NCBI GenBank assembly: GCA_005776945.1
Contig: SXOB01000053.1
Coordinates: 1-64,000, forward strand
Direction of reading: 5' to 3'
Length of the DNA stretch: 64,000 bases
Source: Pseudomonadota bacterium
Lineage (GTDB): Bacteria > Myxococcota_A > UBA796 > GCA-2862545
The translations under genes were made by a program, and so were the position numbers. Each line of letters opens with the position of its first letter. Position 1 is the stretch's first letter. A model generated the notes under the pieces. It had not been told where the DNA came from. It saw nothing but the letters and a program-made list of their open reading frames with translations, and did no database searches. Of this stretch, positions 1-64,000 are shown one piece after another.

Positions 1-33
1 CAATGTCAGAAAGTTGTTTCTGCACGCTGACGC

Positions 34-606
34 ATGACCCGTTCCGTCCACGTCAAGCTCGCCGCGCATCACGATAACCCGGCACGCTTTCACCAACGCA
101 TCGAAGCCACCCTGACCCTCGGCAGTGACGGCAGTCTGCAGCTTGCCTATGTCGTGCAGGGCCTCAACCTCGACCTGCGCGTGCCGACACCGCATGCACC
201 CGCCCCGCACGATGCGCTGTGGCAGACCACCTGCTGCGAAGTCTTCCTCGGCGCGGCCGGGCAAACCGGCTACCGCGAATTCAATTTCTCGCCCTCCGGC
301 CAATGGGCCTGCTACGACTTTGCTGACACGCGCCAGCGCGCGCCCAGCTCCTACGATGGCCCCGCGCCGAAAATCGCCTTCGAACGTGAAGAGGATCTGC
401 TGAAACTCGTCGCCACGCTGCCCAAAGCCGCCTTGCCGAAAACGGACACGCTGCGTATCGCCCTCTCGGCCGTGCTCGAAGCCGAAGGTGGCCTCCATGC
501 GTACTGGGCGCTCGCCCACCCGCCCGGCAAGCCCGACTTCCACCATCACGCCGGCTTCGTGCTGAGTCTGAGCGCCCTCGGTTTCCGTCCTTCGCAGTGG
601 CCATGA
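34..606 (+). CDS. DOMON-like domain protein (foreign fragment)
   Basis: A complete 190-aa frame starting at ATG. The sequence resembles the small DOMON-like proteins found in betaproteobacteria such as Rhodocyclales (family recognised from memory); these have a single beta-sandwich ligand-binding fold and unknown substrates. Visible landmarks are the segment [11 protein letters not shown] near residue 65 and [16 protein letters not shown] near residue 82, typical of this family. No signal peptide or membrane segment is seen. It overlaps the next gene by four bases (ATGA), so the two form a small operon. The adjoining gene and the abrupt break at about 730 indicate that this piece does not belong to the same genome as the rest of the window. 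Confidence 0.75.
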
Positions 607-734
607 AGTTCGGTATCGAGCGTCTGATCGAGGATGCTGCGCTGCGACGTCCGTTGGCGGGAAAGCGCATCGCCCTGCTCGCCCATCCGGCTTCGGTGAC
701 GCGCGATCTGACTCACAGTCTCGATGCGCTCGCG
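603..734 (+). pseudogene. namZ: NamZ/DUF1343 N-terminal fragment (cut at the chimera junction)
   Basis: Only the first ~44 residues are present. They begin [11 protein letters not shown] and contain [15 protein letters not shown], which matches the beginning of DUF1343 proteins (exo-beta-N-acetylmuramidase NamZ, cell-wall recycling). The family is about 400 residues long, so this is a stub. After DALA the frame runs on into what is clearly the antisense of ftsZ. The ATG overlaps the stop of the DOMON-like gene. I read it as a real gene truncated by misassembly, not a natural pseudogene. Confidence 0.7.
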
Positions 735-735
735 G
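722..735. other. Probable assembly-chimera junction
   Basis: The 14 bases here can be read both as the end of the conserved NamZ segment (SLDALA) on the plus strand and as the FtsZ segment EDRERI on the minus strand. Recognisable namZ lies only to the left and recognisable ftsZ only to the right. A short shared sequence at the meeting point of two unrelated conserved genes is typical of a false join by an assembler. Confidence 0.7.
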
Positions 736-995
736 TCTTCGATCGCGGCTTCACGGCCCACTTCGGGATTCGCGCCAGCGCCCAGACCCTTGGTGTGACC
801 CGCCCCCAACTGGAAGCGCTTGCCCGCAAGGCTCCGGGCGAGGTCCTGGCCGTCCGTATTCATCGCAATGAACTCGACGCCCGTCAGGCCCGCCTGAATC
901 ATCGTGTTGATGGCGTTGCCGCCACCGCCCCCGACCCCGATGACCTTGATCTTGGCGCCGGGCGGAATCGTGGTGTCGTGGATGAGTTCGATCAT
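723..995 (-). CDS. ftsZ: Cell division GTPase FtsZ, N-terminal 91 residues only
   Basis: FtsZ is the tubulin-like GTPase that forms the division ring. The fragment starts MIELIHDTT and carries the N-terminal nucleotide-binding features: [15 protein letters not shown] (residues 18-32), the NTDGQ segment (residues 46-50) and [12 protein letters not shown] (residues 69-80). It breaks off after EDRERI, where a normal protein continues for about 290 more residues, including the GGGTGTG signature. A GGAG ribosome site lies seven bases before the ATG. ftsZ is essential, so the break is best explained by the chimeric join. It follows ftsQ after 34 bases with no ftsA in between. Confidence 0.85.
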
Positions 996-1029
996 GGGAG
1001 GGCTCCGAGGATGCGGGAAGGTGGGAGGT

Positions 1030-1776
1030 TTACAAGGGACGGAAGGAAAGGTGCGGGCGGACCACGGCGAGTTGCCTCGGGGCGAGGTCGACCTCGGTCG
1101 ACCGAGCCGTGAGGTCGGGCTTGCGCATCATCAGCGCCCCCAGGTGGTCGAGCTGACGGTCGCGGCCGCCGAGTCCAAACAGGAGGCGCGATGGACCTAC
1201 GGTCACGGTCCACCCGGCCGTCCGGGAAAAATGAATTTCGCTGACGTCGGCGGGATGGACCAGACCTTTGGCCTCCAGAGCGAGAAGGAGGTCCACGGCC
1301 GAGGCCAGCGCCACCGCGGGCAGGTCGGGGTGCAACTCCGCCAGGTCCGGCGTCAGCCCCGTGAGGTGGGGCAGGTCCATGTGGTCCGGGTCCGCCTCCG
1401 CGAACACGACCCCACTCGCGTCGACGTACCAAGTTCCGCCGTGGTGCAACACCGCGAGTGGCTCATGCTCTTTGACGCGAATCAGCAGCGTGTTGGGCCA
1501 CACGAGCGCGACTTCGGCGCGCTCCACCCAAGGATGCGCCTCGACCCGCTTCGCGACCGCCTGGGGCCAAATCTCCCACATCCGGGTCCCGTTGCGAACC
1601 TGCGAGGCGTGGCGCAGTTCGGCCGACGGCGCGTAGTCGGCACCCACAAAGACAACATGCTCGACGAGGGCGAGGTCCGGGCGCAGGGCGAACAGCCCTG
1701 CCGCGAAGGCCAGCGACGCGCCAGCGGCGGCCCACGGCCCAACGATCGATCGGATCGCGGGACGGATCGCGGCCAT
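1030..1776 (-). CDS. ftsQ: Cell division protein FtsQ
   Basis: FtsQ is a bitopic inner-membrane protein linking early and late divisome components. The 248-aa form starting [10 protein letters not shown] has a short cytoplasmic segment, one membrane helix (about residues 11-30), then a POTRA-like segment containing [11 protein letters not shown] and, further on, the typical [21 protein letters not shown] stretch followed by EHEPLAVL. This start was chosen because the longer frame (from 1884) adds 36 unconserved residues; neither start has a strong ribosome site. ftsZ lies 34 bases downstream in the same direction. The missing ftsA between them departs from the usual ftsQ-ftsA-ftsZ order. Confidence 0.8.
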
Positions 1777-1955
1777 GCCGTCGAGGAAGGAAGTCACGGG
1801 GCGCCGGGAGGCTGGGGGGAAGGGCTTCACCGGGGTGGTGGAGCGCGTGAAAAACTCTCTACACGACCCGATCCCAACCTTCAAGGGGGCTTCAAAGAAA
1901 AATAAGGTGGCCGCGGCCTCCCGGAAGATCCGGTCCGGCGGCCGATCGTTGGCCT

Positions 1956-2483
1956 TCAGCCAAGCGCGATGTGGACCGCAACGCCGAACAGGGCCAGCGC
2001 GGCCATTCGCTCCCCGCTCGCGTCCATCCCCTTACCCACGGCCCCTCCCAAAAATACGGCCAGCAACGTACTGATCGACGTCAACGACCCGATCGTCCAA
2101 CTGAGGCCCTGACCCCCATGGGCCAAGGTGGGCGCCGAAATGCCGGCAAAGGCGGCATCGACACTCGTCGCAAAGGCCGCCGCAATGAGAGCCGGCCGCT
2201 GCGCGCGCGGCGCAACCGCCGTGCCGGCGCGACGCCAAACTGCCACGCCAATGGCCACCAATATGACCGCCGCCAAGGCGCGTCCGCGCCCGCCCCAGCC
2301 GCTCAACACGAGCGTCCCCGCCGTGGCGCCAACGGCCCACATCCCACCTTGGAAGACGCCGAACCAAGCGGCTGCTTCTACCGCGACCCGGGCGGGTGGA
2401 CGCCGCGTGCCCAACGCGGCCGCCACCGCGACGGAGTCGACCGCCAGCGCGATGGCGAGGGCCAGCCCGGTCGCGTCGATCAG
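1956..2483 (-). CDS. mntP: MntP-like manganese efflux pump family protein, probable CTG start
   Basis: MntP proteins are six-helix inner-membrane exporters of Mn(II), built from two repeats. This 175-aa protein aligns by eye to both repeats: LAIALAVDSVAVAAALG near the N terminus corresponds to the first Asp-containing helix, and AAAFATSVDAAFAG to the second. The end STLLAVFLGGAVGKGM also fits. The nearest ATG/GTG/TTG (GTG at 2426) would remove most of helix 1 and its Asp. No such codon exists upstream before the stop, but a CTG at 2483-2481 overlaps the TGA of the upstream lipoprotein gene (CTGA) and gives MIDATGLALAIALAVD. I infer a CTG start with translational coupling; no clear ribosome site precedes it. 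The exact metal is not shown by sequence. Confidence 0.65.
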   Translation of the reverse strand: MIDATGLALAIALAVDSVAVAAALGTRRPPARVAVEAAAWFGVFQGGMWAVGATAGTLVLSGWGGRGRALAAVILVAIGVAVWRRAGTAVAPRAQRPALIAAAFATSVDAAFAGISAPTLAHGGQGLSWTIGSLTSISTLLAVFLGGAVGKGMDASGERMAALALFGVAVHIALG

Positions 2484-3046
2484 GGGTGCGCCGCGGCCGG
2501 GGCACTGCCCGCAGGTGCGCTACCGGCCGGCGCCGCCTCCGCTGCGCTTCCGGCCGGTGCTTCCTCGGCTCCGCCGACATCGCCGAGGTAGCCAAGTGCC
2601 TCGAGCGCCGCGTTCTCCTCATCCGACCCACCGGCCTTGGCCGCCTCCACGGCGGCCGTCAGCTCGGCATCGCCTGCAAAGCGCTTGAGGCCGCCGTCGA
2701 GCACGTGGATGGCGCCAGTCGCGTCGCCGCCGGCCTTCACCTGCTCCGCCGCGGCCAGATAGCTCCCCGCCTTGACCTGGGCGGGGTAGGCCGCAGCGAG
2801 TCGATCGAGCGTCGACAAGGCGTCCGTCCCCTTGCCGCTCCGAGCAATGGCCTCGAGCCGTTTGGACTCCAGCCGCCAAGCGACGGCCGGTTCGAGGCCG
2901 CCAACCGCCAACGCGGCGTCGGCCGCCGCGACGGCTGCCGCGTAGTCGGACGACGCCAAGGAGGCCTCGACCCCGCCGATGACGGCCTCCGGGTCCGTTC
3001 CCCCACACGCCATCGCAGCCACGACCACCCATACCCAGCGAGACAT
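2480..3046 (-). CDS. Small Ala-rich lipoprotein with helical repeats and an LGYL motif
   Basis: A 188-aa predicted lipoprotein. The start ATG at 3046 gives MSRWVWVVVAAMAC, a 13-residue signal ending at the lipidation Cys; a TTG four codons earlier is possible. The body is made of Ala-rich amphipathic helices that look like degenerate TPR repeats (for example AAAVAAADAALAVGG and GAIHVLDGGLKRFAGD). Near residue 155 it contains LEALGYLG, a motif I associate with the tails of alkaline-phosphatase-superfamily proteins, and it ends in a low-complexity APAGSAPAG tail. It is divergent from the AP operon starting at 3097, with only 50 bases between starts, so shared control is plausible. Function unknown. 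Confidence 0.65.
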   Translation of the reverse strand: MSRWVWVVVAAMACGGTDPEAVIGGVEASLASSDYAAAVAAADAALAVGGLEPAVAWRLESKRLEAIARSGKGTDALSTLDRLAAAYPAQVKAGSYLAAAEQVKAGGDATGAIHVLDGGLKRFAGDAELTAAVEAAKAGGSDEENAALEALGYLGDVGGAEEAPAGSAAEAAPAGSAPAGSAPAAAHP

Positions 3047-3096
3047 CGGCAACCCCAAATCAGCACACTGGGGTTAGCACGGCGCCCGGAGGTCCG

Positions 3097-5280
3097 TTGA
3101 CCCGCCGTCTTTGGGGCCGCCTGTTCGCCGTCGCGGCCGCCCTGAGCTTCCCCGCCGTCGCCTTCGCCTACATCGGTCCCGGCGCGGGCTTCGCGCTCGC
3201 GGGTTCATTCATGGTGCTGTTGACGACGCTTGCCATCGTCGCCCTCACCCTGCTGACCTACCCCTTCACACTCCTGTGGCGCGCGATTCGAATTGGCAAT
3301 CCCTACAAGGATGCCGCGGTCAAGCGCGTCATCGTCGTCGGCATGGACGGAATGGATCCTGGCCTCGCCAGCCGCTTCATGGCCGAGGGCCGCCTCCCCA
3401 ACTTCAAGCGCCTGGCGGACAAAGGTGCCTTCCGGGCCCTGCAGACGTCCAACCCGAGCATGTCGCCCGTCGCCTGGTCGACGTTCGCAACCGGAACCGA
3501 CGCGAGCCACCACGGCATCTACGACTTCATCACGCGCGACCCGTGCACCTGCGCGCCGTTGATTTCGTCGACCGACATCGGCAAGGTCGAGCGGGTCCTC
3601 AACATCGGCCGCTACGTCATTCCGCTCGGCAAGCCAGAGATCAAGCTCCTCCAGAAGGGCGAGGCCTTCTGGAAGGCGCTCGGCGAGCGTCACGTGCCGG
3701 CTATCGTCCAGCGCGTCCCCATCACCTTTCCGCCGAACGCGTTCCGGGGCCTCCTCCTCTCGGGCATGTGCGTCCCGGACCTCCGCGGATCGCAGGGTAC
3801 CTTCGCGTTCTTCACGACCGAGGAGAAGGAGGGCCGGCCAGCCTACACGGGAGGCGAACAGACGCTCCTGCGCCGCAAGGGCAACGTCATCCGCAGCCGC
3901 ATCGTCGGCCCCGACAACTCCCTGCTCAAAGCAGGCGGGCGCATGACGCTGCCGTTTACGCTGACCGTCGGAAAGGCCGGCGTCACCGTCGCAATCGAGG
4001 GCTCCGAGCCCTTTGAATTGGTGCCGCGACGCTACTCGCCCTGGATCAAGCTCACCTTCAAACCGGGGCTCGGCATCTCGGTCAACGGAATCGCGAGGTT
4101 CTACCTCAACGAGATGGACCCCAACGTCAACCTGTACATGACGCCGATCCACATCGATCCGGAGAATCCGGCGATGCCGATCAGCCACCCCGACGTTTAC
4201 GCGATTTACCTCGCCAAGAAGCAGGGGCCGTACGCCACCCTCGGCCTCGCCGAAGACACCTGGGCGCTCAACGAGCGCGTGATCGACGAAGCGGCCTTCC
4301 TCGACTTCGCCTACTTGGTCGGCGAAGAGCGCGAGAAGATGCTGCTCGACGCCATCGAAAAGACCCGTAGCGGCCTCGTGTGCACGGTCTTCGACACGAC
4401 CGACCGCATCCAGCACATGTTCTACCGTTACCTGGACCCGTCCCACCCCGCGAACGCCGGCAAGGACATCACGGCTCACAAGGACGAGGTCGCGAAGGTC
4501 TACGAGTCGATGGACCGGATGATCGGACGCCTGTGGCACGAAGTCGAGCGCGAGGACACCGCCTTCCTCGTCATCTCCGACCACGGCTTCACGAACTTCC
4601 GTCGCGGCGTAAACCTCAACTCCTGGCTCTTCCAGGAGGGGTACTTGGCCCTGCGCGACGGCCACGTGCTTTCCGGCGATTGGTTCGAGCACGTCGACTG
4701 GTCCAGGACGCGAGCGTTCGCCCTTGGCCTCACGGGCCTGTTCATCAACCGCAAGGGCCGCGAACAGTCTGGCATCGTCGAAGAGGGGGCCGAGTACGAC
4801 GCGCTGGTCGCCGAACTGCGCGAACGTCTCGTCGCGCTGCGCGACCCCGAGCGGGAAGGCCCCGTCATCCGTCGCGTAGTGTCCGCAATGGCCGAGATGG
4901 ACGGCCCCGAACGGTTCGACGCCCCCGACCTGCTCGTCGGCTACGAAGGCGGCTACCGCCACTCCTGGGAGTGCGCGACCGGCGCGGTCACGGCCACCGT
5001 TTTCCAGGACAACACGAAGTCGTGGAGCGGCGACCACTGCGTCGACCCCGACATCGTCCCCGGTGTGCTGTTCAGCAACCGGCCCCTGGCCACCGAACGT
5101 CCGCGCCTCATCGACATGCCGACGTCCATTCTTCGCCTCCTGGGCCAGAAGCCGCCCGCACACATGGTGGGCGGCATGATTTTCCCCACATCCGAGCAGC
5201 CAGCCGTCGCTCGCGGCTGGCTCGACCCGGCCACCCTCGACCAATCTGGTGCCGCGCCCGGCGCCTTGGCGGTCCCATGA
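3097..5280 (+). CDS. Membrane-anchored alkaline phosphatase superfamily hydrolase (phosphodiesterase type), copy 1
   Basis: A 727-aa protein of the type I phosphodiesterase/nucleotide pyrophosphatase branch of the AP superfamily. TTG start at 3097, chosen because GGAGG lies four bases upstream. Residues 1-24 form a signal peptide, followed by AYIGPGAGF and a hydrophobic segment (about 31-61). The catalytic domain begins at VIVVGMDGMDP (metal Asp84), with the likely Ser/Thr nucleophile in PVAWSTFATG (S128/T129), then DTTDRIQHMFYR, VISDHGF and WSGDHCVDPD, which supply the remaining metal ligands. It lacks the C/S-x-P-x-R sulfatase signature, so phosphate mono/diester or phosphotransfer chemistry is more likely than sulfate hydrolysis. 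Overlaps copy 2 (ATGA). Substrate unknown. Confidence 0.85.
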   Translation: MTRRLWGRLFAVAAALSFPAVAFAYIGPGAGFALAGSFMVLLTTLAIVALTLLTYPFTLLWRAIRIGNPYKDAAVKRVIVVGMDGMDPGLASRFMAEGRLPNFKRLADKGAFRALQTSNPSMSPVAWSTFATGTDASHHGIYDFITRDPCTCAPLISSTDIGKVERVLNIGRYVIPLGKPEIKLLQKGEAFWKALGERHVPAIVQRVPITFPPNAFRGLLLSGMCVPDLRGSQGTFAFFTTEEKEGRPAYTGGEQTLLRRKGNVIRSRIVGPDNSLLKAGGRMTLPFTLTVGKAGVTVAIEGSEPFELVPRRYSPWIKLTFKPGLGISVNGIARFYLNEMDPNVNLYMTPIHIDPENPAMPISHPDVYAIYLAKKQGPYATLGLAEDTWALNERVIDEAAFLDFAYLVGEEREKMLLDAIEKTRSGLVCTVFDTTDRIQHMFYRYLDPSHPANAGKDITAHKDEVAKVYESMDRMIGRLWHEVEREDTAFLVISDHGFTNFRRGVNLNSWLFQEGYLALRDGHVLSGDWFEHVDWSRTRAFALGLTGLFINRKGREQSGIVEEGAEYDALVAELRERLVALRDPEREGPVIRRVVSAMAEMDGPERFDAPDLLVGYEGGYRHSWECATGAVTATVFQDNTKSWSGDHCVDPDIVPGVLFSNRPLATERPRLIDMPTSILRLLGQKPPAHMVGGMIFPTSEQPAVARGWLDPATLDQSGAAPGALAVP

Positions 5281-7238
5281 TGGCATGGCTCTCGGCAGCG
5301 GCCTTTGCCCAGCCCGGCATGTTCGTGCTCGGCGTCGACGGGATGGACCCCGTCATCCTCCAGCGCCTCATCGACCAGGGCCGGGTCCCCAATCTGGCGA
5401 AAATGGCGCGAGAGGGCGCCTTCCAGCCTCTCGGGACGGCCAACCCGCCCCAGAGTCCCGTCGCGTGGTCCACCTTCGTGACCGGCGTCGACCCCGGCGG
5501 TCACGGCATCTTCGATTTCATCCATCGCGATCCGGCGACCTACCACCCCATCGCGTCGGCCACGCCAGCCCCCGAAGGCGAGGCCACCGTGTTTCGCCTC
5601 TTCGGCTATGTCCTGCCGATCTCGGTGCCCGAGGCGGGCAACAACCGAGGCGGAACGCCCTTCTGGGACCTCCTGCACAAGGCCGGCGTTCCGGTCGAGG
5701 TGTACCGCATTCCGGGAAACTTCCCGGTGCCCGAAAGCGAAGCGAAAGTGCTCAGTGGCATGGGCACACCCGACCTTCGCGGCGGCTACGGCACCTACAC
5801 GCTGTTCACGGACCAACCGGTCCCGTCGACGTCCAAAGGGGACATCATCCGTGTCCAGGTCGCCGACTATGACCTCGACGGCATCCCCGACACCGTGGAC
5901 ACCGCACTGAAGGGCGCACCCGACGTCCTCCACCTCGAGCCCGGCCAGGTACCCCGCGACGACGACTACCTCACGGCACGAGTGAGTTTCTCCGTGGACC
6001 CCGAGCACGAAACGGTGGCCGTACGAACCGGCGACGGCGTCACCGTCCTCCGGGAAGGCGAGTGGAGCCCGTGGATGACGGTGAGCTACGACGCCGCCCC
6101 CTTCGGCCTCATGCCGATCGAAGGCATCGTCCGCTTTTACGCGAAGGAACTCCGCCCAGGCTTCCAGATTTACGCGAGCCCTGTCAACATCAGCCCAGCC
6201 GCCCCGGCCATGCCGTTGACGAGCCCGACGGACTGGGCAACGGACCTGCTCGACGAAATCGGACCCTACTACACCCAGGGCATGCCCGAAGACACGAACG
6301 CCCTGCGCGACGGAACGTTCACCGACGACGAGTACCTCAAACAAGTCGGGCTCGTCCAAGAGGACACGCGACGCGTCCTCGACCGCGCGCTCGACGGCTT
6401 CAAGCCGGGTTCCTTCGGCTTCCTGTACGTCTCGGACATCGACCTGCAGTGTCACATGATGTGGCGCCACGGCGACCCCAAGACCCCGGATGCCCCACCC
6501 CACCCGGCGATGGACCCTGCCACTGCGGCCGCCCACGCCGGCAATATCGACCACTTCTACGAAGACGTGGACGAACTCGTCGGCACCGTCCGCGCGGGCC
6601 TGCCGGCCGACACGCGCATCATCGTGATGTCCGACCACGGCTTCCAGCCCTTTCACACGAAGTTCCACCTCAACGCGTGGCTGCGCGACGCGGGGCTCCT
6701 CGTCCTCAAGGATGGCGCAACCACGGGGTCCCTCACGGACGTCGACTGGTCCCGCACGAAGGCCTATGGCGTCGGTTTCAACGGCTTGTACCTCAACATT
6801 CGCGGGCGCGAAGGCCAAGGCATCGTCGATCCCGCCGCTGCGGGTGCGCTCGAAGCCGAAATTCGCGCAGGCCTCGAAGGGGTGTTGGCACCGGAGACCG
6901 GGGCGCGCGTCGTTCGCCGCGTGGTTTCCCGTGCACAGGCCTACCATGGCGCCCGCGTTGCCGAAGCGCCGGATCTGGTCGTCGGGTACGACGCCGGTTT
7001 CGGCAACTCCGACGAATCGACCCTTGGCATGGTGACCCGCGCCGTGTTCGAGCCGAACCGCGAAAAATGGTCGGGCAACCACCTCATGGACCCGGAAGTC
7101 GTCCCCGGTGTGCTCCTCGTCGACCGTCCCATCGAGGGCTCCGGTCACGACCTCACTGACCTGACTGCCACGTTATTGGAGCACTTCGGCGTGGCGAAGC
7201 CGGCCGAGTATGTTGGGCAACCCATCACCATTCGGTGA
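5277..7238 (+). CDS. Alkaline phosphatase superfamily hydrolase, copy 2 (secreted)
   Basis: A 653-aa paralogue of the preceding gene, starting at ATG 5277 inside its stop codon. The export signal is very short (MMAWLSAAAFA, 11 residues) and there is no following membrane helix, so it is probably periplasmic while copy 1 is anchored. Catalytic landmarks are retained: VLGVDGMDP (Asp21), PVAWSTFVTG (S65/T66), SDIDLQCHMMW, VMSDHGFQPF and WSGNHLMDPE. The middle part carries an extra beta-rich insertion, including DYDLDGIPDTVD. The two copies differ substantially, which suggests old duplication and different substrates or donor/acceptor roles. Same operon as the small protein, membrane protein and sulfotransferase-like gene. 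Confidence 0.85.
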   Translation: MMAWLSAAAFAQPGMFVLGVDGMDPVILQRLIDQGRVPNLAKMAREGAFQPLGTANPPQSPVAWSTFVTGVDPGGHGIFDFIHRDPATYHPIASATPAPEGEATVFRLFGYVLPISVPEAGNNRGGTPFWDLLHKAGVPVEVYRIPGNFPVPESEAKVLSGMGTPDLRGGYGTYTLFTDQPVPSTSKGDIIRVQVADYDLDGIPDTVDTALKGAPDVLHLEPGQVPRDDDYLTARVSFSVDPEHETVAVRTGDGVTVLREGEWSPWMTVSYDAAPFGLMPIEGIVRFYAKELRPGFQIYASPVNISPAAPAMPLTSPTDWATDLLDEIGPYYTQGMPEDTNALRDGTFTDDEYLKQVGLVQEDTRRVLDRALDGFKPGSFGFLYVSDIDLQCHMMWRHGDPKTPDAPPHPAMDPATAAAHAGNIDHFYEDVDELVGTVRAGLPADTRIIVMSDHGFQPFHTKFHLNAWLRDAGLLVLKDGATTGSLTDVDWSRTKAYGVGFNGLYLNIRGREGQGIVDPAAAGALEAEIRAGLEGVLAPETGARVVRRVVSRAQAYHGARVAEAPDLVVGYDAGFGNSDESTLGMVTRAVFEPNREKWSGNHLMDPEVVPGVLLVDRPIEGSGHDLTDLTATLLEHFGVAKPAEYVGQPITIR

Positions 7239-7263
7239 AGAGACCCAACGAAGAGGGGGATTC

Positions 7264-7464
7264 ATGTTCTGGGGCAATTCAGCCAAGGTCAAGCTGGACC
7301 GCGCGCTGTACGACAAGGTCGCCAAGGTCGCGGACGTCGCCGGCTACGCGACCACGGACGAGTTCGTCGCCCACGTCCTCGAGAAGGAGATGCTCCACTT
7401 CGAGAACATGAAGGGCGACGACGACATCCGCGCCAAGCTCAAGGGCCTCGGCTACATCTCGTAG
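7264..7464 (+). CDS. 66-aa small protein, ribbon-helix-helix-like with C-terminal LGYIS
   Basis: Start ATG 7264 is preceded by the purine-rich site AGAGGGGG. Residues 8-45 (beginning KVKLDRALYDKVAKVA and ending EFVAHVLEKEM) have the strand-helix-helix pattern of RHH/CopG folds, but the protein is acidic near its end, lacks other regulator features and sits inside an enzyme operon. It ends DIRAKLKGLGYIS, echoing the LEALGYLG of the lipoprotein at 2480. I know of similar small proteins next to AP-superfamily genes only from memory and cannot name a family. It could be an adaptor, a regulator, or a trans-acting copy of the LGY tail seen in other AP enzymes. Confidence 0.7.
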   Translation: MFWGNSAKVKLDRALYDKVAKVADVAGYATTDEFVAHVLEKEMLHFENMKGDDDIRAKLKGLGYIS

Positions 7465-7469
7465 GCGCC

Positions 7470-8282
7470 ATGACCTTTCTCGTCGGACCCATCACGTCGG
7501 TCTTCGACGTCCTGCTCGCGCCCTTCGGCCACGGTTGGCCGTGGTTCGACCTCGTCCTGTGGCCCTTGGTCGGCGCGGTCATCGCGTTGGTCGTCTACAA
7601 GTACGTCTCGAATCAGAAGGCCATTGCGGCGGCCAAAGACCGCATCGCCCTGCATCTCTACGAGGTGCGGCTCTTCCCCGAAGACCTGCGCATCGTGCTT
7701 GGTTCCACGCTGAAGATCTTGTGGCGCAATGCCGTGTACGTCGGGCACAACCTGCTGCCGATGGCCGTCATGTTGGCGCCGATGATGTTGCTCATCACCC
7801 AGCTCGTCAGCCACTACGCGTTCGCGCCGACCCCCGTAGGGGAGCCCGTCGTTCTGCAGGTCGCACTCGATTCCGGTCGCCCCGCCTCGTCCGTCCAGCT
7901 CGAGGTCCCCAACGGCGTCACCCTCGACGCCCCACCCGTTCGCACCGCCGACGGGCACGCTTACTTCCGCCTTCGCGGCGACGTCGCAGGCGACCACACC
8001 CTGGTGGTCCGCCAAGGAAGCGAGACCCAAACCAAGGTCTGGAGTGTCGGCGGGGAGGCCCGGAAGGTCTCACCGCTTCGCACCGACTCGCTCGAGGCCT
8101 GGCTCTACCCGGGAGAGCCCGCCCTCCCGGGCGATTCGTCCTTCCGAGAGTTGCGCATCGCCACGGCCGCCCAGCCCATGCACTGGCTTCCCGACGGCGA
8201 AGGTGGCATTCTGCTCTGGTTCTTCGCCCTCTCCCTTTTGGCCGGCTTTGCGCTCGCCAAACCCATGGGCGTTACCTTCTAG
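7470..8282 (+). CDS. Three-helix membrane protein with a periplasmic beta domain
   Basis: A 270-aa inner-membrane protein starting six bases after the small-protein stop. TM1 is about residues 26-46, followed by a charged helical segment (about 48-88), TM2 at about 95-115, a beta-rich soluble part (about 116-245) and TM3 at about 247-265. The TM1/charged helices/TM2 arrangement faintly resembles DUF106/EMC3 proteins of the YidC superfamily, but I cannot support that assignment by motif. Its fixed place between the AP enzymes and the sulfotransferase-like gene suggests a scaffold or transporter-like subunit of the same system. Confidence 0.7.
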   Translation: MTFLVGPITSVFDVLLAPFGHGWPWFDLVLWPLVGAVIALVVYKYVSNQKAIAAAKDRIALHLYEVRLFPEDLRIVLGSTLKILWRNAVYVGHNLLPMAVMLAPMMLLITQLVSHYAFAPTPVGEPVVLQVALDSGRPASSVQLEVPNGVTLDAPPVRTADGHAYFRLRGDVAGDHTLVVRQGSETQTKVWSVGGEARKVSPLRTDSLEAWLYPGEPALPGDSSFRELRIATAAQPMHWLPDGEGGILLWFFALSLLAGFALAKPMGVTF

Positions 8283-8295
8283 CGAGGGGAGTGTC

Positions 8296-8910
8296 ATGTT
8301 CGCCGCGATTCAGAACTGGCGTCGCCAGTCCACCTACGGCGACCCCATCGTCGTCGTCTCCGGCCTGCCGCGCTCAGGGACGTCGATGATGATGCGCATG
8401 CTGGACGCTGGTGGGCTCGGCACCGTCACCGACGGCATCCGGACGGCCGACATCGACAACCCAAAGGGCTACTTCGAACTCGAGCGCATCAAGGACCTGG
8501 AGAAGGAGGCCGACAAGTCGTACATCCGCCAGTCCCGCGGCAAGGTCATCAAGGTCATCAGCTTCCTGCTCAAGGACCTGCCGCCCGACAACTTCTACCA
8601 GGTCCTGTTCATGCGCCGCGACCTCGACGAGGTCCTCAAGAGCCAGGACAAGATGATCGAGCATCGCCAGGCCGACGACCCGACCCAAAACGACACGCTC
8701 AAAGAGGCCTACCGCAACCACATCGTCAGCGTGCGCCGTATGGTCCGCAACGCACCCAACTTCGCCATTCACGAGGTCTTCTACGCGCAGTGCGTGTCGA
8801 GCCCCGGTCAGGTTGCGACGGAGGTCAACGCGTTCCTCGGTGGGCGGCTTGACGCGGCGAAGATGACGGCGGCCGTCGACCCGAGTCTCTACCGGAACAA
8901 GTCGGGATGA
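8296..8910 (+). CDS. Sulfotransferase-like P-loop protein
   Basis: A 204-aa cytoplasmic protein; ATG 8296 preceded by GAGGGGAG. Residues 18-36 contain VVVSGLPRSGTSMMMRM, the 5'-phosphosulfate-binding loop of PAPS-dependent sulfotransferases (PF00685/PF13469 type), and FMRRDLDEVLKSQ near residue 113 matches the second (3'-phosphate) region with its Arg and the following helix. It is shorter than most sulfotransferases (250-300 aa), so the acceptor-binding part is minimal. Other P-loop kinases can resemble this, but the LPRSGTS pattern is characteristic. Its stop overlaps the next gene (ATGA). Acceptor unknown; a lipid or envelope polymer handled by the neighbours is an inference. Confidence 0.75.
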   Translation: MFAAIQNWRRQSTYGDPIVVVSGLPRSGTSMMMRMLDAGGLGTVTDGIRTADIDNPKGYFELERIKDLEKEADKSYIRQSRGKVIKVISFLLKDLPPDNFYQVLFMRRDLDEVLKSQDKMIEHRQADDPTQNDTLKEAYRNHIVSVRRMVRNAPNFAIHEVFYAQCVSSPGQVATEVNAFLGGRLDAAKMTAAVDPSLYRNKSG

Positions 8911-10358
8911 TCGCTCTCGCCTGGATCGCGTGTGGCGGCGATGATGCCTCGCTTCCCGGCACGACCACGGCACCCACGAGCGAACCCCCCATCGCCTCCA
9001 CCACCGGCGACCCGCCGACGCCGACGGACACACCAACCACGGGCGACCCGCCCGAGGAAGGCCCGCCGCCACTGACGGGCCCGGCCTTCGCCGACTGCAC
9101 CACGGACGCGCCCTGGTCCGCAGACAACGGCACGCTGAGCGCGGTCTTCGTCGACCTCGCTGAGCACCCCCTGGCCAGGTGCAACGACGGCAGCCCTGGC
9201 CTCTACTACGTCATCCCAGGGGGCAACGACTGGCTCGTGTACCTCGACGGTGGCAGCCTTTGTAAGAACCACGCCACCTGCGTTGCGCGCTGGTGTGACG
9301 GACTCGACCCCTACGACCACACGGACATGTCTTCTGTCGGCGCGCCCGCGAACAAGGGGCTCGCCGGAGTCTTCGGCGACCAACCCGCCAACCCCTTTTT
9401 CGGCTGGACGCGCGTCTACGTTCATTACTGCAGCTCCGACTTGTGGTCTGGCCACACAGAGGAACCGGTCGAGCTCCAAGACACGGGCAGCCCGACCGGG
9501 GAAGGCGACTACACGATTTACTTCAACGGAAACGACATCCTGCACGGCGTCCTCAACGAGTTGTTTGCGCCCACGCGTCGTGCCGAGCTGTCAGAGATGC
9601 CGCCTGCTACCGATATCGGTCGCTTCGTGTTCGCCGGTGGGTCCGCTGGCGGCGTCGGCACGATTTGGAACGGGGACGCGGTCGCGGAGCGCGTCTTGGC
9701 GACGGCCCCCTCGGCGGACGTCACCCTTGGCGTCGTCGCTGGTCTCGGCCAGGGCCTCCAAGCGTCGACGGACCCGTGGGGACCGCTCGACGCCCCGGAC
9801 ACGCTCATTGACGCCATCCAGGGCCAATGGGGCATGAAATCGCTGGCGGAAGACGCTCTGTCCCCCGCCAAGTACAATTCGCAGATCGACGCGACATGCA
9901 TCGCCAACCATCCCGACGACGGCTGGTGGTGTGGCGACCCGATTCACGTTTTGACCCACGCCGTCTCGACGCCGTTCTTCGTCATCCAAGATCAACTCGA
10001 CCCGGTCTGGCTCGGAAACCTCGACGATGCGGTCGACGGCGGCGATGGACCCCTCGCGGGGCAGATCCAGGGCGACTCCTGGGCCGAACAGGTGCGGGAC
10101 CTCACCCTCCACTGGGATGACATCACGAGCCCAGACACGCCGTCCGCCTATGTGGACGGCGGGAGGCCCGTCGGGTTCTACGTCCCCCGTTGTATGGAAC
10201 ACGACGGCTACCCAAAGAACGCCAACCTGTTCTACGACTACACCGTCCCCACCCTGGACGGGGACGCGTCACTAGCCTCGTTGTGGGGTGCCTTCCTGGT
10301 CGGGGAAACGGCACGGGGCCTGACGCTGGCCGACGACGTCCCGGACTGCGGCCCATGA
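8907..10358 (+). CDS. Notum/pectinacetylesterase-like lipoprotein esterase, copy 1
   Basis: A 483-aa predicted lipoprotein. The signal is extremely short (MIALAWIAC, Cys9), followed by a ~45-residue Thr/Pro/Asp-rich linker. The catalytic domain matches pectinacetylesterase/Notum serine hydrolases: WLVYLDGGSLCKN, YVHYCSSDLWSG, the nucleophile in GGSAGGVG (Ser246), Asp in VIQDQLDPVW and His in CMEHDGYP. All triad residues are present, so an active carboxylesterase removing acyl or acetyl groups from a glycan or lipid-modified substrate outside the inner membrane is expected. Start ATG lies in the upstream stop. The frame has no earlier start, so the short signal is not an annotation choice. Confidence 0.85.
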   Translation: MIALAWIACGGDDASLPGTTTAPTSEPPIASTTGDPPTPTDTPTTGDPPEEGPPPLTGPAFADCTTDAPWSADNGTLSAVFVDLAEHPLARCNDGSPGLYYVIPGGNDWLVYLDGGSLCKNHATCVARWCDGLDPYDHTDMSSVGAPANKGLAGVFGDQPANPFFGWTRVYVHYCSSDLWSGHTEEPVELQDTGSPTGEGDYTIYFNGNDILHGVLNELFAPTRRAELSEMPPATDIGRFVFAGGSAGGVGTIWNGDAVAERVLATAPSADVTLGVVAGLGQGLQASTDPWGPLDAPDTLIDAIQGQWGMKSLAEDALSPAKYNSQIDATCIANHPDDGWWCGDPIHVLTHAVSTPFFVIQDQLDPVWLGNLDDAVDGGDGPLAGQIQGDSWAEQVRDLTLHWDDITSPDTPSAYVDGGRPVGFYVPRCMEHDGYPKNANLFYDYTVPTLDGDASLASLWGAFLVGETARGLTLADDVPDCGP

Positions 10359-11860
10359 TGTGGCCCTTGGTCGCCGGCCTGCTGGCTTGCGTCCCTGCGC
10401 AGACACCCCCATCGTCGCCTCCTTCCAAAGCGGATCCGGACGCCCCCGTCCTTGCGAGCCCACCCGACGCCCCGGCTCCCCCCCCCGAAGACACCGGCAC
10501 GCCCGGACAGCCACCTTCACCCGGCCTGTCCAGGGAACCCATGACGGGACCCGCCTTCGACTGTGAGGTATCCGACACCTTCGGGGGTGGAGAACTCGGG
10601 ATCTTTTCGCGCGTGGACGTCGACCTGAACGCGGCGCCGAACGCCGTTTGCAACGACGGGTCGGGCGCCGTCTACTACATCCGGCCCGGGTCCGATCGCT
10701 GGGTTGTCTACTTGGAAGGCGGAAGCCACTGCAACTCCTTCGGTACCTGCCGCGACCGCTGGTGCGACGGCATCGACGCCTATGACCGCCGCGACATGAG
10801 CAACGTCGGCGCCCCCGCCACGTTGCCGCTCGCTGGCCTGCTCAGCAGCTCCGCTGCCAACACGTTCTCCACGTGGACGGCGGTCTACGTCCATTACTGC
10901 AGCTCCGACGTCTGGTCGGGCAGTCGAGGAGCCCCGGTCCTGCTGCGAGACACCTCCGACACAGGGCAAGCGAGCGACTACACGATTCGATGGGAGGGCC
11001 GCTCGATTCTCGACGCCGTGGTCGCCGAATTGCTCGCGACGAACCGGCGCCCAGAGCTTTCCGCCTTGCCGCCGGCCGCGTCCATCACGACCTTCCTCCT
11101 CGCCGGCGGTTCTGCCGGCGGCATGGGCGCCACACAGGCGGTCGACGACGTGGCCGTCAGCGTCCGCGCGGCATCCCCTGCTGCGGACGTCCGGCTGGCG
11201 ACCTTCGGCGCCGTCAGCCCAGGGGTCCACGGCGCCTTCGACCCCTGGCGCGTGGCCACCTTCGCCCCGATCGAAGAACACCTGCGCCGCCTGATGGGTG
11301 AGGGGGCCCTTTCCGAGGAGACTTACGGTCCGCGGCACTATGCCGCTCGCCTCGACGCCAGCTGCGTCGCGAACAACCCTTACAATTCCTGGATTTGCGC
11401 CGACATCGGCCACGTCCTGAGCCACAGCCTGTCTACGCCGTTCTTCATCGTCCAGGACCAGATCGACAGTGTCTGGGTCCCCTCCGTCGACGGGATCCTT
11501 GACGGCGGCGACGGTCCCTACGAGGGCCAAGTGACGACCGAACGCTTCGCCCTCTTGGTTCGGACCTTCCTCGACGCCTTGGACGACATCCGACTGCCCA
11601 AAAATCCGAGCGTCTACCCGGTGGACGGTCCGGCGCCGGGTGGTTTCTCTCCGCGTTGTGCCGCCCATGATGGCTACGGACGCAACAACGCCAAGTTCCG
11701 AGAATGGCGCGCGTCTTTGTTGGACGTCGGCGACACCGGCGCTACAGCCACCGTCGAAACGACCTTGTCCCACTGGATCGATGGGACTCCCGGACAACGC
11801 GCATGGGCCCGCCCCGACCGGGTCCCGGACTGCGGGGACACCGCGGACACCGGCTTCTGA
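10355..11860 (+). CDS. Notum/pectinacetylesterase-like lipoprotein esterase, copy 2
   Basis: A 501-aa tandem paralogue of the preceding gene, beginning in its stop (ATGATG). Signal MMWPLVAGLLAC (Cys12), then a Pro/Ser/Asp-rich linker. The fold landmarks repeat: WVVYLEGGSHCN, YVHYCSSDVWSG, GGSAGGMG (Ser253), IVQDQIDSVW (Asp) and CAAHDGYG (His). It ends in CGDTADTGF, a short acidic Thr tail of the kind seen on other surface lipoproteins of this genome. Last gene of the 3097-11860 operon; the convergent SMP-30-like gene ends three bases further on. Confidence 0.85.
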   Translation: MMWPLVAGLLACVPAQTPPSSPPSKADPDAPVLASPPDAPAPPPEDTGTPGQPPSPGLSREPMTGPAFDCEVSDTFGGGELGIFSRVDVDLNAAPNAVCNDGSGAVYYIRPGSDRWVVYLEGGSHCNSFGTCRDRWCDGIDAYDRRDMSNVGAPATLPLAGLLSSSAANTFSTWTAVYVHYCSSDVWSGSRGAPVLLRDTSDTGQASDYTIRWEGRSILDAVVAELLATNRRPELSALPPAASITTFLLAGGSAGGMGATQAVDDVAVSVRAASPAADVRLATFGAVSPGVHGAFDPWRVATFAPIEEHLRRLMGEGALSEETYGPRHYAARLDASCVANNPYNSWICADIGHVLSHSLSTPFFIVQDQIDSVWVPSVDGILDGGDGPYEGQVTTERFALLVRTFLDALDDIRLPKNPSVYPVDGPAPGGFSPRCAAHDGYGRNNAKFREWRASLLDVGDTGATATVETTLSHWIDGTPGQRAWARPDRVPDCGDTADTGF

Positions 11861-11863
11861 GCA

Positions 11864-12919
11864 TCAGTCGACCGGCAGGGTCCAATCCGCCGGAGTGGCC
11901 GGATGCCGCTTGCCAAGCACGTAGGTCTGGATTTGCCAGACATTCTGGCGATTCGTGACGTAAAGCGTGTCGCGCCGCCAACCGCCGATACCATTGCCCC
12001 AGCGGATGGAGTTGAACTCGTTGAAGCCGGCCGCATCGATGGTGACGAGCTCGACCACTTCACTACCATCGGGGCTGATGCGCAGCAGGCGACCCAACGT
12101 GTACTCGATCGTGTAGATGTTGCCGCACTCGTCGACTTCGACGGCGTCGAAGTCCGAACCCGGCCCGCCATCGAACAACAGCGTGGGAACGGGGTCCCAT
12201 GTGTCCGGCCCCGTCCGGTGGTAGGCGAGGATTGCCGCATCCGACACACCCACGTTGCCGCCGACGTACAACGTCTGCTCGTCGAGCGACAGCACGACAC
12301 CGTTGGGCATGTAGGTGTCGTCGTCGATCGTGCCTTGCACGAGCGTCACAGGATCGATCCAGCGGATCCGCCCATTCGTGGTGAATTCCGTGAAATACAC
12401 GCGGCCCGTCGACTCAACTTCGATTCCATTCGGCTGGGTCAGACCGCCAATGAGGACCTGGCTCGTGCCCGCGTCGGCGTCAACAAGCTTGATGGTGCCT
12501 GTATCCTGGGCCCCCACGAGAATCTGATTGGAAGCGGTGACTTGGACGCCGGACGGATCGAACGCAACATTCGTCGCAATCGTCTTGAAATCCCCGTAGA
12601 AACTCAGGCCGGCAATATTGCTGCCCGACTGGTAGACCATGTACCCGTCGCCGTCGAAATCAAAGTCCTCTTCAGGCTGCAGATCGAGAACGTCTTGGTA
12701 GGTGGGCTCGGGCAGGGCGGCACAATCCACGGCGGTGTACCCGGTCGGCGGCGGCGGGGTCCCCGTCTCCGTGGGAGTATCGGTCCCCCCAGGCGGCAGG
12801 ATGGGACCCGAGGTGTCCGTCGTCGGCGCGGGATCCGTGGCGTCCGGGGGATCCGGCGGGTCGGGAACGGTCTGGGATGGCGTGGGACCGCACGCCACGA
12901 CGAACAGTAGCCAACTCAC
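11864..12919 (-). CDS. SMP-30/NHL-type beta-propeller lipoprotein, copy A
   Basis: A 351-aa predicted lipoprotein. GTG start at 12919 with GAGGA eight bases upstream; signal MSWLLFVVAC (Cys10), then a ~50-residue Pro/Asp/Thr linker. The rest is a six-bladed propeller of the SMP-30/gluconolactonase/NHL kind, seen in repeated strands such as LTQPNGIEVESTGRVYFTEF, MPNGVVLSLDEQTLYVGGN and DFDAVEVDECGNIYTIEY. Enzymes of this fold hydrolyse lactones or phosphoesters using a metal; the metal residues cannot be assigned here with confidence. Transcribed divergently from the RibD-like gene at 13052, with a 132-base gap. A paralogue lies at 18563-19627. Confidence 0.8.
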   Translation of the reverse strand: MSWLLFVVACGPTPSQTVPDPPDPPDATDPAPTTDTSGPILPPGGTDTPTETGTPPPPTGYTAVDCAALPEPTYQDVLDLQPEEDFDFDGDGYMVYQSGSNIAGLSFYGDFKTIATNVAFDPSGVQVTASNQILVGAQDTGTIKLVDADAGTSQVLIGGLTQPNGIEVESTGRVYFTEFTTNGRIRWIDPVTLVQGTIDDDTYMPNGVVLSLDEQTLYVGGNVGVSDAAILAYHRTGPDTWDPVPTLLFDGGPGSDFDAVEVDECGNIYTIEYTLGRLLRISPDGSEVVELVTIDAAGFNEFNSIRWGNGIGGWRRDTLYVTNRQNVWQIQTYVLGKRHPATPADWTLPVD

Positions 12920-13051
12920 CGAAGCTTCCTCGCACGCCCAGCCTAGCCTGAGGTCTGGCGTCGGCATGACAGGATGTGGCAAAGGGACGACGTCCTCTCC
13001 CCGCCGCCTCCTCTCACCGCCGCCGGTCGTAGGGGCGCGGTAGAGAGGCCC

Positions 13052-13600
13052 ATGTCGCGCGTGAGAGTGTACCTTGGTTGCTCGCTCGACGGACACATCG
13101 CCGGTCCCGAGCACAACCTCGACTTCCTCTCCGAGTTCACCCCCGACCTCCACGCGCCCGCCGGCGGCCTCGGTTTCACGGCGTTCCTCGACGCCATTGG
13201 CGTACTGCTCATGGGCCGACGCACCTACCAGGTCCTCCTCGACCACGACGCGTGGTGGTACGGCGATCGCACGGTCCTCGTGGCCACCCACCACCCCCTG
13301 CCTCCCGCGCCCGGGGGCGGGCACGCCGTAGCAGTCAGCGGCCCGATTCAAGCGATGATCGCGCAAGCCAAAGGCGCGGCCAAGGGCAAGGACGTCTACT
13401 TGGATGGCGGCGACCTCGTCCGCCAAGGCTTCGAGGCCGGCGTCGTCGATACGTTCTGCCTCACGGTCCTCCCGCTCGTGCTCGGGCGCGGCATCCGACT
13501 GTGGGAAGGGCTGGACGGGCGCACCGATGTGAAGTTCGACCCGCCGGTGGCCTATGGTGGGTCGATGATTCAAATTTCGGGTCACGTGGTCAAGCGATGA
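13052..13600 (+). CDS. Dihydrofolate reductase-like (RibD C-terminal domain) protein
   Basis: A 182-aa protein starting MSRVRVYLGCSLDGHIAG, the standard opening of the RibD_C/DHFR-like family of NADPH reductases. Other landmarks are GVLLMGRRTYQV (about residue 51), KDVYLDGGDLVRQ (about 113) and the hydrophobic VLPLVLGRGIRLW (about 138). These stand-alone proteins reduce pterin- or riboflavin-like substrates in the cytoplasm; the natural substrate is usually unknown. The ATG is preceded by AGAGAGG. It overlaps the VOC gene by four bases. Confidence 0.85.
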   Translation: MSRVRVYLGCSLDGHIAGPEHNLDFLSEFTPDLHAPAGGLGFTAFLDAIGVLLMGRRTYQVLLDHDAWWYGDRTVLVATHHPLPPAPGGGHAVAVSGPIQAMIAQAKGAAKGKDVYLDGGDLVRQGFEAGVVDTFCLTVLPLVLGRGIRLWEGLDGRTDVKFDPPVAYGGSMIQISGHVVKR

Positions 13601-14004
13601 CGTCGATCGAAGGATCCGGGGTCTTCGACCACCTCTCGCTCGGTGTCGCAAACCTGGACGCGTCGGTTGCGCTCTACGACGCCGCGCTGGCCCCGCTTGG
13701 CCTCGTCAGGCTCTGGCTGACGCCAAGAGCCGCCGGCTACGGACCGCCGGGCTTCACCGGCGAGGCGCCCTTCGCCCTGGTCGTGCCGCGCGAACGCTGC
13801 GCCGGCGCTTCTCGCGCCTTCCATCTCGCCTTCCGCGCGCCCGACCGGGCCTCGGTCCAGAGTTTTCACCAAGCGGCCCTCGGCGCTGGCGCCCTTGACG
13901 ACGGCCCGCCAGGGATTCGCGAGAACTATGGGCCAGGTTACTATGCGGCGTTTGTCGTGGATTTTGACGGCCACCGAATCGAGGCCGTCGTGCACGAGGG
14001 ATGA
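13597..14004 (+). CDS. VOC (glyoxalase/bleomycin-resistance fold) family protein
   Basis: A 135-aa protein, ATG in the upstream stop. FDHLSLGVANLDASVALYDAAL at residues 10-31 is the first beta-alpha-beta module, with the metal-type His (H12), and YYAAFVVDFDGHRIEAV near the C terminus is the second, with Asp/Glu/His. The length fits single-domain VOC proteins, which act as metal-dependent isomerases, dioxygenases or binding proteins. Substrate not predictable. It ends two bases before the 3' end of the convergent tRNA-Sec gene. Confidence 0.85.
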   Translation: MTSIEGSGVFDHLSLGVANLDASVALYDAALAPLGLVRLWLTPRAAGYGPPGFTGEAPFALVVPRERCAGASRAFHLAFRAPDRASVQSFHQAALGAGALDDGPPGIRENYGPGYYAAFVVDFDGHRIEAVVHEG

Positions 14005-14005
14005 T

Positions 14006-14106
14006 TGGCGGCAGGTCATGGGAATCGAACCCACCGGACGCCACCCTTCGGTGTGTCCCGACCGGTTTTGAAGACCGGGGCCGGCACCAGCGCGGCACGA
14101 CCCGCC
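14006..14106 (-). tRNA. selC: tRNA-Sec (anticodon TCA)
   Basis: A 101-nt selenocysteine tRNA including an encoded CCA (14006-14008) and discriminator G (14009). The acceptor stem has the Sec-specific eight pairs (GGCGGGTC with GACCTGCC, one G-U). The anticodon arm is CCGGT-CTTCAAA-ACCGG, anticodon TCA at 14071-14069. A long variable arm pairs GGGACACACC with GGTGGCGTCC, and the T arm is GTGGG-TTCGATT-CCCAT. It reads UGA as selenocysteine and implies that selA, selB and selD are elsewhere in the genome. It is the only tRNA in the window. Confidence 0.96.
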
Positions 14107-14162
14107 AATCCCTCTTTAACCGCTGCTTCGCGGCGGGCTGCTAGAACGGGTTACGGCGGCCC

Positions 14163-14815
14163 ATGCGCGTCGACATCTGGCTCGACATCACCTGCCCCTG
14201 GTCCTACATCGGCTTGGTCCGTCTCAAACGCCTCGCCGATGTCGATGGCGACGTGCAGATCAATCACCGCCCCTACCAACTGAGGCCCACACTCGGCCGG
14301 GAGGGCACCCACCTCTACGCCGCGCTCCGCAAACGACATGGGAGAGAACCCCAAGCGGTCTTTGCCCCGATTCATGCCCTCGCAGCCGAAGACGGCCTGA
14401 AGCTCGACCTCACCCGCCAACGCCACCTCTGGCCGACCCAAGCAGCCCACCACCTCGTACAGATGGGCACGTCCGCCGGCCCCAAAGGCACGGCCTGTTG
14501 GTGGACCTCTACCGAGCGAATTTCGACGACGCCGCCGACATCGCCGACCCGGATCTGCTCGCCGACATTGGCGCGCGCAACGGAGTCTCCGACGTCCGCA
14601 AACGGTTGGACGACGCCGAAGCGCGCCGTGCCCACCGCGCCGTCCTCGATCTCAACCTGCGGATGGGCCTGCAAGCAGTGCCCTTCTTCGTCTTCGGCCA
14701 GGAACTCAGCGTGTCGGGCTGCGAGTCGTACGACCTTCTCTCCCGTGCCCTTCGACGTACCAGAGAAGCGGAACAGCGAAATGCGGAGCGCGTTGCCGCG
14801 CTGGAGCCCTGGTAG
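14163..14815 (+). pseudogene. FrnE-like DsbA-family oxidoreductase, split by a one-base frameshift
   Basis: The N-terminal part (MRVDIWLDITCPWSYIG...) has the thioredoxin-fold start of FrnE/2-hydroxychromene-2-carboxylate isomerase proteins, with CPWS in place of the CPWC redox motif. The C-terminal part continues in the frame one base back from about 14495 (LLVDLYRANFDDAADI, then LQAVPFFVFGQELSVSG). Joined, they give a protein of about 217 residues, the normal family length. The break lies between AGPKGTA and LVDLY (14475-14500). It may be a sequencing or assembly indel, a true pseudogene or, less likely, a -1 frameshift at CCCCAAAG. Both halves keep good coding composition, which favours an error or a recent event. 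Confidence 0.75.
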
Positions 14816-14875
14816 CAGGCCGGCGGGCTGTGCCTGAGGCCGTTCACGGAATAGCCCGGCCGGCTTGGAGCTCGG

Positions 14876-15457
14876 TTGCTGAGTTGGATCGCGATGGCCG
14901 CCATGGCGGCACCAGCCGAGTGGGTCGCGTTGGCGCCAGAGGCCGGCGTGCTCCACGTGCTCAGCCCCGACCGCGCCTGGGGTTCCCCCGGCCTCGTTCA
15001 GGCCCTGCAAAACGCCTCTCGCTTGGTGGCGGCCAGATTCCCCGACGCCGACCCCGTCGTCGTCGGCGACCTCAGCTCGCCCGGCGGAGGGCCGCTCGAA
15101 GGCCACAAGACCCACCACGAAGGTCGCGACGCTGACGTCGGGCTCTTCCTTGGCGCCGGCGGCCAGCCCGAAGGTGGATTCGTCGAAGTCGGGCCAGATC
15201 GGTTGGACCTCGACGCCACATGGACCCTGATTCAGGCCCTGCTCGACCACCCCGACGTCCGATACCTGCTTCTGGACCAGGCCCACATCGACGCCCTCCG
15301 CCATTGGCTCTCGGTCGAGCGCGGCATGGGCAGCGCCACGCTGGACGCCATTTTTCCTGCGCCGGGCGCCCCTTGGGGCCTGACGGCGGTAGTTCGCCAC
15401 GCCCCCGACCACTCAAGCCACATCCACGTGCACATCGGCGCGGAGCCAGAGTCCTGA
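14876..15457 (+). CDS. MepA-like (peptidase M74) murein endopeptidase, exported
   Basis: A 193-aa protein. Zinc-site motifs of M74 endopeptidases are visible: GHKTHHEGRDADVGLF (about residues 80-95) and DHSSHIHVHIG near the end, matching the H...D and H-x-H ligands of MepA. The enzyme cuts D-Ala-mDAP cross-links in peptidoglycan. Start TTG 14876 was preferred because GGAG lies five bases upstream; ATG 14894 is the alternative. Either way the signal is short (MLSWIAMAAMAAPA). At 193 residues it is shorter than E. coli MepA (~270). Its stop overlaps the next gene, whose likely start is CTG (CTGA). Confidence 0.85.
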   Translation: MLSWIAMAAMAAPAEWVALAPEAGVLHVLSPDRAWGSPGLVQALQNASRLVAARFPDADPVVVGDLSSPGGGPLEGHKTHHEGRDADVGLFLGAGGQPEGGFVEVGPDRLDLDATWTLIQALLDHPDVRYLLLDQAHIDALRHWLSVERGMGSATLDAIFPAPGAPWGLTAVVRHAPDHSSHIHVHIGAEPES

Positions 15458-16968
15458 GCGGCGTCGTCGCCGCTGGACATCCCGCCACCGCGCAGGCCGC
15501 CGCCGATGTCCTGAGCGCAGGAGGCAACGCGGTCGATGCCGTCGTCGCTGGCGTCGCAACGTCGTTCATCGCCGAACCCTGCCTGACGAGCGCAGGTGGG
15601 GGTGGCGTGCTGCTTTGTGGCGCGCCTGGCCGCTGGCGGGTCCTCGACGCCTTCTCAGCCGTTCCAGGGGCAGGCCTCCATGCTGCCACTCAACTCGACT
15701 TTCAGGCGGTCGAGGTCGATTTCGGCGTCACCCGCCAGTCCTTTTTCGTTGGGCGCGGCAGCGTCGCAATCCCCGGCCTCCTTCCCGGCCTGGTGACCGC
15801 ATGGCGCACCGAGGGCCATCTGCCGCTCGCCCGGGTACTCGCGCCCGCCATCGAGGCCGCCCGCAAAGGCGTTGCGCTCACGGAAGCCATTTCCCGCATG
15901 CTCGCCGTGATCGCGCCGATCGCGGACTGGTCGCCGGGCACCCGCCGCATGTTCGGGTACGCGGGCGGCCCGCCCCAGGTGGGCACCCTGCTCGACAATC
16001 CTGGCCTGGCCGACCTGTTGGTGCGCCTCGCGGCCGACCCCGAAGGCACCCTCGTGGGCCCCTGGCGCGAAGCCATCCTCGCGACGGCCGGCGCAGCCGC
16101 TGGTGGCCTCGTCACCGACCACGACCTCCGCACCTGGCGCCCCGTTTGGCACGCAGCGCTCGAAGTCCCCTGGGGCAACACCACCGTCGTCACAGTCCCC
16201 TCCCCGCTTCCGTGCGGGTCCCTCGTCCTGACCGCCCTCATGGCCCTTCGCGGGCTGGGCTGGCACGGGGCGGCACCCGGCAGCACCGAGCAACTGGTCG
16301 CCGAAGTGGCAGCGCTCAACGCCCAGGCGGGCGCGCGAAGCTCGGGTAGGCTGGACGCCTGGCGCGACCCGGACCTCCTGGCCATGCTCGCCGCCCTGCC
16401 CCATCGTCCCGAGCCGCGGATTGCCGGCAATACGACCCACATTTCCGTCGTCGACAGCGACGGGCAGTTCGCGGCGATGACGACGTCCAACGGCGAGGGC
16501 TGCGGCCACGTTCTGCCAGATTGGGGTGTCCACCTCAACAATTTCCTGGGTGAGGAAGACATCAACCCCGAAGGCTTCCATCGCGCTGCACCGGGCTCCT
16601 TGTTGCCGACGATGATGGGCCCTACGGCCTGGATACGCGGGGACGCGACCACGATCTTGGGCTCTGGCGGTTCCAAACGAATTCGCAGCGCCATCGCCCA
16701 GGTACTCATGCGGCTCGCCGAAGGACATCGCTTGACCGACGCCGTCGCCGCCCCCCGAGCCCACGTCGACGCGGGGCACATTTTCTATGAGGCACCGGGG
16801 CGGACCCCCATCCAGCAAGACTGGCTGGCGGCCCGCGCCCCCCACGCCACCCGCTTCGACGCCCCGTCGATGTACTTCGGGGGTGTTCACGCGGTTGAGC
16901 GCTCCGGCGGCGGATCCTTGGGAGCCGCGGATGCCCGCCGCGGCGCCGCGGTGGTGGTGGTCCCATGA
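15454..16968 (+). CDS. Gamma-glutamyltransferase family protein, probable CTG start
   Basis: A 504-aa Ntn-hydrolase. The N-terminal family block is intact (GVVAAGHPATAQAAADVL, then AGGNAVDAVVAG), and the autoprocessing site NTTHISVVDSDG, with the nucleophile Thr, is at about residue 327. No ATG, GTG or TTG lies between the previous gene and this conserved start. CTG 15454 overlaps the upstream TGA and has GGAG eight bases before it, giving MSGVVAAGHP, as in other GGT-like proteins of this branch. No signal peptide, so probably cytoplasmic, unlike classic periplasmic Ggt. It may hydrolyse glutathione-like gamma-glutamyl compounds or act as an acylase. Ends with an ATGA overlap to the arylsulfotransferase. 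Confidence 0.85.
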   Translation: MSGVVAAGHPATAQAAADVLSAGGNAVDAVVAGVATSFIAEPCLTSAGGGGVLLCGAPGRWRVLDAFSAVPGAGLHAATQLDFQAVEVDFGVTRQSFFVGRGSVAIPGLLPGLVTAWRTEGHLPLARVLAPAIEAARKGVALTEAISRMLAVIAPIADWSPGTRRMFGYAGGPPQVGTLLDNPGLADLLVRLAADPEGTLVGPWREAILATAGAAAGGLVTDHDLRTWRPVWHAALEVPWGNTTVVTVPSPLPCGSLVLTALMALRGLGWHGAAPGSTEQLVAEVAALNAQAGARSSGRLDAWRDPDLLAMLAALPHRPEPRIAGNTTHISVVDSDGQFAAMTTSNGEGCGHVLPDWGVHLNNFLGEEDINPEGFHRAAPGSLLPTMMGPTAWIRGDATTILGSGGSKRIRSAIAQVLMRLAEGHRLTDAVAAPRAHVDAGHIFYEAPGRTPIQQDWLAARAPHATRFDAPSMYFGGVHAVERSGGGSLGAADARRGAAVVVVP

Positions 16969-18548
16969 TGTTGCTCGCGCTCGCGTGCACGCCCGCGACC
17001 GATTCCGGGACGACTGGGGTAGGTCACGACTTCCTGACGCCGCCGACGCTCGTCGAGGCCGATCCACGCGCCCCGTTGACTGGGCTGTTGCGCGCTGAAT
17101 TGACAGCGCCCGGGCAGCTTGTGGTCACGCTCCGAGAAGTTGGTCAACCCGAAATCGAAATCGCCTTCGCTGCGGTCGCCGCGTTTCACGAGGTGCCGAT
17201 CGCGCTGCTCCGCGCAGATCGCAGCACGGAGATCGAGGTGGTCCCCCACTTCGAGGACGGCACTGTCGGGAAGCCGGCCGTCCTCAGCCACACCACGCCG
17301 CCCCTCCCCGGGGAGGCCCCGGACGTGGCCATCTCGCTCCACGTGACGGAGGCGAGGTCCGACGGCTTCACACTGATCGGCGCCGGACGCGCAGGGACCT
17401 TTCCCGGCGCCGAGATGTTGCTGCTGATCGACGCCTTTGGCGAAATCGTCTGGATGCGGACCTTCGACGAAGACGTGATGGACGCCGTGCCAACCGGGGA
17501 TGGCGAGTTCTTCGGACTACGTACGGGAACGGTCGCGCGCTGGGACCTCGCCGGTCGCGAAGTGGCCGCGTGGACGTCGGCCGACCGGGGCAGCCTCGGC
17601 ACCGCCGTAGTCGCCGATCAAGACCTCCACGACAGCGTTGCCCTGCTCGACGATGGCACGGCCGTCGCGCTGAGCACGAAGCACGTCGACGTCCCGTCGT
17701 TGCCCACCTCCTACGATGACCCCGGCATCCGCGCCGGCGGCATCGTCGCCGACGACATCCTCGTCGCCTTCGACATGTCTGGCGTCACCGTCGGCGAGTG
17801 GTCCGTCCTCGATGCACTGACACCGTACCGAATCGGCTACGACAGCCTGTTTGTCCGGGACGACGGGACCTACGACTGGGGTCGTGCCAACGCCGTCGAC
17901 GTACACGACGCCGACGGGGGCTGGCTTGTCAGCGTCCGCCACCAAGATGCGGTCGTCGAAATCGACCCCGTCACGCGGGCCGCAAATTGGATTCTCGCAC
18001 CGCCCGAAAATTGGCCAGACGACCTCGATGCCCTGCGCCTTCAGCCCCTCGACCCATCCTTCGAGTGGCCCTACCACCCTCATGGCGCACGATGGGCAGA
18101 CAGCGGACAACTCCTGGTTTTCGACAACGGAAATCGGCGGGCAAGCCCTTGGACGGGTGAAGCGTCGGTCCCCGACGAGGACAACGCGAGCCGCGTCCTC
18201 GTGTTGGACGTCAACGAAGCGGCTGGCACCTTCAGCGTAGTCACAAGCTGGGACGCCCCTCCCCAAGGGAGTCTGTTCAGCCAGCGCGGCGGCAGCGTAG
18301 AACTGCTTGCGGACGGCCACCATGTCAGCACGTGGGGCAGCGTGTCTTGGCTCGGCGGCATTTCAAGCGTTGACGCCGGCTACGGCAAGGACGCCGTCAT
18401 CGTCAATGAAGTGGACGAAAACGGGACCGTCGTGTGGCAGATGGTCCTTTTCGAACCGGCAGAAGAATTCGTCGCGGGCTGGTCCGCGAATCGCTCGGTG
18501 CGCGTCGTCAATCCCTACGGCTCCCTCGCAACGCTCACCGTCCGCTGA
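16965..18548 (+). CDS. Arylsulfate sulfotransferase-like lipoprotein, copy 1 (active-site His replaced)
   Basis: A 527-aa predicted lipoprotein; ATG in the upstream stop; ultra-short signal MMLLALAC (Cys8). The propeller matches PF05935 arylsulfotransferases (PAPS-independent AssT): VSVRHQDAVVEIDPVTR corresponds to the Arg-containing strand and WPYHPHGARW to the strand bearing the sulfo-accepting His. The motif that reads HAN in E. coli AssT is RAN here (YDWGRANAVDV), so one catalytic His appears lost. LLVFDNGNRRASPW also matches. Probably located in the periplasm or outer membrane. It may have altered or no sulfotransfer activity. The paralogue at 23981 keeps HAN. Confidence 0.8.
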   Translation: MMLLALACTPATDSGTTGVGHDFLTPPTLVEADPRAPLTGLLRAELTAPGQLVVTLREVGQPEIEIAFAAVAAFHEVPIALLRADRSTEIEVVPHFEDGTVGKPAVLSHTTPPLPGEAPDVAISLHVTEARSDGFTLIGAGRAGTFPGAEMLLLIDAFGEIVWMRTFDEDVMDAVPTGDGEFFGLRTGTVARWDLAGREVAAWTSADRGSLGTAVVADQDLHDSVALLDDGTAVALSTKHVDVPSLPTSYDDPGIRAGGIVADDILVAFDMSGVTVGEWSVLDALTPYRIGYDSLFVRDDGTYDWGRANAVDVHDADGGWLVSVRHQDAVVEIDPVTRAANWILAPPENWPDDLDALRLQPLDPSFEWPYHPHGARWADSGQLLVFDNGNRRASPWTGEASVPDEDNASRVLVLDVNEAAGTFSVVTSWDAPPQGSLFSQRGGSVELLADGHHVSTWGSVSWLGGISSVDAGYGKDAVIVNEVDENGTVVWQMVLFEPAEEFVAGWSANRSVRVVNPYGSLATLTVR

Positions 18549-18562
18549 GCAAGGCGCCGATC

Positions 18563-19627
18563 TCAGTCCGGAATGAACGGACCCCAGAGCGTATCGTTGG
18601 GCCACCGGACCTTTCCAGGGGTGCCGACCCTGACCTCGATGGCCTCGCCGTACGTGCTCAGGAACACGCTGAGGTGGGACCATTCCCCGAGACCTGTGCC
18701 AAATCGGAGGGCAGGAACCGTCGTCGCCACATTATGGAAAACCTGGTCGATTTCTTGGGTCGTCGGATTGAACCGCCAAACGGAACCGTAAAAATCCGCG
18801 AGCAGCAAGTTTCCGCACCGATCGACCTGAATGCCGTCGATGATGCCCCAAGGCACGTCCGCGGGCATGGGGACGACCTCGGTGGGACCGTAGTCGCCAA
18901 CCGCGTGAATTGGAATTTTGAGGATCTCGGGGCCAATCATCGTGCCGACGTACAATGCGTCGTAGGTCTCATTGAAGGACAGACCGTCGGCACTGGGAAT
19001 GTCGCTGGCAAGGACCTGTATTTCCCCCGTCTTCCGGTCGATGCGATAGACGCTCGCGGCGTAGCTGTCGGTGACGAAGATACTGCCATCCGGCGCCACT
19101 TCGAGCCCATTTGGCCAGGTGATGTCCGTGGCGAGCACTTCGATTCCGCCCGTCTGGTAGTCGCGAATCACGACGCGGCTCTGGAGCCGGTCCGCAACGG
19201 CGAGGTCGCCGTCGGGCAGAAGTTCCAGACCCGTCGGATCCCCGAAGGACGTGCCCCAAAGTTGGCCATCCCCTTCGTAGGTGTACCGAATCAGGTTGCT
19301 CGACCAATCGGCCGCCAGGAGGAAGCCGTCCATGTCCAGCGCGATGTCCTCGTTCGAGCCCGTCCCCGACAGGGTTCCATGCTCAAACGGGCCCGGGTCC
19401 AGCGGCAGCGAACAGTCGAAGGCGAAATAGGGGAAACCCCCCCCGATCGATGGCGTGACGTCTGTGGTCCCTCCGCCGGATCCCGTCGTCCCCGTGTCGC
19501 CGGTCGTCAGAGTCACGTCTGTCGTCGTGCCGATGGGCGGCGGGTCGCTCTCCGCCGCCGGCGGCTCCGAAATCGTCACAGGACTCGCCCCACCACAGGC
19601 GAGAATCACCAGCCAAAGGGTCGCCAT
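18563..19627 (-). CDS. SMP-30/NHL-type beta-propeller lipoprotein, copy B
   Basis: A 354-aa paralogue of the protein at 11864-12919. Signal MATLWLVILAC (Cys11), then a long Thr/Gly/Asp linker (TTTDVTLTTGDTGTTG). Propeller strands are regular: PTGLELLPDGDLAVADR, WPNGLEVAPDGSIFVTDSY, GLSFNETYDALYVGT and GIQVDRCGNLLLADFYG. The start ATG shares one base with the stop of the upstream glycosyltransferase, so it is the last gene of the ffh-glycosyltransferase operon. Lactonase-like or purely binding role; substrate unknown. Confidence 0.8.
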   Translation of the reverse strand: MATLWLVILACGGASPVTISEPPAAESDPPPIGTTTDVTLTTGDTGTTGSGGGTTDVTPSIGGGFPYFAFDCSLPLDPGPFEHGTLSGTGSNEDIALDMDGFLLAADWSSNLIRYTYEGDGQLWGTSFGDPTGLELLPDGDLAVADRLQSRVVIRDYQTGGIEVLATDITWPNGLEVAPDGSIFVTDSYAASVYRIDRKTGEIQVLASDIPSADGLSFNETYDALYVGTMIGPEILKIPIHAVGDYGPTEVVPMPADVPWGIIDGIQVDRCGNLLLADFYGSVWRFNPTTQEIDQVFHNVATTVPALRFGTGLGEWSHLSVFLSTYGEAIEVRVGTPGKVRWPNDTLWGPFIPD

Positions 19628-20667
19628 CAGACCTCCCTGCGAGCTTCGTCTGGACCACGATAGACTGCCCGTCCAGGTGCTGCGTCAGGATTCCGTTCGG
19701 TCCCGTGGTCGGTCCGAAGCCACGCAACGGTCCGCAGACGCCCGTGCTGGCCGGCCGCCCAGGTGCGCGCTTCCCCCCCCCGCCCGCGGTGCCACCACTC
19801 CCGGAACGCGCGCACGCTCGCCTCGGCGTCTTCGGGAGAGGCCAGCACGAGGCCGGGGCCAACGGCCTCCGGGATGCCCCCGACGGCGCTGCCGACGGTA
19901 GCCAACCCCGCGGCGGCCCCCTCCACGAGGGCCAGGCCCAGGCCCTCGGTCCCCACGCCGTGGGGTCCTTGGCGCGCAAGCAGGAAGGCGGCGCTGCACG
20001 ACACGCGCAATGCAGCCAGTTCGGAGGGCCGTCGATGTCCAAAAAAGCGGACGTCGGCACCCATGGCTCGGGCTTGGGCCTCCCAGCCCGCGAGGGCCGG
20101 GCCGTCACCCACGACCCAACCCGTCTGCCCGGCCGCGGCACACATGGCCACGAATGCGTCGCCGCCCTTCAACGGGACCGCGCGACCCGCGAGGAGCCAG
20201 GGCCCATTCGGGTCGCCGCCCGGAACCGGGTCGACGGGGGCGGGAAGAACGCCGGCCGCCAATCCGCGTTTGGCAGCGCAGTCTGCGAGGTACCGGCTCA
20301 CCGCCCAGCAGCGGGCGCGTTGGACCACAGGCATCATCTCCGCGGACGGATTCGTCAGATCGGACCCATGAAACACGACGTCGACCGGAACGCCGCGCGC
20401 TACCGCCGGCCACGCCATCCGCCACGTGGTCGCCAAAACGCGGTCACAGCTCACGTCCCAAGCGCGCGCCCACGCCCACAGGCCACCCCATCGCCGAAAG
20501 CGAGGCCCCCAGGCCCCGCGAACGCCAGGTTCCAGACCGCCTCGCTCGCGAGCCACCACGACGACCTCGTCGCCGGCTTCGCAAAGGCCCCGCACCACCG
20601 ACGCCGTCCACACCGCCACCCCACCGGGCGACGGCAGGGCGTCGTCGGTCAGGACGAGCCAGCGCAT
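19627..20667 (-). CDS. Family 4 glycosyltransferase
   Basis: A 346-aa GT-B enzyme. The N-terminal MRWLVLTDDALPSPGGVAVWTASVVRGL segment has the glycine-rich acceptor loop; the C-terminal part has the EX7E-type donor site in GTEGLGLALVEGAAAG. Start ATG 20667 overlaps the end of the upstream GT9 gene by 19 bases; the longer frame from 20757 is shadow. Probably adds a sugar to a lipopolysaccharide-core-like acceptor, given the two GT9 genes upstream. The C-terminal ~30 residues are charged and unlike the family. Confidence 0.85.
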   Translation of the reverse strand: MRWLVLTDDALPSPGGVAVWTASVVRGLCEAGDEVVVVARERGGLEPGVRGAWGPRFRRWGGLWAWARAWDVSCDRVLATTWRMAWPAVARGVPVDVVFHGSDLTNPSAEMMPVVQRARCWAVSRYLADCAAKRGLAAGVLPAPVDPVPGGDPNGPWLLAGRAVPLKGGDAFVAMCAAAGQTGWVVGDGPALAGWEAQARAMGADVRFFGHRRPSELAALRVSCSAAFLLARQGPHGVGTEGLGLALVEGAAAGLATVGSAVGGIPEAVGPGLVLASPEDAEASVRAFREWWHRGRGGEARTWAAGQHGRLRTVAWLRTDHGTERNPDAAPGRAVYRGPDEARREV

Positions 20668-21530
20668 CGGTTCATGGCGTCGATGACGGCCTGGGGATCG
20701 TGATCTTGGCAGGCCAGCGTGCCCGTCTTGCACGTGGCCACCCGGTGGAGCGCACACGGTCGGCAGTGGACGGATCGCTCAATCACGGCCCCGGGGTACA
20801 CGGCAAAGCCGTCGCGGGGCGATGTGGGCCCGAACAGGGCGACGACCTTGGCTCCCGTCGCCCCCGCGAGGTGCATCCACCCCGAATCGTTGACGACGGC
20901 GACGCGCGTGCGCGCGAGCAGTTCCCACGCCCAGGAAAACCCATCTCCGGCCACGGCGCGGGCTCCGGGAACCGTGGCCGCGACCTGTTCGACGAGCACA
21001 CGTTCGCCAGCGCTGCCTACGACGACCACGGGGCCGTCCCATCCAGCCGCCACCATCGCGAAACCATTGGCGTGCCAACGCTTGGGGGCCCAAGACGCAC
21101 CCGGCGCCACGAGCAAGGTGTCTCGCGGCCGATCCGGCACGTCCAACCAGGGTCGCTCAGCGGGCTGAACACCTGCAGCTTCGCCGTACAATTCCGGCAC
21201 ACTTGGGCGACCCGGCCCAATTCCCCACATGACGGACAACCGGCGAAGCACAGGCCGTTTGCGGATTCGGCTCACGGGCCCGCGAAAGGACCGCAGGAGC
21301 CATCGCGAAGCCGGATTTCCCTGAAGGTCGACGATCCGGTCCACATCCCAGTCGGGAACCCCGTCGGGCCAGGGCAATACCCGGTCCACGCCGCGCATCT
21401 TGGCGGCCACTTCGGCATACCGGGGGTGGGTGACGACGGTCACCGCACCCGGCAGCGCATCCGTGATCGAGCCGACCAGGACGACGTCCCCCAGACTCGA
21501 CTTCCGCAGAATGGCCACGCGTTCGGCCAT
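20649..21530 (-). CDS. Glycosyltransferase family 9 (heptosyltransferase-like), copy 1
   Basis: A 293-aa enzyme of the WaaC/WaaF/WaaQ type. The start MAERVAILRKSSLGDVVLVGS is the family N-terminal beta-alpha motif. LLVAPGASWAPKRWHANGFA and VVNDSGWMHLAGATGAKVVALFGPTSP are the donor-binding segments. A Cys-rich stretch (HCRPCALHRVATCKTGTLAC) precedes the end, as in many heptosyltransferases. It transfers a heptose or related sugar from an ADP-sugar in LPS core assembly at the cytoplasmic membrane face. One base separates it from the stop of the upstream GT9 gene. Confidence 0.85.
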   Translation of the reverse strand: MAERVAILRKSSLGDVVLVGSITDALPGAVTVVTHPRYAEVAAKMRGVDRVLPWPDGVPDWDVDRIVDLQGNPASRWLLRSFRGPVSRIRKRPVLRRLSVMWGIGPGRPSVPELYGEAAGVQPAERPWLDVPDRPRDTLLVAPGASWAPKRWHANGFAMVAAGWDGPVVVVGSAGERVLVEQVAATVPGARAVAGDGFSWAWELLARTRVAVVNDSGWMHLAGATGAKVVALFGPTSPRDGFAVYPGAVIERSVHCRPCALHRVATCKTGTLACQDHDPQAVIDAMNRCAGSS

Positions 21531-21531
21531 T

Positions 21532-22434
21532 CTAGCGACCCGCCTCGGTGGGCTCCATCCGCCCTCCCCCTGCGTGGACTATCCGCCCTGGAACGGCGCG
21601 TTGGACAGCGGCCAAGACAGCGTCCACCTCGATGTCGTGGCAACCGAGGCCGACGCTGCACGAACGCTTCAGGCATGGCCGGCAAGGCGGTCCGACGCCG
21701 AACACGGGCACGGCCCCAAGCGGGCCCGTGGTTTCAGGAGACGTCGAGGTGAACACGACGACCGTGGGCACGCCGCAGGCGGCGGCAAAGTGGGCGGCGC
21801 CGGCGTCGTTGCTGAGGAACACCGTACATCGTTGCAGGGCGGCCGCGAAGGCCACGAGATCCGTCCCCACACAGCGCAGGGCCCGCGCCGGTGCCGTGAG
21901 CCGTTCGCCCTCCCCTGGCCCGGCGTAGGCGACAACCGGCCCCGCCCAACGCTCAGCCACCTCCGACAAGCGCCCCCACGCTCGAGTCGAGTCGCCCTTG
22001 ACCACAGGATTCAGCCCGAGGTGGCCTTCGGGCACATCGGGCCCCGTCTCGCCCGCGCGCAACGTAAAGGTCGGCGCCCCGACCGGCTCGGCTCCAAGCA
22101 CGCGCCCAAGCGCGGCCATCGCCTCCCGCCGGTGTCCGCGGGCATCCACGACGTCGGTGAGCAGGGGCCGGCGCAAGTCCGTCGGCCACCCGACACGGCG
22201 GGGGACCCCAATGGCCTCGAGGCCTGCGCGCAACGACGGGGCCAACAGAACCACGGCATCCACGCCGCCCCAGCGCCCAGGCTTCCCATAGGTCACGTCG
22301 AGGTCGCGGTAAATCGTGGGCAGGAATGCGGGTCCGCGAACTTCGACGGGTCCGAGCGTCGTCAGCCCACGAATCGTTGGCATCGCCATCAGCGCGTCGC
22401 CCAGGTGGTTGGGCGCCCGAACGCCGATGCGCAT
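21532..22434 (-). CDS. Glycosyltransferase family 9 (heptosyltransferase-like), copy 2
   Basis: A 300-aa GT9 enzyme starting MRIGVRAPNHLGDALMAMPTI, very close to the WaaF-type opening (PNWxGDxVM). Donor-side motif FLSNDAGAAHFAAACGVPTVVVFTSTSPE, then the Cys cluster CRPCLKRSCSVGLGC. It starts one base after the ffh stop, so ffh and the glycosyltransferases are co-transcribed. It differs enough from copy 1 to have a separate acceptor. Confidence 0.85.
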   Translation of the reverse strand: MRIGVRAPNHLGDALMAMPTIRGLTTLGPVEVRGPAFLPTIYRDLDVTYGKPGRWGGVDAVVLLAPSLRAGLEAIGVPRRVGWPTDLRRPLLTDVVDARGHRREAMAALGRVLGAEPVGAPTFTLRAGETGPDVPEGHLGLNPVVKGDSTRAWGRLSEVAERWAGPVVAYAGPGEGERLTAPARALRCVGTDLVAFAAALQRCTVFLSNDAGAAHFAAACGVPTVVVFTSTSPETTGPLGAVPVFGVGPPCRPCLKRSCSVGLGCHDIEVDAVLAAVQRAVPGRIVHAGGGRMEPTEAGR

Positions 22435-22435
22435 G

Positions 22436-23917
22436 TCAGCGCCGATTCTTCTTACGGGCTTTGCGGGCGTCTTTGGCCTTCTTTCGGCGCGCCTCCTTTT
22501 CGTCTTTGCCCATGATGGCCCGAGGCGCTTCCGCCGCAGCCGCGCCCGGCGGAATGCCCCGCGCCATCTGCTGCTGCAGCTTCAGCATCTTCGAGGGGTC
22601 CTTCATCAGCCCCCCCATCTCCCTCATCATCTTGCGGGCATCGAGAAAGCGCTTGTGCAGTTCCTGCACATTCTGCACAGACCGCCCACAGCCGCGAGCG
22701 ATGCGCACCATCCGGCCAGGGTTCAACACGTCCGGGCGGTGCCGCTCCTGGGGGGTCATCGAGTCGACGACCGTCATGACCCGATCCAACTCGCCATCGT
22801 CGAGGGCCGCCCCCGCCTGCTCGACGAGCTGCGACATGCCAGGCAGACGGCCGAGCAGGTCGCGGATCGAGCCCATCTTCTTGATCGTCCGCAGCTGCCC
22901 CACGAAGTCATCGTAGGAGAAGTCGCCGCGAAGCATCTTTTCGGCGTCGTTCTCTGCCTGTTTGGGGTCGACGTGCTTTTCGAAGTCGGCCATCAGGCCG
23001 ACGACGTCACCGAAGCCCAAGATCCGCTGAGCAAGTCCTTCGGGACGGAAGGCTTCGAGCTTGTCGAGCGACTCCCCCTGTCCGAGGAACAGGATCGGCT
23101 TGCCGGTGACGGCCTTGATCGACAAGGCCGCGCCACCGCGGGCGTCGCCGTCGAGCTTCGTCATCACGAAGCCCGTGAAGTCGAGCTGACGATCGAACTC
23201 GGCCGCAGTCGCCACAGCGTCCTGGCCGATCATGGCGTCGGTCACGAACAAGGTCTCGTGCGGGTCCACCGCGTTGCGGATCGACCGAACCTCTTCCATC
23301 AGCGGTCCATCGATCGCGAGGCGGCCCGCCGTGTCGATGATCACGACATCGCGACCCACGTTGCGCGCCTGCGCGACGCCCATGGTCGCCAACTGAAGCG
23401 CGTTCATGCCCTTGATCGAGAAAACCGGGACCTGGATTCGGCGGCCGAGAACGACGAGTTGGTCCGCGGCGGCCGGGCGATGCACGTCGGCGGCGACCAA
23501 CAGGGGCTTTCGGCCCTGGGAGGCCAACCATCGGGCGAGTTTGCCGGCCGTGGTCGTCTTGCCCGACCCTTGGAGGCCAACGAGCAAAATCACGGTCGGC
23601 TTTCCGTCCAGCCGCAGCGCCCGCCCCGAGGGGCCCATCAGCTCGACGAGCTCGTCGTAGCAGGCCTTGATGAACCAATCCTGAGGCGTCACCCGAAGGT
23701 CGGTCCCCCCCGGGCCCTTGATCGGGACGATCTCGCCAAGGCTCCTGACGCGCACGCGCTCAAGGAAATCCGCGACGACGCTCACGCCGACGTCGGCCTC
23801 CAACAAGCTCGCCCGCACCTCTCGGAGGGCTGGCTCGAGCGCAGCATCCGTGAGTTCTGCCTTTCCCTGAAGCGCGAGCCGGGCCGACCGGAACCCGCGG
23901 GAAACTACCTCGAACAT
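22436..23917 (-). CDS. ffh: Signal recognition particle GTPase Ffh
   Basis: Ffh binds signal sequences and 4.5S RNA and delivers nascent membrane proteins to FtsY. The 493-aa protein has the N domain (residues 1-90), G domain with GLQGSGKTTTAGKLAR (P-loop), DVHRPAAADQL, IIDTAGRL, TKLDGDARGG, and the Met-rich M domain (from about 330), including PGRMVRIARGCGRSVQNV, which binds the SRP RNA. The usual GSG in that helix is GCG here. The C terminus is extended by a strongly basic tail (KDEKEARRKKAKDARK...). No SRP RNA gene was recognised in the window. Divergent from the arylsulfotransferase at 23981. Confidence 0.97.
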   Translation of the reverse strand: MFEVVSRGFRSARLALQGKAELTDAALEPALREVRASLLEADVGVSVVADFLERVRVRSLGEIVPIKGPGGTDLRVTPQDWFIKACYDELVELMGPSGRALRLDGKPTVILLVGLQGSGKTTTAGKLARWLASQGRKPLLVAADVHRPAAADQLVVLGRRIQVPVFSIKGMNALQLATMGVAQARNVGRDVVIIDTAGRLAIDGPLMEEVRSIRNAVDPHETLFVTDAMIGQDAVATAAEFDRQLDFTGFVMTKLDGDARGGAALSIKAVTGKPILFLGQGESLDKLEAFRPEGLAQRILGFGDVVGLMADFEKHVDPKQAENDAEKMLRGDFSYDDFVGQLRTIKKMGSIRDLLGRLPGMSQLVEQAGAALDDGELDRVMTVVDSMTPQERHRPDVLNPGRMVRIARGCGRSVQNVQELHKRFLDARKMMREMGGLMKDPSKMLKLQQQMARGIPPGAAAAEAPRAIMGKDEKEARRKKAKDARKARKKNRR

Positions 23918-23980
23918 CCAGCCACCCGGGTCCGGCGCGCCTAACGCGCGTCCGCGGGACGACCGGCGTTAGCGAACGCC

Positions 23981-25549
23981 ATGACCCGCTTGTTCGCATT
24001 GGCGTGTGCCAATGCACCCACGGCCGAGTCCGATCCGACGGCCGCCCCGGCACCCGTACTCGTCCCTCCCCCCGAGGGCGCGCCGTTGTCGTGGCGAATC
24101 TACGCGAACTCCGCGGTCCCGACGGCGGCCACCCTCGAGATCGTCAACGAGGACGGCCACCGCGTCGTTCAGTTCTTGGCCCAGACGACCGCCCACGCCC
24201 TACCGCTTCTCGGCCTGCCCCCCGACAGCGTCGCGACCGTCCGCCTCACCTTGGCGGACGACGCCGACGCCGTGCTGCTGCGCCACGAGTGGTCGGTGCA
24301 ATCGCCCCCCCTGGAGGGCTGGTGGCCCGAGGTCCAGCTCGACATCGCGGAGCCCGACCGAATGGAGCCGGGTTGGACACTCGTGCCCCTGGCCTCTGAC
24401 TCCCTCGACGGTTGGATCGCCGCCCTCGGTTCCGACGGTCGACCCCGTTGGCTCATCGGCCCGACGCCAACGCACACCGCGCTTTCGTGGCGACCCGATC
24501 GAGCCACCGTATTCGGGGTCCGATTCACCGCCGGAACGACCGTCGAGATGGACCGCTTCGGCGCCGAGCTGATGAGTTGGGGCGGCGCGCAATCGGGCCC
24601 CGTCCAGGCCTTGGACGACGTAAGCCACCTCCATCACGAGGTGTTGCCGCTGCCCGAAGGTGGCTTTGCCACCCTCGACATGCTCCCCACGATCGCCGCC
24701 GAGTACGCGGGGTCCTACGACGACAAGAGCATCCGCCAGACCGACGTCCTCGTGAGTCGCCAGCAGATCGTCGAGGTCGACGGCGCTGGCGCCGTGGTTC
24801 GCACCCTGCCTTTCGAGCCGCTGCTCGATCCCATCCGCGTAGGGTACGGCAGCCTGGAGATGCGGACCCACGGGCTCGACTGGATTCACGCCAACGCCAT
24901 CGCGCTCGACGAAGCCGCCGATCAGTACGTCGTGAGCAGCCGCAACCAAGATGCGCTCTTCGCCATCGACCGCGCCAGCGGCGAGCTCGCCTGGATCGTC
25001 GCACCGCAGGTCAACTGGCTGGGCCCCGCCAGGGACCATGTGCTCACCCCCACGGGCTCAAATTGGCTGCAGCCCTCCCACCAACACGCGCCCCACCTCA
25101 CCCCCGATGGCACGTGGCTCGTGGTCGACAACGGCAATGTCCGGGCGAGCCCTTTTACCAGCGAAATCCTCGACCCCGACCCCCACACTGAGATCATCGA
25201 GCTGGCCATCGACCCGGAAGCGGGGACCGTTGAGCGCCTGAACACCTGGGAACCCGCCGACGGACCCATCTTCTCTAGCGCCATGGGGAGCGTGGTCCAC
25301 CTCCCGACGACGGGCGGCAGGCTCATCGACTACGGCTTCGTCGAACGACTCGACGGCGTGGACAACCTCGACCTCGGCCGGGCCCCCGTCAGCATCCGCC
25401 TTGTCGAACAGGACGCCGACGGCGAGGTCGTCTGGGACCTCTCCATCTTCGTTCCGGCGACCGACCCCGCGGGCGACGGCACCTTCGCCTACCGCGCCCA
25501 CCGCATCCCGAGCCTGTACGGTCCCGAGGCGACGGAGACCTGGCTCTGA
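23981..25549 (+). CDS. Arylsulfate sulfotransferase-like lipoprotein, copy 2
   Basis: A 522-aa predicted lipoprotein: signal MTRLFALAC (Cys9). It matches PF05935 AssT: LDWIHANAIALDEAADQYVV with the HAN His, VVSSRNQDALFAIDRASGELAW with the conserved Arg, and LQPSHQHAPHLTPDGTWLVVDNGN with the candidate sulfo-His. So the catalytic set known from E. coli AssT (His, Arg, His) appears complete, unlike copy 1. AssT enzymes move sulfate between phenolic compounds in the periplasm. It stands alone, between the divergent ffh and the convergent TetR gene, 13 bases from the latter's stop. Confidence 0.82.
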   Translation: MTRLFALACANAPTAESDPTAAPAPVLVPPPEGAPLSWRIYANSAVPTAATLEIVNEDGHRVVQFLAQTTAHALPLLGLPPDSVATVRLTLADDADAVLLRHEWSVQSPPLEGWWPEVQLDIAEPDRMEPGWTLVPLASDSLDGWIAALGSDGRPRWLIGPTPTHTALSWRPDRATVFGVRFTAGTTVEMDRFGAELMSWGGAQSGPVQALDDVSHLHHEVLPLPEGGFATLDMLPTIAAEYAGSYDDKSIRQTDVLVSRQQIVEVDGAGAVVRTLPFEPLLDPIRVGYGSLEMRTHGLDWIHANAIALDEAADQYVVSSRNQDALFAIDRASGELAWIVAPQVNWLGPARDHVLTPTGSNWLQPSHQHAPHLTPDGTWLVVDNGNVRASPFTSEILDPDPHTEIIELAIDPEAGTVERLNTWEPADGPIFSSAMGSVVHLPTTGGRLIDYGFVERLDGVDNLDLGRAPVSIRLVEQDADGEVVWDLSIFVPATDPAGDGTFAYRAHRIPSLYGPEATETWL

Positions 25550-25562
25550 GTGTGAGCCGGAC

Positions 25563-26186
25563 TCACGCGCCCCGCGCGGAGAGCCCTTCCCACGCATAGC
25601 CGAGGACCGCATCGGCCACGCGGTCCACGTCCAAGGGCTCGGCCGCGTCGACGATGCGCGCGACGATCACGCCCCGCAGGGTGCCAACGATGCAGTCAGC
25701 GACGACGTCGCGGTCGATCGGCCGCAGAATCCCGTCAGCCACACCAAGCGCGAGCGCGTGCCGAACCCACGCGGCGAGGTCGCGGTGAAAATGGGCCATA
25801 CGGGCATCGGCGGCGCCGTCCGACGCCAGCGCCTCACGGAAGAGGACCCGTGTGAGCGCCCGGTCGCCGTCCATGACCGCGAGGAGGCCCGACACGATGG
25901 CGCGGAGTTGGACCGAGACCGGGGCGGCTCCAGGGCGCCGGTCGACCGGCACGAGCGCGGCCCCGAGCCGAGCAAGCAACACGTCGAGTAGCGCGTGGAA
26001 GACGGCTTCCTTCGACGGAAAGTACTGGTAGAAGGTTCCGCGCGCGACGCCGCAGGCCGCCACAAGCTCGCTGACGCCGGTCCCGTGGTAGCCTCGCGCG
26101 GCAAACACGACACGAGCCGCGTCCAGGATCTGTTCGCGTCGCGCTTCTCTGGCCGCCGCCGCGCGTTCCACCCGGCCGTCGCTCAC
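25563..26186 (-). CDS. TetR-family transcriptional regulator
   Basis: A 207-aa repressor-type regulator. The N-terminal TetR helix-turn-helix is clear: REQILDAARVVFAARGYHGTGVSEL, then CGVARGTFYQYFPSKEAVFHALL (residues 18-65). The C-terminal ligand-binding domain is helical and unassigned; many similar proteins sense acyl-CoAs. GTG start overlaps the stop of the PlsC-like gene (GTGA), so it is the last of ten coupled genes. The obvious candidate target is the inverted repeat at 35252-35267 before the first gene, which would make the operon self-regulated; that is inference. Confidence 0.9.
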   Translation of the reverse strand: MSDGRVERAAAAREARREQILDAARVVFAARGYHGTGVSELVAACGVARGTFYQYFPSKEAVFHALLDVLLARLGAALVPVDRRPGAAPVSVQLRAIVSGLLAVMDGDRALTRVLFREALASDGAADARMAHFHRDLAAWVRHALALGVADGILRPIDRDVVADCIVGTLRGVIVARIVDAAEPLDVDRVADAVLGYAWEGLSARGA

Positions 26187-26896
26187 GGGGCCTCCAGCCG
26201 CTGGACGATCCTCGCCCGCACGTCGTCGGCCAAGGCCTGCAGGCTAGCGTCCGAGACCCCCTCCGTCGGCACTGGCGCCAAGACGTACACCGTCACGTCC
26301 CCGGGATTGAGGTGCCACGAATTTGGCCGGTTGACGTCGAACATCCCTCTGACCGCCACCGGGACCACCGCCACGCCCGCATCGCGCGCGACGCGAAACA
26401 TCCCCTTGCGAAAGGGGCCGACGGCCCCGGTCCGCGTGCGGGTGCCTTCCGGAAAGGCCAGGATGCTGTTGCCTTTCGCGACTTCTGACTGCACTCGTTC
26501 CGCAAACTCCCGACCCCCACCCGGCCGGACCGGAATCGTACCGCGTGAGCGCATGAACCAGCCGTAGAACGGGATTCTGAAATGCGCTTCGAGCTCTACG
26601 CCCTGCTTGAAATGGGGCGTGGCGTCGTACATCGTCACATGGTCGAGCAAATTCACGTGGTTTTGTACGAAAAGGTAGGTCGCATTCGGGTCGACGGCGG
26701 GGTCGACCACCGCGCGCCAGCGGCTCCCCGTCAGCGCGACCTGACCGCGACAATAGACGCGGGACAATCCGTCGATCGCTCGCGGTCCGAGCGCCCAACC
26801 GAGTACGGTCATCAAGGCCATCATCGGCGCCATCCACAGCGCCCCGACGGTCCAGAGGACCACGGAGCGAATGGCGCGCCACAACCGCCGCATCAT
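26183..26896 (-). CDS. PlsC-like 1-acylglycerol-3-phosphate acyltransferase
   Basis: A 237-aa membrane-associated acyltransferase. The catalytic HX4D motif is NHVNLLDH (about residues 78-85), and the glycerol-phosphate-binding motif FPEGTRTRTGAVGPFRKG follows at about 148-165. An N-terminal hydrophobic stretch (VVLWTVGALWMAPMMALMTVLGWALG) anchors it. The family transfers acyl groups from acyl-ACP or acyl-CoA to lysophosphatidate-like acceptors; with ACP, ligase and lipid kinase in the same operon it probably acylates a dedicated lipid. ATGA overlap with the kinase gene. Confidence 0.9.
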   Translation of the reverse strand: MMRRLWRAIRSVVLWTVGALWMAPMMALMTVLGWALGPRAIDGLSRVYCRGQVALTGSRWRAVVDPAVDPNATYLFVQNHVNLLDHVTMYDATPHFKQGVELEAHFRIPFYGWFMRSRGTIPVRPGGGREFAERVQSEVAKGNSILAFPEGTRTRTGAVGPFRKGMFRVARDAGVAVVPVAVRGMFDVNRPNSWHLNPGDVTVYVLAPVPTEGVSDASLQALADDVRARIVQRLEAP

Positions 26897-27768
26897 GTCA
26901 GCACCGCCACGGCCAGTGGCACGACTTCGATGGCGCGCAACGTGAGCGGGAGGGCCTCGCCATCGATCATCGTTGGGACCGGGCCGTCGAAGCCAAACTC
27001 CACTCGCCGGGCCCGCGAGGTGGCCACCGTCGGCAAGTTCAGATGGGTTCCGCTGAAAATCTTGGGGAAAGCCATGAGGAAACTGAGGCGCCCCATCGGC
27101 GCGAGGGCGATGAGGTCCATTTCCCCGTCAGCTGCGTCGGCATTCGGCGCCATCTTCATCGTCCCGCCGGTGTATCGGCTGTTGCAGGCCGACCACATCA
27201 GCGGCGTCGATTCCGACCAGTTGCCCCCGTCGACGCGGATCTTCAGCGAGAAGGTGTGTAGTCGAGCCACTTCTACGGCCACAGCGGCGATGTATCCAAG
27301 CGCTCCGAGCGCCTTGAATGAGCGATTCGTCGTCGCGCCCGCATCGGCCGCAAAACCCAGGCCCACGAGGTTGAGGCTGTACCGGTTCCCTTCGTCCGCC
27401 TCCAACCGGAGCAGGTCAATTCGTTTGGGCGCGCGGCGTGTCAAGGCGCCGAGCGCGCCCTCCAACGTGTGCAGGCCGTAGTCGCGCCCAAACGAATTGC
27501 CAGTACCGACGGGCCAAACCGCCAACGCTGGCGCATTCGGCCTCACGAGTCCGTTGACCACTTCGTGTAGCGTCCCGTCGCCCCCGGCCGCGACCACCAC
27601 GTCGGTGTCGGCCTCCGCAGCCAGACGCGTCGCATCGCCGGGACCCCCTGTGTACGCGACGACCACCTCGTAGCCCACGCCGCGCAGCGCCTCCGCGGCA
27701 CCGTCCGCGCGCCGGGCCGCACGCCCGCCGCCCGCCGCCGGGTTGACGATGAGATGGGCCCGCTTCAC
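26893..27768 (-). CDS. Diacylglycerol kinase-like lipid kinase (DgkB/YegS family)
   Basis: A 291-aa protein starting at GTG 27768 (GTGA overlap), MKRAHLIVNPAAGGGRA. The nucleotide-binding motif VVAAGGDGTLHEVVNGL (about residues 58-74) and WPVGTGNSFGRDYGL (about 83-97) are diagnostic of DAGK catalytic domains (PF00781). The C-terminal beta domain includes TGGTMKMAPNADAADGEMDLI, as in YegS/DgkB. It phosphorylates a lipid hydroxyl using ATP. In this operon it could make the phosphorylated acceptor for the PlsC-like enzyme or phosphorylate the final lipid alcohol. Confidence 0.92.
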   Translation of the reverse strand: MKRAHLIVNPAAGGGRAARRADGAAEALRGVGYEVVVAYTGGPGDATRLAAEADTDVVVAAGGDGTLHEVVNGLVRPNAPALAVWPVGTGNSFGRDYGLHTLEGALGALTRRAPKRIDLLRLEADEGNRYSLNLVGLGFAADAGATTNRSFKALGALGYIAAVAVEVARLHTFSLKIRVDGGNWSESTPLMWSACNSRYTGGTMKMAPNADAADGEMDLIALAPMGRLSFLMAFPKIFSGTHLNLPTVATSRARRVEFGFDGPVPTMIDGEALPLTLRAIEVVPLAVAVLT

Positions 27769-29441
27769 AACGCCCTCACATCGGACATCGTGGCCCCACT
27801 CCGGAGGGCCTCCATCAGCTCGCCGCGGCGCAGCTTCATCGTCGTGGTCCGCGGGAACACGCGGCCCCACTCCAGCCAGCCGCCGACCCGACGATGCACA
27901 GGGAGCCCACGGTTTCGCTCCGCGAGGTCCACAAGGTCCACAGCGCGGTCGGCGAGCGGCCGGACGACGAGGACAAGGGCATCCGAGGCGAGGTTCCGCT
28001 CCCCAAACGTGGCGTTCATCGCCACGACTGCACATTCCTCGGCGGAAATTCCGTGAAAGGCGACCTCCACGTCTGATGGCGCCACATTTTTTCCGCCCGC
28101 GGTCACGATCAGGTCCTTGATGCGGCCGACGAGCACGAGGTGGCCCGACGCATCGAAGCGCCCAAGGTCGCCGGTGTGCAGGGCGCCGTCCCGAATCATC
28201 GCCGCCGTGGCCTCAGGGTCGTCCAAATAGCCCGACATGAGCGTCGGCCCGCGAACGACGACCTCGCCGACACCCCCCGAATCGGGTTCATGCAGGCTCA
28301 CCTCGACACCGCGCACCGGCTTGCCCACCGTCCGCGACCGAACCGGCGAAGCGTCGGCCAACGTCACGACCGTCGTCGCCTCCGTCAACCCGTAGCCGAT
28401 GAGGGTCGGAATCCCGAAACGCGCGAAAAACTCGACGTCGTCCGGAGGCGTCCAGGATCCTCCGCAAAACAGCACTTCAATCCGGCCGCCGAAGACGGCA
28501 TGAACGGGAGGGAACAGCCGTCGACCCAACGCCGGATTCGCCCGCTTGGGGCTCAGTGCGTCGTAGGTCGAAAGCAGGACATCGACCGCCCGCCGCTCGG
28601 TGGCGGAGCGCGCATCGAGGGCCTCCTCGACGCCCTTGCGGAGAGCAGCAAGCACCATCGGCACCAGCGCCATGTGGGTCGGCTGGTACCGGGCCATCGT
28701 TGCACGAAGCGTGTCCGGACGCAGCGCACGCTGGTGCACGACCGTCGCACCGCACACCCATGGACCGATGAAGCCGGCAAGGAAGTCGATCGCGTGGTGC
28801 GTCGGCAGAATCGAGAACCACACCTGGCCGACAGCCATGGGATGGCGTTCAAGCAGGGCCGTCAGCTGGCTCAAGTAGGCCCGGTGGGGCAAGACCGCCC
28901 CTTTGGGCGGTCCCCCCGTCCCCGAGCTGAACACGATGGTAGCGGGGTCTTCGGGCCGGCGGGGAACGGGCTCGAACCGGCCCTCCCCCCACGACTCGAA
29001 GGGCTCCGCTCCGGCCATGGGACCGGGCGCGCCGAGCACCCACGTCCGCGCCACGCCAGGGTCGCCGCGGAGGAGCAGCCCGTGATCGATGACGAGCAGG
29101 TCCACGCACGTCCGACCCAACAGATCCCGGTGGTCCGCCAACGACAACTTCGGGTCGATGGGGACGAGGACGGCACCCACCCAGAACGTCGCGACCGCCG
29201 TGAGCAACCAGGCCGACTGGTTGGAGGCGATGATGGCGACCCGGCCGCCAGGGCCCACGCCGGCCGCCGACATCCGCGCCGCGATGGCTTCGGCGTCGCG
29301 CTGGACGTCCCGAAAGGTCCGCCGAGCGACCTCCCGGCGCCGATCGGACTCGACCAGCGCCGTGGCGGGCGCAAACATCTCCATGGCCTCGCGCAGCAAG
29401 CTGCCGAGATGTTCGTGCCGCGGCACGAACACGGCGCTCAA
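27765..29441 (-). CDS. AMP-forming acyl-CoA/acyl-ACP synthetase
   Basis: A 558-aa adenylate-forming enzyme with TTG start in the ACP stop (TTGA). Motifs: TIVFSSGTGGPPKGAVLPHR (A3, about residues 168-187), PTLIGYGLTEATTVV (A5), HTGDLGRFDASGHLVLVGRIKDLIV (A7/A8) and a C-terminal Lys in TTTMKLRRGEL (A10). It activates a fatty acid and loads it on CoA or, given the ACP encoded immediately upstream, probably on that carrier. No signal peptide. Confidence 0.9.
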   Translation of the reverse strand: MSAVFVPRHEHLGSLLREAMEMFAPATALVESDRRREVARRTFRDVQRDAEAIAARMSAAGVGPGGRVAIIASNQSAWLLTAVATFWVGAVLVPIDPKLSLADHRDLLGRTCVDLLVIDHGLLLRGDPGVARTWVLGAPGPMAGAEPFESWGEGRFEPVPRRPEDPATIVFSSGTGGPPKGAVLPHRAYLSQLTALLERHPMAVGQVWFSILPTHHAIDFLAGFIGPWVCGATVVHQRALRPDTLRATMARYQPTHMALVPMVLAALRKGVEEALDARSATERRAVDVLLSTYDALSPKRANPALGRRLFPPVHAVFGGRIEVLFCGGSWTPPDDVEFFARFGIPTLIGYGLTEATTVVTLADASPVRSRTVGKPVRGVEVSLHEPDSGGVGEVVVRGPTLMSGYLDDPEATAAMIRDGALHTGDLGRFDASGHLVLVGRIKDLIVTAGGKNVAPSDVEVAFHGISAEECAVVAMNATFGERNLASDALVLVVRPLADRAVDLVDLAERNRGLPVHRRVGGWLEWGRVFPRTTTMKLRRGELMEALRSGATMSDVRAL

Positions 29442-29677
29442 CGTGACCGCCGGGCGACGAGGTCGGCGAGCCCGCGCAGCGTCGACACGCCTTGCAATTC
29501 GTAGTCTGGAATCTCGACGCGGAACGCCTCTTCGAGTCGCGAAAGCAGGTCGAGCGCGGCCAGGCTGTCGATGCCGAGACCTTCGTAGAGGTCCTCGTCG
29601 TCTTTCAGCGTTTCAGCGCGCGCACCGAAGCGAGCAACGGCCAGCGCTCGCAGGCGGGTCAGGGGGTCTTCGCTCAT
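29438..29677 (-). CDS. Acyl carrier protein
   Basis: A 79-aa carrier with the phosphopantetheine attachment Ser in GIDSLAALDLL (about residues 34-44), followed by the acidic recognition helix and FRVEIPDYEL. It is distinct from a housekeeping AcpP (which usually reads ADSLDTVELVM), so it is a pathway-specific carrier. ATG overlaps the crotonase stop and its own TGA overlaps the ligase TTG. Confidence 0.93.
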   Translation of the reverse strand: MSEDPLTRLRALAVARFGARAETLKDDEDLYEGLGIDSLAALDLLSRLEEAFRVEIPDYELQGVSTLRGLADLVARRSR

Positions 29678-30531
29678 GGCAGATACGGCCTCACATCTCG
29701 GGATTCAACGAACTTCGCAAGCGCGTTGAACACCGCTTCGCGGCCGACAAGCCGACGAAACAGGGAGCGCTCCTTCCGCAGCTCCGCGCTCGGAAGGGGT
29801 TTTGCGAAGCCCTTCGCCGCTGCGACGACTTCGGGGTCGAAGCGCGCGATCTGATCCGCGACGCGCCTGGCGGCGTCGACCGCTTCTCCCCTCGGAACGA
29901 CCTGGCTGACGAGGCCCAATTCGTAAGCGCGTTCGGCGCCAAGGCTTCGGCCCGTGAACAACAGGTCGCGGACCACGGCATTCCCGACGTCCCGGGACAG
30001 CCGCGGCAGGCCGCCGAAACCTGGCACGAGGCCCAACCGGAGCTCGGGAAAGGCGAAACGCGCGGACCGGTCGGCGATGGCGACGTCGCCAAGCAACATC
30101 AACTCGAGCCCCCCCCCAAAGACAGGGCCGTGGACGGCGACGACAACGGGCACAGGGCTGGTGTCGATCGCGTCGAAAGCGCGGTGTAGCCGCTCGATGA
30201 ACCGCCCAACGGCGCGCTGGACGACGGGTCGGAGCACCCGAGTCGCGACCGCGGCCCCCACCGTCCCCGTCGACCGCGCCACGCGCGCGACGACCGCAGA
30301 ACGACGTGCGGCCAAGTCGGCGTGCAAGGCCCGCAGGTCTGCGCCGGCGCAAAAGCCAGCTTCGAGCGACGAATGGAGGACCACGGCACGGGCGCCGTCC
30401 GCACCCGAGTGAAGGTGGCGCCCCAAGTCGGCCAACGCGTCGACCAGCTCGGGCCCAATTTCGTTGAGGGGGGCGCGGCCAAGGCTGACCTCGAGGCGAT
30501 CCCCGACACGCGTCGTCGCCAGGACGCTCAT
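29674..30531 (-). CDS. Enoyl-CoA hydratase/isomerase (crotonase) family protein
   Basis: A 285-aa crotonase. CAGADLRAL forms the first oxyanion hole, GPVFGGGLELMLLGDVAIA the second, and both glutamates usually needed for hydration are present (in GGLEL and FPELRLG), followed by PGFGGLPRLSRDVG. The central insertion (a stretch around VLRPVVQRAVGRFIERLHRA) is longer than in short hydratases. It could hydrate or isomerise an acyl-ACP/CoA intermediate. ATG 30531 was chosen because it overlaps the upstream stop (ATGA); the longer frame is shadow. Confidence 0.88.
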   Translation of the reverse strand: MSVLATTRVGDRLEVSLGRAPLNEIGPELVDALADLGRHLHSGADGARAVVLHSSLEAGFCAGADLRALHADLAARRSAVVARVARSTGTVGAAVATRVLRPVVQRAVGRFIERLHRAFDAIDTSPVPVVVAVHGPVFGGGLELMLLGDVAIADRSARFAFPELRLGLVPGFGGLPRLSRDVGNAVVRDLLFTGRSLGAERAYELGLVSQVVPRGEAVDAARRVADQIARFDPEVVAAAKGFAKPLPSAELRKERSLFRRLVGREAVFNALAKFVESRDVRPYLP

Positions 30532-31982
30532 CGCCCCTCCACGAGCGCCGTGAGGGACGGGTGAAGCGGCGGCAGGTAGGCCCAAGGGTCGTCGCCCAAC
30601 CCGGGTCGCATCGGTATGCCCGGCAGCTGCTCGCGGAGGGTCGCCGCGACGTCGCGCCCCATCTCGCCCATTCGACGCAGGTGGCCAGCGACAGATTTCG
30701 CCGTCCCCGCCCGGATGGCCTCCCGCTGCAAGTGCAAGCGCGTGAGCACGTCCAGCACGCGGTCGCCAAGGGCGTCGTCCGAAACCCCAAGGCACAATTC
30801 CGGCGTCCCGCGGTCGTCGTAGAGGTTGCGGAGCCGCTCGTCCATCGTCACGCCCGCCGATGGCACGAGGCCGCCCATCGAGCAGACGACGGCGTGGTAC
30901 CGCGACGACAACAACATCGACGCGCTGCGCAGCACCGACAACATCTCCGGCCAGCGATGGTCGTCGGACACGAAGACGGGGGCGCCTCCAAGCGCGTGAG
31001 CTACCGACTCACACGCGCGCCGGTCGAGGCGCTCCATCCCCATGACCACGACGAAGTGGGGCTGACGCGAACAGAATGCCCGCACCCCTTGTACGAGGCC
31101 CGCTTCGTAGGTCGTCTGCTGGCGCGCGGGCTCGTCTCCCCCGCGATGAAAGTAGATGCTGGCGTAGTGATCTTCGGCGTCCAACCCCGTCAGCCGATGG
31201 GCGACGGCGCGCCCGATTTCGGCCTTCACGGGCCACCCAAACGGGCGGATGGGCGCGACGATCAACACGGGCTGACGGCCGTCCCACCCCGCTTGTCGCA
31301 ACAAGGCCTCGCCGATGGCCGGGTCGGGCGGCGATACCGTCCATGCCGTATCCGTGCCCGGACGGGTCTGGTTGAGGCCCAGCTCCGCGAGGACCTGCCG
31401 GGAGGCCTCGTTGCGGCACAAGATGGTGGCGCCGCTACACGTGCGCCGCACGAGGCGCTGCAGCGAGGGGTCCATCGCCCCCGCTTCGCCGCCCCAACCG
31501 ATCGCCGGCTTGTTTTCCGCGACGGCACAACCAAGGGCACCCGCCATCAGGATCGACAGCGCATTCGCGAATTTCGACTTGAACATCGACCCTTCACACG
31601 CGATGACCGCGTGTTGTTCGTGGACCACGTCGAAGACGAATTTAGGAAAGATCTGGGGCAGGTGCAGTTGGCGTACGCCCGGGAAGTAGCCGGCCGACAA
31701 CGCAGGATCGATAGTGAGAATCGAGAAGGCCCCACCGCCGTCGCCGAGAATCCAACGGAGCTGCCGAATCATCTCCTCGACGCGGATGTCGGCGCCCGTG
31801 TTGCGGGTCCCGGCGTAGCCAGCGAACAACACCTCGAGCGGTTCCCCTTTTCGCCACCGACGGCCGGGGTCCACGGGGTACCGAGCCGCCGCCAACTCCA
31901 CGAGGCCACCCATCGCGGCGGCCAATGCCGCATCGGCGTCGACGTCCCCCAACCGTTCCTTGAGGCGTGTGAGCCAACTCAC
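30528..31982 (-). CDS. Polysaccharide pyruvyl transferase-like protein
   Basis: A 484-aa protein starting at GTG 31982. EVLFAGYAGTRNTGADIRVEEMI is the glycine-rich N-terminal motif of PF04230, and GGLVPSAGVTMDERL with SSRYHAVVCSMG toward the C terminus matches the family's GT-B-like second half. Known members add pyruvate ketals to sugars in envelope polymers (for example CsaB). Its presence among acyl-lipid genes suggests that the product is a glycolipid or that this member has another activated-acyl or sugar substrate. A ~75-residue C-terminal extension follows the core. Confidence 0.8.
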   Translation of the reverse strand: MSWLTRLKERLGDVDADAALAAAMGGLVELAAARYPVDPGRRWRKGEPLEVLFAGYAGTRNTGADIRVEEMIRQLRWILGDGGGAFSILTIDPALSAGYFPGVRQLHLPQIFPKFVFDVVHEQHAVIACEGSMFKSKFANALSILMAGALGCAVAENKPAIGWGGEAGAMDPSLQRLVRRTCSGATILCRNEASRQVLAELGLNQTRPGTDTAWTVSPPDPAIGEALLRQAGWDGRQPVLIVAPIRPFGWPVKAEIGRAVAHRLTGLDAEDHYASIYFHRGGDEPARQQTTYEAGLVQGVRAFCSRQPHFVVVMGMERLDRRACESVAHALGGAPVFVSDDHRWPEMLSVLRSASMLLSSRYHAVVCSMGGLVPSAGVTMDERLRNLYDDRGTPELCLGVSDDALGDRVLDVLTRLHLQREAIRAGTAKSVAGHLRRMGEMGRDVAATLREQLPGIPMRPGLGDDPWAYLPPLHPSLTALVEGR

Positions 31983-33091
31983 ATCGGCTCCCAGCTCTTG
32001 TGGGGGTAGCGAAAGCGGTTGCGGACGGCCCACGCCATCAGGGACGCCGCGCGCGCTTCGAATCGCGGCGGCGGGCGGCCAACGACGGCGGTTGCGCGGT
32101 CGTTCGCGAAGACGGTGTCGTAGGTGATGTAGGGCCAGAAGACGTCCATGAGGACGGCCGCGTCGCGCATCCGCCAACCGCGCGGCAGCGCCAACCCCGC
32201 ACGGATCGCCGTGGCGAAGGTCGGCGCCAACCAAGGCAAGAACGTCAGCCGCTGACCCGCTTCGGCGAGAGCCGCAGCGATGGAGGCACCCGTCGGACTG
32301 TGGACGCCAGAGGCGAGGTGGAATCGGCGATGCTCGAGTTTCGGCGCGCCATGGATCGCGACGATGGCTTCGCCCACCCAGTCGGCGGCGACGATGTCGA
32401 GCCGCGTCTCCGCCTTCAACGGCACAAATCGCGCCGACGCCAGGCCGCAGAAGGCGCGCACCATGTCGAATTGCGTCGTTTCCGGCCGGCGCGAATCGCC
32501 CAACACGATGCTTGGGCGTAGAAACACGGGGTCACACCCGGCCAACAACGTTTCAGCCAGGTGCTCCGCAAACTTCTTGGTACGCCCGTACGGGTCGTAG
32601 TCGGACCGGTCCCAGTCGATGGCCGTGTCTTCCTGGACGACCTCACAGGAGCGCTCGCCCGCCACGGCCACTGTGCTGACATGGGTGTAGCGTCGGAGTC
32701 GGCCTTTCTCGGCCAACGTACGCGCCAACTCAACGACCGTGAGCGTCCCGCGCAAATTCGTGTTCAGGCACGCTTTTTCGGACCGGCGATTCAGGCTCGC
32801 TGCGATGTGCAGAACGCTCGTCGCCGTGGCCATGACGCGGTCGCGCGTGGCGTCGTCCAAGCCGAGACCGGGGCCGTGGAGGTCGCCGAGCGCGATGTCG
32901 ATCCGCGGCAACCAGGAGGCAAAGGTCGCCCGGTCGACGTGGAGTTGAACTCCATGCCATAGACGGCCCACCGCCGTCTCCCGGTCGGGCGCCCGCACGA
33001 GCGCGATCACGTCCTCGGGGCGCGTCCGCATCCACTCGGTGAGCGCATAGCCGCCGAGGTAGCCGGTGCCGCCCGTGAGGAGGACGCTCAC
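31979..33091 (-). CDS. NAD(P)-binding thioester-reductase-like SDR (Male sterility type)
   Basis: A 370-aa extended SDR. GTG start 33091 gives VSVLLTGGTGYLGGYALTEW, the nucleotide-binding TGxxGxxG. The catalytic YxxxK is DPYGRTKKFAEHL (about residue 175), preceded by THVSTVAVAG with the Ser. The NAD_binding_4 pattern is that of carboxylic acid/thioester reductases that release acyl chains from CoA or ACP as aldehydes. It lies directly after a fatty acyl reductase, so the two may act in sequence or on different chains. GTGA overlaps at both ends. Confidence 0.85.
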   Translation of the reverse strand: MSVLLTGGTGYLGGYALTEWMRTRPEDVIALVRAPDRETAVGRLWHGVQLHVDRATFASWLPRIDIALGDLHGPGLGLDDATRDRVMATATSVLHIAASLNRRSEKACLNTNLRGTLTVVELARTLAEKGRLRRYTHVSTVAVAGERSCEVVQEDTAIDWDRSDYDPYGRTKKFAEHLAETLLAGCDPVFLRPSIVLGDSRRPETTQFDMVRAFCGLASARFVPLKAETRLDIVAADWVGEAIVAIHGAPKLEHRRFHLASGVHSPTGASIAAALAEAGQRLTFLPWLAPTFATAIRAGLALPRGWRMRDAAVLMDVFWPYITYDTVFANDRATAVVGRPPPRFEARAASLMAWAVRNRFRYPHKSWEPM

Positions 33092-34584
33092 TTGGCCACC
33101 GCGGACGCGGGCGCGCCAGCCGCAATCCGCAATGGGGGAGAGGTCGCCTCGTCCTTCTCGATCGTCCCGCCCCACACGAGCGGAATGCACCAACGACGCA
33201 ACCCGGGGTACTCGACGTCGATCCAATACCGGCGCCAATCGATGTCGCCCACCGTCCAGCGAAAGTCCGGATCAGGCTCCAATGCCGACAGCGCGCGTAC
33301 GGTGTCCGTGCGGAAGACCCAGCGATGGTCATGGATGAACGGCCGGTACAAGGCCAACATCCGGTCGACGCGCTCCGCCTGGTCCGCCGTCGTGAGCGCG
33401 GCCTCACGCCAGGACCCCTCGCCGAGCTGTTCGCTGGCCCAACGGGCGAACCGAGCAACGCGCGCCGCCGCAAAGGGGCCGGGCGCCTCGGCGGGGACGG
33501 CGACGGGGTCGAGGTGGGCGAAAAGGAGGCGATCCCATCGGTTGCCGTGGTCGCGGGCCCACCGCCGCATCGCGAGGCCCGTCAGCTCGATGGTCCGGCC
33601 CAGCGTGAGCGGCCTCACATCGCCCGACGCGAGGTGCAGAAGGGCCGGGGGTTGGGGCCCCAGCGCGGCCGCGCAGGCCAGCACCAGCCCGATGGCGACG
33701 TCGTCGACGGGGACGACGTCAAAGGGCGCGTCGGGGTCCGCAGGCAGGTCGCGGAAGGCCGTCGAAATGAGCCACGCCAGAGGCCCCGACGTGTTGAGGC
33801 CCTCGTTCCAGCCCGCGAACGGAACCGCCCGCGCACATTCGACGATGCTCGGGCGCACGATCGTCACGCGGCCGCGGGCACCAATCAGGTGCTCGGCCAG
33901 CCCCTTCGTATAGGTGTAGACATTCGCCCAGCCCAGCCGTTTCGCCCGCTCCGTGATCCGCGACACCCGGCCGTCCACATCCTGGGCGACGTCCGATTCG
34001 CGACACGCGGCGAAGGCGGCCCTGACCTCCTCGATGGGGTCGAAACGGAGGCCAAGGGGAGAAACCCCGACGTCGAGTTGCTCGGAGACCAGCCCGTCGG
34101 CCATTCCGACCGCAAAGGCCGTCGACACGTGGACGAGGTGGGCGCCGAGGCGCTGGGCCAACTGCGACGCGTGATGGGCGCCAAGGGTGTTCGCCGCCAA
34201 CGCCCGCAGGGGATCTGGGGCGAAGTCCGTGAGCCCTGCACAGTGGACGACGAGGTCGATTCCACTCCGAGCGGCGAGGTCGTCTTCCGTCCAGCCGAAG
34301 AGCGGCTTTTCGACATCGGACGCCACGGCGTCCAGCCGGCTAGCGAGCCACGGCCCGAGGTGATCGCCGTGTCTGGCGCGGAGGGGTCGGAAGGCAGGGC
34401 TCGTCGCCACCATGCGTTCCACGCGTATGAGTGGCCGCTCCACCCGGCCGCGCGTGCGGACCGCGAGCAGAATCTGCACGCCCGGCAGGCGTTCGAGGAG
34501 GAAGGCGAGGAACACCTTGCCAACGAAGCCCGTGGCCCCCGTCAGCAGGATGCGTTTGCCGCTCAGCGAATCGGCGACGCTCAC
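33088..34584 (-). CDS. Fatty acyl-CoA reductase-like protein
   Basis: A 498-aa protein starting at GTG 34584. KRILLTGATGFVGKVFLAFLLERLP is the typical opening of eukaryote-like fatty acyl-CoA reductases (FAR), with HVSTAFAVG and the catalytic YTYTKGLAEHLI at about residue 220. The C-terminal ~200 residues are where the FAR 'sterile' domain would be. Such enzymes reduce acyl-CoA/ACP to aldehyde or alcohol for waxes or ether lipids. It is a second, clearly different acyl reductase in the same operon. Confidence 0.85.
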   Translation of the reverse strand: MSVADSLSGKRILLTGATGFVGKVFLAFLLERLPGVQILLAVRTRGRVERPLIRVERMVATSPAFRPLRARHGDHLGPWLASRLDAVASDVEKPLFGWTEDDLAARSGIDLVVHCAGLTDFAPDPLRALAANTLGAHHASQLAQRLGAHLVHVSTAFAVGMADGLVSEQLDVGVSPLGLRFDPIEEVRAAFAACRESDVAQDVDGRVSRITERAKRLGWANVYTYTKGLAEHLIGARGRVTIVRPSIVECARAVPFAGWNEGLNTSGPLAWLISTAFRDLPADPDAPFDVVPVDDVAIGLVLACAAALGPQPPALLHLASGDVRPLTLGRTIELTGLAMRRWARDHGNRWDRLLFAHLDPVAVPAEAPGPFAAARVARFARWASEQLGEGSWREAALTTADQAERVDRMLALYRPFIHDHRWVFRTDTVRALSALEPDPDFRWTVGDIDWRRYWIDVEYPGLRRWCIPLVWGGTIEKDEATSPPLRIAAGAPASAVAK

Positions 34585-35231
34585 GCTCCCGCCTCCACGA
34601 TGGGCCACCCACAGTCGCGCGCAAGCGAACGCAAGCCGCGGTCGGGGTGGACGGCGACGCAGGCCTCGGCGGCGGACATCAAGGGGGCGTCGTCGATCTG
34701 GCTACCGTAGACGGTGCAGCCGTCCGCGGACCCCCCGGCATGGCCCCGGAGCCAAGCGCCGTCGAGCCCACCGACGACGGGGTCGATGAGGCGACCGCTG
34801 AGGCGACCGCGCACGACCTCGAATCGATTGGCGACGACCTCGTCGGGAGCGAGGCGCTCGACGATCGCGTCCAGCGCACCGTCGGGGTGCTCAGCCACCA
34901 AGACGCGCCTGAGGCCCGATGCCCGAGCGCGCTCCCAGAGATCCCAACCGGCCGGCCGGAGGCCCTCCAACAGGACGTCGCGGCCGTAGTCCATCCCGAG
35001 CTCCGCGAGCCGATCCTCCGAGGTGCCGCGAAGCGCCCCGAAGGTCAGCCGCCGCGCCGTGGCGCCGTCGGACAGGGGCCCACGCGGCCGAAACGCGAAG
35101 CCGGCGACGACGGTGGCGAGCCCCGTGACGCGGTCGCCAAGGTGCTGGCTACGCAGCGCCATCCAGTAGGCAAAACGGGCCGGTCCGGCGTCGACGAGGA
35201 CCCCTTCGAGCCGGAAGTAGGCGCGCGACAT
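34581..35231 (-). CDS. HAD-superfamily protein with degraded catalytic motif
   Basis: A 216-aa protein from ATG 35231, preceded by a GGGGGG run; ATG 35249 adds six residues but lacks a ribosome site. The fold resembles SerB/HAD-IB phosphatases, but the nucleophile motif DxDGT reads YFRLEGVLVDAG, so the catalytic Asp is Arg and the second Asp is Glu. The metal motif near the end, usually GDSxxD, is YGSQIDDAPLMSAA. It is therefore probably not a phosphatase; a binding or scaffolding role is possible. It is the first gene of the ten-gene lipid operon, directly behind the inverted repeat. Confidence 0.7.
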   Translation of the reverse strand: MSRAYFRLEGVLVDAGPARFAYWMALRSQHLGDRVTGLATVVAGFAFRPRGPLSDGATARRLTFGALRGTSEDRLAELGMDYGRDVLLEGLRPAGWDLWERARASGLRRVLVAEHPDGALDAIVERLAPDEVVANRFEVVRGRLSGRLIDPVVGGLDGAWLRGHAGGSADGCTVYGSQIDDAPLMSAAEACVAVHPDRGLRSLARDCGWPIVEAGA

Positions 35232-35251
35232 CCCGACCCCCCAGTCCATTG

Positions 35252-35267
35252 GACTGACACGTCAGTC
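35252..35267. promoter_or_regulatory. Perfect 16-bp inverted repeat, candidate TetR operator
   Basis: Arms GACTGAC and GTCAGTC separated by AC, located 21 bases before ATG 35231 of the lipid operon. On the minus strand it follows TAGACT, a possible -10 element, so a bound repressor would cover the transcription start. TetR-family operators are commonly 14-18 bp palindromes of this kind, and the operon's last gene is a TetR regulator. The pairing of the two is inferred. Confidence 0.6.
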
Positions 35268-35293
35268 TAGCGCGCGGGCGTCCTCCACGCCGC

Positions 35294-35998
35294 CTACCCA
35301 ACCGTAGGCGCCAAAATTTCCGCAAACAGCCGATCCAGCCCGCCGTCCCCCAACTCGCCAGGCCGGACGTCCGCAGCGACCCGCCCTCGGGCCAGCACCA
35401 CAATCCTGTCGGCCACGCGCTCGACCGTCTCGGCGACGTGGGTCGACAACACCACGCTCCGCCCCGCCTCCACGCGCGCCCTCAGGAGGCCTCGCACGCG
35501 CGCCGCGCTCGGCGGGTCCAGGCCGTTGAGCGCCTCGTCCAACACCAGCAAATCCGGATCGTGCAACAGCGCCGCCGCCAGCGCCGTCCGCCGACGCATC
35601 CCTTGGCTGTACTCGCGAATCGGACGGTCGGCGTCGCTGCCGAGATCGGCGACTTCCAACGCTGCACCCACGTCGCCTACGCCACGCACCTCGGCGACGA
35701 ATTCGAGGTGCTCGCGAGCGCTGAGAAACTCGTAGACGGCGGGCTCCTCGGGGACCGCCCCAAGGTGGCGACGCGCGCCGGCCGGGTCTGCGAAGACGTC
35801 GACGCCTGCAATCGAAACGCGTCCCGAATCGGGCGCCAACAGGCCCATCACGATGCGAAGCAGCGTCGATTTCCCGGCGCCGTTGTGCCCGATCAGGCCA
35901 ACAAATTCGCCAGGGGGGACGACAAGGTCGACGTTGTGCAGCGCCAGGACCTTGCCGTACATCATCTGTACGCCTCGAACATCGAGCGCTGGCGTCAT
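35294..35998 (-). CDS. ABC transporter ATP-binding protein
   Basis: A 234-aa ATPase of the export/DRA type. Walker A GHNGAGKST (about residues 37-45), signature YSQGMRRRTALAAALL, Walker B LLVLDEALNGLD and switch His in STHVAETVERVADR. ATG 35998 overlaps the stop of the permease gene. It forms an ABC-2-like pair with that permease. Substrate unknown; it is separated from the lipid operon by 45 bases that contain the inverted repeat, so it is probably controlled apart from it. Confidence 0.93.
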   Translation of the reverse strand: MTPALDVRGVQMMYGKVLALHNVDLVVPPGEFVGLIGHNGAGKSTLLRIVMGLLAPDSGRVSIAGVDVFADPAGARRHLGAVPEEPAVYEFLSAREHLEFVAEVRGVGDVGAALEVADLGSDADRPIREYSQGMRRRTALAAALLHDPDLLVLDEALNGLDPPSAARVRGLLRARVEAGRSVVLSTHVAETVERVADRIVVLARGRVAADVRPGELGDGGLDRLFAEILAPTVG

Positions 35999-37212
35999 GC
36001 GAAACCCCACGTGAGCAATGCAAGCGAAACGGCGGCCCAACCCATGTACGCGCCTCGCCAAGGCGCCCGTCGCGCGATCGCGGAAAAAAGCAGCCCCGCT
36101 GAGACCGCCGCCTCCCCCGCGAGGGCAGCCGGCGCCCCCAACAACACCCCCGGCAAGAGGACGGCAGGCTGGCACCACGCGCCGACCACGGCGACCCGCG
36201 CCGCCCATTCCACGCCGTCGCGCCGCGGGAGCGTCGCCCGTAGAAAGGGCAGCTCTGACGTTGTCATCGCCGTGGCCACGCCCGCGACCCAGAGCGCCCC
36301 GGCCATCGTCGCGACCCGACCCCACTCTGGCTGCGACACACCCACGGCCACTGCAAGCAATCCCAACACATAAGCGCCGGTGATCACCGAGCGCCGGGCG
36401 CGCCAGCCGTCCCGCAAATCACGTAAGGCATAGGGACGCCAGGACGGCGGAAGGAACCGAACGGCCCAATCGAGCGCCACCCGCCGAGTTTCCAGGGGAT
36501 CGGCGAGGCGCGCAAGGCGCGCATCGATTTCCCCCAACACGACGCTCGCTTCGTACCAGGCGCCAAGCGACAGCGGCCCGAGCGCCCAGGCCGCAACGCC
36601 CGCCAAAGCGATCGGCACGACAAGCGCCACGCTGGGCTGTCCCACCGCGGTGGACGCGCCGGCCAGCGCGAGGCCGCCGACGGCGAGGGCGACGCCCGGC
36701 GCGTAGAGGAAGGCGGCCTGCGCGCGCGGGTTTTGCCCGCGAACCAGGTCGAGCAACGCGGCGGCCCGCGGGTCGCGCGCAAGTCGAACGGCACCGAGGT
36801 GCACCGCGCTCGACACCGTGAGGCCCATCGCCGTCGCCGACGCGATGACCCCCAACGCCCGCACCCGTTCGCCTGGATCGGGCACGGCCGCCACTGCGAC
36901 CATCGCAGCCGCAATCAGGGCGAGCTGTTCGCGGGCAGCGGTGACCACGGCGGCCCGAACCACCGCGGCTTCGTCCAACGGCAACAACGCGAGCAGATTG
37001 CGGTCCTCCGCCCGCACGATCGCCCCGTAGGTGGCCAATCCGAGCCAACCCGCCAACGCCGTCGACACGCGAAAAGTCAGCGCCGACGCATCGCCGCCGC
37101 CCGTCGTCCCCACGACCCAAGCCATCCCGCACGCCGCAGCCACACCTCCGACCTCGGCCAACGTCGCCCGACTGCGCGCCCGACGAAGGGCGAGGCGCAG
37201 ATGGACGTTCAT
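35995..37212 (-). CDS. ABC transporter permease-like membrane protein
   Basis: A 405-aa, Ala/Val-rich integral membrane protein with about nine to eleven hydrophobic segments, starting MNVHLRLALRRARSRATLAEVG. The start was placed at ATG 37212, inside the miaB stop (ATGA); the longer frame adds eight residues. No sequence motif identifies it, but its fixed position next to a lone ATPase and its helix pattern fit ABC-2-type permeases. The substrate cannot be inferred. Confidence 0.75.
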   Translation of the reverse strand: MNVHLRLALRRARSRATLAEVGGVAAACGMAWVVGTTGGGDASALTFRVSTALAGWLGLATYGAIVRAEDRNLLALLPLDEAAVVRAAVVTAAREQLALIAAAMVAVAAVPDPGERVRALGVIASATAMGLTVSSAVHLGAVRLARDPRAAALLDLVRGQNPRAQAAFLYAPGVALAVGGLALAGASTAVGQPSVALVVPIALAGVAAWALGPLSLGAWYEASVVLGEIDARLARLADPLETRRVALDWAVRFLPPSWRPYALRDLRDGWRARRSVITGAYVLGLLAVAVGVSQPEWGRVATMAGALWVAGVATAMTTSELPFLRATLPRRDGVEWAARVAVVGAWCQPAVLLPGVLLGAPAALAGEAAVSAGLLFSAIARRAPWRGAYMGWAAVSLALLTWGFA

Positions 37213-38537
37213 GCTCCGACGAGCTCGCCGCGGCACGAATGCGTGAATCCCCTCGTGACGCGCACGTCGACGAAGGAGCCAGCCAGCTCTGGCGAACCTG
37301 GGAAGTTCACCATCGTAAAGGCCGACGTCCGTCCCGCCACGACGCCTTCGTCGTGCCGCGAGGCCCCCTCGACGAGCGCGCGGACCACCGACCCTTCGAG
37401 CGACCGATGAAATTGCAGGCTGCGTTCGCGTTGCGCGTCCTGCCAGCGGGTCAGCCGCGCCGACGCCACGGCCGGATCGACCTCGTCTTTGAGCTTCAAT
37501 GCTGGGGTTCCAGGACGCGGGTTGTACTTGAAGCTGAACGAGGTGACGAAACCAGCGTCGTCGAGCAACGACATCGTCTGCTCGAAATCCTCGTCCGTCT
37601 CGCCCGGGAAACCCACGATGATGTCGGTCGACAACACGAGATCCGGCCGCGCCTTGCGCAATTGTGCGACGACGTCCAAGAAGTGTTCGCGCGTGTAGTA
37701 GCGCTTCATACGTTTGAGCACGCGGTTACTGCCACTCTGGACTGGTAGATGCAGGTGGGACGCCAACTTTGGCAAGTCGGCGTAACACTGAACCACGTCG
37801 GGCCCCATGTCCCGCGGGTGGCTCGTCGTGTACCGCAAAACCTCGAGCCCAGGCACCTCGTGGACCGCGCGCAGCAATTCCGCAAATGTTTTTTCGCCCA
37901 CGCGCTTCAGGCCGTAGCTGTTGACGTTCTGGCCGAGCAGCGTCACGTCTTTGATGCCGCGCGCGACGAGGGCCGCGACCTCCGCGACGATCGCGTCGGC
38001 GGGTCGACTCGCCTCCGCGCCGCGCGTGGCTGGAACGATGCAGAACGTGCACTTGTTGTCGCAGCCCTTTTGAATCGTGACGAAGCCGGCGACGCCCGTC
38101 GTCGCAGGGTCGATTTCGTCGGAAAACGGGTACCCATCGAGGTCGAGGAACGTCGTGTCCATGACGCGCTCACCGCGCTGCGCACGCGCCACGAGCTCAT
38201 CGACCCGGTTGACGCCGTCGGGTCCGAACACGAGATCGACCTCCGGGTAGCGCTCGAGCAGCTCGGCCCCGCGCTCCTGGGCGACACACCCGGCCACGCC
38301 GATCGTCACCCGCTGGCCGAAGCGGCGCGCCATCCGGTAGGAACCGAGGACGGAGCGCATCTTGTCGACGGCCTTCTCGCGCACCGAACAGGTGTTGACG
38401 AGCACGAGATCGGCCAGACCGGGATCATCGGTCGTGACCCAGCCCTGCGCCGTCAGCCGTGCGCGCATCTTGCCTGTGTCCACCTCGTTCATCTGGCAGC
38501 CAAGCGTATGGAAGTAGACGCGCCCCGCCCCATCCAT
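37209..38537 (-). CDS. miaB: tRNA-2-methylthio-N6-dimethylallyladenosine synthase MiaB
   Basis: A 442-aa radical-SAM methylthiotransferase that modifies A37 of tRNAs reading UNN codons. The UPF0004 domain has its three Cys (TLGCQMN, VNTCSVRE, AGCVAQERG); the radical-SAM loop is KGCDNKCTFCIVPATRG (about residues 152-168); a C-terminal TRAM-like domain holds VEGASRHDEGVVAGRTS. The NTCSVRE/CIVPxxRG pattern favours MiaB over RimO or MtaB. First gene of a unit with the ABC exporter genes. Confidence 0.95.
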   Translation of the reverse strand: MDGAGRVYFHTLGCQMNEVDTGKMRARLTAQGWVTTDDPGLADLVLVNTCSVREKAVDKMRSVLGSYRMARRFGQRVTIGVAGCVAQERGAELLERYPEVDLVFGPDGVNRVDELVARAQRGERVMDTTFLDLDGYPFSDEIDPATTGVAGFVTIQKGCDNKCTFCIVPATRGAEASRPADAIVAEVAALVARGIKDVTLLGQNVNSYGLKRVGEKTFAELLRAVHEVPGLEVLRYTTSHPRDMGPDVVQCYADLPKLASHLHLPVQSGSNRVLKRMKRYYTREHFLDVVAQLRKARPDLVLSTDIIVGFPGETDEDFEQTMSLLDDAGFVTSFSFKYNPRPGTPALKLKDEVDPAVASARLTRWQDAQRERSLQFHRSLEGSVVRALVEGASRHDEGVVAGRTSAFTMVNFPGSPELAGSFVDVRVTRGFTHSCRGELVGA

Positions 38538-38614
38538 TTCCGCCTCCGACCGCCGCCCCTACCTCGCCCCGACCCACGCGCCCAAAGGCCGGAGAGTCGC
38601 ATGTCGCCGCGCCA

Positions 38615-40447
38615 TCACCTGCAATGGTTGTCGCCGGCCTCGAAGCAGTCGTACCTGCGGCGTTCGGGCGCCGCGACCACGGCGACCCTACGGCCGCGAC
38701 GCGCGTCGACCGCTGTGACCGTGCAGTTCCCGGGGTCCGCTTCGGCTACGACGACCTCCACCGCAGCTTCCGCGCGCGCACGTTCACAGCGAACGAGCAC
38801 GCGGGATGTGTCCGGCATGTGCGACGCAAACACCAACAGACTGGGCTCCGGGTTCGCGGGGGGGGTCACCTCCTCACCCTCCGCCTCGTTGTTCACAAGC
38901 GGAGGCTCGCCCGCCGCCTCGTCGTCCCCGACGACGGCGCCCTCGGCCGCCTCGACCACGGCAATCGCGGGGTCGGCGCCGGCCCCGCCTGCGTCGTCCA
39001 GCGGCGCAGGCAGCTCGGCATCGGCCTCCGGCGCGGCCACCGCGAGCGCGCCGGGCTCAGGCTCCGCGGCCACCTCCGGAAGCTCGGTCGACTGAAAGAA
39101 CAAGCCAGCGGCGACGAACGCGACGAGGCCCGCAGCCCCCAACGCGACGAACCCCGCCATTGCCAAGGCCCCGGCCATCATCACCGGCGCCGACAAGAGC
39201 CCGCGCGCTGCGGCAGGTGGGCCTGCGCGACCGATCGGAGGCAGCGGCGGCGGAAGGCCAGCGCGGACGACCGTATGGGCGTCCTCGTCGTCTTCTTCCC
39301 AGTTTCCAACGCCCGGCAACGAGAGCGACGACTTCGAAATCACGCGAACGGGCGGCGCGAGGTTCCGCAGTGCGGGAACGCCCGCGCCGCTCGGCACGCC
39401 CGCCGCCACGACCGGTCGGGCTTGGGGGTCTGAGGGAATCGGGGGTGGGACGGTCCCTTTGCCGGCTTCGGCGGGGCCGTCCAAAGGCGCGTCTTCGACC
39501 GAACGCCCGGCCATGCCGAGGTTCGTCCGCCCCTGCTCGAATCGGTCCACGGCGTCGGCAATCGCCGGAACGGCGACGCTGGCCCATCCCGCCAAGGTCG
39601 GCTCTTGCAGCCGACGCGCGATCACGCGCAGCCGGCTCGCGACCTGGGCCGACGTCGGCCGATCCTGGGGGCCGTACGCCAGCATGTCGTAGAGCACGTC
39701 ATGGACGGCGTCCTCGATATCCGCGCTCTTGAATTCACGCACCGCAGCGAGGACCTTGAAACGCCGTTCGAAGCGGTCTTCATGTTCGACTTGGCGCAAC
39801 CCGCCCGGACCGAAGTCCTCACCGGCCAACAGCCCGAAAAGCAGCGCGCCAAGTGCGTAGACGTCCCCTGACGCCGTCGCTGGCTCGCCGAACAGCTCCT
39901 CGGGGGCGCAGCCGTCGCTCCACGTGGTGTGGGGGCGTCCCTCCGCTCCGTACCAGCCCACCTCAAGGACGTTGACCACGCCATTCGGCAGGACTCGGAC
40001 ACAGGTGGGGCGCAAACGGCGGTGCAGCATGCGCAACGCCGGCTCGCCGGGGGCATGGGGTTGGCTCCAAGCGGCATCGAGCGCTGCCGCGACGGCCGCG
40101 ATGAGTTCCAGCGCCACACGTGTGTCGAGGTGGACGCCCGCAAGGCGAAGCGCAGTCCGGATGGCCCGAACGTCGACCCCCGGAACGTGCTCGGAGATCA
40201 CGGCGAGTCGCGAGCCCGCCCGGACGACCTCACAAGGCCCAGGCAACCCGCCGTGGCGCACCCAGCCAAGTTGCCTCAAACGCTCCTGGAGCGCTCGGCC
40301 GGCCACCGCGTCGACGTCGACGGGCAGCAGCCGTGCAACGACCTCGCGCCGCGGCCCGGCCCCAGCCTCTCGCGCCGCGATCCACGCGTCGTCGCCGGTC
40401 CCGAGGGGCCGGACGAAGTGCAACCAGCGCTGATCAGCCGCTTCCAT
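38615..40447 (-). CDS. Membrane-anchored pseudokinase (Ser/Thr kinase-like), copy 1
   Basis: A 610-aa protein. Residues ~8-290 fold like a Hanks-type kinase (the APE-like SDGCAPEELFGEPATASGDVYALGALLFGLL is clear), but the catalytic residues are gone: the VAIK Lys is Arg (VVARLL, R39), HRDLKPxN reads HRRLRPTC (residues 142-149) and DFG reads EVG (162-164). A Pro-rich linker with HTVVRAGLPPPLPP leads to one membrane helix (about 425-460), then an Ala/Glu/Pro-rich stretch and a ~60-residue C-terminal domain with three Cys outside. Probably a binding or signalling scaffold. Divergent from the lipoprotein at 40505. Confidence 0.82.
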   Translation of the reverse strand: MEAADQRWLHFVRPLGTGDDAWIAAREAGAGPRREVVARLLPVDVDAVAGRALQERLRQLGWVRHGGLPGPCEVVRAGSRLAVISEHVPGVDVRAIRTALRLAGVHLDTRVALELIAAVAAALDAAWSQPHAPGEPALRMLHRRLRPTCVRVLPNGVVNVLEVGWYGAEGRPHTTWSDGCAPEELFGEPATASGDVYALGALLFGLLAGEDFGPGGLRQVEHEDRFERRFKVLAAVREFKSADIEDAVHDVLYDMLAYGPQDRPTSAQVASRLRVIARRLQEPTLAGWASVAVPAIADAVDRFEQGRTNLGMAGRSVEDAPLDGPAEAGKGTVPPPIPSDPQARPVVAAGVPSGAGVPALRNLAPPVRVISKSSLSLPGVGNWEEDDEDAHTVVRAGLPPPLPPIGRAGPPAAARGLLSAPVMMAGALAMAGFVALGAAGLVAFVAAGLFFQSTELPEVAAEPEPGALAVAAPEADAELPAPLDDAGGAGADPAIAVVEAAEGAVVGDDEAAGEPPLVNNEAEGEEVTPPANPEPSLLVFASHMPDTSRVLVRCERARAEAAVEVVVAEADPGNCTVTAVDARRGRRVAVVAAPERRRYDCFEAGDNHCR

Positions 40448-40504
40448 GGCACCAAAGGGGGACGGCGCAGCGCCGCGGCGCTACTATAGCCGACCGGAGG
40501 GACC

Positions 40505-41599
40505 GTGTTCATCGCCAGGTTCGGTGTCGCCGGCGCACTGGCGCCCCTGCTGCCGATTGCGCTGGGAGGCTGCTGGAAGCTCGAGACGGCGGACCTTCCC
40601 ATCGCAGCCCTCGACTTCACGCCCGGCGTCGGAGGCCCCGAAGATTGGCGCGTCACGCCGATCTCGATTGGCCTGGAGTGCCCCGACGGCGAAGACGTCC
40701 GGTTCCACCTCGTCCATCCGGCCGAGGCCGACCCAACGACCACCTCGTTGCCGGTCGCCATCGTGTTCCATGGCGGTGCGTTCGACTTCGTGATCGCGCC
40801 AAATGCGAGCGACCCTGTCGACGGCACCCACTACGCCGAGCCCAGCCGCCTCGAACTCGCGTTCCCCGTGCAGCAGAGCTTCGCGGTCCTTGGCATGTAC
40901 CCCTCGATCCCCGACACGATCGACGACGGCACATTGGCCTCCGCGCTCACCTCGCGCGGCGTCGCACTCCTCCTGCCCGGCAACTGCTGGGGGGACCTGT
41001 GGCACAACTCCAGAGGCATCGTCCAGAACGACACGACGCAGGACTTCTTCTTCCGCGACGGCCGCACGGCTGCCGAATGGGCCTTCCGGATGACCGCCGA
41101 TCCCGTCTTTCGTGCTGGCATCGGGGTCGAGTTTCCCTTCTCTCCGGACGTCGACCACATCTACCTTGTGGGCCTGGCCGAAGGGGCACGAGCGGTGTCC
41201 GAAGTGCTCACCGTCGACGTCGACCGCGACGGCGACGCCGACCTCCATCCCACGGCCATCGTCCTCGACAACGCGAACGACGACCTGACGCCCACCTTCG
41301 CGAACCCCGCATTGTACGGCAACCGCATCTCCGGCTTGTTGAGGATCTTCCCCGACGGCTCGGCGTCCACGTCGACCGGTAGCCTTTCGACGGCGCCGCT
41401 TCCCCCGCGCGTCGCCTACCTCTACAGCACCTCCAATCCGACGATTCCGCCCGACGCTCACGGGGCTGCGCTGGCCGCGCTCGCGGGCCACCCTGGCGCC
41501 TCCATCCGCGCGGTCGATTCCGCAGCGCCAATCCTGCTCGACGGCGCCGATCCGGCCCTGACCGACGAAGTCGTCGACTGGCTGACGTCGGACCTTTAG
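40505..41599 (+). CDS. Alpha/beta-hydrolase-like lipoprotein lacking a clear nucleophile
   Basis: A 364-aa predicted lipoprotein; GTG start with GGAGGG just upstream; signal ends at LPIALGGC (Cys23), a normal-length signal unlike many neighbours. The body has an alpha/beta-hydrolase outline: LPVAIVFHGGAFDFV (oxyanion-hole strand) and DHIYLVGLAEGARAVSEVL where the nucleophile elbow GxSxG would be, but it reads GLAEG. A calcium-loop-like DVDRDGDADLH follows. Likely a degenerate or binding-only hydrolase. It lies between two pseudokinase genes. Confidence 0.65.
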   Translation: MFIARFGVAGALAPLLPIALGGCWKLETADLPIAALDFTPGVGGPEDWRVTPISIGLECPDGEDVRFHLVHPAEADPTTTSLPVAIVFHGGAFDFVIAPNASDPVDGTHYAEPSRLELAFPVQQSFAVLGMYPSIPDTIDDGTLASALTSRGVALLLPGNCWGDLWHNSRGIVQNDTTQDFFFRDGRTAAEWAFRMTADPVFRAGIGVEFPFSPDVDHIYLVGLAEGARAVSEVLTVDVDRDGDADLHPTAIVLDNANDDLTPTFANPALYGNRISGLLRIFPDGSASTSTGSLSTAPLPPRVAYLYSTSNPTIPPDAHGAALAALAGHPGASIRAVDSAAPILLDGADPALTDEVVDWLTSDL

Positions 41600-41630
41600 A
41601 AACCATAGCGGCGGGCGGGCTGGACAGATA

Positions 41631-41655
41631 CCGGCACCGACCCCACGGGTGCCGG
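41631..41655 (+). other. Hairpin immediately before the pseudokinase start codon
   Basis: CCGGCACC (41631-41638) pairs perfectly with GGTGCCGG (41648-41655) around a nine-base loop, ending three bases before ATG 41659. No T-run follows. It occupies the place of the ribosome site, so it could limit translation or end transcription of the lipoprotein gene upstream. Confidence 0.5.
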
Positions 41656-41658
41656 CCG

Positions 41659-43413
41659 ATGAAGCCGAATGACGCGTTCACGGACTCCAATCAGCGCCGC
41701 TGGGTGGCCACAGGTGCGCTCGGTCGCGGCAGTTGGGGCACGACCTGGTTGGTCCGCGACGACGCAGGCCGAAACGCCGTCCTCAAGGTCCCGCTGACGG
41801 CCGATGACTTCGCGGGCCGCACGGTTCCCGAGGGCGCCCTGGACGCGGCTCGCCAAATCGCCACAGAACAGGCGAACATCCTCAAGGAGCGCCCCCATCC
41901 GTTCCTTCCCGTGCTCGACGCCACCGTCGACTTGGGTGACGGCGGCGTCGGCCTGATTCTCCCACGCTACCCAGGCACCTTGGCGCGGCGCATCGAACTG
42001 GGAGCCCCGCTCCAAGACATCGTCGACGTGCTGGAGCGCGTGGCGCGGATCTTGGCTCGTACAGGCGCGCGGCACGGCGCACTGCGCCCCACCAACATCC
42101 TGCTCGACGACGGCGGCGAGCCCGTCCTCGCCGACATCGCCACCGAAGGTCTCTCCGCGTGGGCTCGGCGCCTGGACGCCGCACGACCGGACCCCGAGGA
42201 CCGCCTTCCCCCCGAGATCGAGGGCCGCCTTGACGACGCGACCGTCGACACCTGGTCCCTTGGCCTCGCGTTGTACAGCGCGGCGCGGTCGGCCCCCGCC
42301 GCCGAAGGTCGCCCGCTGCCCTTGCGCCGACCGGAGCGGGGCCTCGATCGCCTCGAACTGGCCGAGATCAAGAGCGCGATCGCCAACCGCCTCGCAGCCC
42401 AGGGCAGCAATCCCCGCTTCCGCGGTCGCATCGCCGAACGCGTCAGCAGCTTGCTCAACCGCGCGCTGTCCGAGACCGCGGAGCCCACTCCACCGTACCG
42501 GTTCCGCGCGATGGAAGAGGTCGCCACGCGCCTCACGGAAGTCGCCAGTCTGCTCGACCCGGGCATCCAGGAGATCGGCAAGCTGATCTGGGGGGCGGAC
42601 GCCCGCGACGAGGTCTTCCCCGGGGACAAACGCGTCACGCTCTCCGTTCACGTCTTGCCTGGCCACGGCCTCACGGACCCCGAGGACATCGCGGCCGGCC
42701 TACAACTCTTCGACCTCGATGGCGACGGCGAGGCGCGGATCCCGCTTCCCGACGTCGGCTGCGATGCCCGCGGCCAAGCTTCCGGCCGCCTCCGCTTCGG
42801 CTTCGATCTTGGCCAACTTGCGCCCGGCCGCTACCGTCTCCACCTCGCTTTCGGCGTCAAGGACGGGACCCGTCCGCTGAGCGTCGTCACCGGCAACTTC
42901 GAGGTCCGGCCGCCCCCGGGTTGGGTCCCTCCCCCAAGCGACGCGCCGTTGCCGCCCGCTCCGATTCCCATGCCCCAGGTGGCCCAACGCGAAGCGGACC
43001 CCGAGCGCGTCGCCGACGGCGTCGCCATCCCCTTCCCTCGCCCTCTCGCGCCGCCCCCCGACGACCCGGTCCGCCCGGCCGAGGTGATGGAAGAGCCCTC
43101 CTCGCCTTCGCCGGCCTTCTACGACGACCCCCACCCCACGCCCGTGGCGCCGCCCCCCGCTTCCGCCCCTCCCTTGGCGCAAGAGCCCTGGTTCGAGCGC
43201 CCTCGGTGGGAAGATCCGCCCGACATCCAGCGCGCGCCCGAACCCTCGCAAGACCTGCCGGGGTTCGATGATGAACCCGCCCGGCGCGAACCGGAGTGGT
43301 TGGCTTCAGCGCGCGACTGGTTCCAGCGCGACAGCCTCACGGCGGTGGGCGCATCCATCGCCGCCAGTTTCGTCGTCCTTCTGACCATGCTCGCATTGCT
43401 GCGGGCCTGCTGA
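41659..43413 (+). CDS. Membrane-anchored pseudokinase, copy 2 (ATP site partly kept)
   Basis: A 584-aa protein. The kinase-like domain (about residues 10-275) retains the glycine loop GALGRGSWGTTW (19-30), the Lys in AVLKVPL (K43), the Asn in LRPTN (N146) and the metal Asp (D159 in LADIA), but the catalytic HRD is HGA (139-141), so the base Asp is Ala. It may bind ATP without transferring phosphate efficiently. A beta-sandwich-like region (about 325-425) and a long Pro-rich stretch follow, with one C-terminal membrane helix (about 560-580) and almost nothing beyond. Opposite in membrane arrangement to copy 1, whose C-terminal domain is exported. Confidence 0.82.
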   Translation: MKPNDAFTDSNQRRWVATGALGRGSWGTTWLVRDDAGRNAVLKVPLTADDFAGRTVPEGALDAARQIATEQANILKERPHPFLPVLDATVDLGDGGVGLILPRYPGTLARRIELGAPLQDIVDVLERVARILARTGARHGALRPTNILLDDGGEPVLADIATEGLSAWARRLDAARPDPEDRLPPEIEGRLDDATVDTWSLGLALYSAARSAPAAEGRPLPLRRPERGLDRLELAEIKSAIANRLAAQGSNPRFRGRIAERVSSLLNRALSETAEPTPPYRFRAMEEVATRLTEVASLLDPGIQEIGKLIWGADARDEVFPGDKRVTLSVHVLPGHGLTDPEDIAAGLQLFDLDGDGEARIPLPDVGCDARGQASGRLRFGFDLGQLAPGRYRLHLAFGVKDGTRPLSVVTGNFEVRPPPGWVPPPSDAPLPPAPIPMPQVAQREADPERVADGVAIPFPRPLAPPPDDPVRPAEVMEEPSSPSPAFYDDPHPTPVAPPPASAPPLAQEPWFERPRWEDPPDIQRAPEPSQDLPGFDDEPARREPEWLASARDWFQRDSLTAVGASIAASFVVLLTMLALLRAC

Positions 43414-43428
43414 ATCCCGGAGCCCACC

Positions 43429-44877
43429 ATGCGCGTCCATTTTTCCCCCGCCAACGCGACGGACGTCGAGGTCGACCTTCTCGCGATTGCGGTCGGCGCG
43501 GGAACGGACCTCGACACGCTGGACAAGCTGCTCGGCGCCGGCGTGGGCGCGTGGGCGCGGGCCCGCAAGTTCACCGGCGCTGAGGCCAGCGTGGCCCAAC
43601 TCCCGGGCATGGGCCGGGCCAAGGCCCGCGACATCGCCCTCGTCGGGACCGGCGACGGCTCCGACAAGGCCATCCGCAACGCCGTCGGCAAGGTCGGCCG
43701 CGACGCCCGCACTGGCGGCTACCGGACCGTGGGCCTCGCTTTCTGTGCCGGCGACGACGCCGCCAGAGTCGCGCTGCAAGTCGAAGCGTTCCGCGTCGGC
43801 AACTACGCTTGGGACCGATTCAAGCCCGACCGTCAGCCCCCGGCGGACGCGGTGACCTTCATCGGTTCGAACGGCGGCGCCGCTCTGGAGGCCGCAGCCG
43901 CGCGCGCCGGCAAGCTGCTCGACGCACAAGACGTCGTCCGCGACCTCGTCAACGCCCCGGCCGCCGAAATCTACCCCGAGACGCTCGCCGCAGCGGCCCA
44001 GGCCCTCGCGGGCCGGCCCCACGTGACCGTCGAGGTCTGGGACGTCCCTCGCCTCGAGCAGGACGGCTGCGTCGGCATCCTCGCCGTCGGCCAAGGCAGC
44101 GTCCGGCCGCCACGCATGGTGCGCATCTCCTACGCACCTCCGGGTGCCAAGAGCCACGTTGCCCTCGTTGGCAAGGGCATCACCTTCGACTCCGGCGGCC
44201 TGTGCATCAAGCCGGCCGACGGCATGATGACCATGCGCTGCGACATGGCCGGCGCAGCCACCGTCATCGGCACCCTGCAGGCGGCCGCGGACCTTGGCCT
44301 TCCGATTCGCGTCGACGGCTGGATTGCGGCCGCCGAGAACATGCTCGGCGGCGAAGCCTACAAGCTTGGCGACGTCCTCACCTACGCCAATGGCGTCACC
44401 GTCGAAATCCACAACACGGACGCCGAAGGCCGCCTCGTCCTCGCCGACGCCCTCATCCAGGCCTGCCGGACCCCGGGCGTCACCCACGTGGTCGACCTCG
44501 CCACCCTCACCGGCGCGTGCGTCGTCGCCGTCGGCACGGACTTCACAGGCATGTTCACGGCAGACGACGCCTTGGCCAACGAGCTCCAAGGCGCAGCCGG
44601 GGCGGCATGTGAAGGCCTGTGGCGCCTGCCGCTCTACGCCCCCTACAACGAGCTGATCAAGAGCGACTTCGCCCAGATCAAGAACGTTGGCGGCCGCAAC
44701 GCCGGTGCGTCGACCGCAGCGCTCTTCCTCCAGTACTTTGTGACCTCGTCTGTTTCGTGGGCCCACCTCGACATCGCGGGCCCCGCGTTCCTCGATCGGG
44801 CCAGCGGGCCCTACATGGCAGGCGGCACCGGCCAGATGGTCCGGACGCTGATCCATTGGCTCGGCGCGCGCGCCTGA
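43429..44877 (+). CDS. pepA: Leucyl aminopeptidase (M17)
   Basis: A 482-aa cytosolic aminopeptidase. Two-metal catalytic motifs are intact: VALVGKGITFDSGGLCIKP (about residues 242-260), MRCDMAGAATV, and NTDAEGRLVLADAL (about 328-341), the M17 signature. The N-terminal domain contains a long Gly/Ala/Asp segment. ATG 43429 is preceded by CGGAG. Works in peptide turnover and removes N-terminal residues with broad specificity. It ends four bases before the stop of the convergent PFK-2-like gene. Confidence 0.95.
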   Translation: MRVHFSPANATDVEVDLLAIAVGAGTDLDTLDKLLGAGVGAWARARKFTGAEASVAQLPGMGRAKARDIALVGTGDGSDKAIRNAVGKVGRDARTGGYRTVGLAFCAGDDAARVALQVEAFRVGNYAWDRFKPDRQPPADAVTFIGSNGGAALEAAAARAGKLLDAQDVVRDLVNAPAAEIYPETLAAAAQALAGRPHVTVEVWDVPRLEQDGCVGILAVGQGSVRPPRMVRISYAPPGAKSHVALVGKGITFDSGGLCIKPADGMMTMRCDMAGAATVIGTLQAAADLGLPIRVDGWIAAAENMLGGEAYKLGDVLTYANGVTVEIHNTDAEGRLVLADALIQACRTPGVTHVVDLATLTGACVVAVGTDFTGMFTADDALANELQGAAGAACEGLWRLPLYAPYNELIKSDFAQIKNVGGRNAGASTAALFLQYFVTSSVSWAHLDIAGPAFLDRASGPYMAGGTGQMVRTLIHWLGARA

Positions 44878-44881
44878 TGCG

Positions 44882-46087
44882 TCACTCCAGCGGGAAGCGG
44901 GTGTCGTCGCAGCCATAGGCATTCGGCGTGAGCCGGATGACCGTGTGTAGCGGCACGTCGAGGTGGGGGCTGTCCGCCGCCGGACGGCCCGTAAAGTAGG
45001 CAATGAGGCCACGAAGCACTGCCTGATGGGCGACGACAACGGCCGGGCGCCGCATCCGCTCGAGTTCGAGGATGACGGGATCGAGCCTCGCGATCACGTC
45101 TTCGTAGGACTCCCCCAAAGGGTAGCGATACCGCAACTTGTCTGCCTTTCTCGAGGCAAACTCGTCTGGCCAACGCGATTCGATTTGTGCGTAGGTCAGG
45201 CCGTCACACCGTCCCGCGTCGATCTCGTCCAGCACGCGCAGCGCGCGCGATGGCCAAGGCAGGCGCGCGGCCGTGGCGACCGTCCGCTTCAGCGTGCTCG
45301 TCCACACGTCGGGCGCGTCGACCTGGGTAGGCAACCAGCTGCCAAGCGCCTCGGCGTACGCCTCCCCGCGGGGCGTCAGCGGCGCGTCCCCACCAATGCG
45401 TCCGACCGCGTTCCAGGCGGACTCGCCGTGCCGGGTCAACCAAATCGACCGAGGCGCTATGTGGAGGTTCATCACAAGGAAGACGAGACGGCCGAGCGTC
45501 CAGCCCGTCAAATCGTAGGTCTCAATGCGCCGACCGACGTCCGTCAACCGGATGTAGGGTCCGTCCCGCTCATCGACCGGTTCCATGGCGCGGGCATAGT
45601 GCGCGATTCGCCCACGGAAATCGTCGATCGCCTTGGATTCCGCCACGCCTTCGTAGTCGGGGCTCCGCAGCTTGGTCTGCCGGATGTTCGCCTCGATGAC
45701 GTCGGGGTCGTTGCAGACGGACTCGACGTAGACGACGCGGGCTCCGACCGCCTCACACCGTTCGCGAACCCACGCCCGCCGCTTCCGGCCCACATTCGTG
45801 GCATCGTAGACGGCCGTGCGACCGGGTTTCACCCAGGCCAACAGGTCGGCGAGTGCGGATTCGGCCACGCGGCCTCGCGCCTCCGCGCCCGCCGCATTTC
45901 CCGGGTCGAAGAACTCAGCGGGTTGGCCCGCCCCGAGCGTCGAACGCCGGTAGCTGCCGACATTGAAGACCCGCGCGTCCGAGCCGCACCAACTCAGGTA
46001 CTGGACGATCTTGCGCGCGATGTAGCTCTTCCCGCGCGCCGGGAGGCCCACCATGCACAGGACAAGCGGTTGATCCTCGTGAATCAA
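44882..46087 (-). CDS. Bifunctional 6-phosphofructo-2-kinase/fructose-2,6-bisphosphatase-like enzyme
   Basis: A 401-aa protein with the eukaryotic PFKFB domain order. Kinase half: VLCMVGLPARGKSYIARKI (Walker A, about residues 11-29), RVFNVGSYRR, TAVYDATNVGRKRRAW. Phosphatase half: SIWLTRHGESAWN (about 216-228, the phospho-His RHGE motif), GRIGGDAPLTPRGEAYA, and VVVAHQAVLRGLIAYF with the second His. Both active sites look complete. TTG start 46087 overlaps the upstream stop (TTGA). In eukaryotes the product, fructose-2,6-bisphosphate, controls glycolysis; the bacterial role is largely unexplored. Horizontal origin is possible. Confidence 0.88.
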   Translation of the reverse strand: MIHEDQPLVLCMVGLPARGKSYIARKIVQYLSWCGSDARVFNVGSYRRSTLGAGQPAEFFDPGNAAGAEARGRVAESALADLLAWVKPGRTAVYDATNVGRKRRAWVRERCEAVGARVVYVESVCNDPDVIEANIRQTKLRSPDYEGVAESKAIDDFRGRIAHYARAMEPVDERDGPYIRLTDVGRRIETYDLTGWTLGRLVFLVMNLHIAPRSIWLTRHGESAWNAVGRIGGDAPLTPRGEAYAEALGSWLPTQVDAPDVWTSTLKRTVATAARLPWPSRALRVLDEIDAGRCDGLTYAQIESRWPDEFASRKADKLRYRYPLGESYEDVIARLDPVILELERMRRPAVVVAHQAVLRGLIAYFTGRPAADSPHLDVPLHTVIRLTPNAYGCDDTRFPLE

Positions 46088-46503
46088 GGACCGACGGCCA
46101 CGCAGTGGATGGGTCCCACGGTACAACGCAGATGGTCGCCCGTTCGGATGTTGAAGCGCTCGCCGGTGCCCCCAAGCAGGCTGGCGACACAGGCCTGACC
46201 GCCCGGCAATTCCGGAAACCGGGCGACACCGCCCGCCACGCCGGCCCTCACCCGGTCCACTCCGCACCGCATTTCAACGCCCGTGATCGGCGCGTCGACC
46301 GGCAACTCCAGTACAGTCACCGCCACCGGGCGGACGGACGCCTCCGGACGATGGTCGGGAACCCCGTCGCGGGGAGGCAATGGGCTTGCGACCGCGGGGG
46401 GCTCCGGCGTGCCGGGGGCGGGCTGGCGCGCTGCCCAAGCCAACAGCGCAAGGCCACAGGCGACAAGGGAGACAAGGCCCAAAATACGAACGCCGTCGCG
46501 CAT
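46084..46503 (-). CDS. Small membrane-anchored protein of unknown function
   Basis: A 139-aa protein. One N-terminal hydrophobic helix (ILGLVSLVACGLALLAWAA, residues 7-25; a lipobox-like VAC lies inside it), then a Pro-rich linker (about 26-60) and a compact ~75-residue C-terminal part with three Cys (MRCGVDR, GQACVAS and HLRCTVG...HC). It is coupled by TTGA to the PFK-2-like gene and follows the SDR gene by one base, but no functional link is evident. I do not recognise the family. Confidence 0.6.
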   Translation of the reverse strand: MRDGVRILGLVSLVACGLALLAWAARQPAPGTPEPPAVASPLPPRDGVPDHRPEASVRPVAVTVLELPVDAPITGVEMRCGVDRVRAGVAGGVARFPELPGGQACVASLLGGTGERFNIRTGDHLRCTVGPIHCVAVGP

Positions 46504-46504
46504 C

Positions 46505-47317
46505 TCAGACGAAGAAATCGGGTGTCGGCTCGACGCCCGGCGTCATCGCGTAGCGCTCGAAATCGGTGACCCCTTGGCTTCGGAGCAGGTCCTCGTCGAT
46601 GAAGAACTGGCCGGACACGTTGCGGGGGTCCGACGTCAGAATCCAGTGGGCCGCGTCGGCGATGATCTCCGGGGACCGGGAGGCCTCGAACAAAGGCGCC
46701 CCACCCAACATCTCCACGGCCGCCGTGGCGATCGTCGTACGAGGCCACAACGCGTTGACGCCAACGCGACCCTTGAACTCCTCCGCCAGGCCGAGCACCA
46801 CCATCGACATCCCGAACTTGCTCATCGTGTACGCACAATGGGGGCCGAACCAGCGCGCCTCCATGTTGAGCGGTGGCGACAGCGTCAGGACGTGCGCGTG
46901 GTCGGATTTCAGGAGCCACGGAAGTGCCGCCTGCGTGGTCGCAAACGTCCCGCGAACGTTGACCCCGAACATGAGGTCGAAACGCTTCATCGGTGTCTGC
47001 AAGGTGCCCGTCAGCTGGATCGCGCTCGCGTTGTTGACGACGATGTCGATTCCACCAAAGGCCGCGGCCGTCTGGGCGATGGCCTCAGCCACCTGGTTCT
47101 CGTCCCGAACGTCCGTCATCAACGCAAGGGCTCGGCCGCCCGCCGCCTCAACTTCGGCGGCCGTTTCGTGGATCGTACCCGCCAGGCGAGGATGGGGGTC
47201 CGACGTCTTGGCCGCAATGGCGACGTTCGCCCCCTCCCGAGCCGCGCGCAGCGCGATCGCCTTGCCGATGCCTCGACTCCCGCCCGTGATGAACAGGGTC
47301 CGTCCGCGCAGCGTCAT
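46505..47317 (-). CDS. Short-chain dehydrogenase (HSDL2-like SDR)
   Basis: A 270-aa SDR. TLFITGGSRGIGKAIALRA gives the NAD(P) site, NNASAIQLTGT the NNAG-like motif, LTLSPPLN the Ser position, and YTMSKFGMSMV the catalytic YxxxK. The sequence IDIVVNNASAIQLTGT with SPPLN is typical of human HSDL2-type enzymes, which lack a known substrate but belong to lipid metabolism. ATG 47317 preceded by GGGGAGG; the longer frame from 47407 is not used. First gene of a three-gene minus-strand unit. Confidence 0.88.
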   Translation of the reverse strand: MTLRGRTLFITGGSRGIGKAIALRAAREGANVAIAAKTSDPHPRLAGTIHETAAEVEAAGGRALALMTDVRDENQVAEAIAQTAAAFGGIDIVVNNASAIQLTGTLQTPMKRFDLMFGVNVRGTFATTQAALPWLLKSDHAHVLTLSPPLNMEARWFGPHCAYTMSKFGMSMVVLGLAEEFKGRVGVNALWPRTTIATAAVEMLGGAPLFEASRSPEIIADAAHWILTSDPRNVSGQFFIDEDLLRSQGVTDFERYAMTPGVEPTPDFFV

Positions 47318-47386
47318 CTCGCCTCCCCGGACCCCGTACCCGGCGGCCACCGGGCCGCCCACCGCGGCCGGCGCTAGCGTACCGCC

Positions 47387-47887
47387 ATGATCGTCCGGCG
47401 GAGCCAACTCATCGAAACGCCCTGGCGCAACGGCGGCGGGGTCACCCTGGAACTCGCGACGGACGGGTCGAACCTATTCGGATGGCGCGTCAGCGTCGCG
47501 ACCGTCGCCATCGACGGCCCCTTTTCCGACTTCTCGCGCCACCGTCGAGCGATCCTCCTGCTGGACGGCGCGGGGATGCGCCTCCACCACCCGGCCGGCG
47601 TCACCGCCCTGCTCGGGCGCGGCGCAAATTGGACGTTCGACGGAGCGCTTCCCGTCGTCGCCGAACTCGTCGACGGGCCGACGCGCGACTTCAACCTCAT
47701 CGTCGCCGAGGGCCACGGGCACCCCGAAGTCGCTCTGATCACCACCGGAAGGTGGCGGGCCACAGTGCTCCACGCCCTGAGCCCCGGCGCCTTCGACGGC
47801 GTGGAGGTCGACGTCGGCGACACCTGGATTGGCGACGGCTGGGTTGACGTCGTCGGCGAAGCCGCGCTGGCCGCCGTCCGCCGCTGA
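47387..47887 (+). CDS. hutD: HutD family protein
   Basis: A 166-aa cupin-like protein. The conserved HutD pieces are visible: TPWRNGGGVTLELA (residues 11-24), GWRVSVATVAIDGPFSDF, and a later TRDFNLIVAEG. HutD proteins accompany histidine utilisation genes in other bacteria and may bind formylglutamate-type ligands, but no hut genes are nearby. The stop lies one base from the stop of the convergent ion channel gene. Confidence 0.88.
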   Translation: MIVRRSQLIETPWRNGGGVTLELATDGSNLFGWRVSVATVAIDGPFSDFSRHRRAILLLDGAGMRLHHPAGVTALLGRGANWTFDGALPVVAELVDGPTRDFNLIVAEGHGHPEVALITTGRWRATVLHALSPGAFDGVEVDVGDTWIGDGWVDVVGEAALAAVRR

Positions 47888-47888
47888 T

Positions 47889-48776
47889 TCAGCGCTTTCG
47901 CTCCTCCGCCAACCGGTCGGCGAGACTCGAGACGCGCTCCCGCAGGCGTCCAAGTTCCTCGAGAATTTCGTCGACCTCGGAGTCCACAGTGGGCAACCTG
48001 CCGGACGCCTCAGCGATCTGCCGGTCCACGGCGGCGTTCTCCTTCCGGGCCTCGTCCATGCCATTCATGATGACGCCGATGAACAGGTTGAGGATGACCA
48101 TCGCGCCGAGCAACATGAACGTCACGAAGTAGGTCGCTGCGAGTACAGGCTGCGCCTTGCTGGCGACGCAGAGGCCCGGCCAGTCGTCGTAGCCGAATGC
48201 GCCGCAACCCCACATTTCGATGTACATGATTTCCGACCAGCCTTCGCCAGTCACAATGCGAAAGAGGCTGAGCATCGCGATGGGCAGGTGGCCGAAATAC
48301 ACCGGGTCGTTTTCGCCGAACAGAAACACCCCGGCCACGGCGTACACGTAGAACAGGAGAGACAGCAGCAGGGCGACGTAGCCCATGCTCGGAACCGAAC
48401 GCAGCAGTGCGCCGACGAGCACCTGCAATTGGGGCAGGGCTCGCACGAGTTTCAGGACCCGGAGCAGCCGGGCCAGGCGGAGTACGGCCACGGCACCAGC
48501 GTCGATCGGCAGGAAACACACCGCGACGATGCCGAAGTCGAACAGGTTCCAAGGGTCCTTGAAGTACCCGAATCGGTAGGCGACGATCTTGGCCACCGCT
48601 TCGGCGACGAACACCCAGAGGATGACGTCGTTGACAAGGTGGAGGCTGCCTCCCCAGCGGGCCACCATGCTCGGACTCGTCTCGAGCCCCACCACGATGG
48701 CGGCAACGAGGATGGCGACGGTGATGGCGTGGCCGAACCAGGGTGCTTCAACCAGGTCTCGAATTCGCGACGTCAT
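47889..48776 (-). CDS. Voltage-gated cation channel of the BacNav type
   Basis: A 295-aa six-helix channel subunit. S1-S3 lie at about 15-95; S4 is VLRLARLLRVLKLVRALPQL (about 98-117), with a basic residue at every third position; S5, pore helix and S6 follow. The selectivity filter is IVTGEGWSEIMY (TxExW pattern with the ring Glu, as in NaChBac TLESW). After S6 (NLFIGVIMNGMDEARKE) a C-terminal coiled coil (VDEILEELGRLRERVSSLADRL) fits tetramer assembly. Likely sodium selective, though the extra Glu after Trp could alter this. ATG 48776 overlaps the thioesterase stop. Confidence 0.92.
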   Translation of the reverse strand: MTSRIRDLVEAPWFGHAITVAILVAAIVVGLETSPSMVARWGGSLHLVNDVILWVFVAEAVAKIVAYRFGYFKDPWNLFDFGIVAVCFLPIDAGAVAVLRLARLLRVLKLVRALPQLQVLVGALLRSVPSMGYVALLLSLLFYVYAVAGVFLFGENDPVYFGHLPIAMLSLFRIVTGEGWSEIMYIEMWGCGAFGYDDWPGLCVASKAQPVLAATYFVTFMLLGAMVILNLFIGVIMNGMDEARKENAAVDRQIAEASGRLPTVDSEVDEILEELGRLRERVSSLADRLAEERKR

Positions 48777-49174
48777 CGGGCCCTCACCGCTTCGATCACG
48801 TGAGCGGGCAGCCGGACGAGCCGGCGCTCCGCGTTGTGGATGCACACGAGGTGCAGGTCGCCTTCGACCATGGGCGCTGTTCCACCGTGACGCCAAACGG
48901 TCTGCTTGAACACGGCCCGGAACTCGCTTTTCACCTCAACCGTCGTCCGGATCTCGAGCTCGTCGCCGAAGACGGCCCCCTCCTTGAAGCGAAGGTTCGC
49001 CTCGTAGACGACGAAGCCGAGCCCCTCGTCCCGGAACATCGCGAGCAGGACCGAGCGCCCAAGCAAATGCTCCCGCGCCCGCTCGAAATACTTGAGGTAG
49101 TTCGCATGGTAGACGAGGCCGGAGAAGTCCGTGTCCTCGTAGTACACGCTGACATCAAAGCGGTGGGGTTCCAC
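48773..49174 (-). CDS. YbgC-like acyl-CoA thioesterase
   Basis: A 133-aa hotdog-fold thioesterase. The active-site motif YYEDTDFSGLVYHANYLKYFERARE (from residue 11) has the Asp and the HxxY of the 4-hydroxybenzoyl-CoA thioesterase/YbgC family. YbgC in proteobacteria sits with tol-pal genes and acts on acyl-CoA/ACP near the membrane; here it is coupled instead to an ion channel gene. Start ATG 49174. Confidence 0.92.
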   Translation of the reverse strand: MEPHRFDVSVYYEDTDFSGLVYHANYLKYFERAREHLLGRSVLLAMFRDEGLGFVVYEANLRFKEGAVFGDELEIRTTVEVKSEFRAVFKQTVWRHGGTAPMVEGDLHLVCIHNAERRLVRLPAHVIEAVRAR

Positions 49175-49524
49175 GGCGGCTCCGGGGCGCGGCGACTATC
49201 CGGCGGGCCGCCGGCCGGCCCCGCCCGTCCATGCCGCCAATGTCAACCCGACAGGAACACGTCGACCCCGTTCGAGTGGCCGCCTGACACGAGCGCGGGG
49301 CGACCCCGCGATTGACGCCGACGGCCGTCGGAACCCTCTGACACCCGGAAGAACCTGAAGGGTACGGGCTCCGCGCACCCAGGAAGGAAATCGACGGCGC
49401 TCGGTGCAGCGCCAAACCGTCCCGTTGGGTGGGTGGGCCATGAGCCCGCTGGCAACGCTGCGATCGCCCCATCGGCCACCTTGGCACGCCAGATGCTCTC
49501 GGCCGGCGCCGAAACGAGGTCGCC
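49175..49524. other. 350-base gap between divergent genes, no gene recognised
   Basis: This is the longest stretch without an assigned gene. It separates the thioesterase (minus) from comM (plus). Short open frames on both strands (for example 49196-49441 minus) look like non-coding high-GC artefacts. I looked for 4.5S RNA, tmRNA, RNase P RNA and tRNA signatures and found none. It contains several local GC-rich inverted repeats (such as CCGGCGGGCCGCCGG near 49200) and must hold the two divergent promoters. Confidence 0.5.
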
Positions 49525-51021
49525 GTGTCCGTCACAGTCTGGGGTGCAACGCTTGAGGGAGCCGACGCCACCGCCGTCCAGGTCGAAGTCGACCTGCTTC
49601 GGCGGCTGCCACGGCTGACGATTGTCGGGCTCGCGGCGCACGCCGTCAAAGAGAGCGCCGAACGCGTACGGTCCGCGATTCAAAGCGCTGGCCTCGAGTT
49701 TCCCCGACAACGCATCGTCGTGAATCTCGCGCCCGCCGACGTCCGCAAGGAGGGCACCGGGCTGGACCTCCCGCTCGCCCTTGGCATCCTCGCGGCCGCC
49801 GACCTCGTGCCTGCCGAGAGGCTGGCCGGCGCTTTGGCGGTCGGCGAACTCTCCCTTTCCGGGCAACTGCGCCCAGTTCGCGGCGCATTGAGTGTCGCCA
49901 TGCTCGGCCGACGCCTCGGAAGCACGGTCCTGTTGCCGTCGGCCATCGCACCGCAGGCCGCCCTCGCCAGCGGCGTCGACGTCCGCGGCTTTGACGACCT
50001 GGCCCAACTTGTCGCGTGGCTGCGCGGCGAAGTCGACGTCCCGCCGGCTCAGCCAGCCCCACCGACTGAACGGATCGACGCCATCGATTTCGCCGACGTC
50101 CGCGGACAGCCCCTCGCTCGGCGCGCGCTGGAAATCGCGGCCGCCGGTGCCCACCACGTCCTGCTCGTGGGGCCGCCAGGCTGCGGCAAATCGATGTTGG
50201 CCCAACGCCTCCCCACGATTCTGCCCCCAATGACCGCGGACGAAGCCCTCGAGGTCACCCGCGTCCACTCCGCCGCCGGCCTGCTCGGCGCCAATGCCCA
50301 CGTCGTCGCGCATCGGCCGTTTCGTGCGCCCCACCACTCCGTGTCGGCCGCCGGCATGATCGGCGACCGAACCCTGCGGCCCGGCGAGGTCCACCTCTCC
50401 CATCACGGCGTCCTTTTCTTGGACGAAGCTGCGGAATTCCCGCGAAACGTGCTCGAGGTGCTCCGGCAGCCCCTCGAAGACGGAATGGTCCGAATCACGC
50501 GCGCCGCGGGAACGCTCGAACTCCCCGCTCGGTTGACGCTCGTCCTGGCGACCAATGCGTGCCCCTGCGGCCAGAAGGGAGGCCTACGACCGTGCGTATG
50601 CCCAGACGGGGACGTCCAGCGCTACATGCGTCGCCTCTCGGGGCCCGTACTCGACCGCGTCGACCTCCGCGTCGACCTTGCGCCGATTCCCGGCCGCGAC
50701 TTGCTCCGCGGACCGCCGGGCGAAAGCAGCGCACGCGTACGGGACCGGGTCATCGCGGCGCGGGACCGCCAACTCGCCCGTCGCCAGGCGGGCCCCAACG
50801 GCCAGCTCGACGCCGCCACCGTGCGCGAGGTCGCCCACCTGAGTCCGTCCGCGTCCAACGTCCTCGAACGGGGCGCCGACGCGCACGCCTTGTCCGCCCG
50901 CGCCACGACGCGCGTCATCAAGGTCGCCCGGACGCTCGCCGATCTCGACGATTCGACGCCCGTCACCCCGGACCACATCGTCGAGGCGCTCAGCTTCCGC
51001 GGCGTCCCGGAGGCCGCGTGA
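49525..51021 (+). CDS. comM: YifB/ComM family Mg-chelatase-like AAA ATPase
   Basis: A 498-aa hexameric helicase-type ATPase promoting branch migration in natural transformation. The N-terminal Lon-like ChlI domain (about 1-175) is followed by the AAA core with [19 protein letters not shown] (Walker A, about residue 207), [12 protein letters not shown] (Walker B), the zinc-type [10 protein letters not shown]...CVCP cluster and the RVDLRVDL sensor region. GTG start preceded by CGAGG. dprA and recA elsewhere in this window fit the same transformation/recombination role. Confidence 0.94.
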
Positions 51022-51323
51022 TCCCGCTCGTCCTCAGCGTCGTGGTCGACCAGATCGACGCCGGCGTCGCCGCCATCGAGTTGCCAAACGGCCACCTCGC
51101 CTTGGCCGACCTCTCCCTGCTTCCCCCCGACGTCCGCGAAGGCGACCGCCTGAGCTGGACGGTCGGGCCCCCCATCGCGGAATCCCCGCGGTCGCCGCAA
51201 CCCTTTTGGTGTGGCGTTTTCAACGAGACACAGGACATCCCATGTACACAGAACCTCAACGCGCCGAAGCCCTCAACACGGCCCTCGACGCCATCTCCAA
51301 GCGGTACGGCTCCGGCGCCTTGA
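51018..51323 (+). CDS. DUF3006-like small protein overlapping recA
   Basis: GTG start overlaps the comM stop (GTGA). Residues 6-50 ([15 protein letters not shown]..., then [17 protein letters not shown]) match the small beta-barrel DUF3006 pattern, in which an Asp/Glu-rich strand is followed by PxxxxEGD. The domain is over by about residue 55. The frame then continues through the recA leader and 82 bases into recA before stopping at 51323, so the last ~45 residues are probably uninformative. Function unknown. Confidence 0.65.
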
Positions 51324-52228
51324 TGCGCCTTGGCGAGCGGCCTCTCAGTGAAGTCTCCGTCCTGCCGTCGGGCAGTGCCCGGCTCGACGACGCGCTTGGC
51401 GTTGGCGGCTACCCCCGCGGCCGCGTCGTGGAGGTCTTCGGCCCCGAAGCGAGCGGCAAGACGACGCTGGCCCTGCACGCCATCGCCGAAGTGCAGCGCA
51501 AAGGCGGCGTCGCCGCGATGATCGACGCCGAACACGCGTTGGACGTCGCCTACGCCAAGGCACTTGGCGTCAATGTCGATGCCCTCCTCGTGGCCCAGCC
51601 TGATTCGGGCGAACAGGCGCTGGACATCTGCGAGAGCCTCGTGCGCTCGGGCGCCGTCGACCTCGTCGTCGTCGACTCCGTGGCGGCCCTCACCCCACAG
51701 GCGGAGATCGAGGGGGACATGGGAGATCAGCACATCGGCCTGCAAGCGAGGCTGATGAGCCACGCCCTGCGGAAAATCACCGCCATCACCGCACGCACGC
51801 AGACGATCGTCCTCTTCATCAACCAAATCCGGCAGAAGATCGGAGTCACCTTCGGCAACGGCGAGGTCACGCCGGGGGGCAACGCGCTGAAGTTCTACTC
51901 GTCGGTCCGAATCGACATTCGTCGCATCGGCGCCCTGAAGAAGGGCGAAGAACTGATCGGCAGCAAGACGAGGATCAAGGTCGTCAAGAACACGGTCGCG
52001 CCGCCCTTCCGCGAGGCTGAAGTGGAGATCGTCTGGGGACGCGGCATCTGCAACGCCGGCGAACTCATCGACGCAGCGGAGGCGGCCGGCCTTTTCGCGA
52101 AGTCTGGCAGTTGGTACACGTTCGGTAGCGACAAGCTCGCCAACGGCCGCGAACAACTCCGAGAGTTGCTCCGCGCCGATGTTCAGACCGCCAACCGCGT
52201 TCGCACCGCGCTCGCCGAGGCCAAGTAG
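51242..52228 (+). CDS. recA: Recombinase RecA
   Basis: A 328-aa RecA. ATG 51242 ([18 protein letters not shown]) was chosen over the longer frame, with a weak AGGAC site. Walker [19 protein letters not shown], the MAW-like [17 protein letters not shown], Walker [15 protein letters not shown], loop L1 [24 protein letters not shown] (L1 core) and L2 [20 protein letters not shown] are all present. The C terminus stops right after the core (RTALAEAK), without the long acidic tail of E. coli RecA, so self-regulation by that tail is reduced. It catalyses strand exchange and LexA cleavage. Confidence 0.97.
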
Positions 52229-52266
52229 ACCCCGGGGCCCCCGTCCGGCAAGGCCGGGCGGGGCGC

Positions 52267-53427
52267 CTACAACGGGCCCCAGGGGACGTCGTTCGGAACT
52301 GGCGGCGCGCCGCCCCACGGGGAGTCCGCCGGCGGTGCCGGCTCCGGCGCCTCCGGCGTAGCGGGAATCGGTGGAAGGTCAGGCGCCACGGGTGCCGTCG
52401 CCGTCGCAGGCGCTGTGTCGCCCGGCGCGCGCGCCAACGCGCCTGCCTTCGACCGCCGCTGCACCGGAATCGACAGAACCGTCGCATTCACGGAAAGCCC
52501 AAAGAACGGCGCAATCCGAAGGCGGCTGTTGAGCCCTGGGTCGGCGATCTCCACCGCTTCCATCAGCCCTAGGCCCGCGTCCATCGACAGGCTCAGCGTC
52601 GCGTCGTCGCCGCCGATCGGCGCCTGCAGGTCGATCGGCGAGAACATCGCCGCCACCGGCATCGTGGGTGGATCGCCGCCGTCGTCCGACACCGCGGTTC
52701 CCCAAACGCCGGCCGCGACGCGGACACTCTGGCAAACGGCCGTCGCCTGATCGAACAACGCCGCACGAAGCTTCAGTGCCACCGGCGATAGCGTGAGGCC
52801 CGTCACGAGCCGTTTGTCGCAATTCGGCTCGGACGCTTGGCAGCCGGTCCAAGACGCGTCGACAAGTGCCAGATCTCCCGCGGGGATGCCCTCGACGGCC
52901 GACGGTGACGCAAGTCCGGGAATGACCTCCGTCACGACGAGGGCCGCATTTGCGGCCACGACCTGCACCTCGAAGCGCGGCACGTCGACCTGCTCGACCC
53001 GCCACGGCATCGCTGGTCCCTCCCAGACCTTCTCCCCACTGGTGACGACGACGCGCGCCGTACCCGACGTCCGCCAGTCCCCGTCCGGAATCGGCGCCGT
53101 TTCCCCCACGAAAGCCGGGTACCGCTGAATCGTCCACCGCTCGGCGCCCGCGGGCCAACTCGACGGCAACGCATCCGACAGTCGATGGGTGACGGTGCCG
53201 ACGCCGTGGACCTGGACCTCGACCTGGACGACCCCACCAGCGAGGCTTGCGCAGTCGGGGTTCGGGGCCAGCCGTGCCTCAAACATGAGCCGTTCGGACT
53301 CTTCCGCCGACCGCGTCGTCGAGAAGGGTTTGGAGAACCCGCCCGACACGCGCGCGCGAACACCGACCTCAACGCACTCGGCGACCAAGTGGCTGATGGG
53401 GGACGGGGCATCCACGGGCAACGGCAT
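52267..53427 (-). CDS. Unknown 386-aa protein with Pro/Ala-rich tail
   Basis: ATG 53427 has GGAGG four bases upstream, which decides the start. No signal peptide or membrane helix is seen. The first ~330 residues look like a series of beta-rich segments (for example VQVEVQVHGVGTVTHRL, TARVVVTSGEKVWEG, RFEVQVVAANAALVVTEV), containing DASWTGCQASEPNCDKR with two Cys. The end (from ~335) is Pro/Ala-rich: APDLPPIPATPEAPEPAPP. I recognise no family. It ends 38 bases from the recA stop and stands 62 bases behind the next minus-strand gene. Confidence 0.6.
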   Translation of the reverse strand: MPLPVDAPSPISHLVAECVEVGVRARVSGGFSKPFSTTRSAEESERLMFEARLAPNPDCASLAGGVVQVEVQVHGVGTVTHRLSDALPSSWPAGAERWTIQRYPAFVGETAPIPDGDWRTSGTARVVVTSGEKVWEGPAMPWRVEQVDVPRFEVQVVAANAALVVTEVIPGLASPSAVEGIPAGDLALVDASWTGCQASEPNCDKRLVTGLTLSPVALKLRAALFDQATAVCQSVRVAAGVWGTAVSDDGGDPPTMPVAAMFSPIDLQAPIGGDDATLSLSMDAGLGLMEAVEIADPGLNSRLRIAPFFGLSVNATVLSIPVQRRSKAGALARAPGDTAPATATAPVAPDLPPIPATPEAPEPAPPADSPWGGAPPVPNDVPWGPL

Positions 53428-53489
53428 TCGACCTCCAGCCGCCTTTGTCGCACGATTTCGCGCCCTGGCAAAGACGGATCAGACGGTAG

Positions 53490-54584
53490 TCAGGCACTCC
53501 CGAAGAACGACGACATCGGCCGGGCCCGCACCTCGCCCGGATCGGCAGAGCCCATGACCGCGTCCAACGCCCACACTTCCCGACCGGAAGCGTCGCGCAG
53601 TCGACCAGCAAAACAACGACCCGCCACGCCAGTGCCTCCCCACGCGTCCGCAAGCGTCTCCAGCCACTCTGCCTGCCGGTACCCACCGACGAAGGCCACC
53701 CGGGCCTCGCTCCGCAACGGCCCGAAGGCCGTGGCGAGCCCGGTCCACAACGTCCCGGCGGCCACCCGATCCTCGGCGTCGTCGGGCACCCCATGGACCG
53801 CGGCCAGCACGGGCCGCTGGGTGCTGCCAGCCCGCTCGAAGAACAGGCTCAGGCCCGTGGACGCCAACCGCTCGCGACGCCGGCGCAAGCCGTCGAATCC
53901 GTCCGCCGTTCGGAGCCAAGCCGTCGCGGCCACGGCCGTCCAATCCACGACGTACAGATCGTCGCGGCCCGTCAATCGGCGCGCAAGGCCTTGGGCCGAC
54001 GCCAAGCACCGGTCCACGTGGCTGTCACCGACCTCGGGGACGACCGCAGCGAAGGCCTCGGTGGCCGCCGCCCGCAAGGCTCTCCAACCCGGTCCGGCCG
54101 GCTGGCCGCAAACAGGCGCGTCCCGAAGCCCGGTGCCAAGGACGGACAGCCGCCCTTCGGTGACGCCGTCGCGCAGCCGGTCCCGCGCCGTCGCCCGCTC
54201 GGCCCGCACGCGTGCGGGGTCGCGAATCAGCCACTCCAGCGGCGTTCGCCCAAACGTGTAGGCGCCCGAAATCGCCGAATTGGACATCGGGACCGCCGAC
54301 CATGCGCCGATGACGATGGGCCCAGGCATGGACGCCGCAAGCGCAAGATCCAGCAGTGAGAACGTCGGCCCGTGGCTCGGCGCCACGTGGTGGGCCGTCG
54401 TGAACACCCCATGCCGAGCGACAGCCTCGGCGACCCCCACCGCGGACGCCGGCAACGCGTCGCGAAGCGCGCTGAGCCACACGTCCGGCCAGTTGGCACC
54501 CTCGACCGGCCCGGCCAGTTCATCGGCAACGGACGCGAGGCTGCGGTCCGACACCGCTTGCCGCCAGGCCTCGATCCGGCTCAC
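53490..54584 (-). CDS. Unknown 364-aa protein coupled to an ATP-grasp gene
   Basis: GTG 54584 overlaps the ATP-grasp stop (GTGA), which decides the start. The most distinctive region is HGVFTTAHHVAPSHGPTFSLLD (about residues 58-79), with paired His, followed by IVIGAWSAVPMSNSAISGAYTFGRTP, suggesting a ligand-binding pocket. Later FVGGYRQAEWLETLADAWGG (about 315) is also well formed. No signal peptide. I recognise no family. The tight coupling to a glutathionylspermidine-synthase-like enzyme suggests a shared small-molecule or peptide pathway. Confidence 0.6.
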   Translation of the reverse strand: MSRIEAWRQAVSDRSLASVADELAGPVEGANWPDVWLSALRDALPASAVGVAEAVARHGVFTTAHHVAPSHGPTFSLLDLALAASMPGPIVIGAWSAVPMSNSAISGAYTFGRTPLEWLIRDPARVRAERATARDRLRDGVTEGRLSVLGTGLRDAPVCGQPAGPGWRALRAAATEAFAAVVPEVGDSHVDRCLASAQGLARRLTGRDDLYVVDWTAVAATAWLRTADGFDGLRRRRERLASTGLSLFFERAGSTQRPVLAAVHGVPDDAEDRVAAGTLWTGLATAFGPLRSEARVAFVGGYRQAEWLETLADAWGGTGVAGRCFAGRLRDASGREVWALDAVMGSADPGEVRARPMSSFFGSA

Positions 54585-55927
54585 GCGCCCATCAGCAGGG
54601 GGATCACGCCCCCGCCTCCGACGATGTTGACCACGTCGTCCGTCGACCCCCGAACGACGGCGCCCCAACCCGGGTCGGGCAGCCCCACGCTCGCGTAGTG
54701 CGACAGGTCGACGAACAACTCCGCCGGGATGACTCCTTCGGCCGTCGCCAACCGATGCGACTCCACCCGTGGTTCGACCCGTTCCTGCACGATGAAGCCG
54801 CCACCGCGAGGGTCAGACGCACACGCCCCGACGAGCTCCGCCCAGGTCATCGGACGCCCGAAGGCCGCCAATACGCGGGTCCCAAAACCCGAGCCCTGTC
54901 GTCCGCTGCCGACGAAGACCGCTCGCCCGCCGTAGTCCCAGCTCCGTTTGAGCACGAAGCGGTCCGGGTCGCGCGCCACGTGGTCAAGGACGTCGACCTC
55001 GCGTCCATCGGGACCGAGACTGCGCCCGGCCATCAGCCGCCGGGTCCATGGGATGACGGAGAGGACGTCCGCGTCGATCTGCGCCACAGTTGCGAGGTCC
55101 CCGTCGTGTTCCGCCTCCGAAAGCAGAGCGAGAACGGCCTTGACTTCGAACTGGCTCGCCGGCGGGTTGAACAGCGCCACCTTGGGATCGGACAGGAGGG
55201 CGATGGCCTCCGGGGCCGCATCGCCCTCGAGGCGTCTCACGAAAAGATGGCGGTAGACGAAGTCGAAGGCCCATCCATCCGCGGTCCACCCCCCCTCTCC
55301 GTGGTGCAATTGGTCCGGGTAGACGATGCGGACCGCCGGCCCGCGCTCACGCCAGGCCGCTGCGATGCCATTGAGCTCGCCAAGCTGCGCGTCGTTGCGG
55401 CGCGCCAAGATGGCGACCCGCTCAGGCGCGTGCCCAAGCCGACTCCGCCCCGCCTCGGTCAGCACGCGGATCAGGGCAGCCGTGTTCGATGGTGTCGCCG
55501 CGGGAGCCGTCGGGCCGTAGAGCGAACGCCAGCACGTGGTGGCGACGTCGCCGTAGTGCTGCATCGCAGGAATCGTCGCGTTCAGTTCGAGCGCCCGCAG
55601 GCCGTCGCCGTCGAAGTAGTCGACTCGCGACACCGCCAGGGCCTCGACGGGAACCCGCTCAGCGAAGTGGCGCTCGAGCGGCGAAAGGGCCGGACGAACG
55701 ACATCGGGGACCCGCCCCGCGAGAGCAGCGTTGGCCAAGCGAACGATGGCCGAGGCAATGTCCCGGCTGACGTGCGCCGCGTGCTTCAACTCCGCCGCCG
55801 AGCGCAGGGTCGCTGTGGTCGTCGTCGGAATCGGCCGGGTACTGCCGTCCGGCAGGGTCACCGTCAACCCAGCAGCTGACGCCCTCGCGGCGAGTTCCGG
55901 GGCCAGCGCATCGTCCAGCGCGAACAT
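54581..55927 (-). CDS. Circularly permuted ATP-grasp ligase-like protein
   Basis: A 448-aa protein. The C-terminal half carries ATP-grasp features: RFVLKRSWDYGGRAVFVG (nucleotide-binding Lys and Gly loop, about residue 325), GFIVQERVEPRVE and HYASVGLPDPGWGAVVRGS, then VNIVGGGGVIPLL at the end. The order and spacing resemble the glutathionylspermidine-synthase/PF14403 ATP-grasp group, which form amide bonds through an acyl phosphate. YFDGDGLRALELNATIPAMQHYGD (about 105-128) supplies the metal-type Asn/Glu. Substrates unknown; the paired upstream-coupled gene is the best clue. Confidence 0.75.
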   Translation of the reverse strand: MFALDDALAPELAARASAAGLTVTLPDGSTRPIPTTTTATLRSAAELKHAAHVSRDIASAIVRLANAALAGRVPDVVRPALSPLERHFAERVPVEALAVSRVDYFDGDGLRALELNATIPAMQHYGDVATTCWRSLYGPTAPAATPSNTAALIRVLTEAGRSRLGHAPERVAILARRNDAQLGELNGIAAAWRERGPAVRIVYPDQLHHGEGGWTADGWAFDFVYRHLFVRRLEGDAAPEAIALLSDPKVALFNPPASQFEVKAVLALLSEAEHDGDLATVAQIDADVLSVIPWTRRLMAGRSLGPDGREVDVLDHVARDPDRFVLKRSWDYGGRAVFVGSGRQGSGFGTRVLAAFGRPMTWAELVGACASDPRGGGFIVQERVEPRVESHRLATAEGVIPAELFVDLSHYASVGLPDPGWGAVVRGSTDDVVNIVGGGGVIPLLMGA

Positions 55928-55954
55928 CGGGCCCCTCTACCCCGTCACCCTCGT

Positions 55955-55970
55955 GCGGCGCTGGCGCCGC
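55955..55970. repeat. GC-rich perfect inverted repeat in a divergent promoter region
   Basis: GCGGCGC and GCGCCGC flank TG in the 119 bases between the ATP-grasp gene (minus) and the FG-GAP lipoprotein (plus). It could be an operator or a hairpin in the leader of either gene; nothing in the sequence distinguishes these. Confidence 0.35.
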
Positions 55971-56046
55971 AACGTCTCGCGTTGTCCCCTTTCGTCCTGG
56001 GACCGTGCTTGGCTTGATTATTGATGACGGCCGGGCCGGAGGCGCC

Positions 56047-57831
56047 ATGACGCGCGTTGGACCCCTGCTACTCCTGGCCGCATGCTCGGAGTACGACATC
56101 GCTCGACCCGCGCCAGAAGTGACCCTTACGGCGACCACGCCGCTTGGCCTCTGCGGCGCGATGGAAGCGCCCTCGGTTCCCGTTGAACCCCAACTGGACT
56201 GCTCCGTCCCGCTGCAGGAAGGCACGTTCACGCCCGAAATCGAATGGCAAGTCCAAGGCCACAACGGGTACGGCCCCCCGGTGGTCGGGCAATTGGACGA
56301 CGACAACAACGATGGCCTGATCGACACCAACGACACGCCCGACATTGCCTACGTGTCGAACAACGGGGAAGGCGTCGTGTTCGTCAACGGCAAGACGGGC
56401 GCCGTCATGGGGATCGTCCCTGCCAACTACGACGGCGTCGAAGGCTTGGCGATCGGCGACCTCGAGGGCGATGGCGCACCCGAGCTGATCGTGGCTGAAG
56501 ACGCGAATACGATCGTCGCCATCACGCCCAGAGGCGAGTTCCTCTGGCGCACGGACATCGATACGGCCGGCCTCTTCGACTTCCTGTACCCGGCCATCGC
56601 CGACATGGACGGCGACGGAATCGCCGAAGTTACCGCGGGCCGTTCGATCCTCGATGCCGACGGCCGCATCCTCGGCCAAGGCACCCTTGGCGTGGGCGCC
56701 GTGCCCAATCAAGGCGGGTCCTACGTGGAAGGGGCCGTGTCGATCCCCGTGGACCTCGACGGCGACGGCCTCCTCGAACTCGTGACCGGCAACGCCGCAT
56801 ACAACATCGACGGCTCCATCAAGTACTCCAACGGCCTGCCCGACGGCTGTCCGGCCGTCGCGGACTTCGACGGCGATGGGGAACCCGAGGTGTTCGCCGT
56901 CTCCGGCAACACGGTGTTCGCCATGGAATCCGACCTCACGCCGACCGGGTTCAGCGCGACGTTCGCGAATACCAACTACATCGGGCCGCCTGCCGCGGAC
57001 GATCTTGATGGGGACGGGCTCCCCGAGGTCGTCGTCGTCGGCTCCGGCGAAATGCGCGCCTACGATTTTTGGGGCGACATGAAATGGGCCGTGCCCGTCC
57101 AGGACACCTCGGGTGCGGCGGGACCCATCCTCTTCGACTTCGAACAGGACGGCTACCCCGAGATCGTCTACGCGGACGAGGAGTTCGTACGCGTCTACAA
57201 CGGCCTCGACGGCAGCGTGAAGCTCGTTTCGGACCAACACAGCTCGGCCACCGGCTTCGAAACCCCAATTGTCGCGGACGTCGACGCTGACGGCGAAGTC
57301 GAGATTCTCGTCCTCCACGGGTCGGGCAACAAGGGCCTTTCGAGCTTCGGCGACGCGGATCACACCTGGCCGCCAGGCCGGCAGACGTGGAACCAGCATG
57401 CGTACAGCATCACGAACGTGAACGACGACCTGACGATTCCGTCAGCCGTGACGCCGAACTGGGACGTCTACAACAACTTCCGGTCGGGCAACGCGAACCT
57501 CCCGCCGGACAACTGGCGCGAGTTGAATCTCGAAGTCCTCGAGATCTGTATCGACGGCTGCCCCGCGGAGTTGGCCATCCTGGTACGGGTTTCGAACGAA
57601 GGCACCGAAGCTGCGGACGGTGTGACGGTCGTCGTCGAAGCGGGCGTCGAGGGCGTCGTCGCCGAAGTCGAGATTCCCGGGCCCATCGAAGCGGGCATGT
57701 CGAGCGAAGGCGTGACGATTCGATTCGACCCCAGGAATCTGGGTGACATCGAACCCGTCGTACGGCTTGGTAGCGGAGCGCTTGGCTCTTGCGATCCGGA
57801 CGACGACGTCGTGGCCATCGAAGGCTGTTGA
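56047..57831 (+). CDS. FG-GAP/VCBS repeat surface lipoprotein
   Basis: A 594-aa predicted lipoprotein; ATG 56047 with GGAGG before it; signal MTRVGPLLLLAAC (Cys13). It has a beta-propeller built of FG-GAP-like repeats with calcium loops: VGQLDDDNNDGLIDTND, IGDLEGDGAPELIV, IADMDGDGIAEVTAG, VADFDGDGEPEVFAV, ADDLDGDGLPEVVVV and VADVDADGEVEILVL. A CARDB-like Ig domain follows (LAILVRVSNEGTEAADGVTVVVEA and onward). Such proteins mediate adhesion or bind polysaccharide at the surface. The stop is directly adjacent to the convergent dprA stop. Confidence 0.88.
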   Translation: MTRVGPLLLLAACSEYDIARPAPEVTLTATTPLGLCGAMEAPSVPVEPQLDCSVPLQEGTFTPEIEWQVQGHNGYGPPVVGQLDDDNNDGLIDTNDTPDIAYVSNNGEGVVFVNGKTGAVMGIVPANYDGVEGLAIGDLEGDGAPELIVAEDANTIVAITPRGEFLWRTDIDTAGLFDFLYPAIADMDGDGIAEVTAGRSILDADGRILGQGTLGVGAVPNQGGSYVEGAVSIPVDLDGDGLLELVTGNAAYNIDGSIKYSNGLPDGCPAVADFDGDGEPEVFAVSGNTVFAMESDLTPTGFSATFANTNYIGPPAADDLDGDGLPEVVVVGSGEMRAYDFWGDMKWAVPVQDTSGAAGPILFDFEQDGYPEIVYADEEFVRVYNGLDGSVKLVSDQHSSATGFETPIVADVDADGEVEILVLHGSGNKGLSSFGDADHTWPPGRQTWNQHAYSITNVNDDLTIPSAVTPNWDVYNNFRSGNANLPPDNWRELNLEVLEICIDGCPAELAILVRVSNEGTEAADGVTVVVEAGVEGVVAEVEIPGPIEAGMSSEGVTIRFDPRNLGDIEPVVRLGSGALGSCDPDDDVVAIEGC

Positions 57832-58827
57832 TCAGGCGGGGGCCCATCGACCCCCGGCCATCCGGACGATGCGGCCATCCATTTCGGCCATCGCAAGAAG
57901 CCGACTGAGCGCCCGCACGTCGATCCCAGCCACCTGGGCGGCCTCCTCGATCCGCGCGCCCTGAAACAGGGCCACCTCCCACACTTGCCTGGACGCGCGC
58001 GGCCCCCCGCTCAGTGTCGCCACAAAGGCGTCCGGGTCCTGGATGACCGAGGCCCCTTCGTCCCGCAGCTTTGCGCAGCCCTCCGACCAGTCCTCGCCTG
58101 CCTTCGGGGCTACGACGGCCACCTCTCGCCCACACTCCCCCGCCAAACGCGCCGTGATCAGTGCGCCGCTGCGCTTGGGCGCCTCGACGACGATCACGAC
58201 TTCGGCCAACGCCGCCACGACGGCGTTGCGGGCTGGAAATCGCCAAGGGTCCGGCATCACGTCGTCCGGCCACAGCGACACAGCGGCTCCGCCGCGCTCC
58301 AGGAGCGCTGCGCGCAGGCCGCGGTGGGCCGGCGGCGCCGTTGTGCCCAGCCCATGCCCGAACACGGCGACCGTTCGGCCTATGGCCCCTCGGTGAGCAG
58401 CCCCATCGATGCCGCGGGCCAGCCCGCTGATCACAGTCAAACCGGCGCCGGTCAACGCCGACCCGAGGTGCCGGGCGACGGCATCGCCATGAGCGGTACT
58501 TCGCCGGGTGCCAACGACGGCCACCGACCTCTCTCCTAGCCGTTCGGGCTCGCCCTCCACGAGGAGCGCGCCAGGAGGAAGGGGGAGGACGCAGAGCCGG
58601 GCAGGCCAATCGGCCGTCCCCACGAGGAGCGGCCGCCCGCGAGACCGCAAGCCTGGCAGTCGGCGCCAGGTGGCAATCGTTTTGGATCGCGCGCCATGGA
58701 GCATCAGGCCGTCGGGCCCACGCCGCTCCAACTCCGCTGCGGACCCGGCAAGGCGGGCCGCTTCCACCCATCGGATGGCTCCGCCTAGCCGCAGCGCCCC
58801 ATGCCAGAACGGAGAGACCTCGTACAT
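57832..58827 (-). CDS. dprA: DNA processing protein DprA
   Basis: A 331-aa protein that loads RecA on incoming single-stranded DNA during transformation. The Rossmann-like core is clear: SVAVVGTRRSTAHGDAVAR (about residues 100-118), VISGLARGIDGAAHRGA and FPARNAVVAALAEVVIVVEA, then a C-terminal winged helix (VWEVALFQGARIEEAAQVAGID...LLAMAEMDGRI). The usual helix-hairpin-helix at the N terminus is weak here. Divergent from the small gene at 58907. Confidence 0.93.
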   Translation of the reverse strand: MYEVSPFWHGALRLGGAIRWVEAARLAGSAAELERRGPDGLMLHGARSKTIATWRRLPGLRSRGRPLLVGTADWPARLCVLPLPPGALLVEGEPERLGERSVAVVGTRRSTAHGDAVARHLGSALTGAGLTVISGLARGIDGAAHRGAIGRTVAVFGHGLGTTAPPAHRGLRAALLERGGAAVSLWPDDVMPDPWRFPARNAVVAALAEVVIVVEAPKRSGALITARLAGECGREVAVVAPKAGEDWSEGCAKLRDEGASVIQDPDAFVATLSGGPRASRQVWEVALFQGARIEEAAQVAGIDVRALSRLLAMAEMDGRIVRMAGGRWAPA

Positions 58828-58906
58828 GGGGGCCGCCTACTTGGCGCGAGCAACCCAAGGGGCACCTCGGCACCGGCGCTTCCGTTAGGTGGGCGGGGGA
58901 GGCCAA

Positions 58907-59143
58907 GTGAGCGTCGCCATCCGCGTCGAAGGTCAGGCGGCCGCCTGGCTCAAACTCCTCGTCGAATTCGGCCATGCCGACGAGGCTACTGTCGAGGCCT
59001 GGTGGATGGACCTCGCCGACGAGGCACACGGCAACGTGATCACGATCGATATGGTGCGCCGCTTTGCCGCAGCTGAATTGGCCCCCGAGGGCATTCCGGA
59101 AAAGGGCCCGCTGCTCGAAGACTGGAAGCTGCTGTTTTCGTGA
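58907..59143 (+). CDS. 78-aa conserved-looking small protein between dprA and xer
   Basis: GTG 58907 is preceded by a strong GGGGGAGG site, which rules out the longer frame. Residues 1-8 form a short strand; the rest is acidic helices with three Trp and one recognisable pattern ([22 protein letters not shown], about 11-32). It ends [10 protein letters not shown], and its stop overlaps the Xer start (GTGA). It occupies the position of smg (DUF494) next to dprA in other proteobacteria, but I see no convincing similarity. Function unknown. Confidence 0.65.
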
Positions 59144-59994
59144 CGACGGCCGCCCTGATCGAGCGATTCGACGCCCACCTCGCCGCCGAACGGGGCGCAT
59201 CGATTCACACCCGACGGGCCTACCGGGCCACGCTCCACTCGCTGGCGACCCATCTCGCTCCACGGTCGCTTCCGGAGGCCGATCGCCTTGCGCTGCGAAG
59301 TTGGCTGCTGGTGGCCGGCCATGGCCGGAGCGCCGCGACGGTCCAACGCCACGTCGCGGCCCTCCGCACGTTCTACCGGTGGCTCGCGCGCACAGGGGCC
59401 ATCGCCGAACCCGTCGCTGACGCCCTCAAGACGCCGAAGACCCGCCGTCCCCTCCCCGATGTCCTTTCGGTCGCGGCCGCCGATGCCGTCCTCGAAGCGC
59501 CACTCAGCCCACGCGACGCCGCCCTCCTCGAGCTCGCCTACGGCGGCGGCCTCCGCGTCTCCGAACTCGTCGGCCTCGATTGGTCAGACCTGGATCTCGT
59601 GAGCGGAACGGTGGTCGTCCGCCGCGGCAAAGGCGGTCGCGCCCGTCGCGTCCCCATCGGACCCGTGGCCGCCCAAGCGCTCCGAGGCCTGCGAGATGCG
59701 CCCGATGGCCCGGTCTTCCGCGGTGCACGCGGGGCGCGCCTGACGGATCGGGTGGCCCGTCGCATCGTCGCAAATGCAGGGCTCCGGGCGGGGCTCGATG
59801 GCCTGCACCCCCACACCCTTCGCCACAGCTTTGCCACCCATTTGCTGGACGGCGGCGCCGACCTTCGCGCCATCCAAGAGATGCTTGGCCACAGCTCCCT
59901 TTCGACGACCCAACGGTACACGCACGTGAGTACGGCGCGCCTTCGCGACGCTTACCGGGATGCCCATCCGAGGGCTCGCCGCCGCGACGGTTAA
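59140..59994 (+). CDS. Tyrosine recombinase XerC/XerD-like
   Basis: A 284-aa site-specific recombinase for chromosome dimer resolution at dif. The core-binding domain (1-100) precedes the catalytic domain with Arg in [13 protein letters not shown] (about residue 135), Lys in [12 protein letters not shown], HxxR in [15 protein letters not shown], His in LGHSSLSTT and the Tyr nucleophile in QRYTHVS (about 265). The length and lack of neighbouring att or cargo genes favour the housekeeping Xer over an integrase. Coupled to the small gene before it; purA follows after 18 bases. Confidence 0.9.
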
Positions 59995-60012
59995 GCGCGC
60001 CGGGGAGGCCGG

Positions 60013-61227
60013 ATGCCAACCGTCGTGGTCGTCGGAACCCAATGGGGCGACGAGGGCAAAGGCAAGGTGGTCGATGCGTTGGCCCCCTCCGTGGCCGCCG
60101 TCGTGCGCTTCCAGGGTGGAAACAACGCGGGACACACCCTGGTCGTCGGGGGGCGCAAGACCGTCCTGCACCTGCTGCCGAGCGGAGCTTTGCATGACCA
60201 CTGCCTCTGCATCATCGGGCCCGGCGTCGTCGTCGACCCGGCCGTCCTGCTTGCAGAGGTCGACCAGCTTAGCGCCCTTGGCGTAGACATCGAACGCCGC
60301 CTGCGCATCGCGTCCTCCGCACACGTGATTCTGCCGTGGCACCCCCACGTCGACCGTCAACGCGAGGTCGCTGCCGGCGCGCACGCCATCGGCACGACCC
60401 ACCGCGGCCTCAGCCCGGCCTACGAGGACAAGGTGGCCCGGCGCGGCCTGCGCATCGGCGACCTCATCAGCCCCTCCCGCCTGGCCGCAAAGCTCACGAT
60501 GGCCCCCATCGACGGCTACGACCGTGCCGAGGTCCTGGAGCGGCTGGCTGAACTTGGCGCGCGACTGCGGCCCTGGGTTGTCGACGTCCCGGAGCTGCTC
60601 GCGGAACTCCGCAGGAAGGGCGAAGGCATCCTCTTCGAGGGCGCCCAAGGCACGTTCCTTGACGTCGATCATGGCACATGGCCCTACGTCACGAGTAGCA
60701 ACACCGTGGCGGGCGCGGCTTGCGCTGGCGCGGGCGTCGGCCCCACGGCGATCGATCAGGTCATCGGGATCGCCAAGGCCTACGTCACGCGCGTCGGCGG
60801 TGGCCCATTCCCCACCGAGTGCGCCCCCGACGTCGCCGAGGCTCTTCGCGCCGCCGGCGGCGAGTTTGGCGCGACCACCGGGCGCCCAAGACGAATCGGG
60901 TGGTTCGACGTTCCCCTGCTCCGCCGCAGCGCTCTCCTCAACGGCCTGAGCGCCATCGCCCTGAGCAAACTCGACGTGTTGTCGACGCGCTCCGAAATCC
61001 CCGTCGCGATGTCCTACGATGGCGGTTGGCCCGAGGACCTCGCGTTCGCCCGCCCGGTGTACCGCACCTTTGGCGGTTGGACGCGCGACCTTTCGGCATG
61101 CCGCACCCGTGCCGATTTGCCCCACGCCGCCCGGGCCTACGTCGACGCCCTCCAAGAGGCGATCGGCGTGCCCATCGCCTTTGTCGGCGTGGGGCCCGAC
61201 CGCGACCACACGATCGACCTTCGCTGA
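60013..61227 (+). CDS. purA: Adenylosuccinate synthetase
   Basis: A 404-aa GTP-dependent enzyme forming adenylosuccinate from IMP and Asp in AMP synthesis. The P-loop-like GTQWGDEGKGKVVDAL (residues 8-23), FQGGNNAGHTL (IMP site), GTTHRGLSPAYEDK, EGAQGTFLDVDHGTWPYVTSSN and the later GRPRRIGWFDVPLLRR are all canonical. Slightly shorter than the usual ~430 aa. ATG 60013 preceded by GGGGAGG. The stop lies inside a perfect palindrome shared with the convergent gene. Confidence 0.96.
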   Translation: MPTVVVVGTQWGDEGKGKVVDALAPSVAAVVRFQGGNNAGHTLVVGGRKTVLHLLPSGALHDHCLCIIGPGVVVDPAVLLAEVDQLSALGVDIERRLRIASSAHVILPWHPHVDRQREVAAGAHAIGTTHRGLSPAYEDKVARRGLRIGDLISPSRLAAKLTMAPIDGYDRAEVLERLAELGARLRPWVVDVPELLAELRRKGEGILFEGAQGTFLDVDHGTWPYVTSSNTVAGAACAGAGVGPTAIDQVIGIAKAYVTRVGGGPFPTECAPDVAEALRAAGGEFGATTGRPRRIGWFDVPLLRRSALLNGLSAIALSKLDVLSTRSEIPVAMSYDGGWPEDLAFARPVYRTFGGWTRDLSACRTRADLPHAARAYVDALQEAIGVPIAFVGVGPDRDHTIDLR

Positions 61228-61237
61228 CCGCGGTCAG
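61224..61237. repeat. 14-bp perfect palindrome containing both convergent stop codons
   Basis: CTGACCGCGGTCAG reads the same on both strands, so the TGA of purA and the TGA of the MoeZ-like gene are symmetrical within it. It may serve as a shared bidirectional end-of-transcript hairpin, although no T-tracts follow. Confidence 0.45.
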
Positions 61238-62325
61238 ACGACCGGCAATTGCGGGTCGACGTCCTGCCGCCAAGCCAGAAGTCCGCCCGCGACATCGTAG
61301 GCCCGATGCCCGCGTTCCCGGACCGTTGCAGCGGCAACCGAAGACCGGGCCCCGGACCGGCACAACAGCAACACGTCGACCCCTTCCGGAAGGGCGAGCG
61401 TCGCGACCTCATCATGCGGACACGCGGCGTCGACGAAGTCGAGGCTGCCCGCCGCGACCTCGTTGGGCCGACGGACGTCGACAACAAACGGGCGCCAACC
61501 CTCCGCGCGGCGTGCGACCACTTCGCGAGGCGTCAGCCGGTCCGCGGTCGGCTTGGGCAGCCCACAGAGGGCGTCGTAGTCGGTCAGCGCGGTCACGCGC
61601 GCCCGGCCGGGGTCGGCGTCGAGCCGCAGTTCGCGAAACGACATGGTCGCGGCGTCGACGAGCAACAACCGCCCAGACAACGTCTCCCCGAAGCCCGCCA
61701 GGACCTTGAGGGTTTCGGTCGCCATGATGAGGCCGATCAGGCCCGGGACGACGCCCAACACGCCAGCCTCGCCACACGTCGGAACCGACCCGGGCGGCGG
61801 CGGTACCGGGAAGAGGTCGCGGTACCCTGGCCCGCCCCGGTAGCCAAAGACGCTCGCCTGACCTTCGAAGCGAAAGACCGAACCGTAGATGTACGGCTTG
61901 CCGAGGATTTCGCACGCGTCGGAGGCGCAGTAGCGCGTGGGAAAATTGTCGGTTCCGTCCAGAACGACGTCGTAGCGACCAATCAGATCGAGGGCGTTGT
62001 CCGCGCTCAGGCGCGTGGCGTGAGATTCGACGACGACCCCAGGGTTGAGCGCGCCGATCCGACGGACGGCCACCGACGCCTTGGGCTGGCCAAGGGACGG
62101 CGTGTCATGGAGGATCTGACGCTGGAGATTGGACAATTCGACCACATCGTCGTCGACGACGCCCAATCGCCCAACCCCCGCGGCCGCCAGGTACATCAGC
62201 GCTGGCGATCCCAACCCGCCCGCTCCGATGGCGAGCACGGACGCGGCCCGGATGCGCGCCTGCCCCTCAGGCCCAATCTCCTCGAGCATGAGGTGCCGCG
62301 CGTAGCGAACGCCGTCGTCGTTCAC
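61234..62325 (-). CDS. moeZ: MoeB/ThiF-type adenylyltransferase with rhodanese domain (MoeZ-like)
   Basis: A 363-aa E1-like enzyme. YARHLMLEEIGPEGQARI and VLAIGAGGLGSPALMYLAAAG give the ATP site; DDDVVELSNLQRQILH follows. SVPTCGEAGVLGVVPGLIG carries the adenylation-domain Cys, and the C-terminal rhodanese domain (from about 265) has the active loop LLCRSGARSS. The Zn-binding CxxC before LFP is replaced by GYRDLFP, as in actinobacterial MoeZ. Such proteins activate sulfur-carrier proteins (MoaD, ThiS, CysO type) and pass on sulfur for molybdopterin, thiamine or cysteine. GTG start overlaps the upstream stop. Confidence 0.92.
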   Translation of the reverse strand: MNDDGVRYARHLMLEEIGPEGQARIRAASVLAIGAGGLGSPALMYLAAAGVGRLGVVDDDVVELSNLQRQILHDTPSLGQPKASVAVRRIGALNPGVVVESHATRLSADNALDLIGRYDVVLDGTDNFPTRYCASDACEILGKPYIYGSVFRFEGQASVFGYRGGPGYRDLFPVPPPPGSVPTCGEAGVLGVVPGLIGLIMATETLKVLAGFGETLSGRLLLVDAATMSFRELRLDADPGRARVTALTDYDALCGLPKPTADRLTPREVVARRAEGWRPFVVDVRRPNEVAAGSLDFVDAACPHDEVATLALPEGVDVLLLCRSGARSSVAAATVRERGHRAYDVAGGLLAWRQDVDPQLPVV

Positions 62326-63575
62326 GGCGACCTCGGACAGGTGACGCCGACGGCGCCGTATCGCAGGTCATCTCGGAGACGGAGCGCGCGGTCGATCTCG
62401 CCGTCCACGCGCTCAGACGCCTCGGCGAAGGACCGCCGAGCGTGGGCCTGCAGCCACTCCTGAAGGTCGCCAGCCGCCCGCCCATAGAGCGGCGCCAAAT
62501 GTCCCCGGAAGAAGTCGCCCCAATCTTCACTTTCGGGGGCCGCGGCGATCAAGACGACTTCGCGGCTGAGCGCCCGATGGTGGGCGTGAATCTGCTGGGC
62601 GCCCCAGTCGTCAGCGGCAAATCGGTCGAGTTGCGTGCGCACGACACGGTCCACGCGACCGGCGTCTTCGGCCTCCATTCCTCGGCCAGCCGTGAGGCCA
62701 TCGAGCGCGAGATCGAGGGGCTCCAGGCCTTTCAGCGCACGGCGGACGGCCCGCTCTGCACGCTCGGGCTTGCAGCGCGCAGCGAGGTGGGATGCCCAGG
62801 TCACTTCAGCGCCAGGCGCCATCGTGCCTTGCCGCTCAAGCCGCCGTGCTTGCCGCAGCGCTTCCGCGACGCCGCTGGCGTCGCCGGCCACCATGGCCAT
62901 CTCGGCGGCCGCGGCCCGCGCCAAACCCGCGCGCCCCGCTCCCGACGGTACCGCCATGAGCCAATCGTAGGCGCGATCGAGGCGATCGAGTTCCAACTCG
63001 ACCGACGCGGCGCGGAACGCGGCCTCGGTGACCGCAGCGGCCTCGGCCCCCACCGCTGGATGACGCTGCGCGACCTGCCAATGCTGGAGCGCTTCGTCGG
63101 GCCGATCCAATTGTTGGGCGATGGTTCCGGCCGTGAGTGCGGTCGCCGCCTGGAAACCGGCGGCGGCGGCCCGCTCCTCCAGCAGGAGGCCAGCGTCGCC
63201 AACGAAGCCCCGCTCGAGCATGGAGCGCGCGATGGCCAGCGTCATCAGCTCCGCCCCAGGACCATCCGGCACATGATCGGGGGGGACGCGCTCTGCCCAC
63301 GGCGCCAGCGTCACCACGTCGCCGAGGCTCCCAGCCAGGGCGTAGGCTCGGGAAATCGCGACGCGGTAGGTCGGCCCGCCTCGGTCGGACAACATCAACC
63401 AATGTGAAAGCGCGGCATGTTGAAGGCCGGCCTCTTCCAGGCAACTGGCCAACGCAAGGCCGTCCTCAACACTCGACGACTCCGCGGCCGCGCGCGCCAG
63501 TTGAAGGATGTCGGACGGAACGCCGAGGCTGCAAGGCGCCGTCCAACCCGACGCGGCGAGGAACCACCAAGTCAC
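62322..63575 (-). CDS. Exported helical-repeat (TPR-like) protein
   Basis: A 417-aa protein from GTG 63575, preceded by AGGGAAGG; the longer frame from 63944 runs antisense to the neighbouring lipoprotein and was rejected. The signal is short (MTWWFLAASGWTAPC). The rest is a solenoid of paired Ala/Leu-rich helices (for example LALASCLEEAGLQHAALSHWLML, the TPR-like DEALQHWQVAQRHPA and LARAAAAEMAMVAGDASGVAEALRQA), typical of protein-protein scaffolds. GTGA overlap with the MoeZ-like gene. Function unknown. Confidence 0.7.
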   Translation of the reverse strand: MTWWFLAASGWTAPCSLGVPSDILQLARAAAESSSVEDGLALASCLEEAGLQHAALSHWLMLSDRGGPTYRVAISRAYALAGSLGDVVTLAPWAERVPPDHVPDGPGAELMTLAIARSMLERGFVGDAGLLLEERAAAAGFQAATALTAGTIAQQLDRPDEALQHWQVAQRHPAVGAEAAAVTEAAFRAASVELELDRLDRAYDWLMAVPSGAGRAGLARAAAAEMAMVAGDASGVAEALRQARRLERQGTMAPGAEVTWASHLAARCKPERAERAVRRALKGLEPLDLALDGLTAGRGMEAEDAGRVDRVVRTQLDRFAADDWGAQQIHAHHRALSREVVLIAAAPESEDWGDFFRGHLAPLYGRAAGDLQEWLQAHARRSFAEASERVDGEIDRALRLRDDLRYGAVGVTCPRSP

Positions 63576-63639
63576 GACCTTCCCTAACCGCGCCCGCGGG
63601 ACGATGTGGTGAGCGTTAATGCGCGTTTTGGAGCACTCC

Positions 63640-64000
63640 ATGCGCCAGTTCATCCTCCTCGCCTTCGCAGCGGGCTGTGGTCGCGACGCCCCGACCGACA
63701 CCGAAAACACCCCGCCCGCCACGACGGAAACCGACACCGATTCGCCGCCCACCGGACCGACCGGCGAACCTCCGAATCCGACCACCGACGAGACCGGCGG
63801 GACCGGGGAACCCAACGATACAGGCGCCGACGGCTTCGCCGTGCTGATCAACGAAGTGCTCGCAGACCCGTCGGCCAATGCCGGGGACGCGAACTGCGAC
63901 GGCGTGATCAGCACGACGGGCGACGAGTTCATCGAAATCGTCAACGTCGGGTCCGTCGACGCGCGACTCGGCGCCGTGGCCGACGGCGTCGAGCTGCGTC
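63640..64000 (+). CDS. Lipoprotein with a lamin-tail-like domain, cut by the window end
   Basis: ATG 63640, seven bases after GGAG; an in-frame ATG at 63619 is less likely. Signal MRQFILLAFAAGC (Cys13), then a ~50-residue Thr/Pro/Asp/Gly linker. From about residue 68, VLINEVLADPSANAGDANCDG and DEFIEIVNVGSVD match the opening of the lamin-tail (LTD) domain of bacterial surface proteins. The gene continues beyond 64000, so length and further domains are not visible. Confidence 0.75.
   Translation, partial: MRQFILLAFAAGCGRDAPTDTENTPPATTETDTDSPPTGPTGEPPNPTTDETGGTGEPNDTGADGFAVLINEVLADPSANAGDANCDGVISTTGDEFIEIVNVGSVDARLGAVADGVELR

Follow-up and report, generated by a model that had tools for sequence, protein, structure and literature searches.

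A conserved gene cluster of Myxococcota and Acidobacteriota with homology to elb ether-lipid genes and a predicted TetR operator

The locus described here raises two questions: whether ten tightly packed genes with lipid-related annotations constitute a single pathway, and what kind of lipid such a pathway might produce. The genes lie within the 64,000 nucleotides of DNA that we analyzed (hereafter, the window) as ten minus-strand ORFs running from 35249 to 25563. In order of transcription, they are predicted to encode a HAD-fold protein (HAD, PF12710, 34581-35249) starting with the ATG at 35249, a fatty acyl reductase with an NAD_binding_4 and a weak Sterile domain (FAR, 33088-34584), a second NAD_binding_4 reductase of thioester-reductase-like type (TER, 31979-33091), a polysaccharide-pyruvyl-transferase-like GT-B protein (PPT, PF04230, 30528-31982), an enoyl-thioester hydratase/crotonase (ECH, ECH_1, 29674-30531), a stand-alone acyl carrier protein with a GIDSL phosphopantetheine site (ACP, PP-binding, 29438-29677), an AMP-forming fatty acyl ligase (ACL, AMP-binding, 27765-29441), a YegS/BmrU-type lipid kinase with a GGDGT motif (DGK, DAGK_cat/YegS_C, 26893-27768), a 1-acylglycerol-phosphate-acyltransferase-like protein with NHx4D and PEGT motifs (PlsC, PF01553, 26183-26896), and, as the last gene, a TetR-family regulator (TETR, TetR_N, 25563-26186). 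FAR, TER, PPT, DGK and TETR start with GTG and ACL with TTG, the FAR start being placed within the HAD stop. A preliminary description of this DNA had reported ten genes in one direction with nine NTGA junctions, and this proved exact, as every ORF lies where it had been placed and each junction was confirmed (GTGA at 34584, 33091, 31982, 27768 and 26186, ATGA at 30531, 29677 and 26896, and TTGA at 29441). Its family calls likewise agree with Pfam and are backed by NCBIfam, with several of the proteins matching broad superfamilies only. Among the finer details, the best solved relative of FAR is a fatty acyl-CoA reductase (7eoz), ECH retains both catalytic-Glu positions (E143 and E163), DGK scores over the TIGR00147 cut-off, and the models nearest to TETR are the FasR/FadR fatty-acid regulators, at scores below their cut-offs. 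A sigma-70 promoter scan found none.

Elsewhere in the window, an NTGA overlap is possible at 4 of 20 other same-strand neighbor junctions, compared with 9/9 in the cluster (Fisher p 7e-5), a value to be read with the caveat that operon membership alone makes such overlaps likelier. Among relatives, NTGA-capable junctions number 87/108 in the same taxonomic family, 86/162 in other families of the phylum, and 45/120 in the acidobacterial set, all counts being approximate because ORF starts were assigned automatically by script. Due to this gradient, the overlaps can be considered characteristic of the window's family, while the gene order is conserved far more widely.

The extent of that conservation is evident from the distribution of PPT, which is encoded in 16 of 21 genomes of the same family (including the window's own) and in 0/37 genomes from the other families of the order. 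When 284 genomes of the phylum were searched with a profile, 36 matches were obtained, including one that is weak and partial; among 84,980 species genomes scanned, there were 119 relatives, from which 80 loci were kept. The conserved order is HAD-FAR-TER-PPT-(ACL2)-ECH-ACP-ACL-DGK-PlsC-(TETR), where ACL2 is a second AMP ligase that is usual in the clusters of relatives and absent from the window. Splits and insertions aside, the 15 same-family loci fetched are collinear within the limits of their contigs, and among about 20 loci that represent other families of the phylum, most share the order. It also recurs in Nannocystis exedens DSM 71, N. pusilla (DSM 53165), Paraliomyxa, Sandaracinaceae and Acidobacteriota, and further loci carry the record titles Planctomycetota (a few) and Acidimicrobiia (one). 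Most carriers are MAGs, including two titled Klebsiella pneumoniae (L095 and L124), and we take these titles to be submitter errors. A search for the cluster in other genomes had been suggested as a check, with conservation of both the order and the overlaps expected of a single pathway; the same order was indeed recovered across several phyla, whereas the overlaps turned out to be mainly a family trait (87/108 junctions versus 45/120 in the acidobacterial set). The genes flanking the cluster show no conservation among relatives. For this reason, there is no support for counting the genes directly upstream of HAD, an ABC ATPase and a putative permease (35294-37236, minus strand), as part of the unit; the start of the putative permease can itself overlap the stop of a MiaB-like gene by 4 bases. 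Some loci have also acquired additional genes. In two same-genus relatives, an amidohydrolase lies between PPT and ECH (L027 8385-9794; L030 11111-13599), in L030 together with a D-serine-dehydratase-like gene, and in the sister genome G001 about 7 kb of other genes are inserted between ECH and ACP (L017 11457-18475).

A second conserved feature is a palindrome located upstream of HAD. In the window, it forms a predicted TetR operator, GACTGACGTGTCAGTC, at 35252-35267, separated by two bases from the HAD ATG at 35249. Across the clusters, the palindrome GACTGACRTGTCAGTC precedes HAD in 23/23 of those with TETR and in 0/14 of those without it. Although the association is formally very strong (Fisher 1.6e-10), this value overstates it, since it rests on only about 3 changes in a PPT tree built by a quick method, including 2 well-supported independent pairs. 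Visual inspection and a script revealed the palindrome; a repeat search of 35150-35400 did not report it. In the 3.88 Mb genome of the window, the exact site is present as a sole copy, and with two mismatches allowed there are eight more sites versus two for a control pattern. The palindrome also occurs in relatives without the cluster, and in 3/4 such loci read it lies near other TetR genes (L230 6737, L231 7145 and L233 6719, all from same-order genomes). It is thus not exclusive to the ten-gene cluster, suggesting that it belongs to a wider TetR regulon family. No paper containing the exact operator sequence was found in the open-access literature.

The preliminary description had named relatives with the genes split into independent loci as the observation that would speak against one pathway. 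Such splits exist. Two genomes of one genus, G010 and G019, carry HAD-FAR-TER, PPT, and ECH-to-TETR as three pieces on separate contigs or transcription units, with the palindrome before each; G011 and G020 have other genes between PPT and ECH, and there a second palindrome precedes ECH. Because a common palindrome is retained on all three of the split loci, this test was answered in favor of a single pathway. In G140 and G227, the halves are on different contigs and lack the palindrome, and HAD, FAR, PPT, ECH, ACP and ACL can all still be found. The parts of the cluster are therefore linked by their joint presence and, in clusters with TETR, also by the predicted operator. With the order conserved across phyla, the palindrome on the split pieces and flanks that are not conserved, the view of the block as one self-contained lipid pathway has held up well. 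A common predicted operator also provides a means of finding regulon members in genomes with a dispersed cluster.

Several of the ten proteins have counterparts in the Myxococcus xanthus elb operon, which comprises elbB (HAD), elbC (unknown), elbD (FAR-ligase-ACP-acyltransferase) and elbE (SDR) (PMC9131029). The elb system (VEPE/AEPE/TG-1, MIBiG BGC0000871) and the cluster have in common a HAD protein, a FAR, an AMP ligase, an ACP, a PlsC and perhaps an SDR-type protein. In elb-type loci, which we took from the phylum by architecture rather than by M. xanthus sequence, FAR, ligase, ACP and PlsC are fused in one ElbD-type chain of 1.5-1.65 kaa and a HAD gene adjoins. The FAR of the window is a full-length homolog of the N-terminal region of these proteins (31-35% identity, 229-283 bits), ACL matches their ligase domain (30-34% identity, 219-273 bits), and PlsC matches at 50-70 bits, whereas TER matches the ElbE-position genes weakly (23-29% identity, 37-56 bits). 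All four ElbD activities are accordingly present in the cluster, with FAR, ligase and PlsC as homologs and ACP as a stand-alone protein. In trees built by a quick method, the cluster FARs form one clade (99*) beside the ElbD FARs when rooted on TER. In vitro activity has been reported for the ligase and ACP domains of ElbD, which are homologs of cluster proteins. The earlier statement that the cluster was not a recognized one requires qualification for this reason: it is not described in the open-access literature searched, yet its HAD, FAR, ligase, ACP and PlsC match ElbB and the ElbD domains.

The differences are ones of kind. The activities joined in one ElbD polypeptide each have a gene of their own, both in the window and across the cluster loci examined; the ElbC-position gene encodes a Lar_N protein (PF09861), of which there is none among the window's ten; and the cluster adds PPT, a crotonase, a lipid kinase, usually ACL2 and often TETR, with no match to PPT, ECH or DGK in the elb loci examined. 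We had considered ElbC as a counterpart of PPT and rejected it, as the gene in that position is Lar_N. The HAD proteins differ as well. In the window, the Asp of motif I is replaced (YFRLEGVLV), and all 12 family members compared share R13 and E15. In an automatic scoring of 62 loci, split clusters have RxE at this motif, with one KxE (unscored printed loci read R-V-E or R-A-E by eye), whereas DxD is kept in 9/9 elb HADs. As the AF2 model of the window's protein keeps the HAD fold (3fvv, TM 0.79) while the catalytic DxD nucleophile motif is missing, the cluster HAD is probably not a working phosphatase and we annotate it as a predicted pseudophosphatase. Judged by its gene content, the cluster is not a member of elb: it has neither a fusion nor a Lar_N gene, and its HAD lacks the catalytic Asp. 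In elb, an intact HAD occurs with no lipid kinase in the block, whereas the split cluster pairs a seemingly dead HAD with a lipid kinase, which may suit a route in which the phosphate is retained or put back. The two systems also occupy largely different genomes. In 189 Myxococcota genomes, and among the matches listed, the split cluster is present in at least about 24 and ElbD-type genes in at least about 52, with both together in a single genome (G013) versus 6.6 expected (p 0.003), although these counts were read by hand and the statistic ignores relatedness. The elb cluster has been reported as not conserved in Nannocystis (PMC12766979), a genus that carries the split cluster.

The earlier suggestion that a ketal-type group may be added concerns PPT. 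The protein does clear the PF04230 gathering score (E 1.4e-7, 32.1 bits versus 25.3) and its SRYH and DER motifs are conserved, [ST]RYH being present in 16/16 members checked; we take the C-terminal RxH of CsaB/PF04230-type pyruvyl transferases to be catalytic. However, its match to the CsaB equivalog model (E 9e-14, 51.5 bits) is far under the cut-off of 213.1, and no relative among solved structures was found by sequence, even at E 1. The AF2 model (pLDDT 88) has a GT-B fold that is nearest to UDP-sugar glycosyltransferases and UDP-GlcNAc 2-epimerases; UDP-sugar enzymes lead the structure matches, with 9-14% identity and, normalized by target length, TM values reaching about 0.6, and the top 50 include no pyruvyl transferase. 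Hence, the PF04230 match stands, but the ketal reading is weak, as that match is distant, lacks a solved relative by sequence, and is accompanied by a generic GT-B fold.

Based upon homology, a working scheme can be drawn. ACL would activate a fatty acid and then load it onto the private ACP, where ECH would hydrate or dehydrate the bound chain. FAR, with TER as a second reductase, would convert the thioester to an aldehyde or alcohol, and the reduced chain would be joined, probably through an ether bond, to an acceptor of the glycerol type, with PPT as a candidate for the joining or for head-group addition. Phosphorylation by DGK and acylation by PlsC would then yield a phosphatidate-like product. 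HAD would be a non-catalytic partner, and TETR would repress the operon at the predicted operator before HAD until released by a lipid ligand. Of the ether, wax or glycolipid products considered in the preliminary description, an ether-type glycerolipid is the favored one. That the whole block is one TetR-controlled, unfused and extended relative of elb, making a fatty-aldehyde- or fatty-alcohol-derived (probably ether) glycerophospholipid independently of AGPS, is a reading that we hold with about even confidence. One consideration against this reading comes from elb itself, whose ether-forming step is not identified according to a review (PMC9131029).

The high conservation and cluster specificity of PPT, its GT-B fold near UDP-sugar enzymes and its lack of a counterpart in the elb loci examined would all suit a specialized glycolipid or signaling lipid, in which a fatty alcohol or aldehyde receives a sugar- or pyruvate-derived head group via PPT while DGK and PlsC complete a glycerol or polyol phosphate, with no ether bond. 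Nevertheless, we regard this as rather unlikely, given that the conserved block lacks sugar-nucleotide, export and polysaccharide genes and that its remaining genes match ether-lipid components. Another outcome would be wax-type neutral lipids for storage or the cell surface, with FAR and TER supplying a fatty alcohol and PlsC esterifying it. The resemblance of FAR to fatty acyl-CoA reductases and the acyltransferase in the same operon are compatible with this, but we detected no wax synthase or DGAT family in any of the ten proteins, and PlsC, which keeps lysophosphatidate-acyltransferase-type motifs and adjoins a lipid kinase, points to phosphorylated glycerolipids instead; waxes seem to us very improbable.

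It is also conceivable that the cluster is simply elb in unfused form, producing identical ether lipids by identical chemistry. Homologs of ElbB and the ElbD domains among its proteins (HAD, FAR, ligase, ACP and PlsC), and the largely complementary occurrence of the two systems, would be expected in this case. The absence of Lar_N and of any fusion, the lost HAD motif I, the extra PPT, ECH, DGK and ACL2, and the presence of both systems in G013 would not, and such equivalence appears quite improbable. The extended elb relative that we prefer could be taken further, to a second bacterial ether-lipid pathway in Myxococcota and Acidobacteriota that operates without AGPS or an ElbD fusion, with PPT forming the bond and the pseudophosphatase as a partner. 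We offer this as a speculative and doubtful extension, but if true, it could explain how lineages without any known ether enzyme come to have ether bonds.

Other known systems share parts of this scheme. The NRPS-like ether-lipid gene cluster families of sponge symbionts (PMC9426513) similarly bring together FAR, ligase, carrier and acyltransferase in Acidobacteriota and Poribacteria, though they are described as ElbD-type fusions, whereas the present loci are unfused and contain added genes. The AGPS-based route requires a fatty alcohol, which FAR could supply, but the cluster has no AGPS. An AGPS-like FAD oxidase with an HHHG motif does occur elsewhere in the window's genome (L239 715-2886, G000:C75), beside an Fe-S-type ORF, and its best solved relatives are alkyl-DHAP synthases. 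Since AGPS-like genes are found in 45/58 relatives irrespective of the cluster, and were not found in the carriers G002, G003, G012 and G015, we rejected AGPS as a cluster partner. A search for the CarF desaturase (PF10520) gave no match, nor did the control, which makes this result uninformative.

How alkyl ether bonds are formed in aerobic bacteria without AGPS is unsettled, elb included. Acidobacteriota include producers of brGDGTs, and the ether pathways of this phylum are disputed. Solibacter usitatus is reported to lack ElbD, and PlsAR has been proposed instead (PMC10087280). The cluster provides a defined and apparently regulated gene set in cultured strains (N. exedens DSM 71 and N. 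pusilla DSM 53165) as well as in Acidobacteriota, and as its activities reside on separate proteins, the steps are individually testable.

The window holds a few further features of note. Two arylsulfotransferase genes (ASST, PF05935) lie at 23981-25549 and 16965-18548, both on the plus strand; one is convergent with TETR, and ASST is not conserved beside the cluster in relatives. ARAGORN also calls a tRNA-SeC (anticodon tca) at 14006-14106 on the minus strand, which may be spurious, as the Pfam-checked neighboring ORFs show no selenocysteine-pathway genes.
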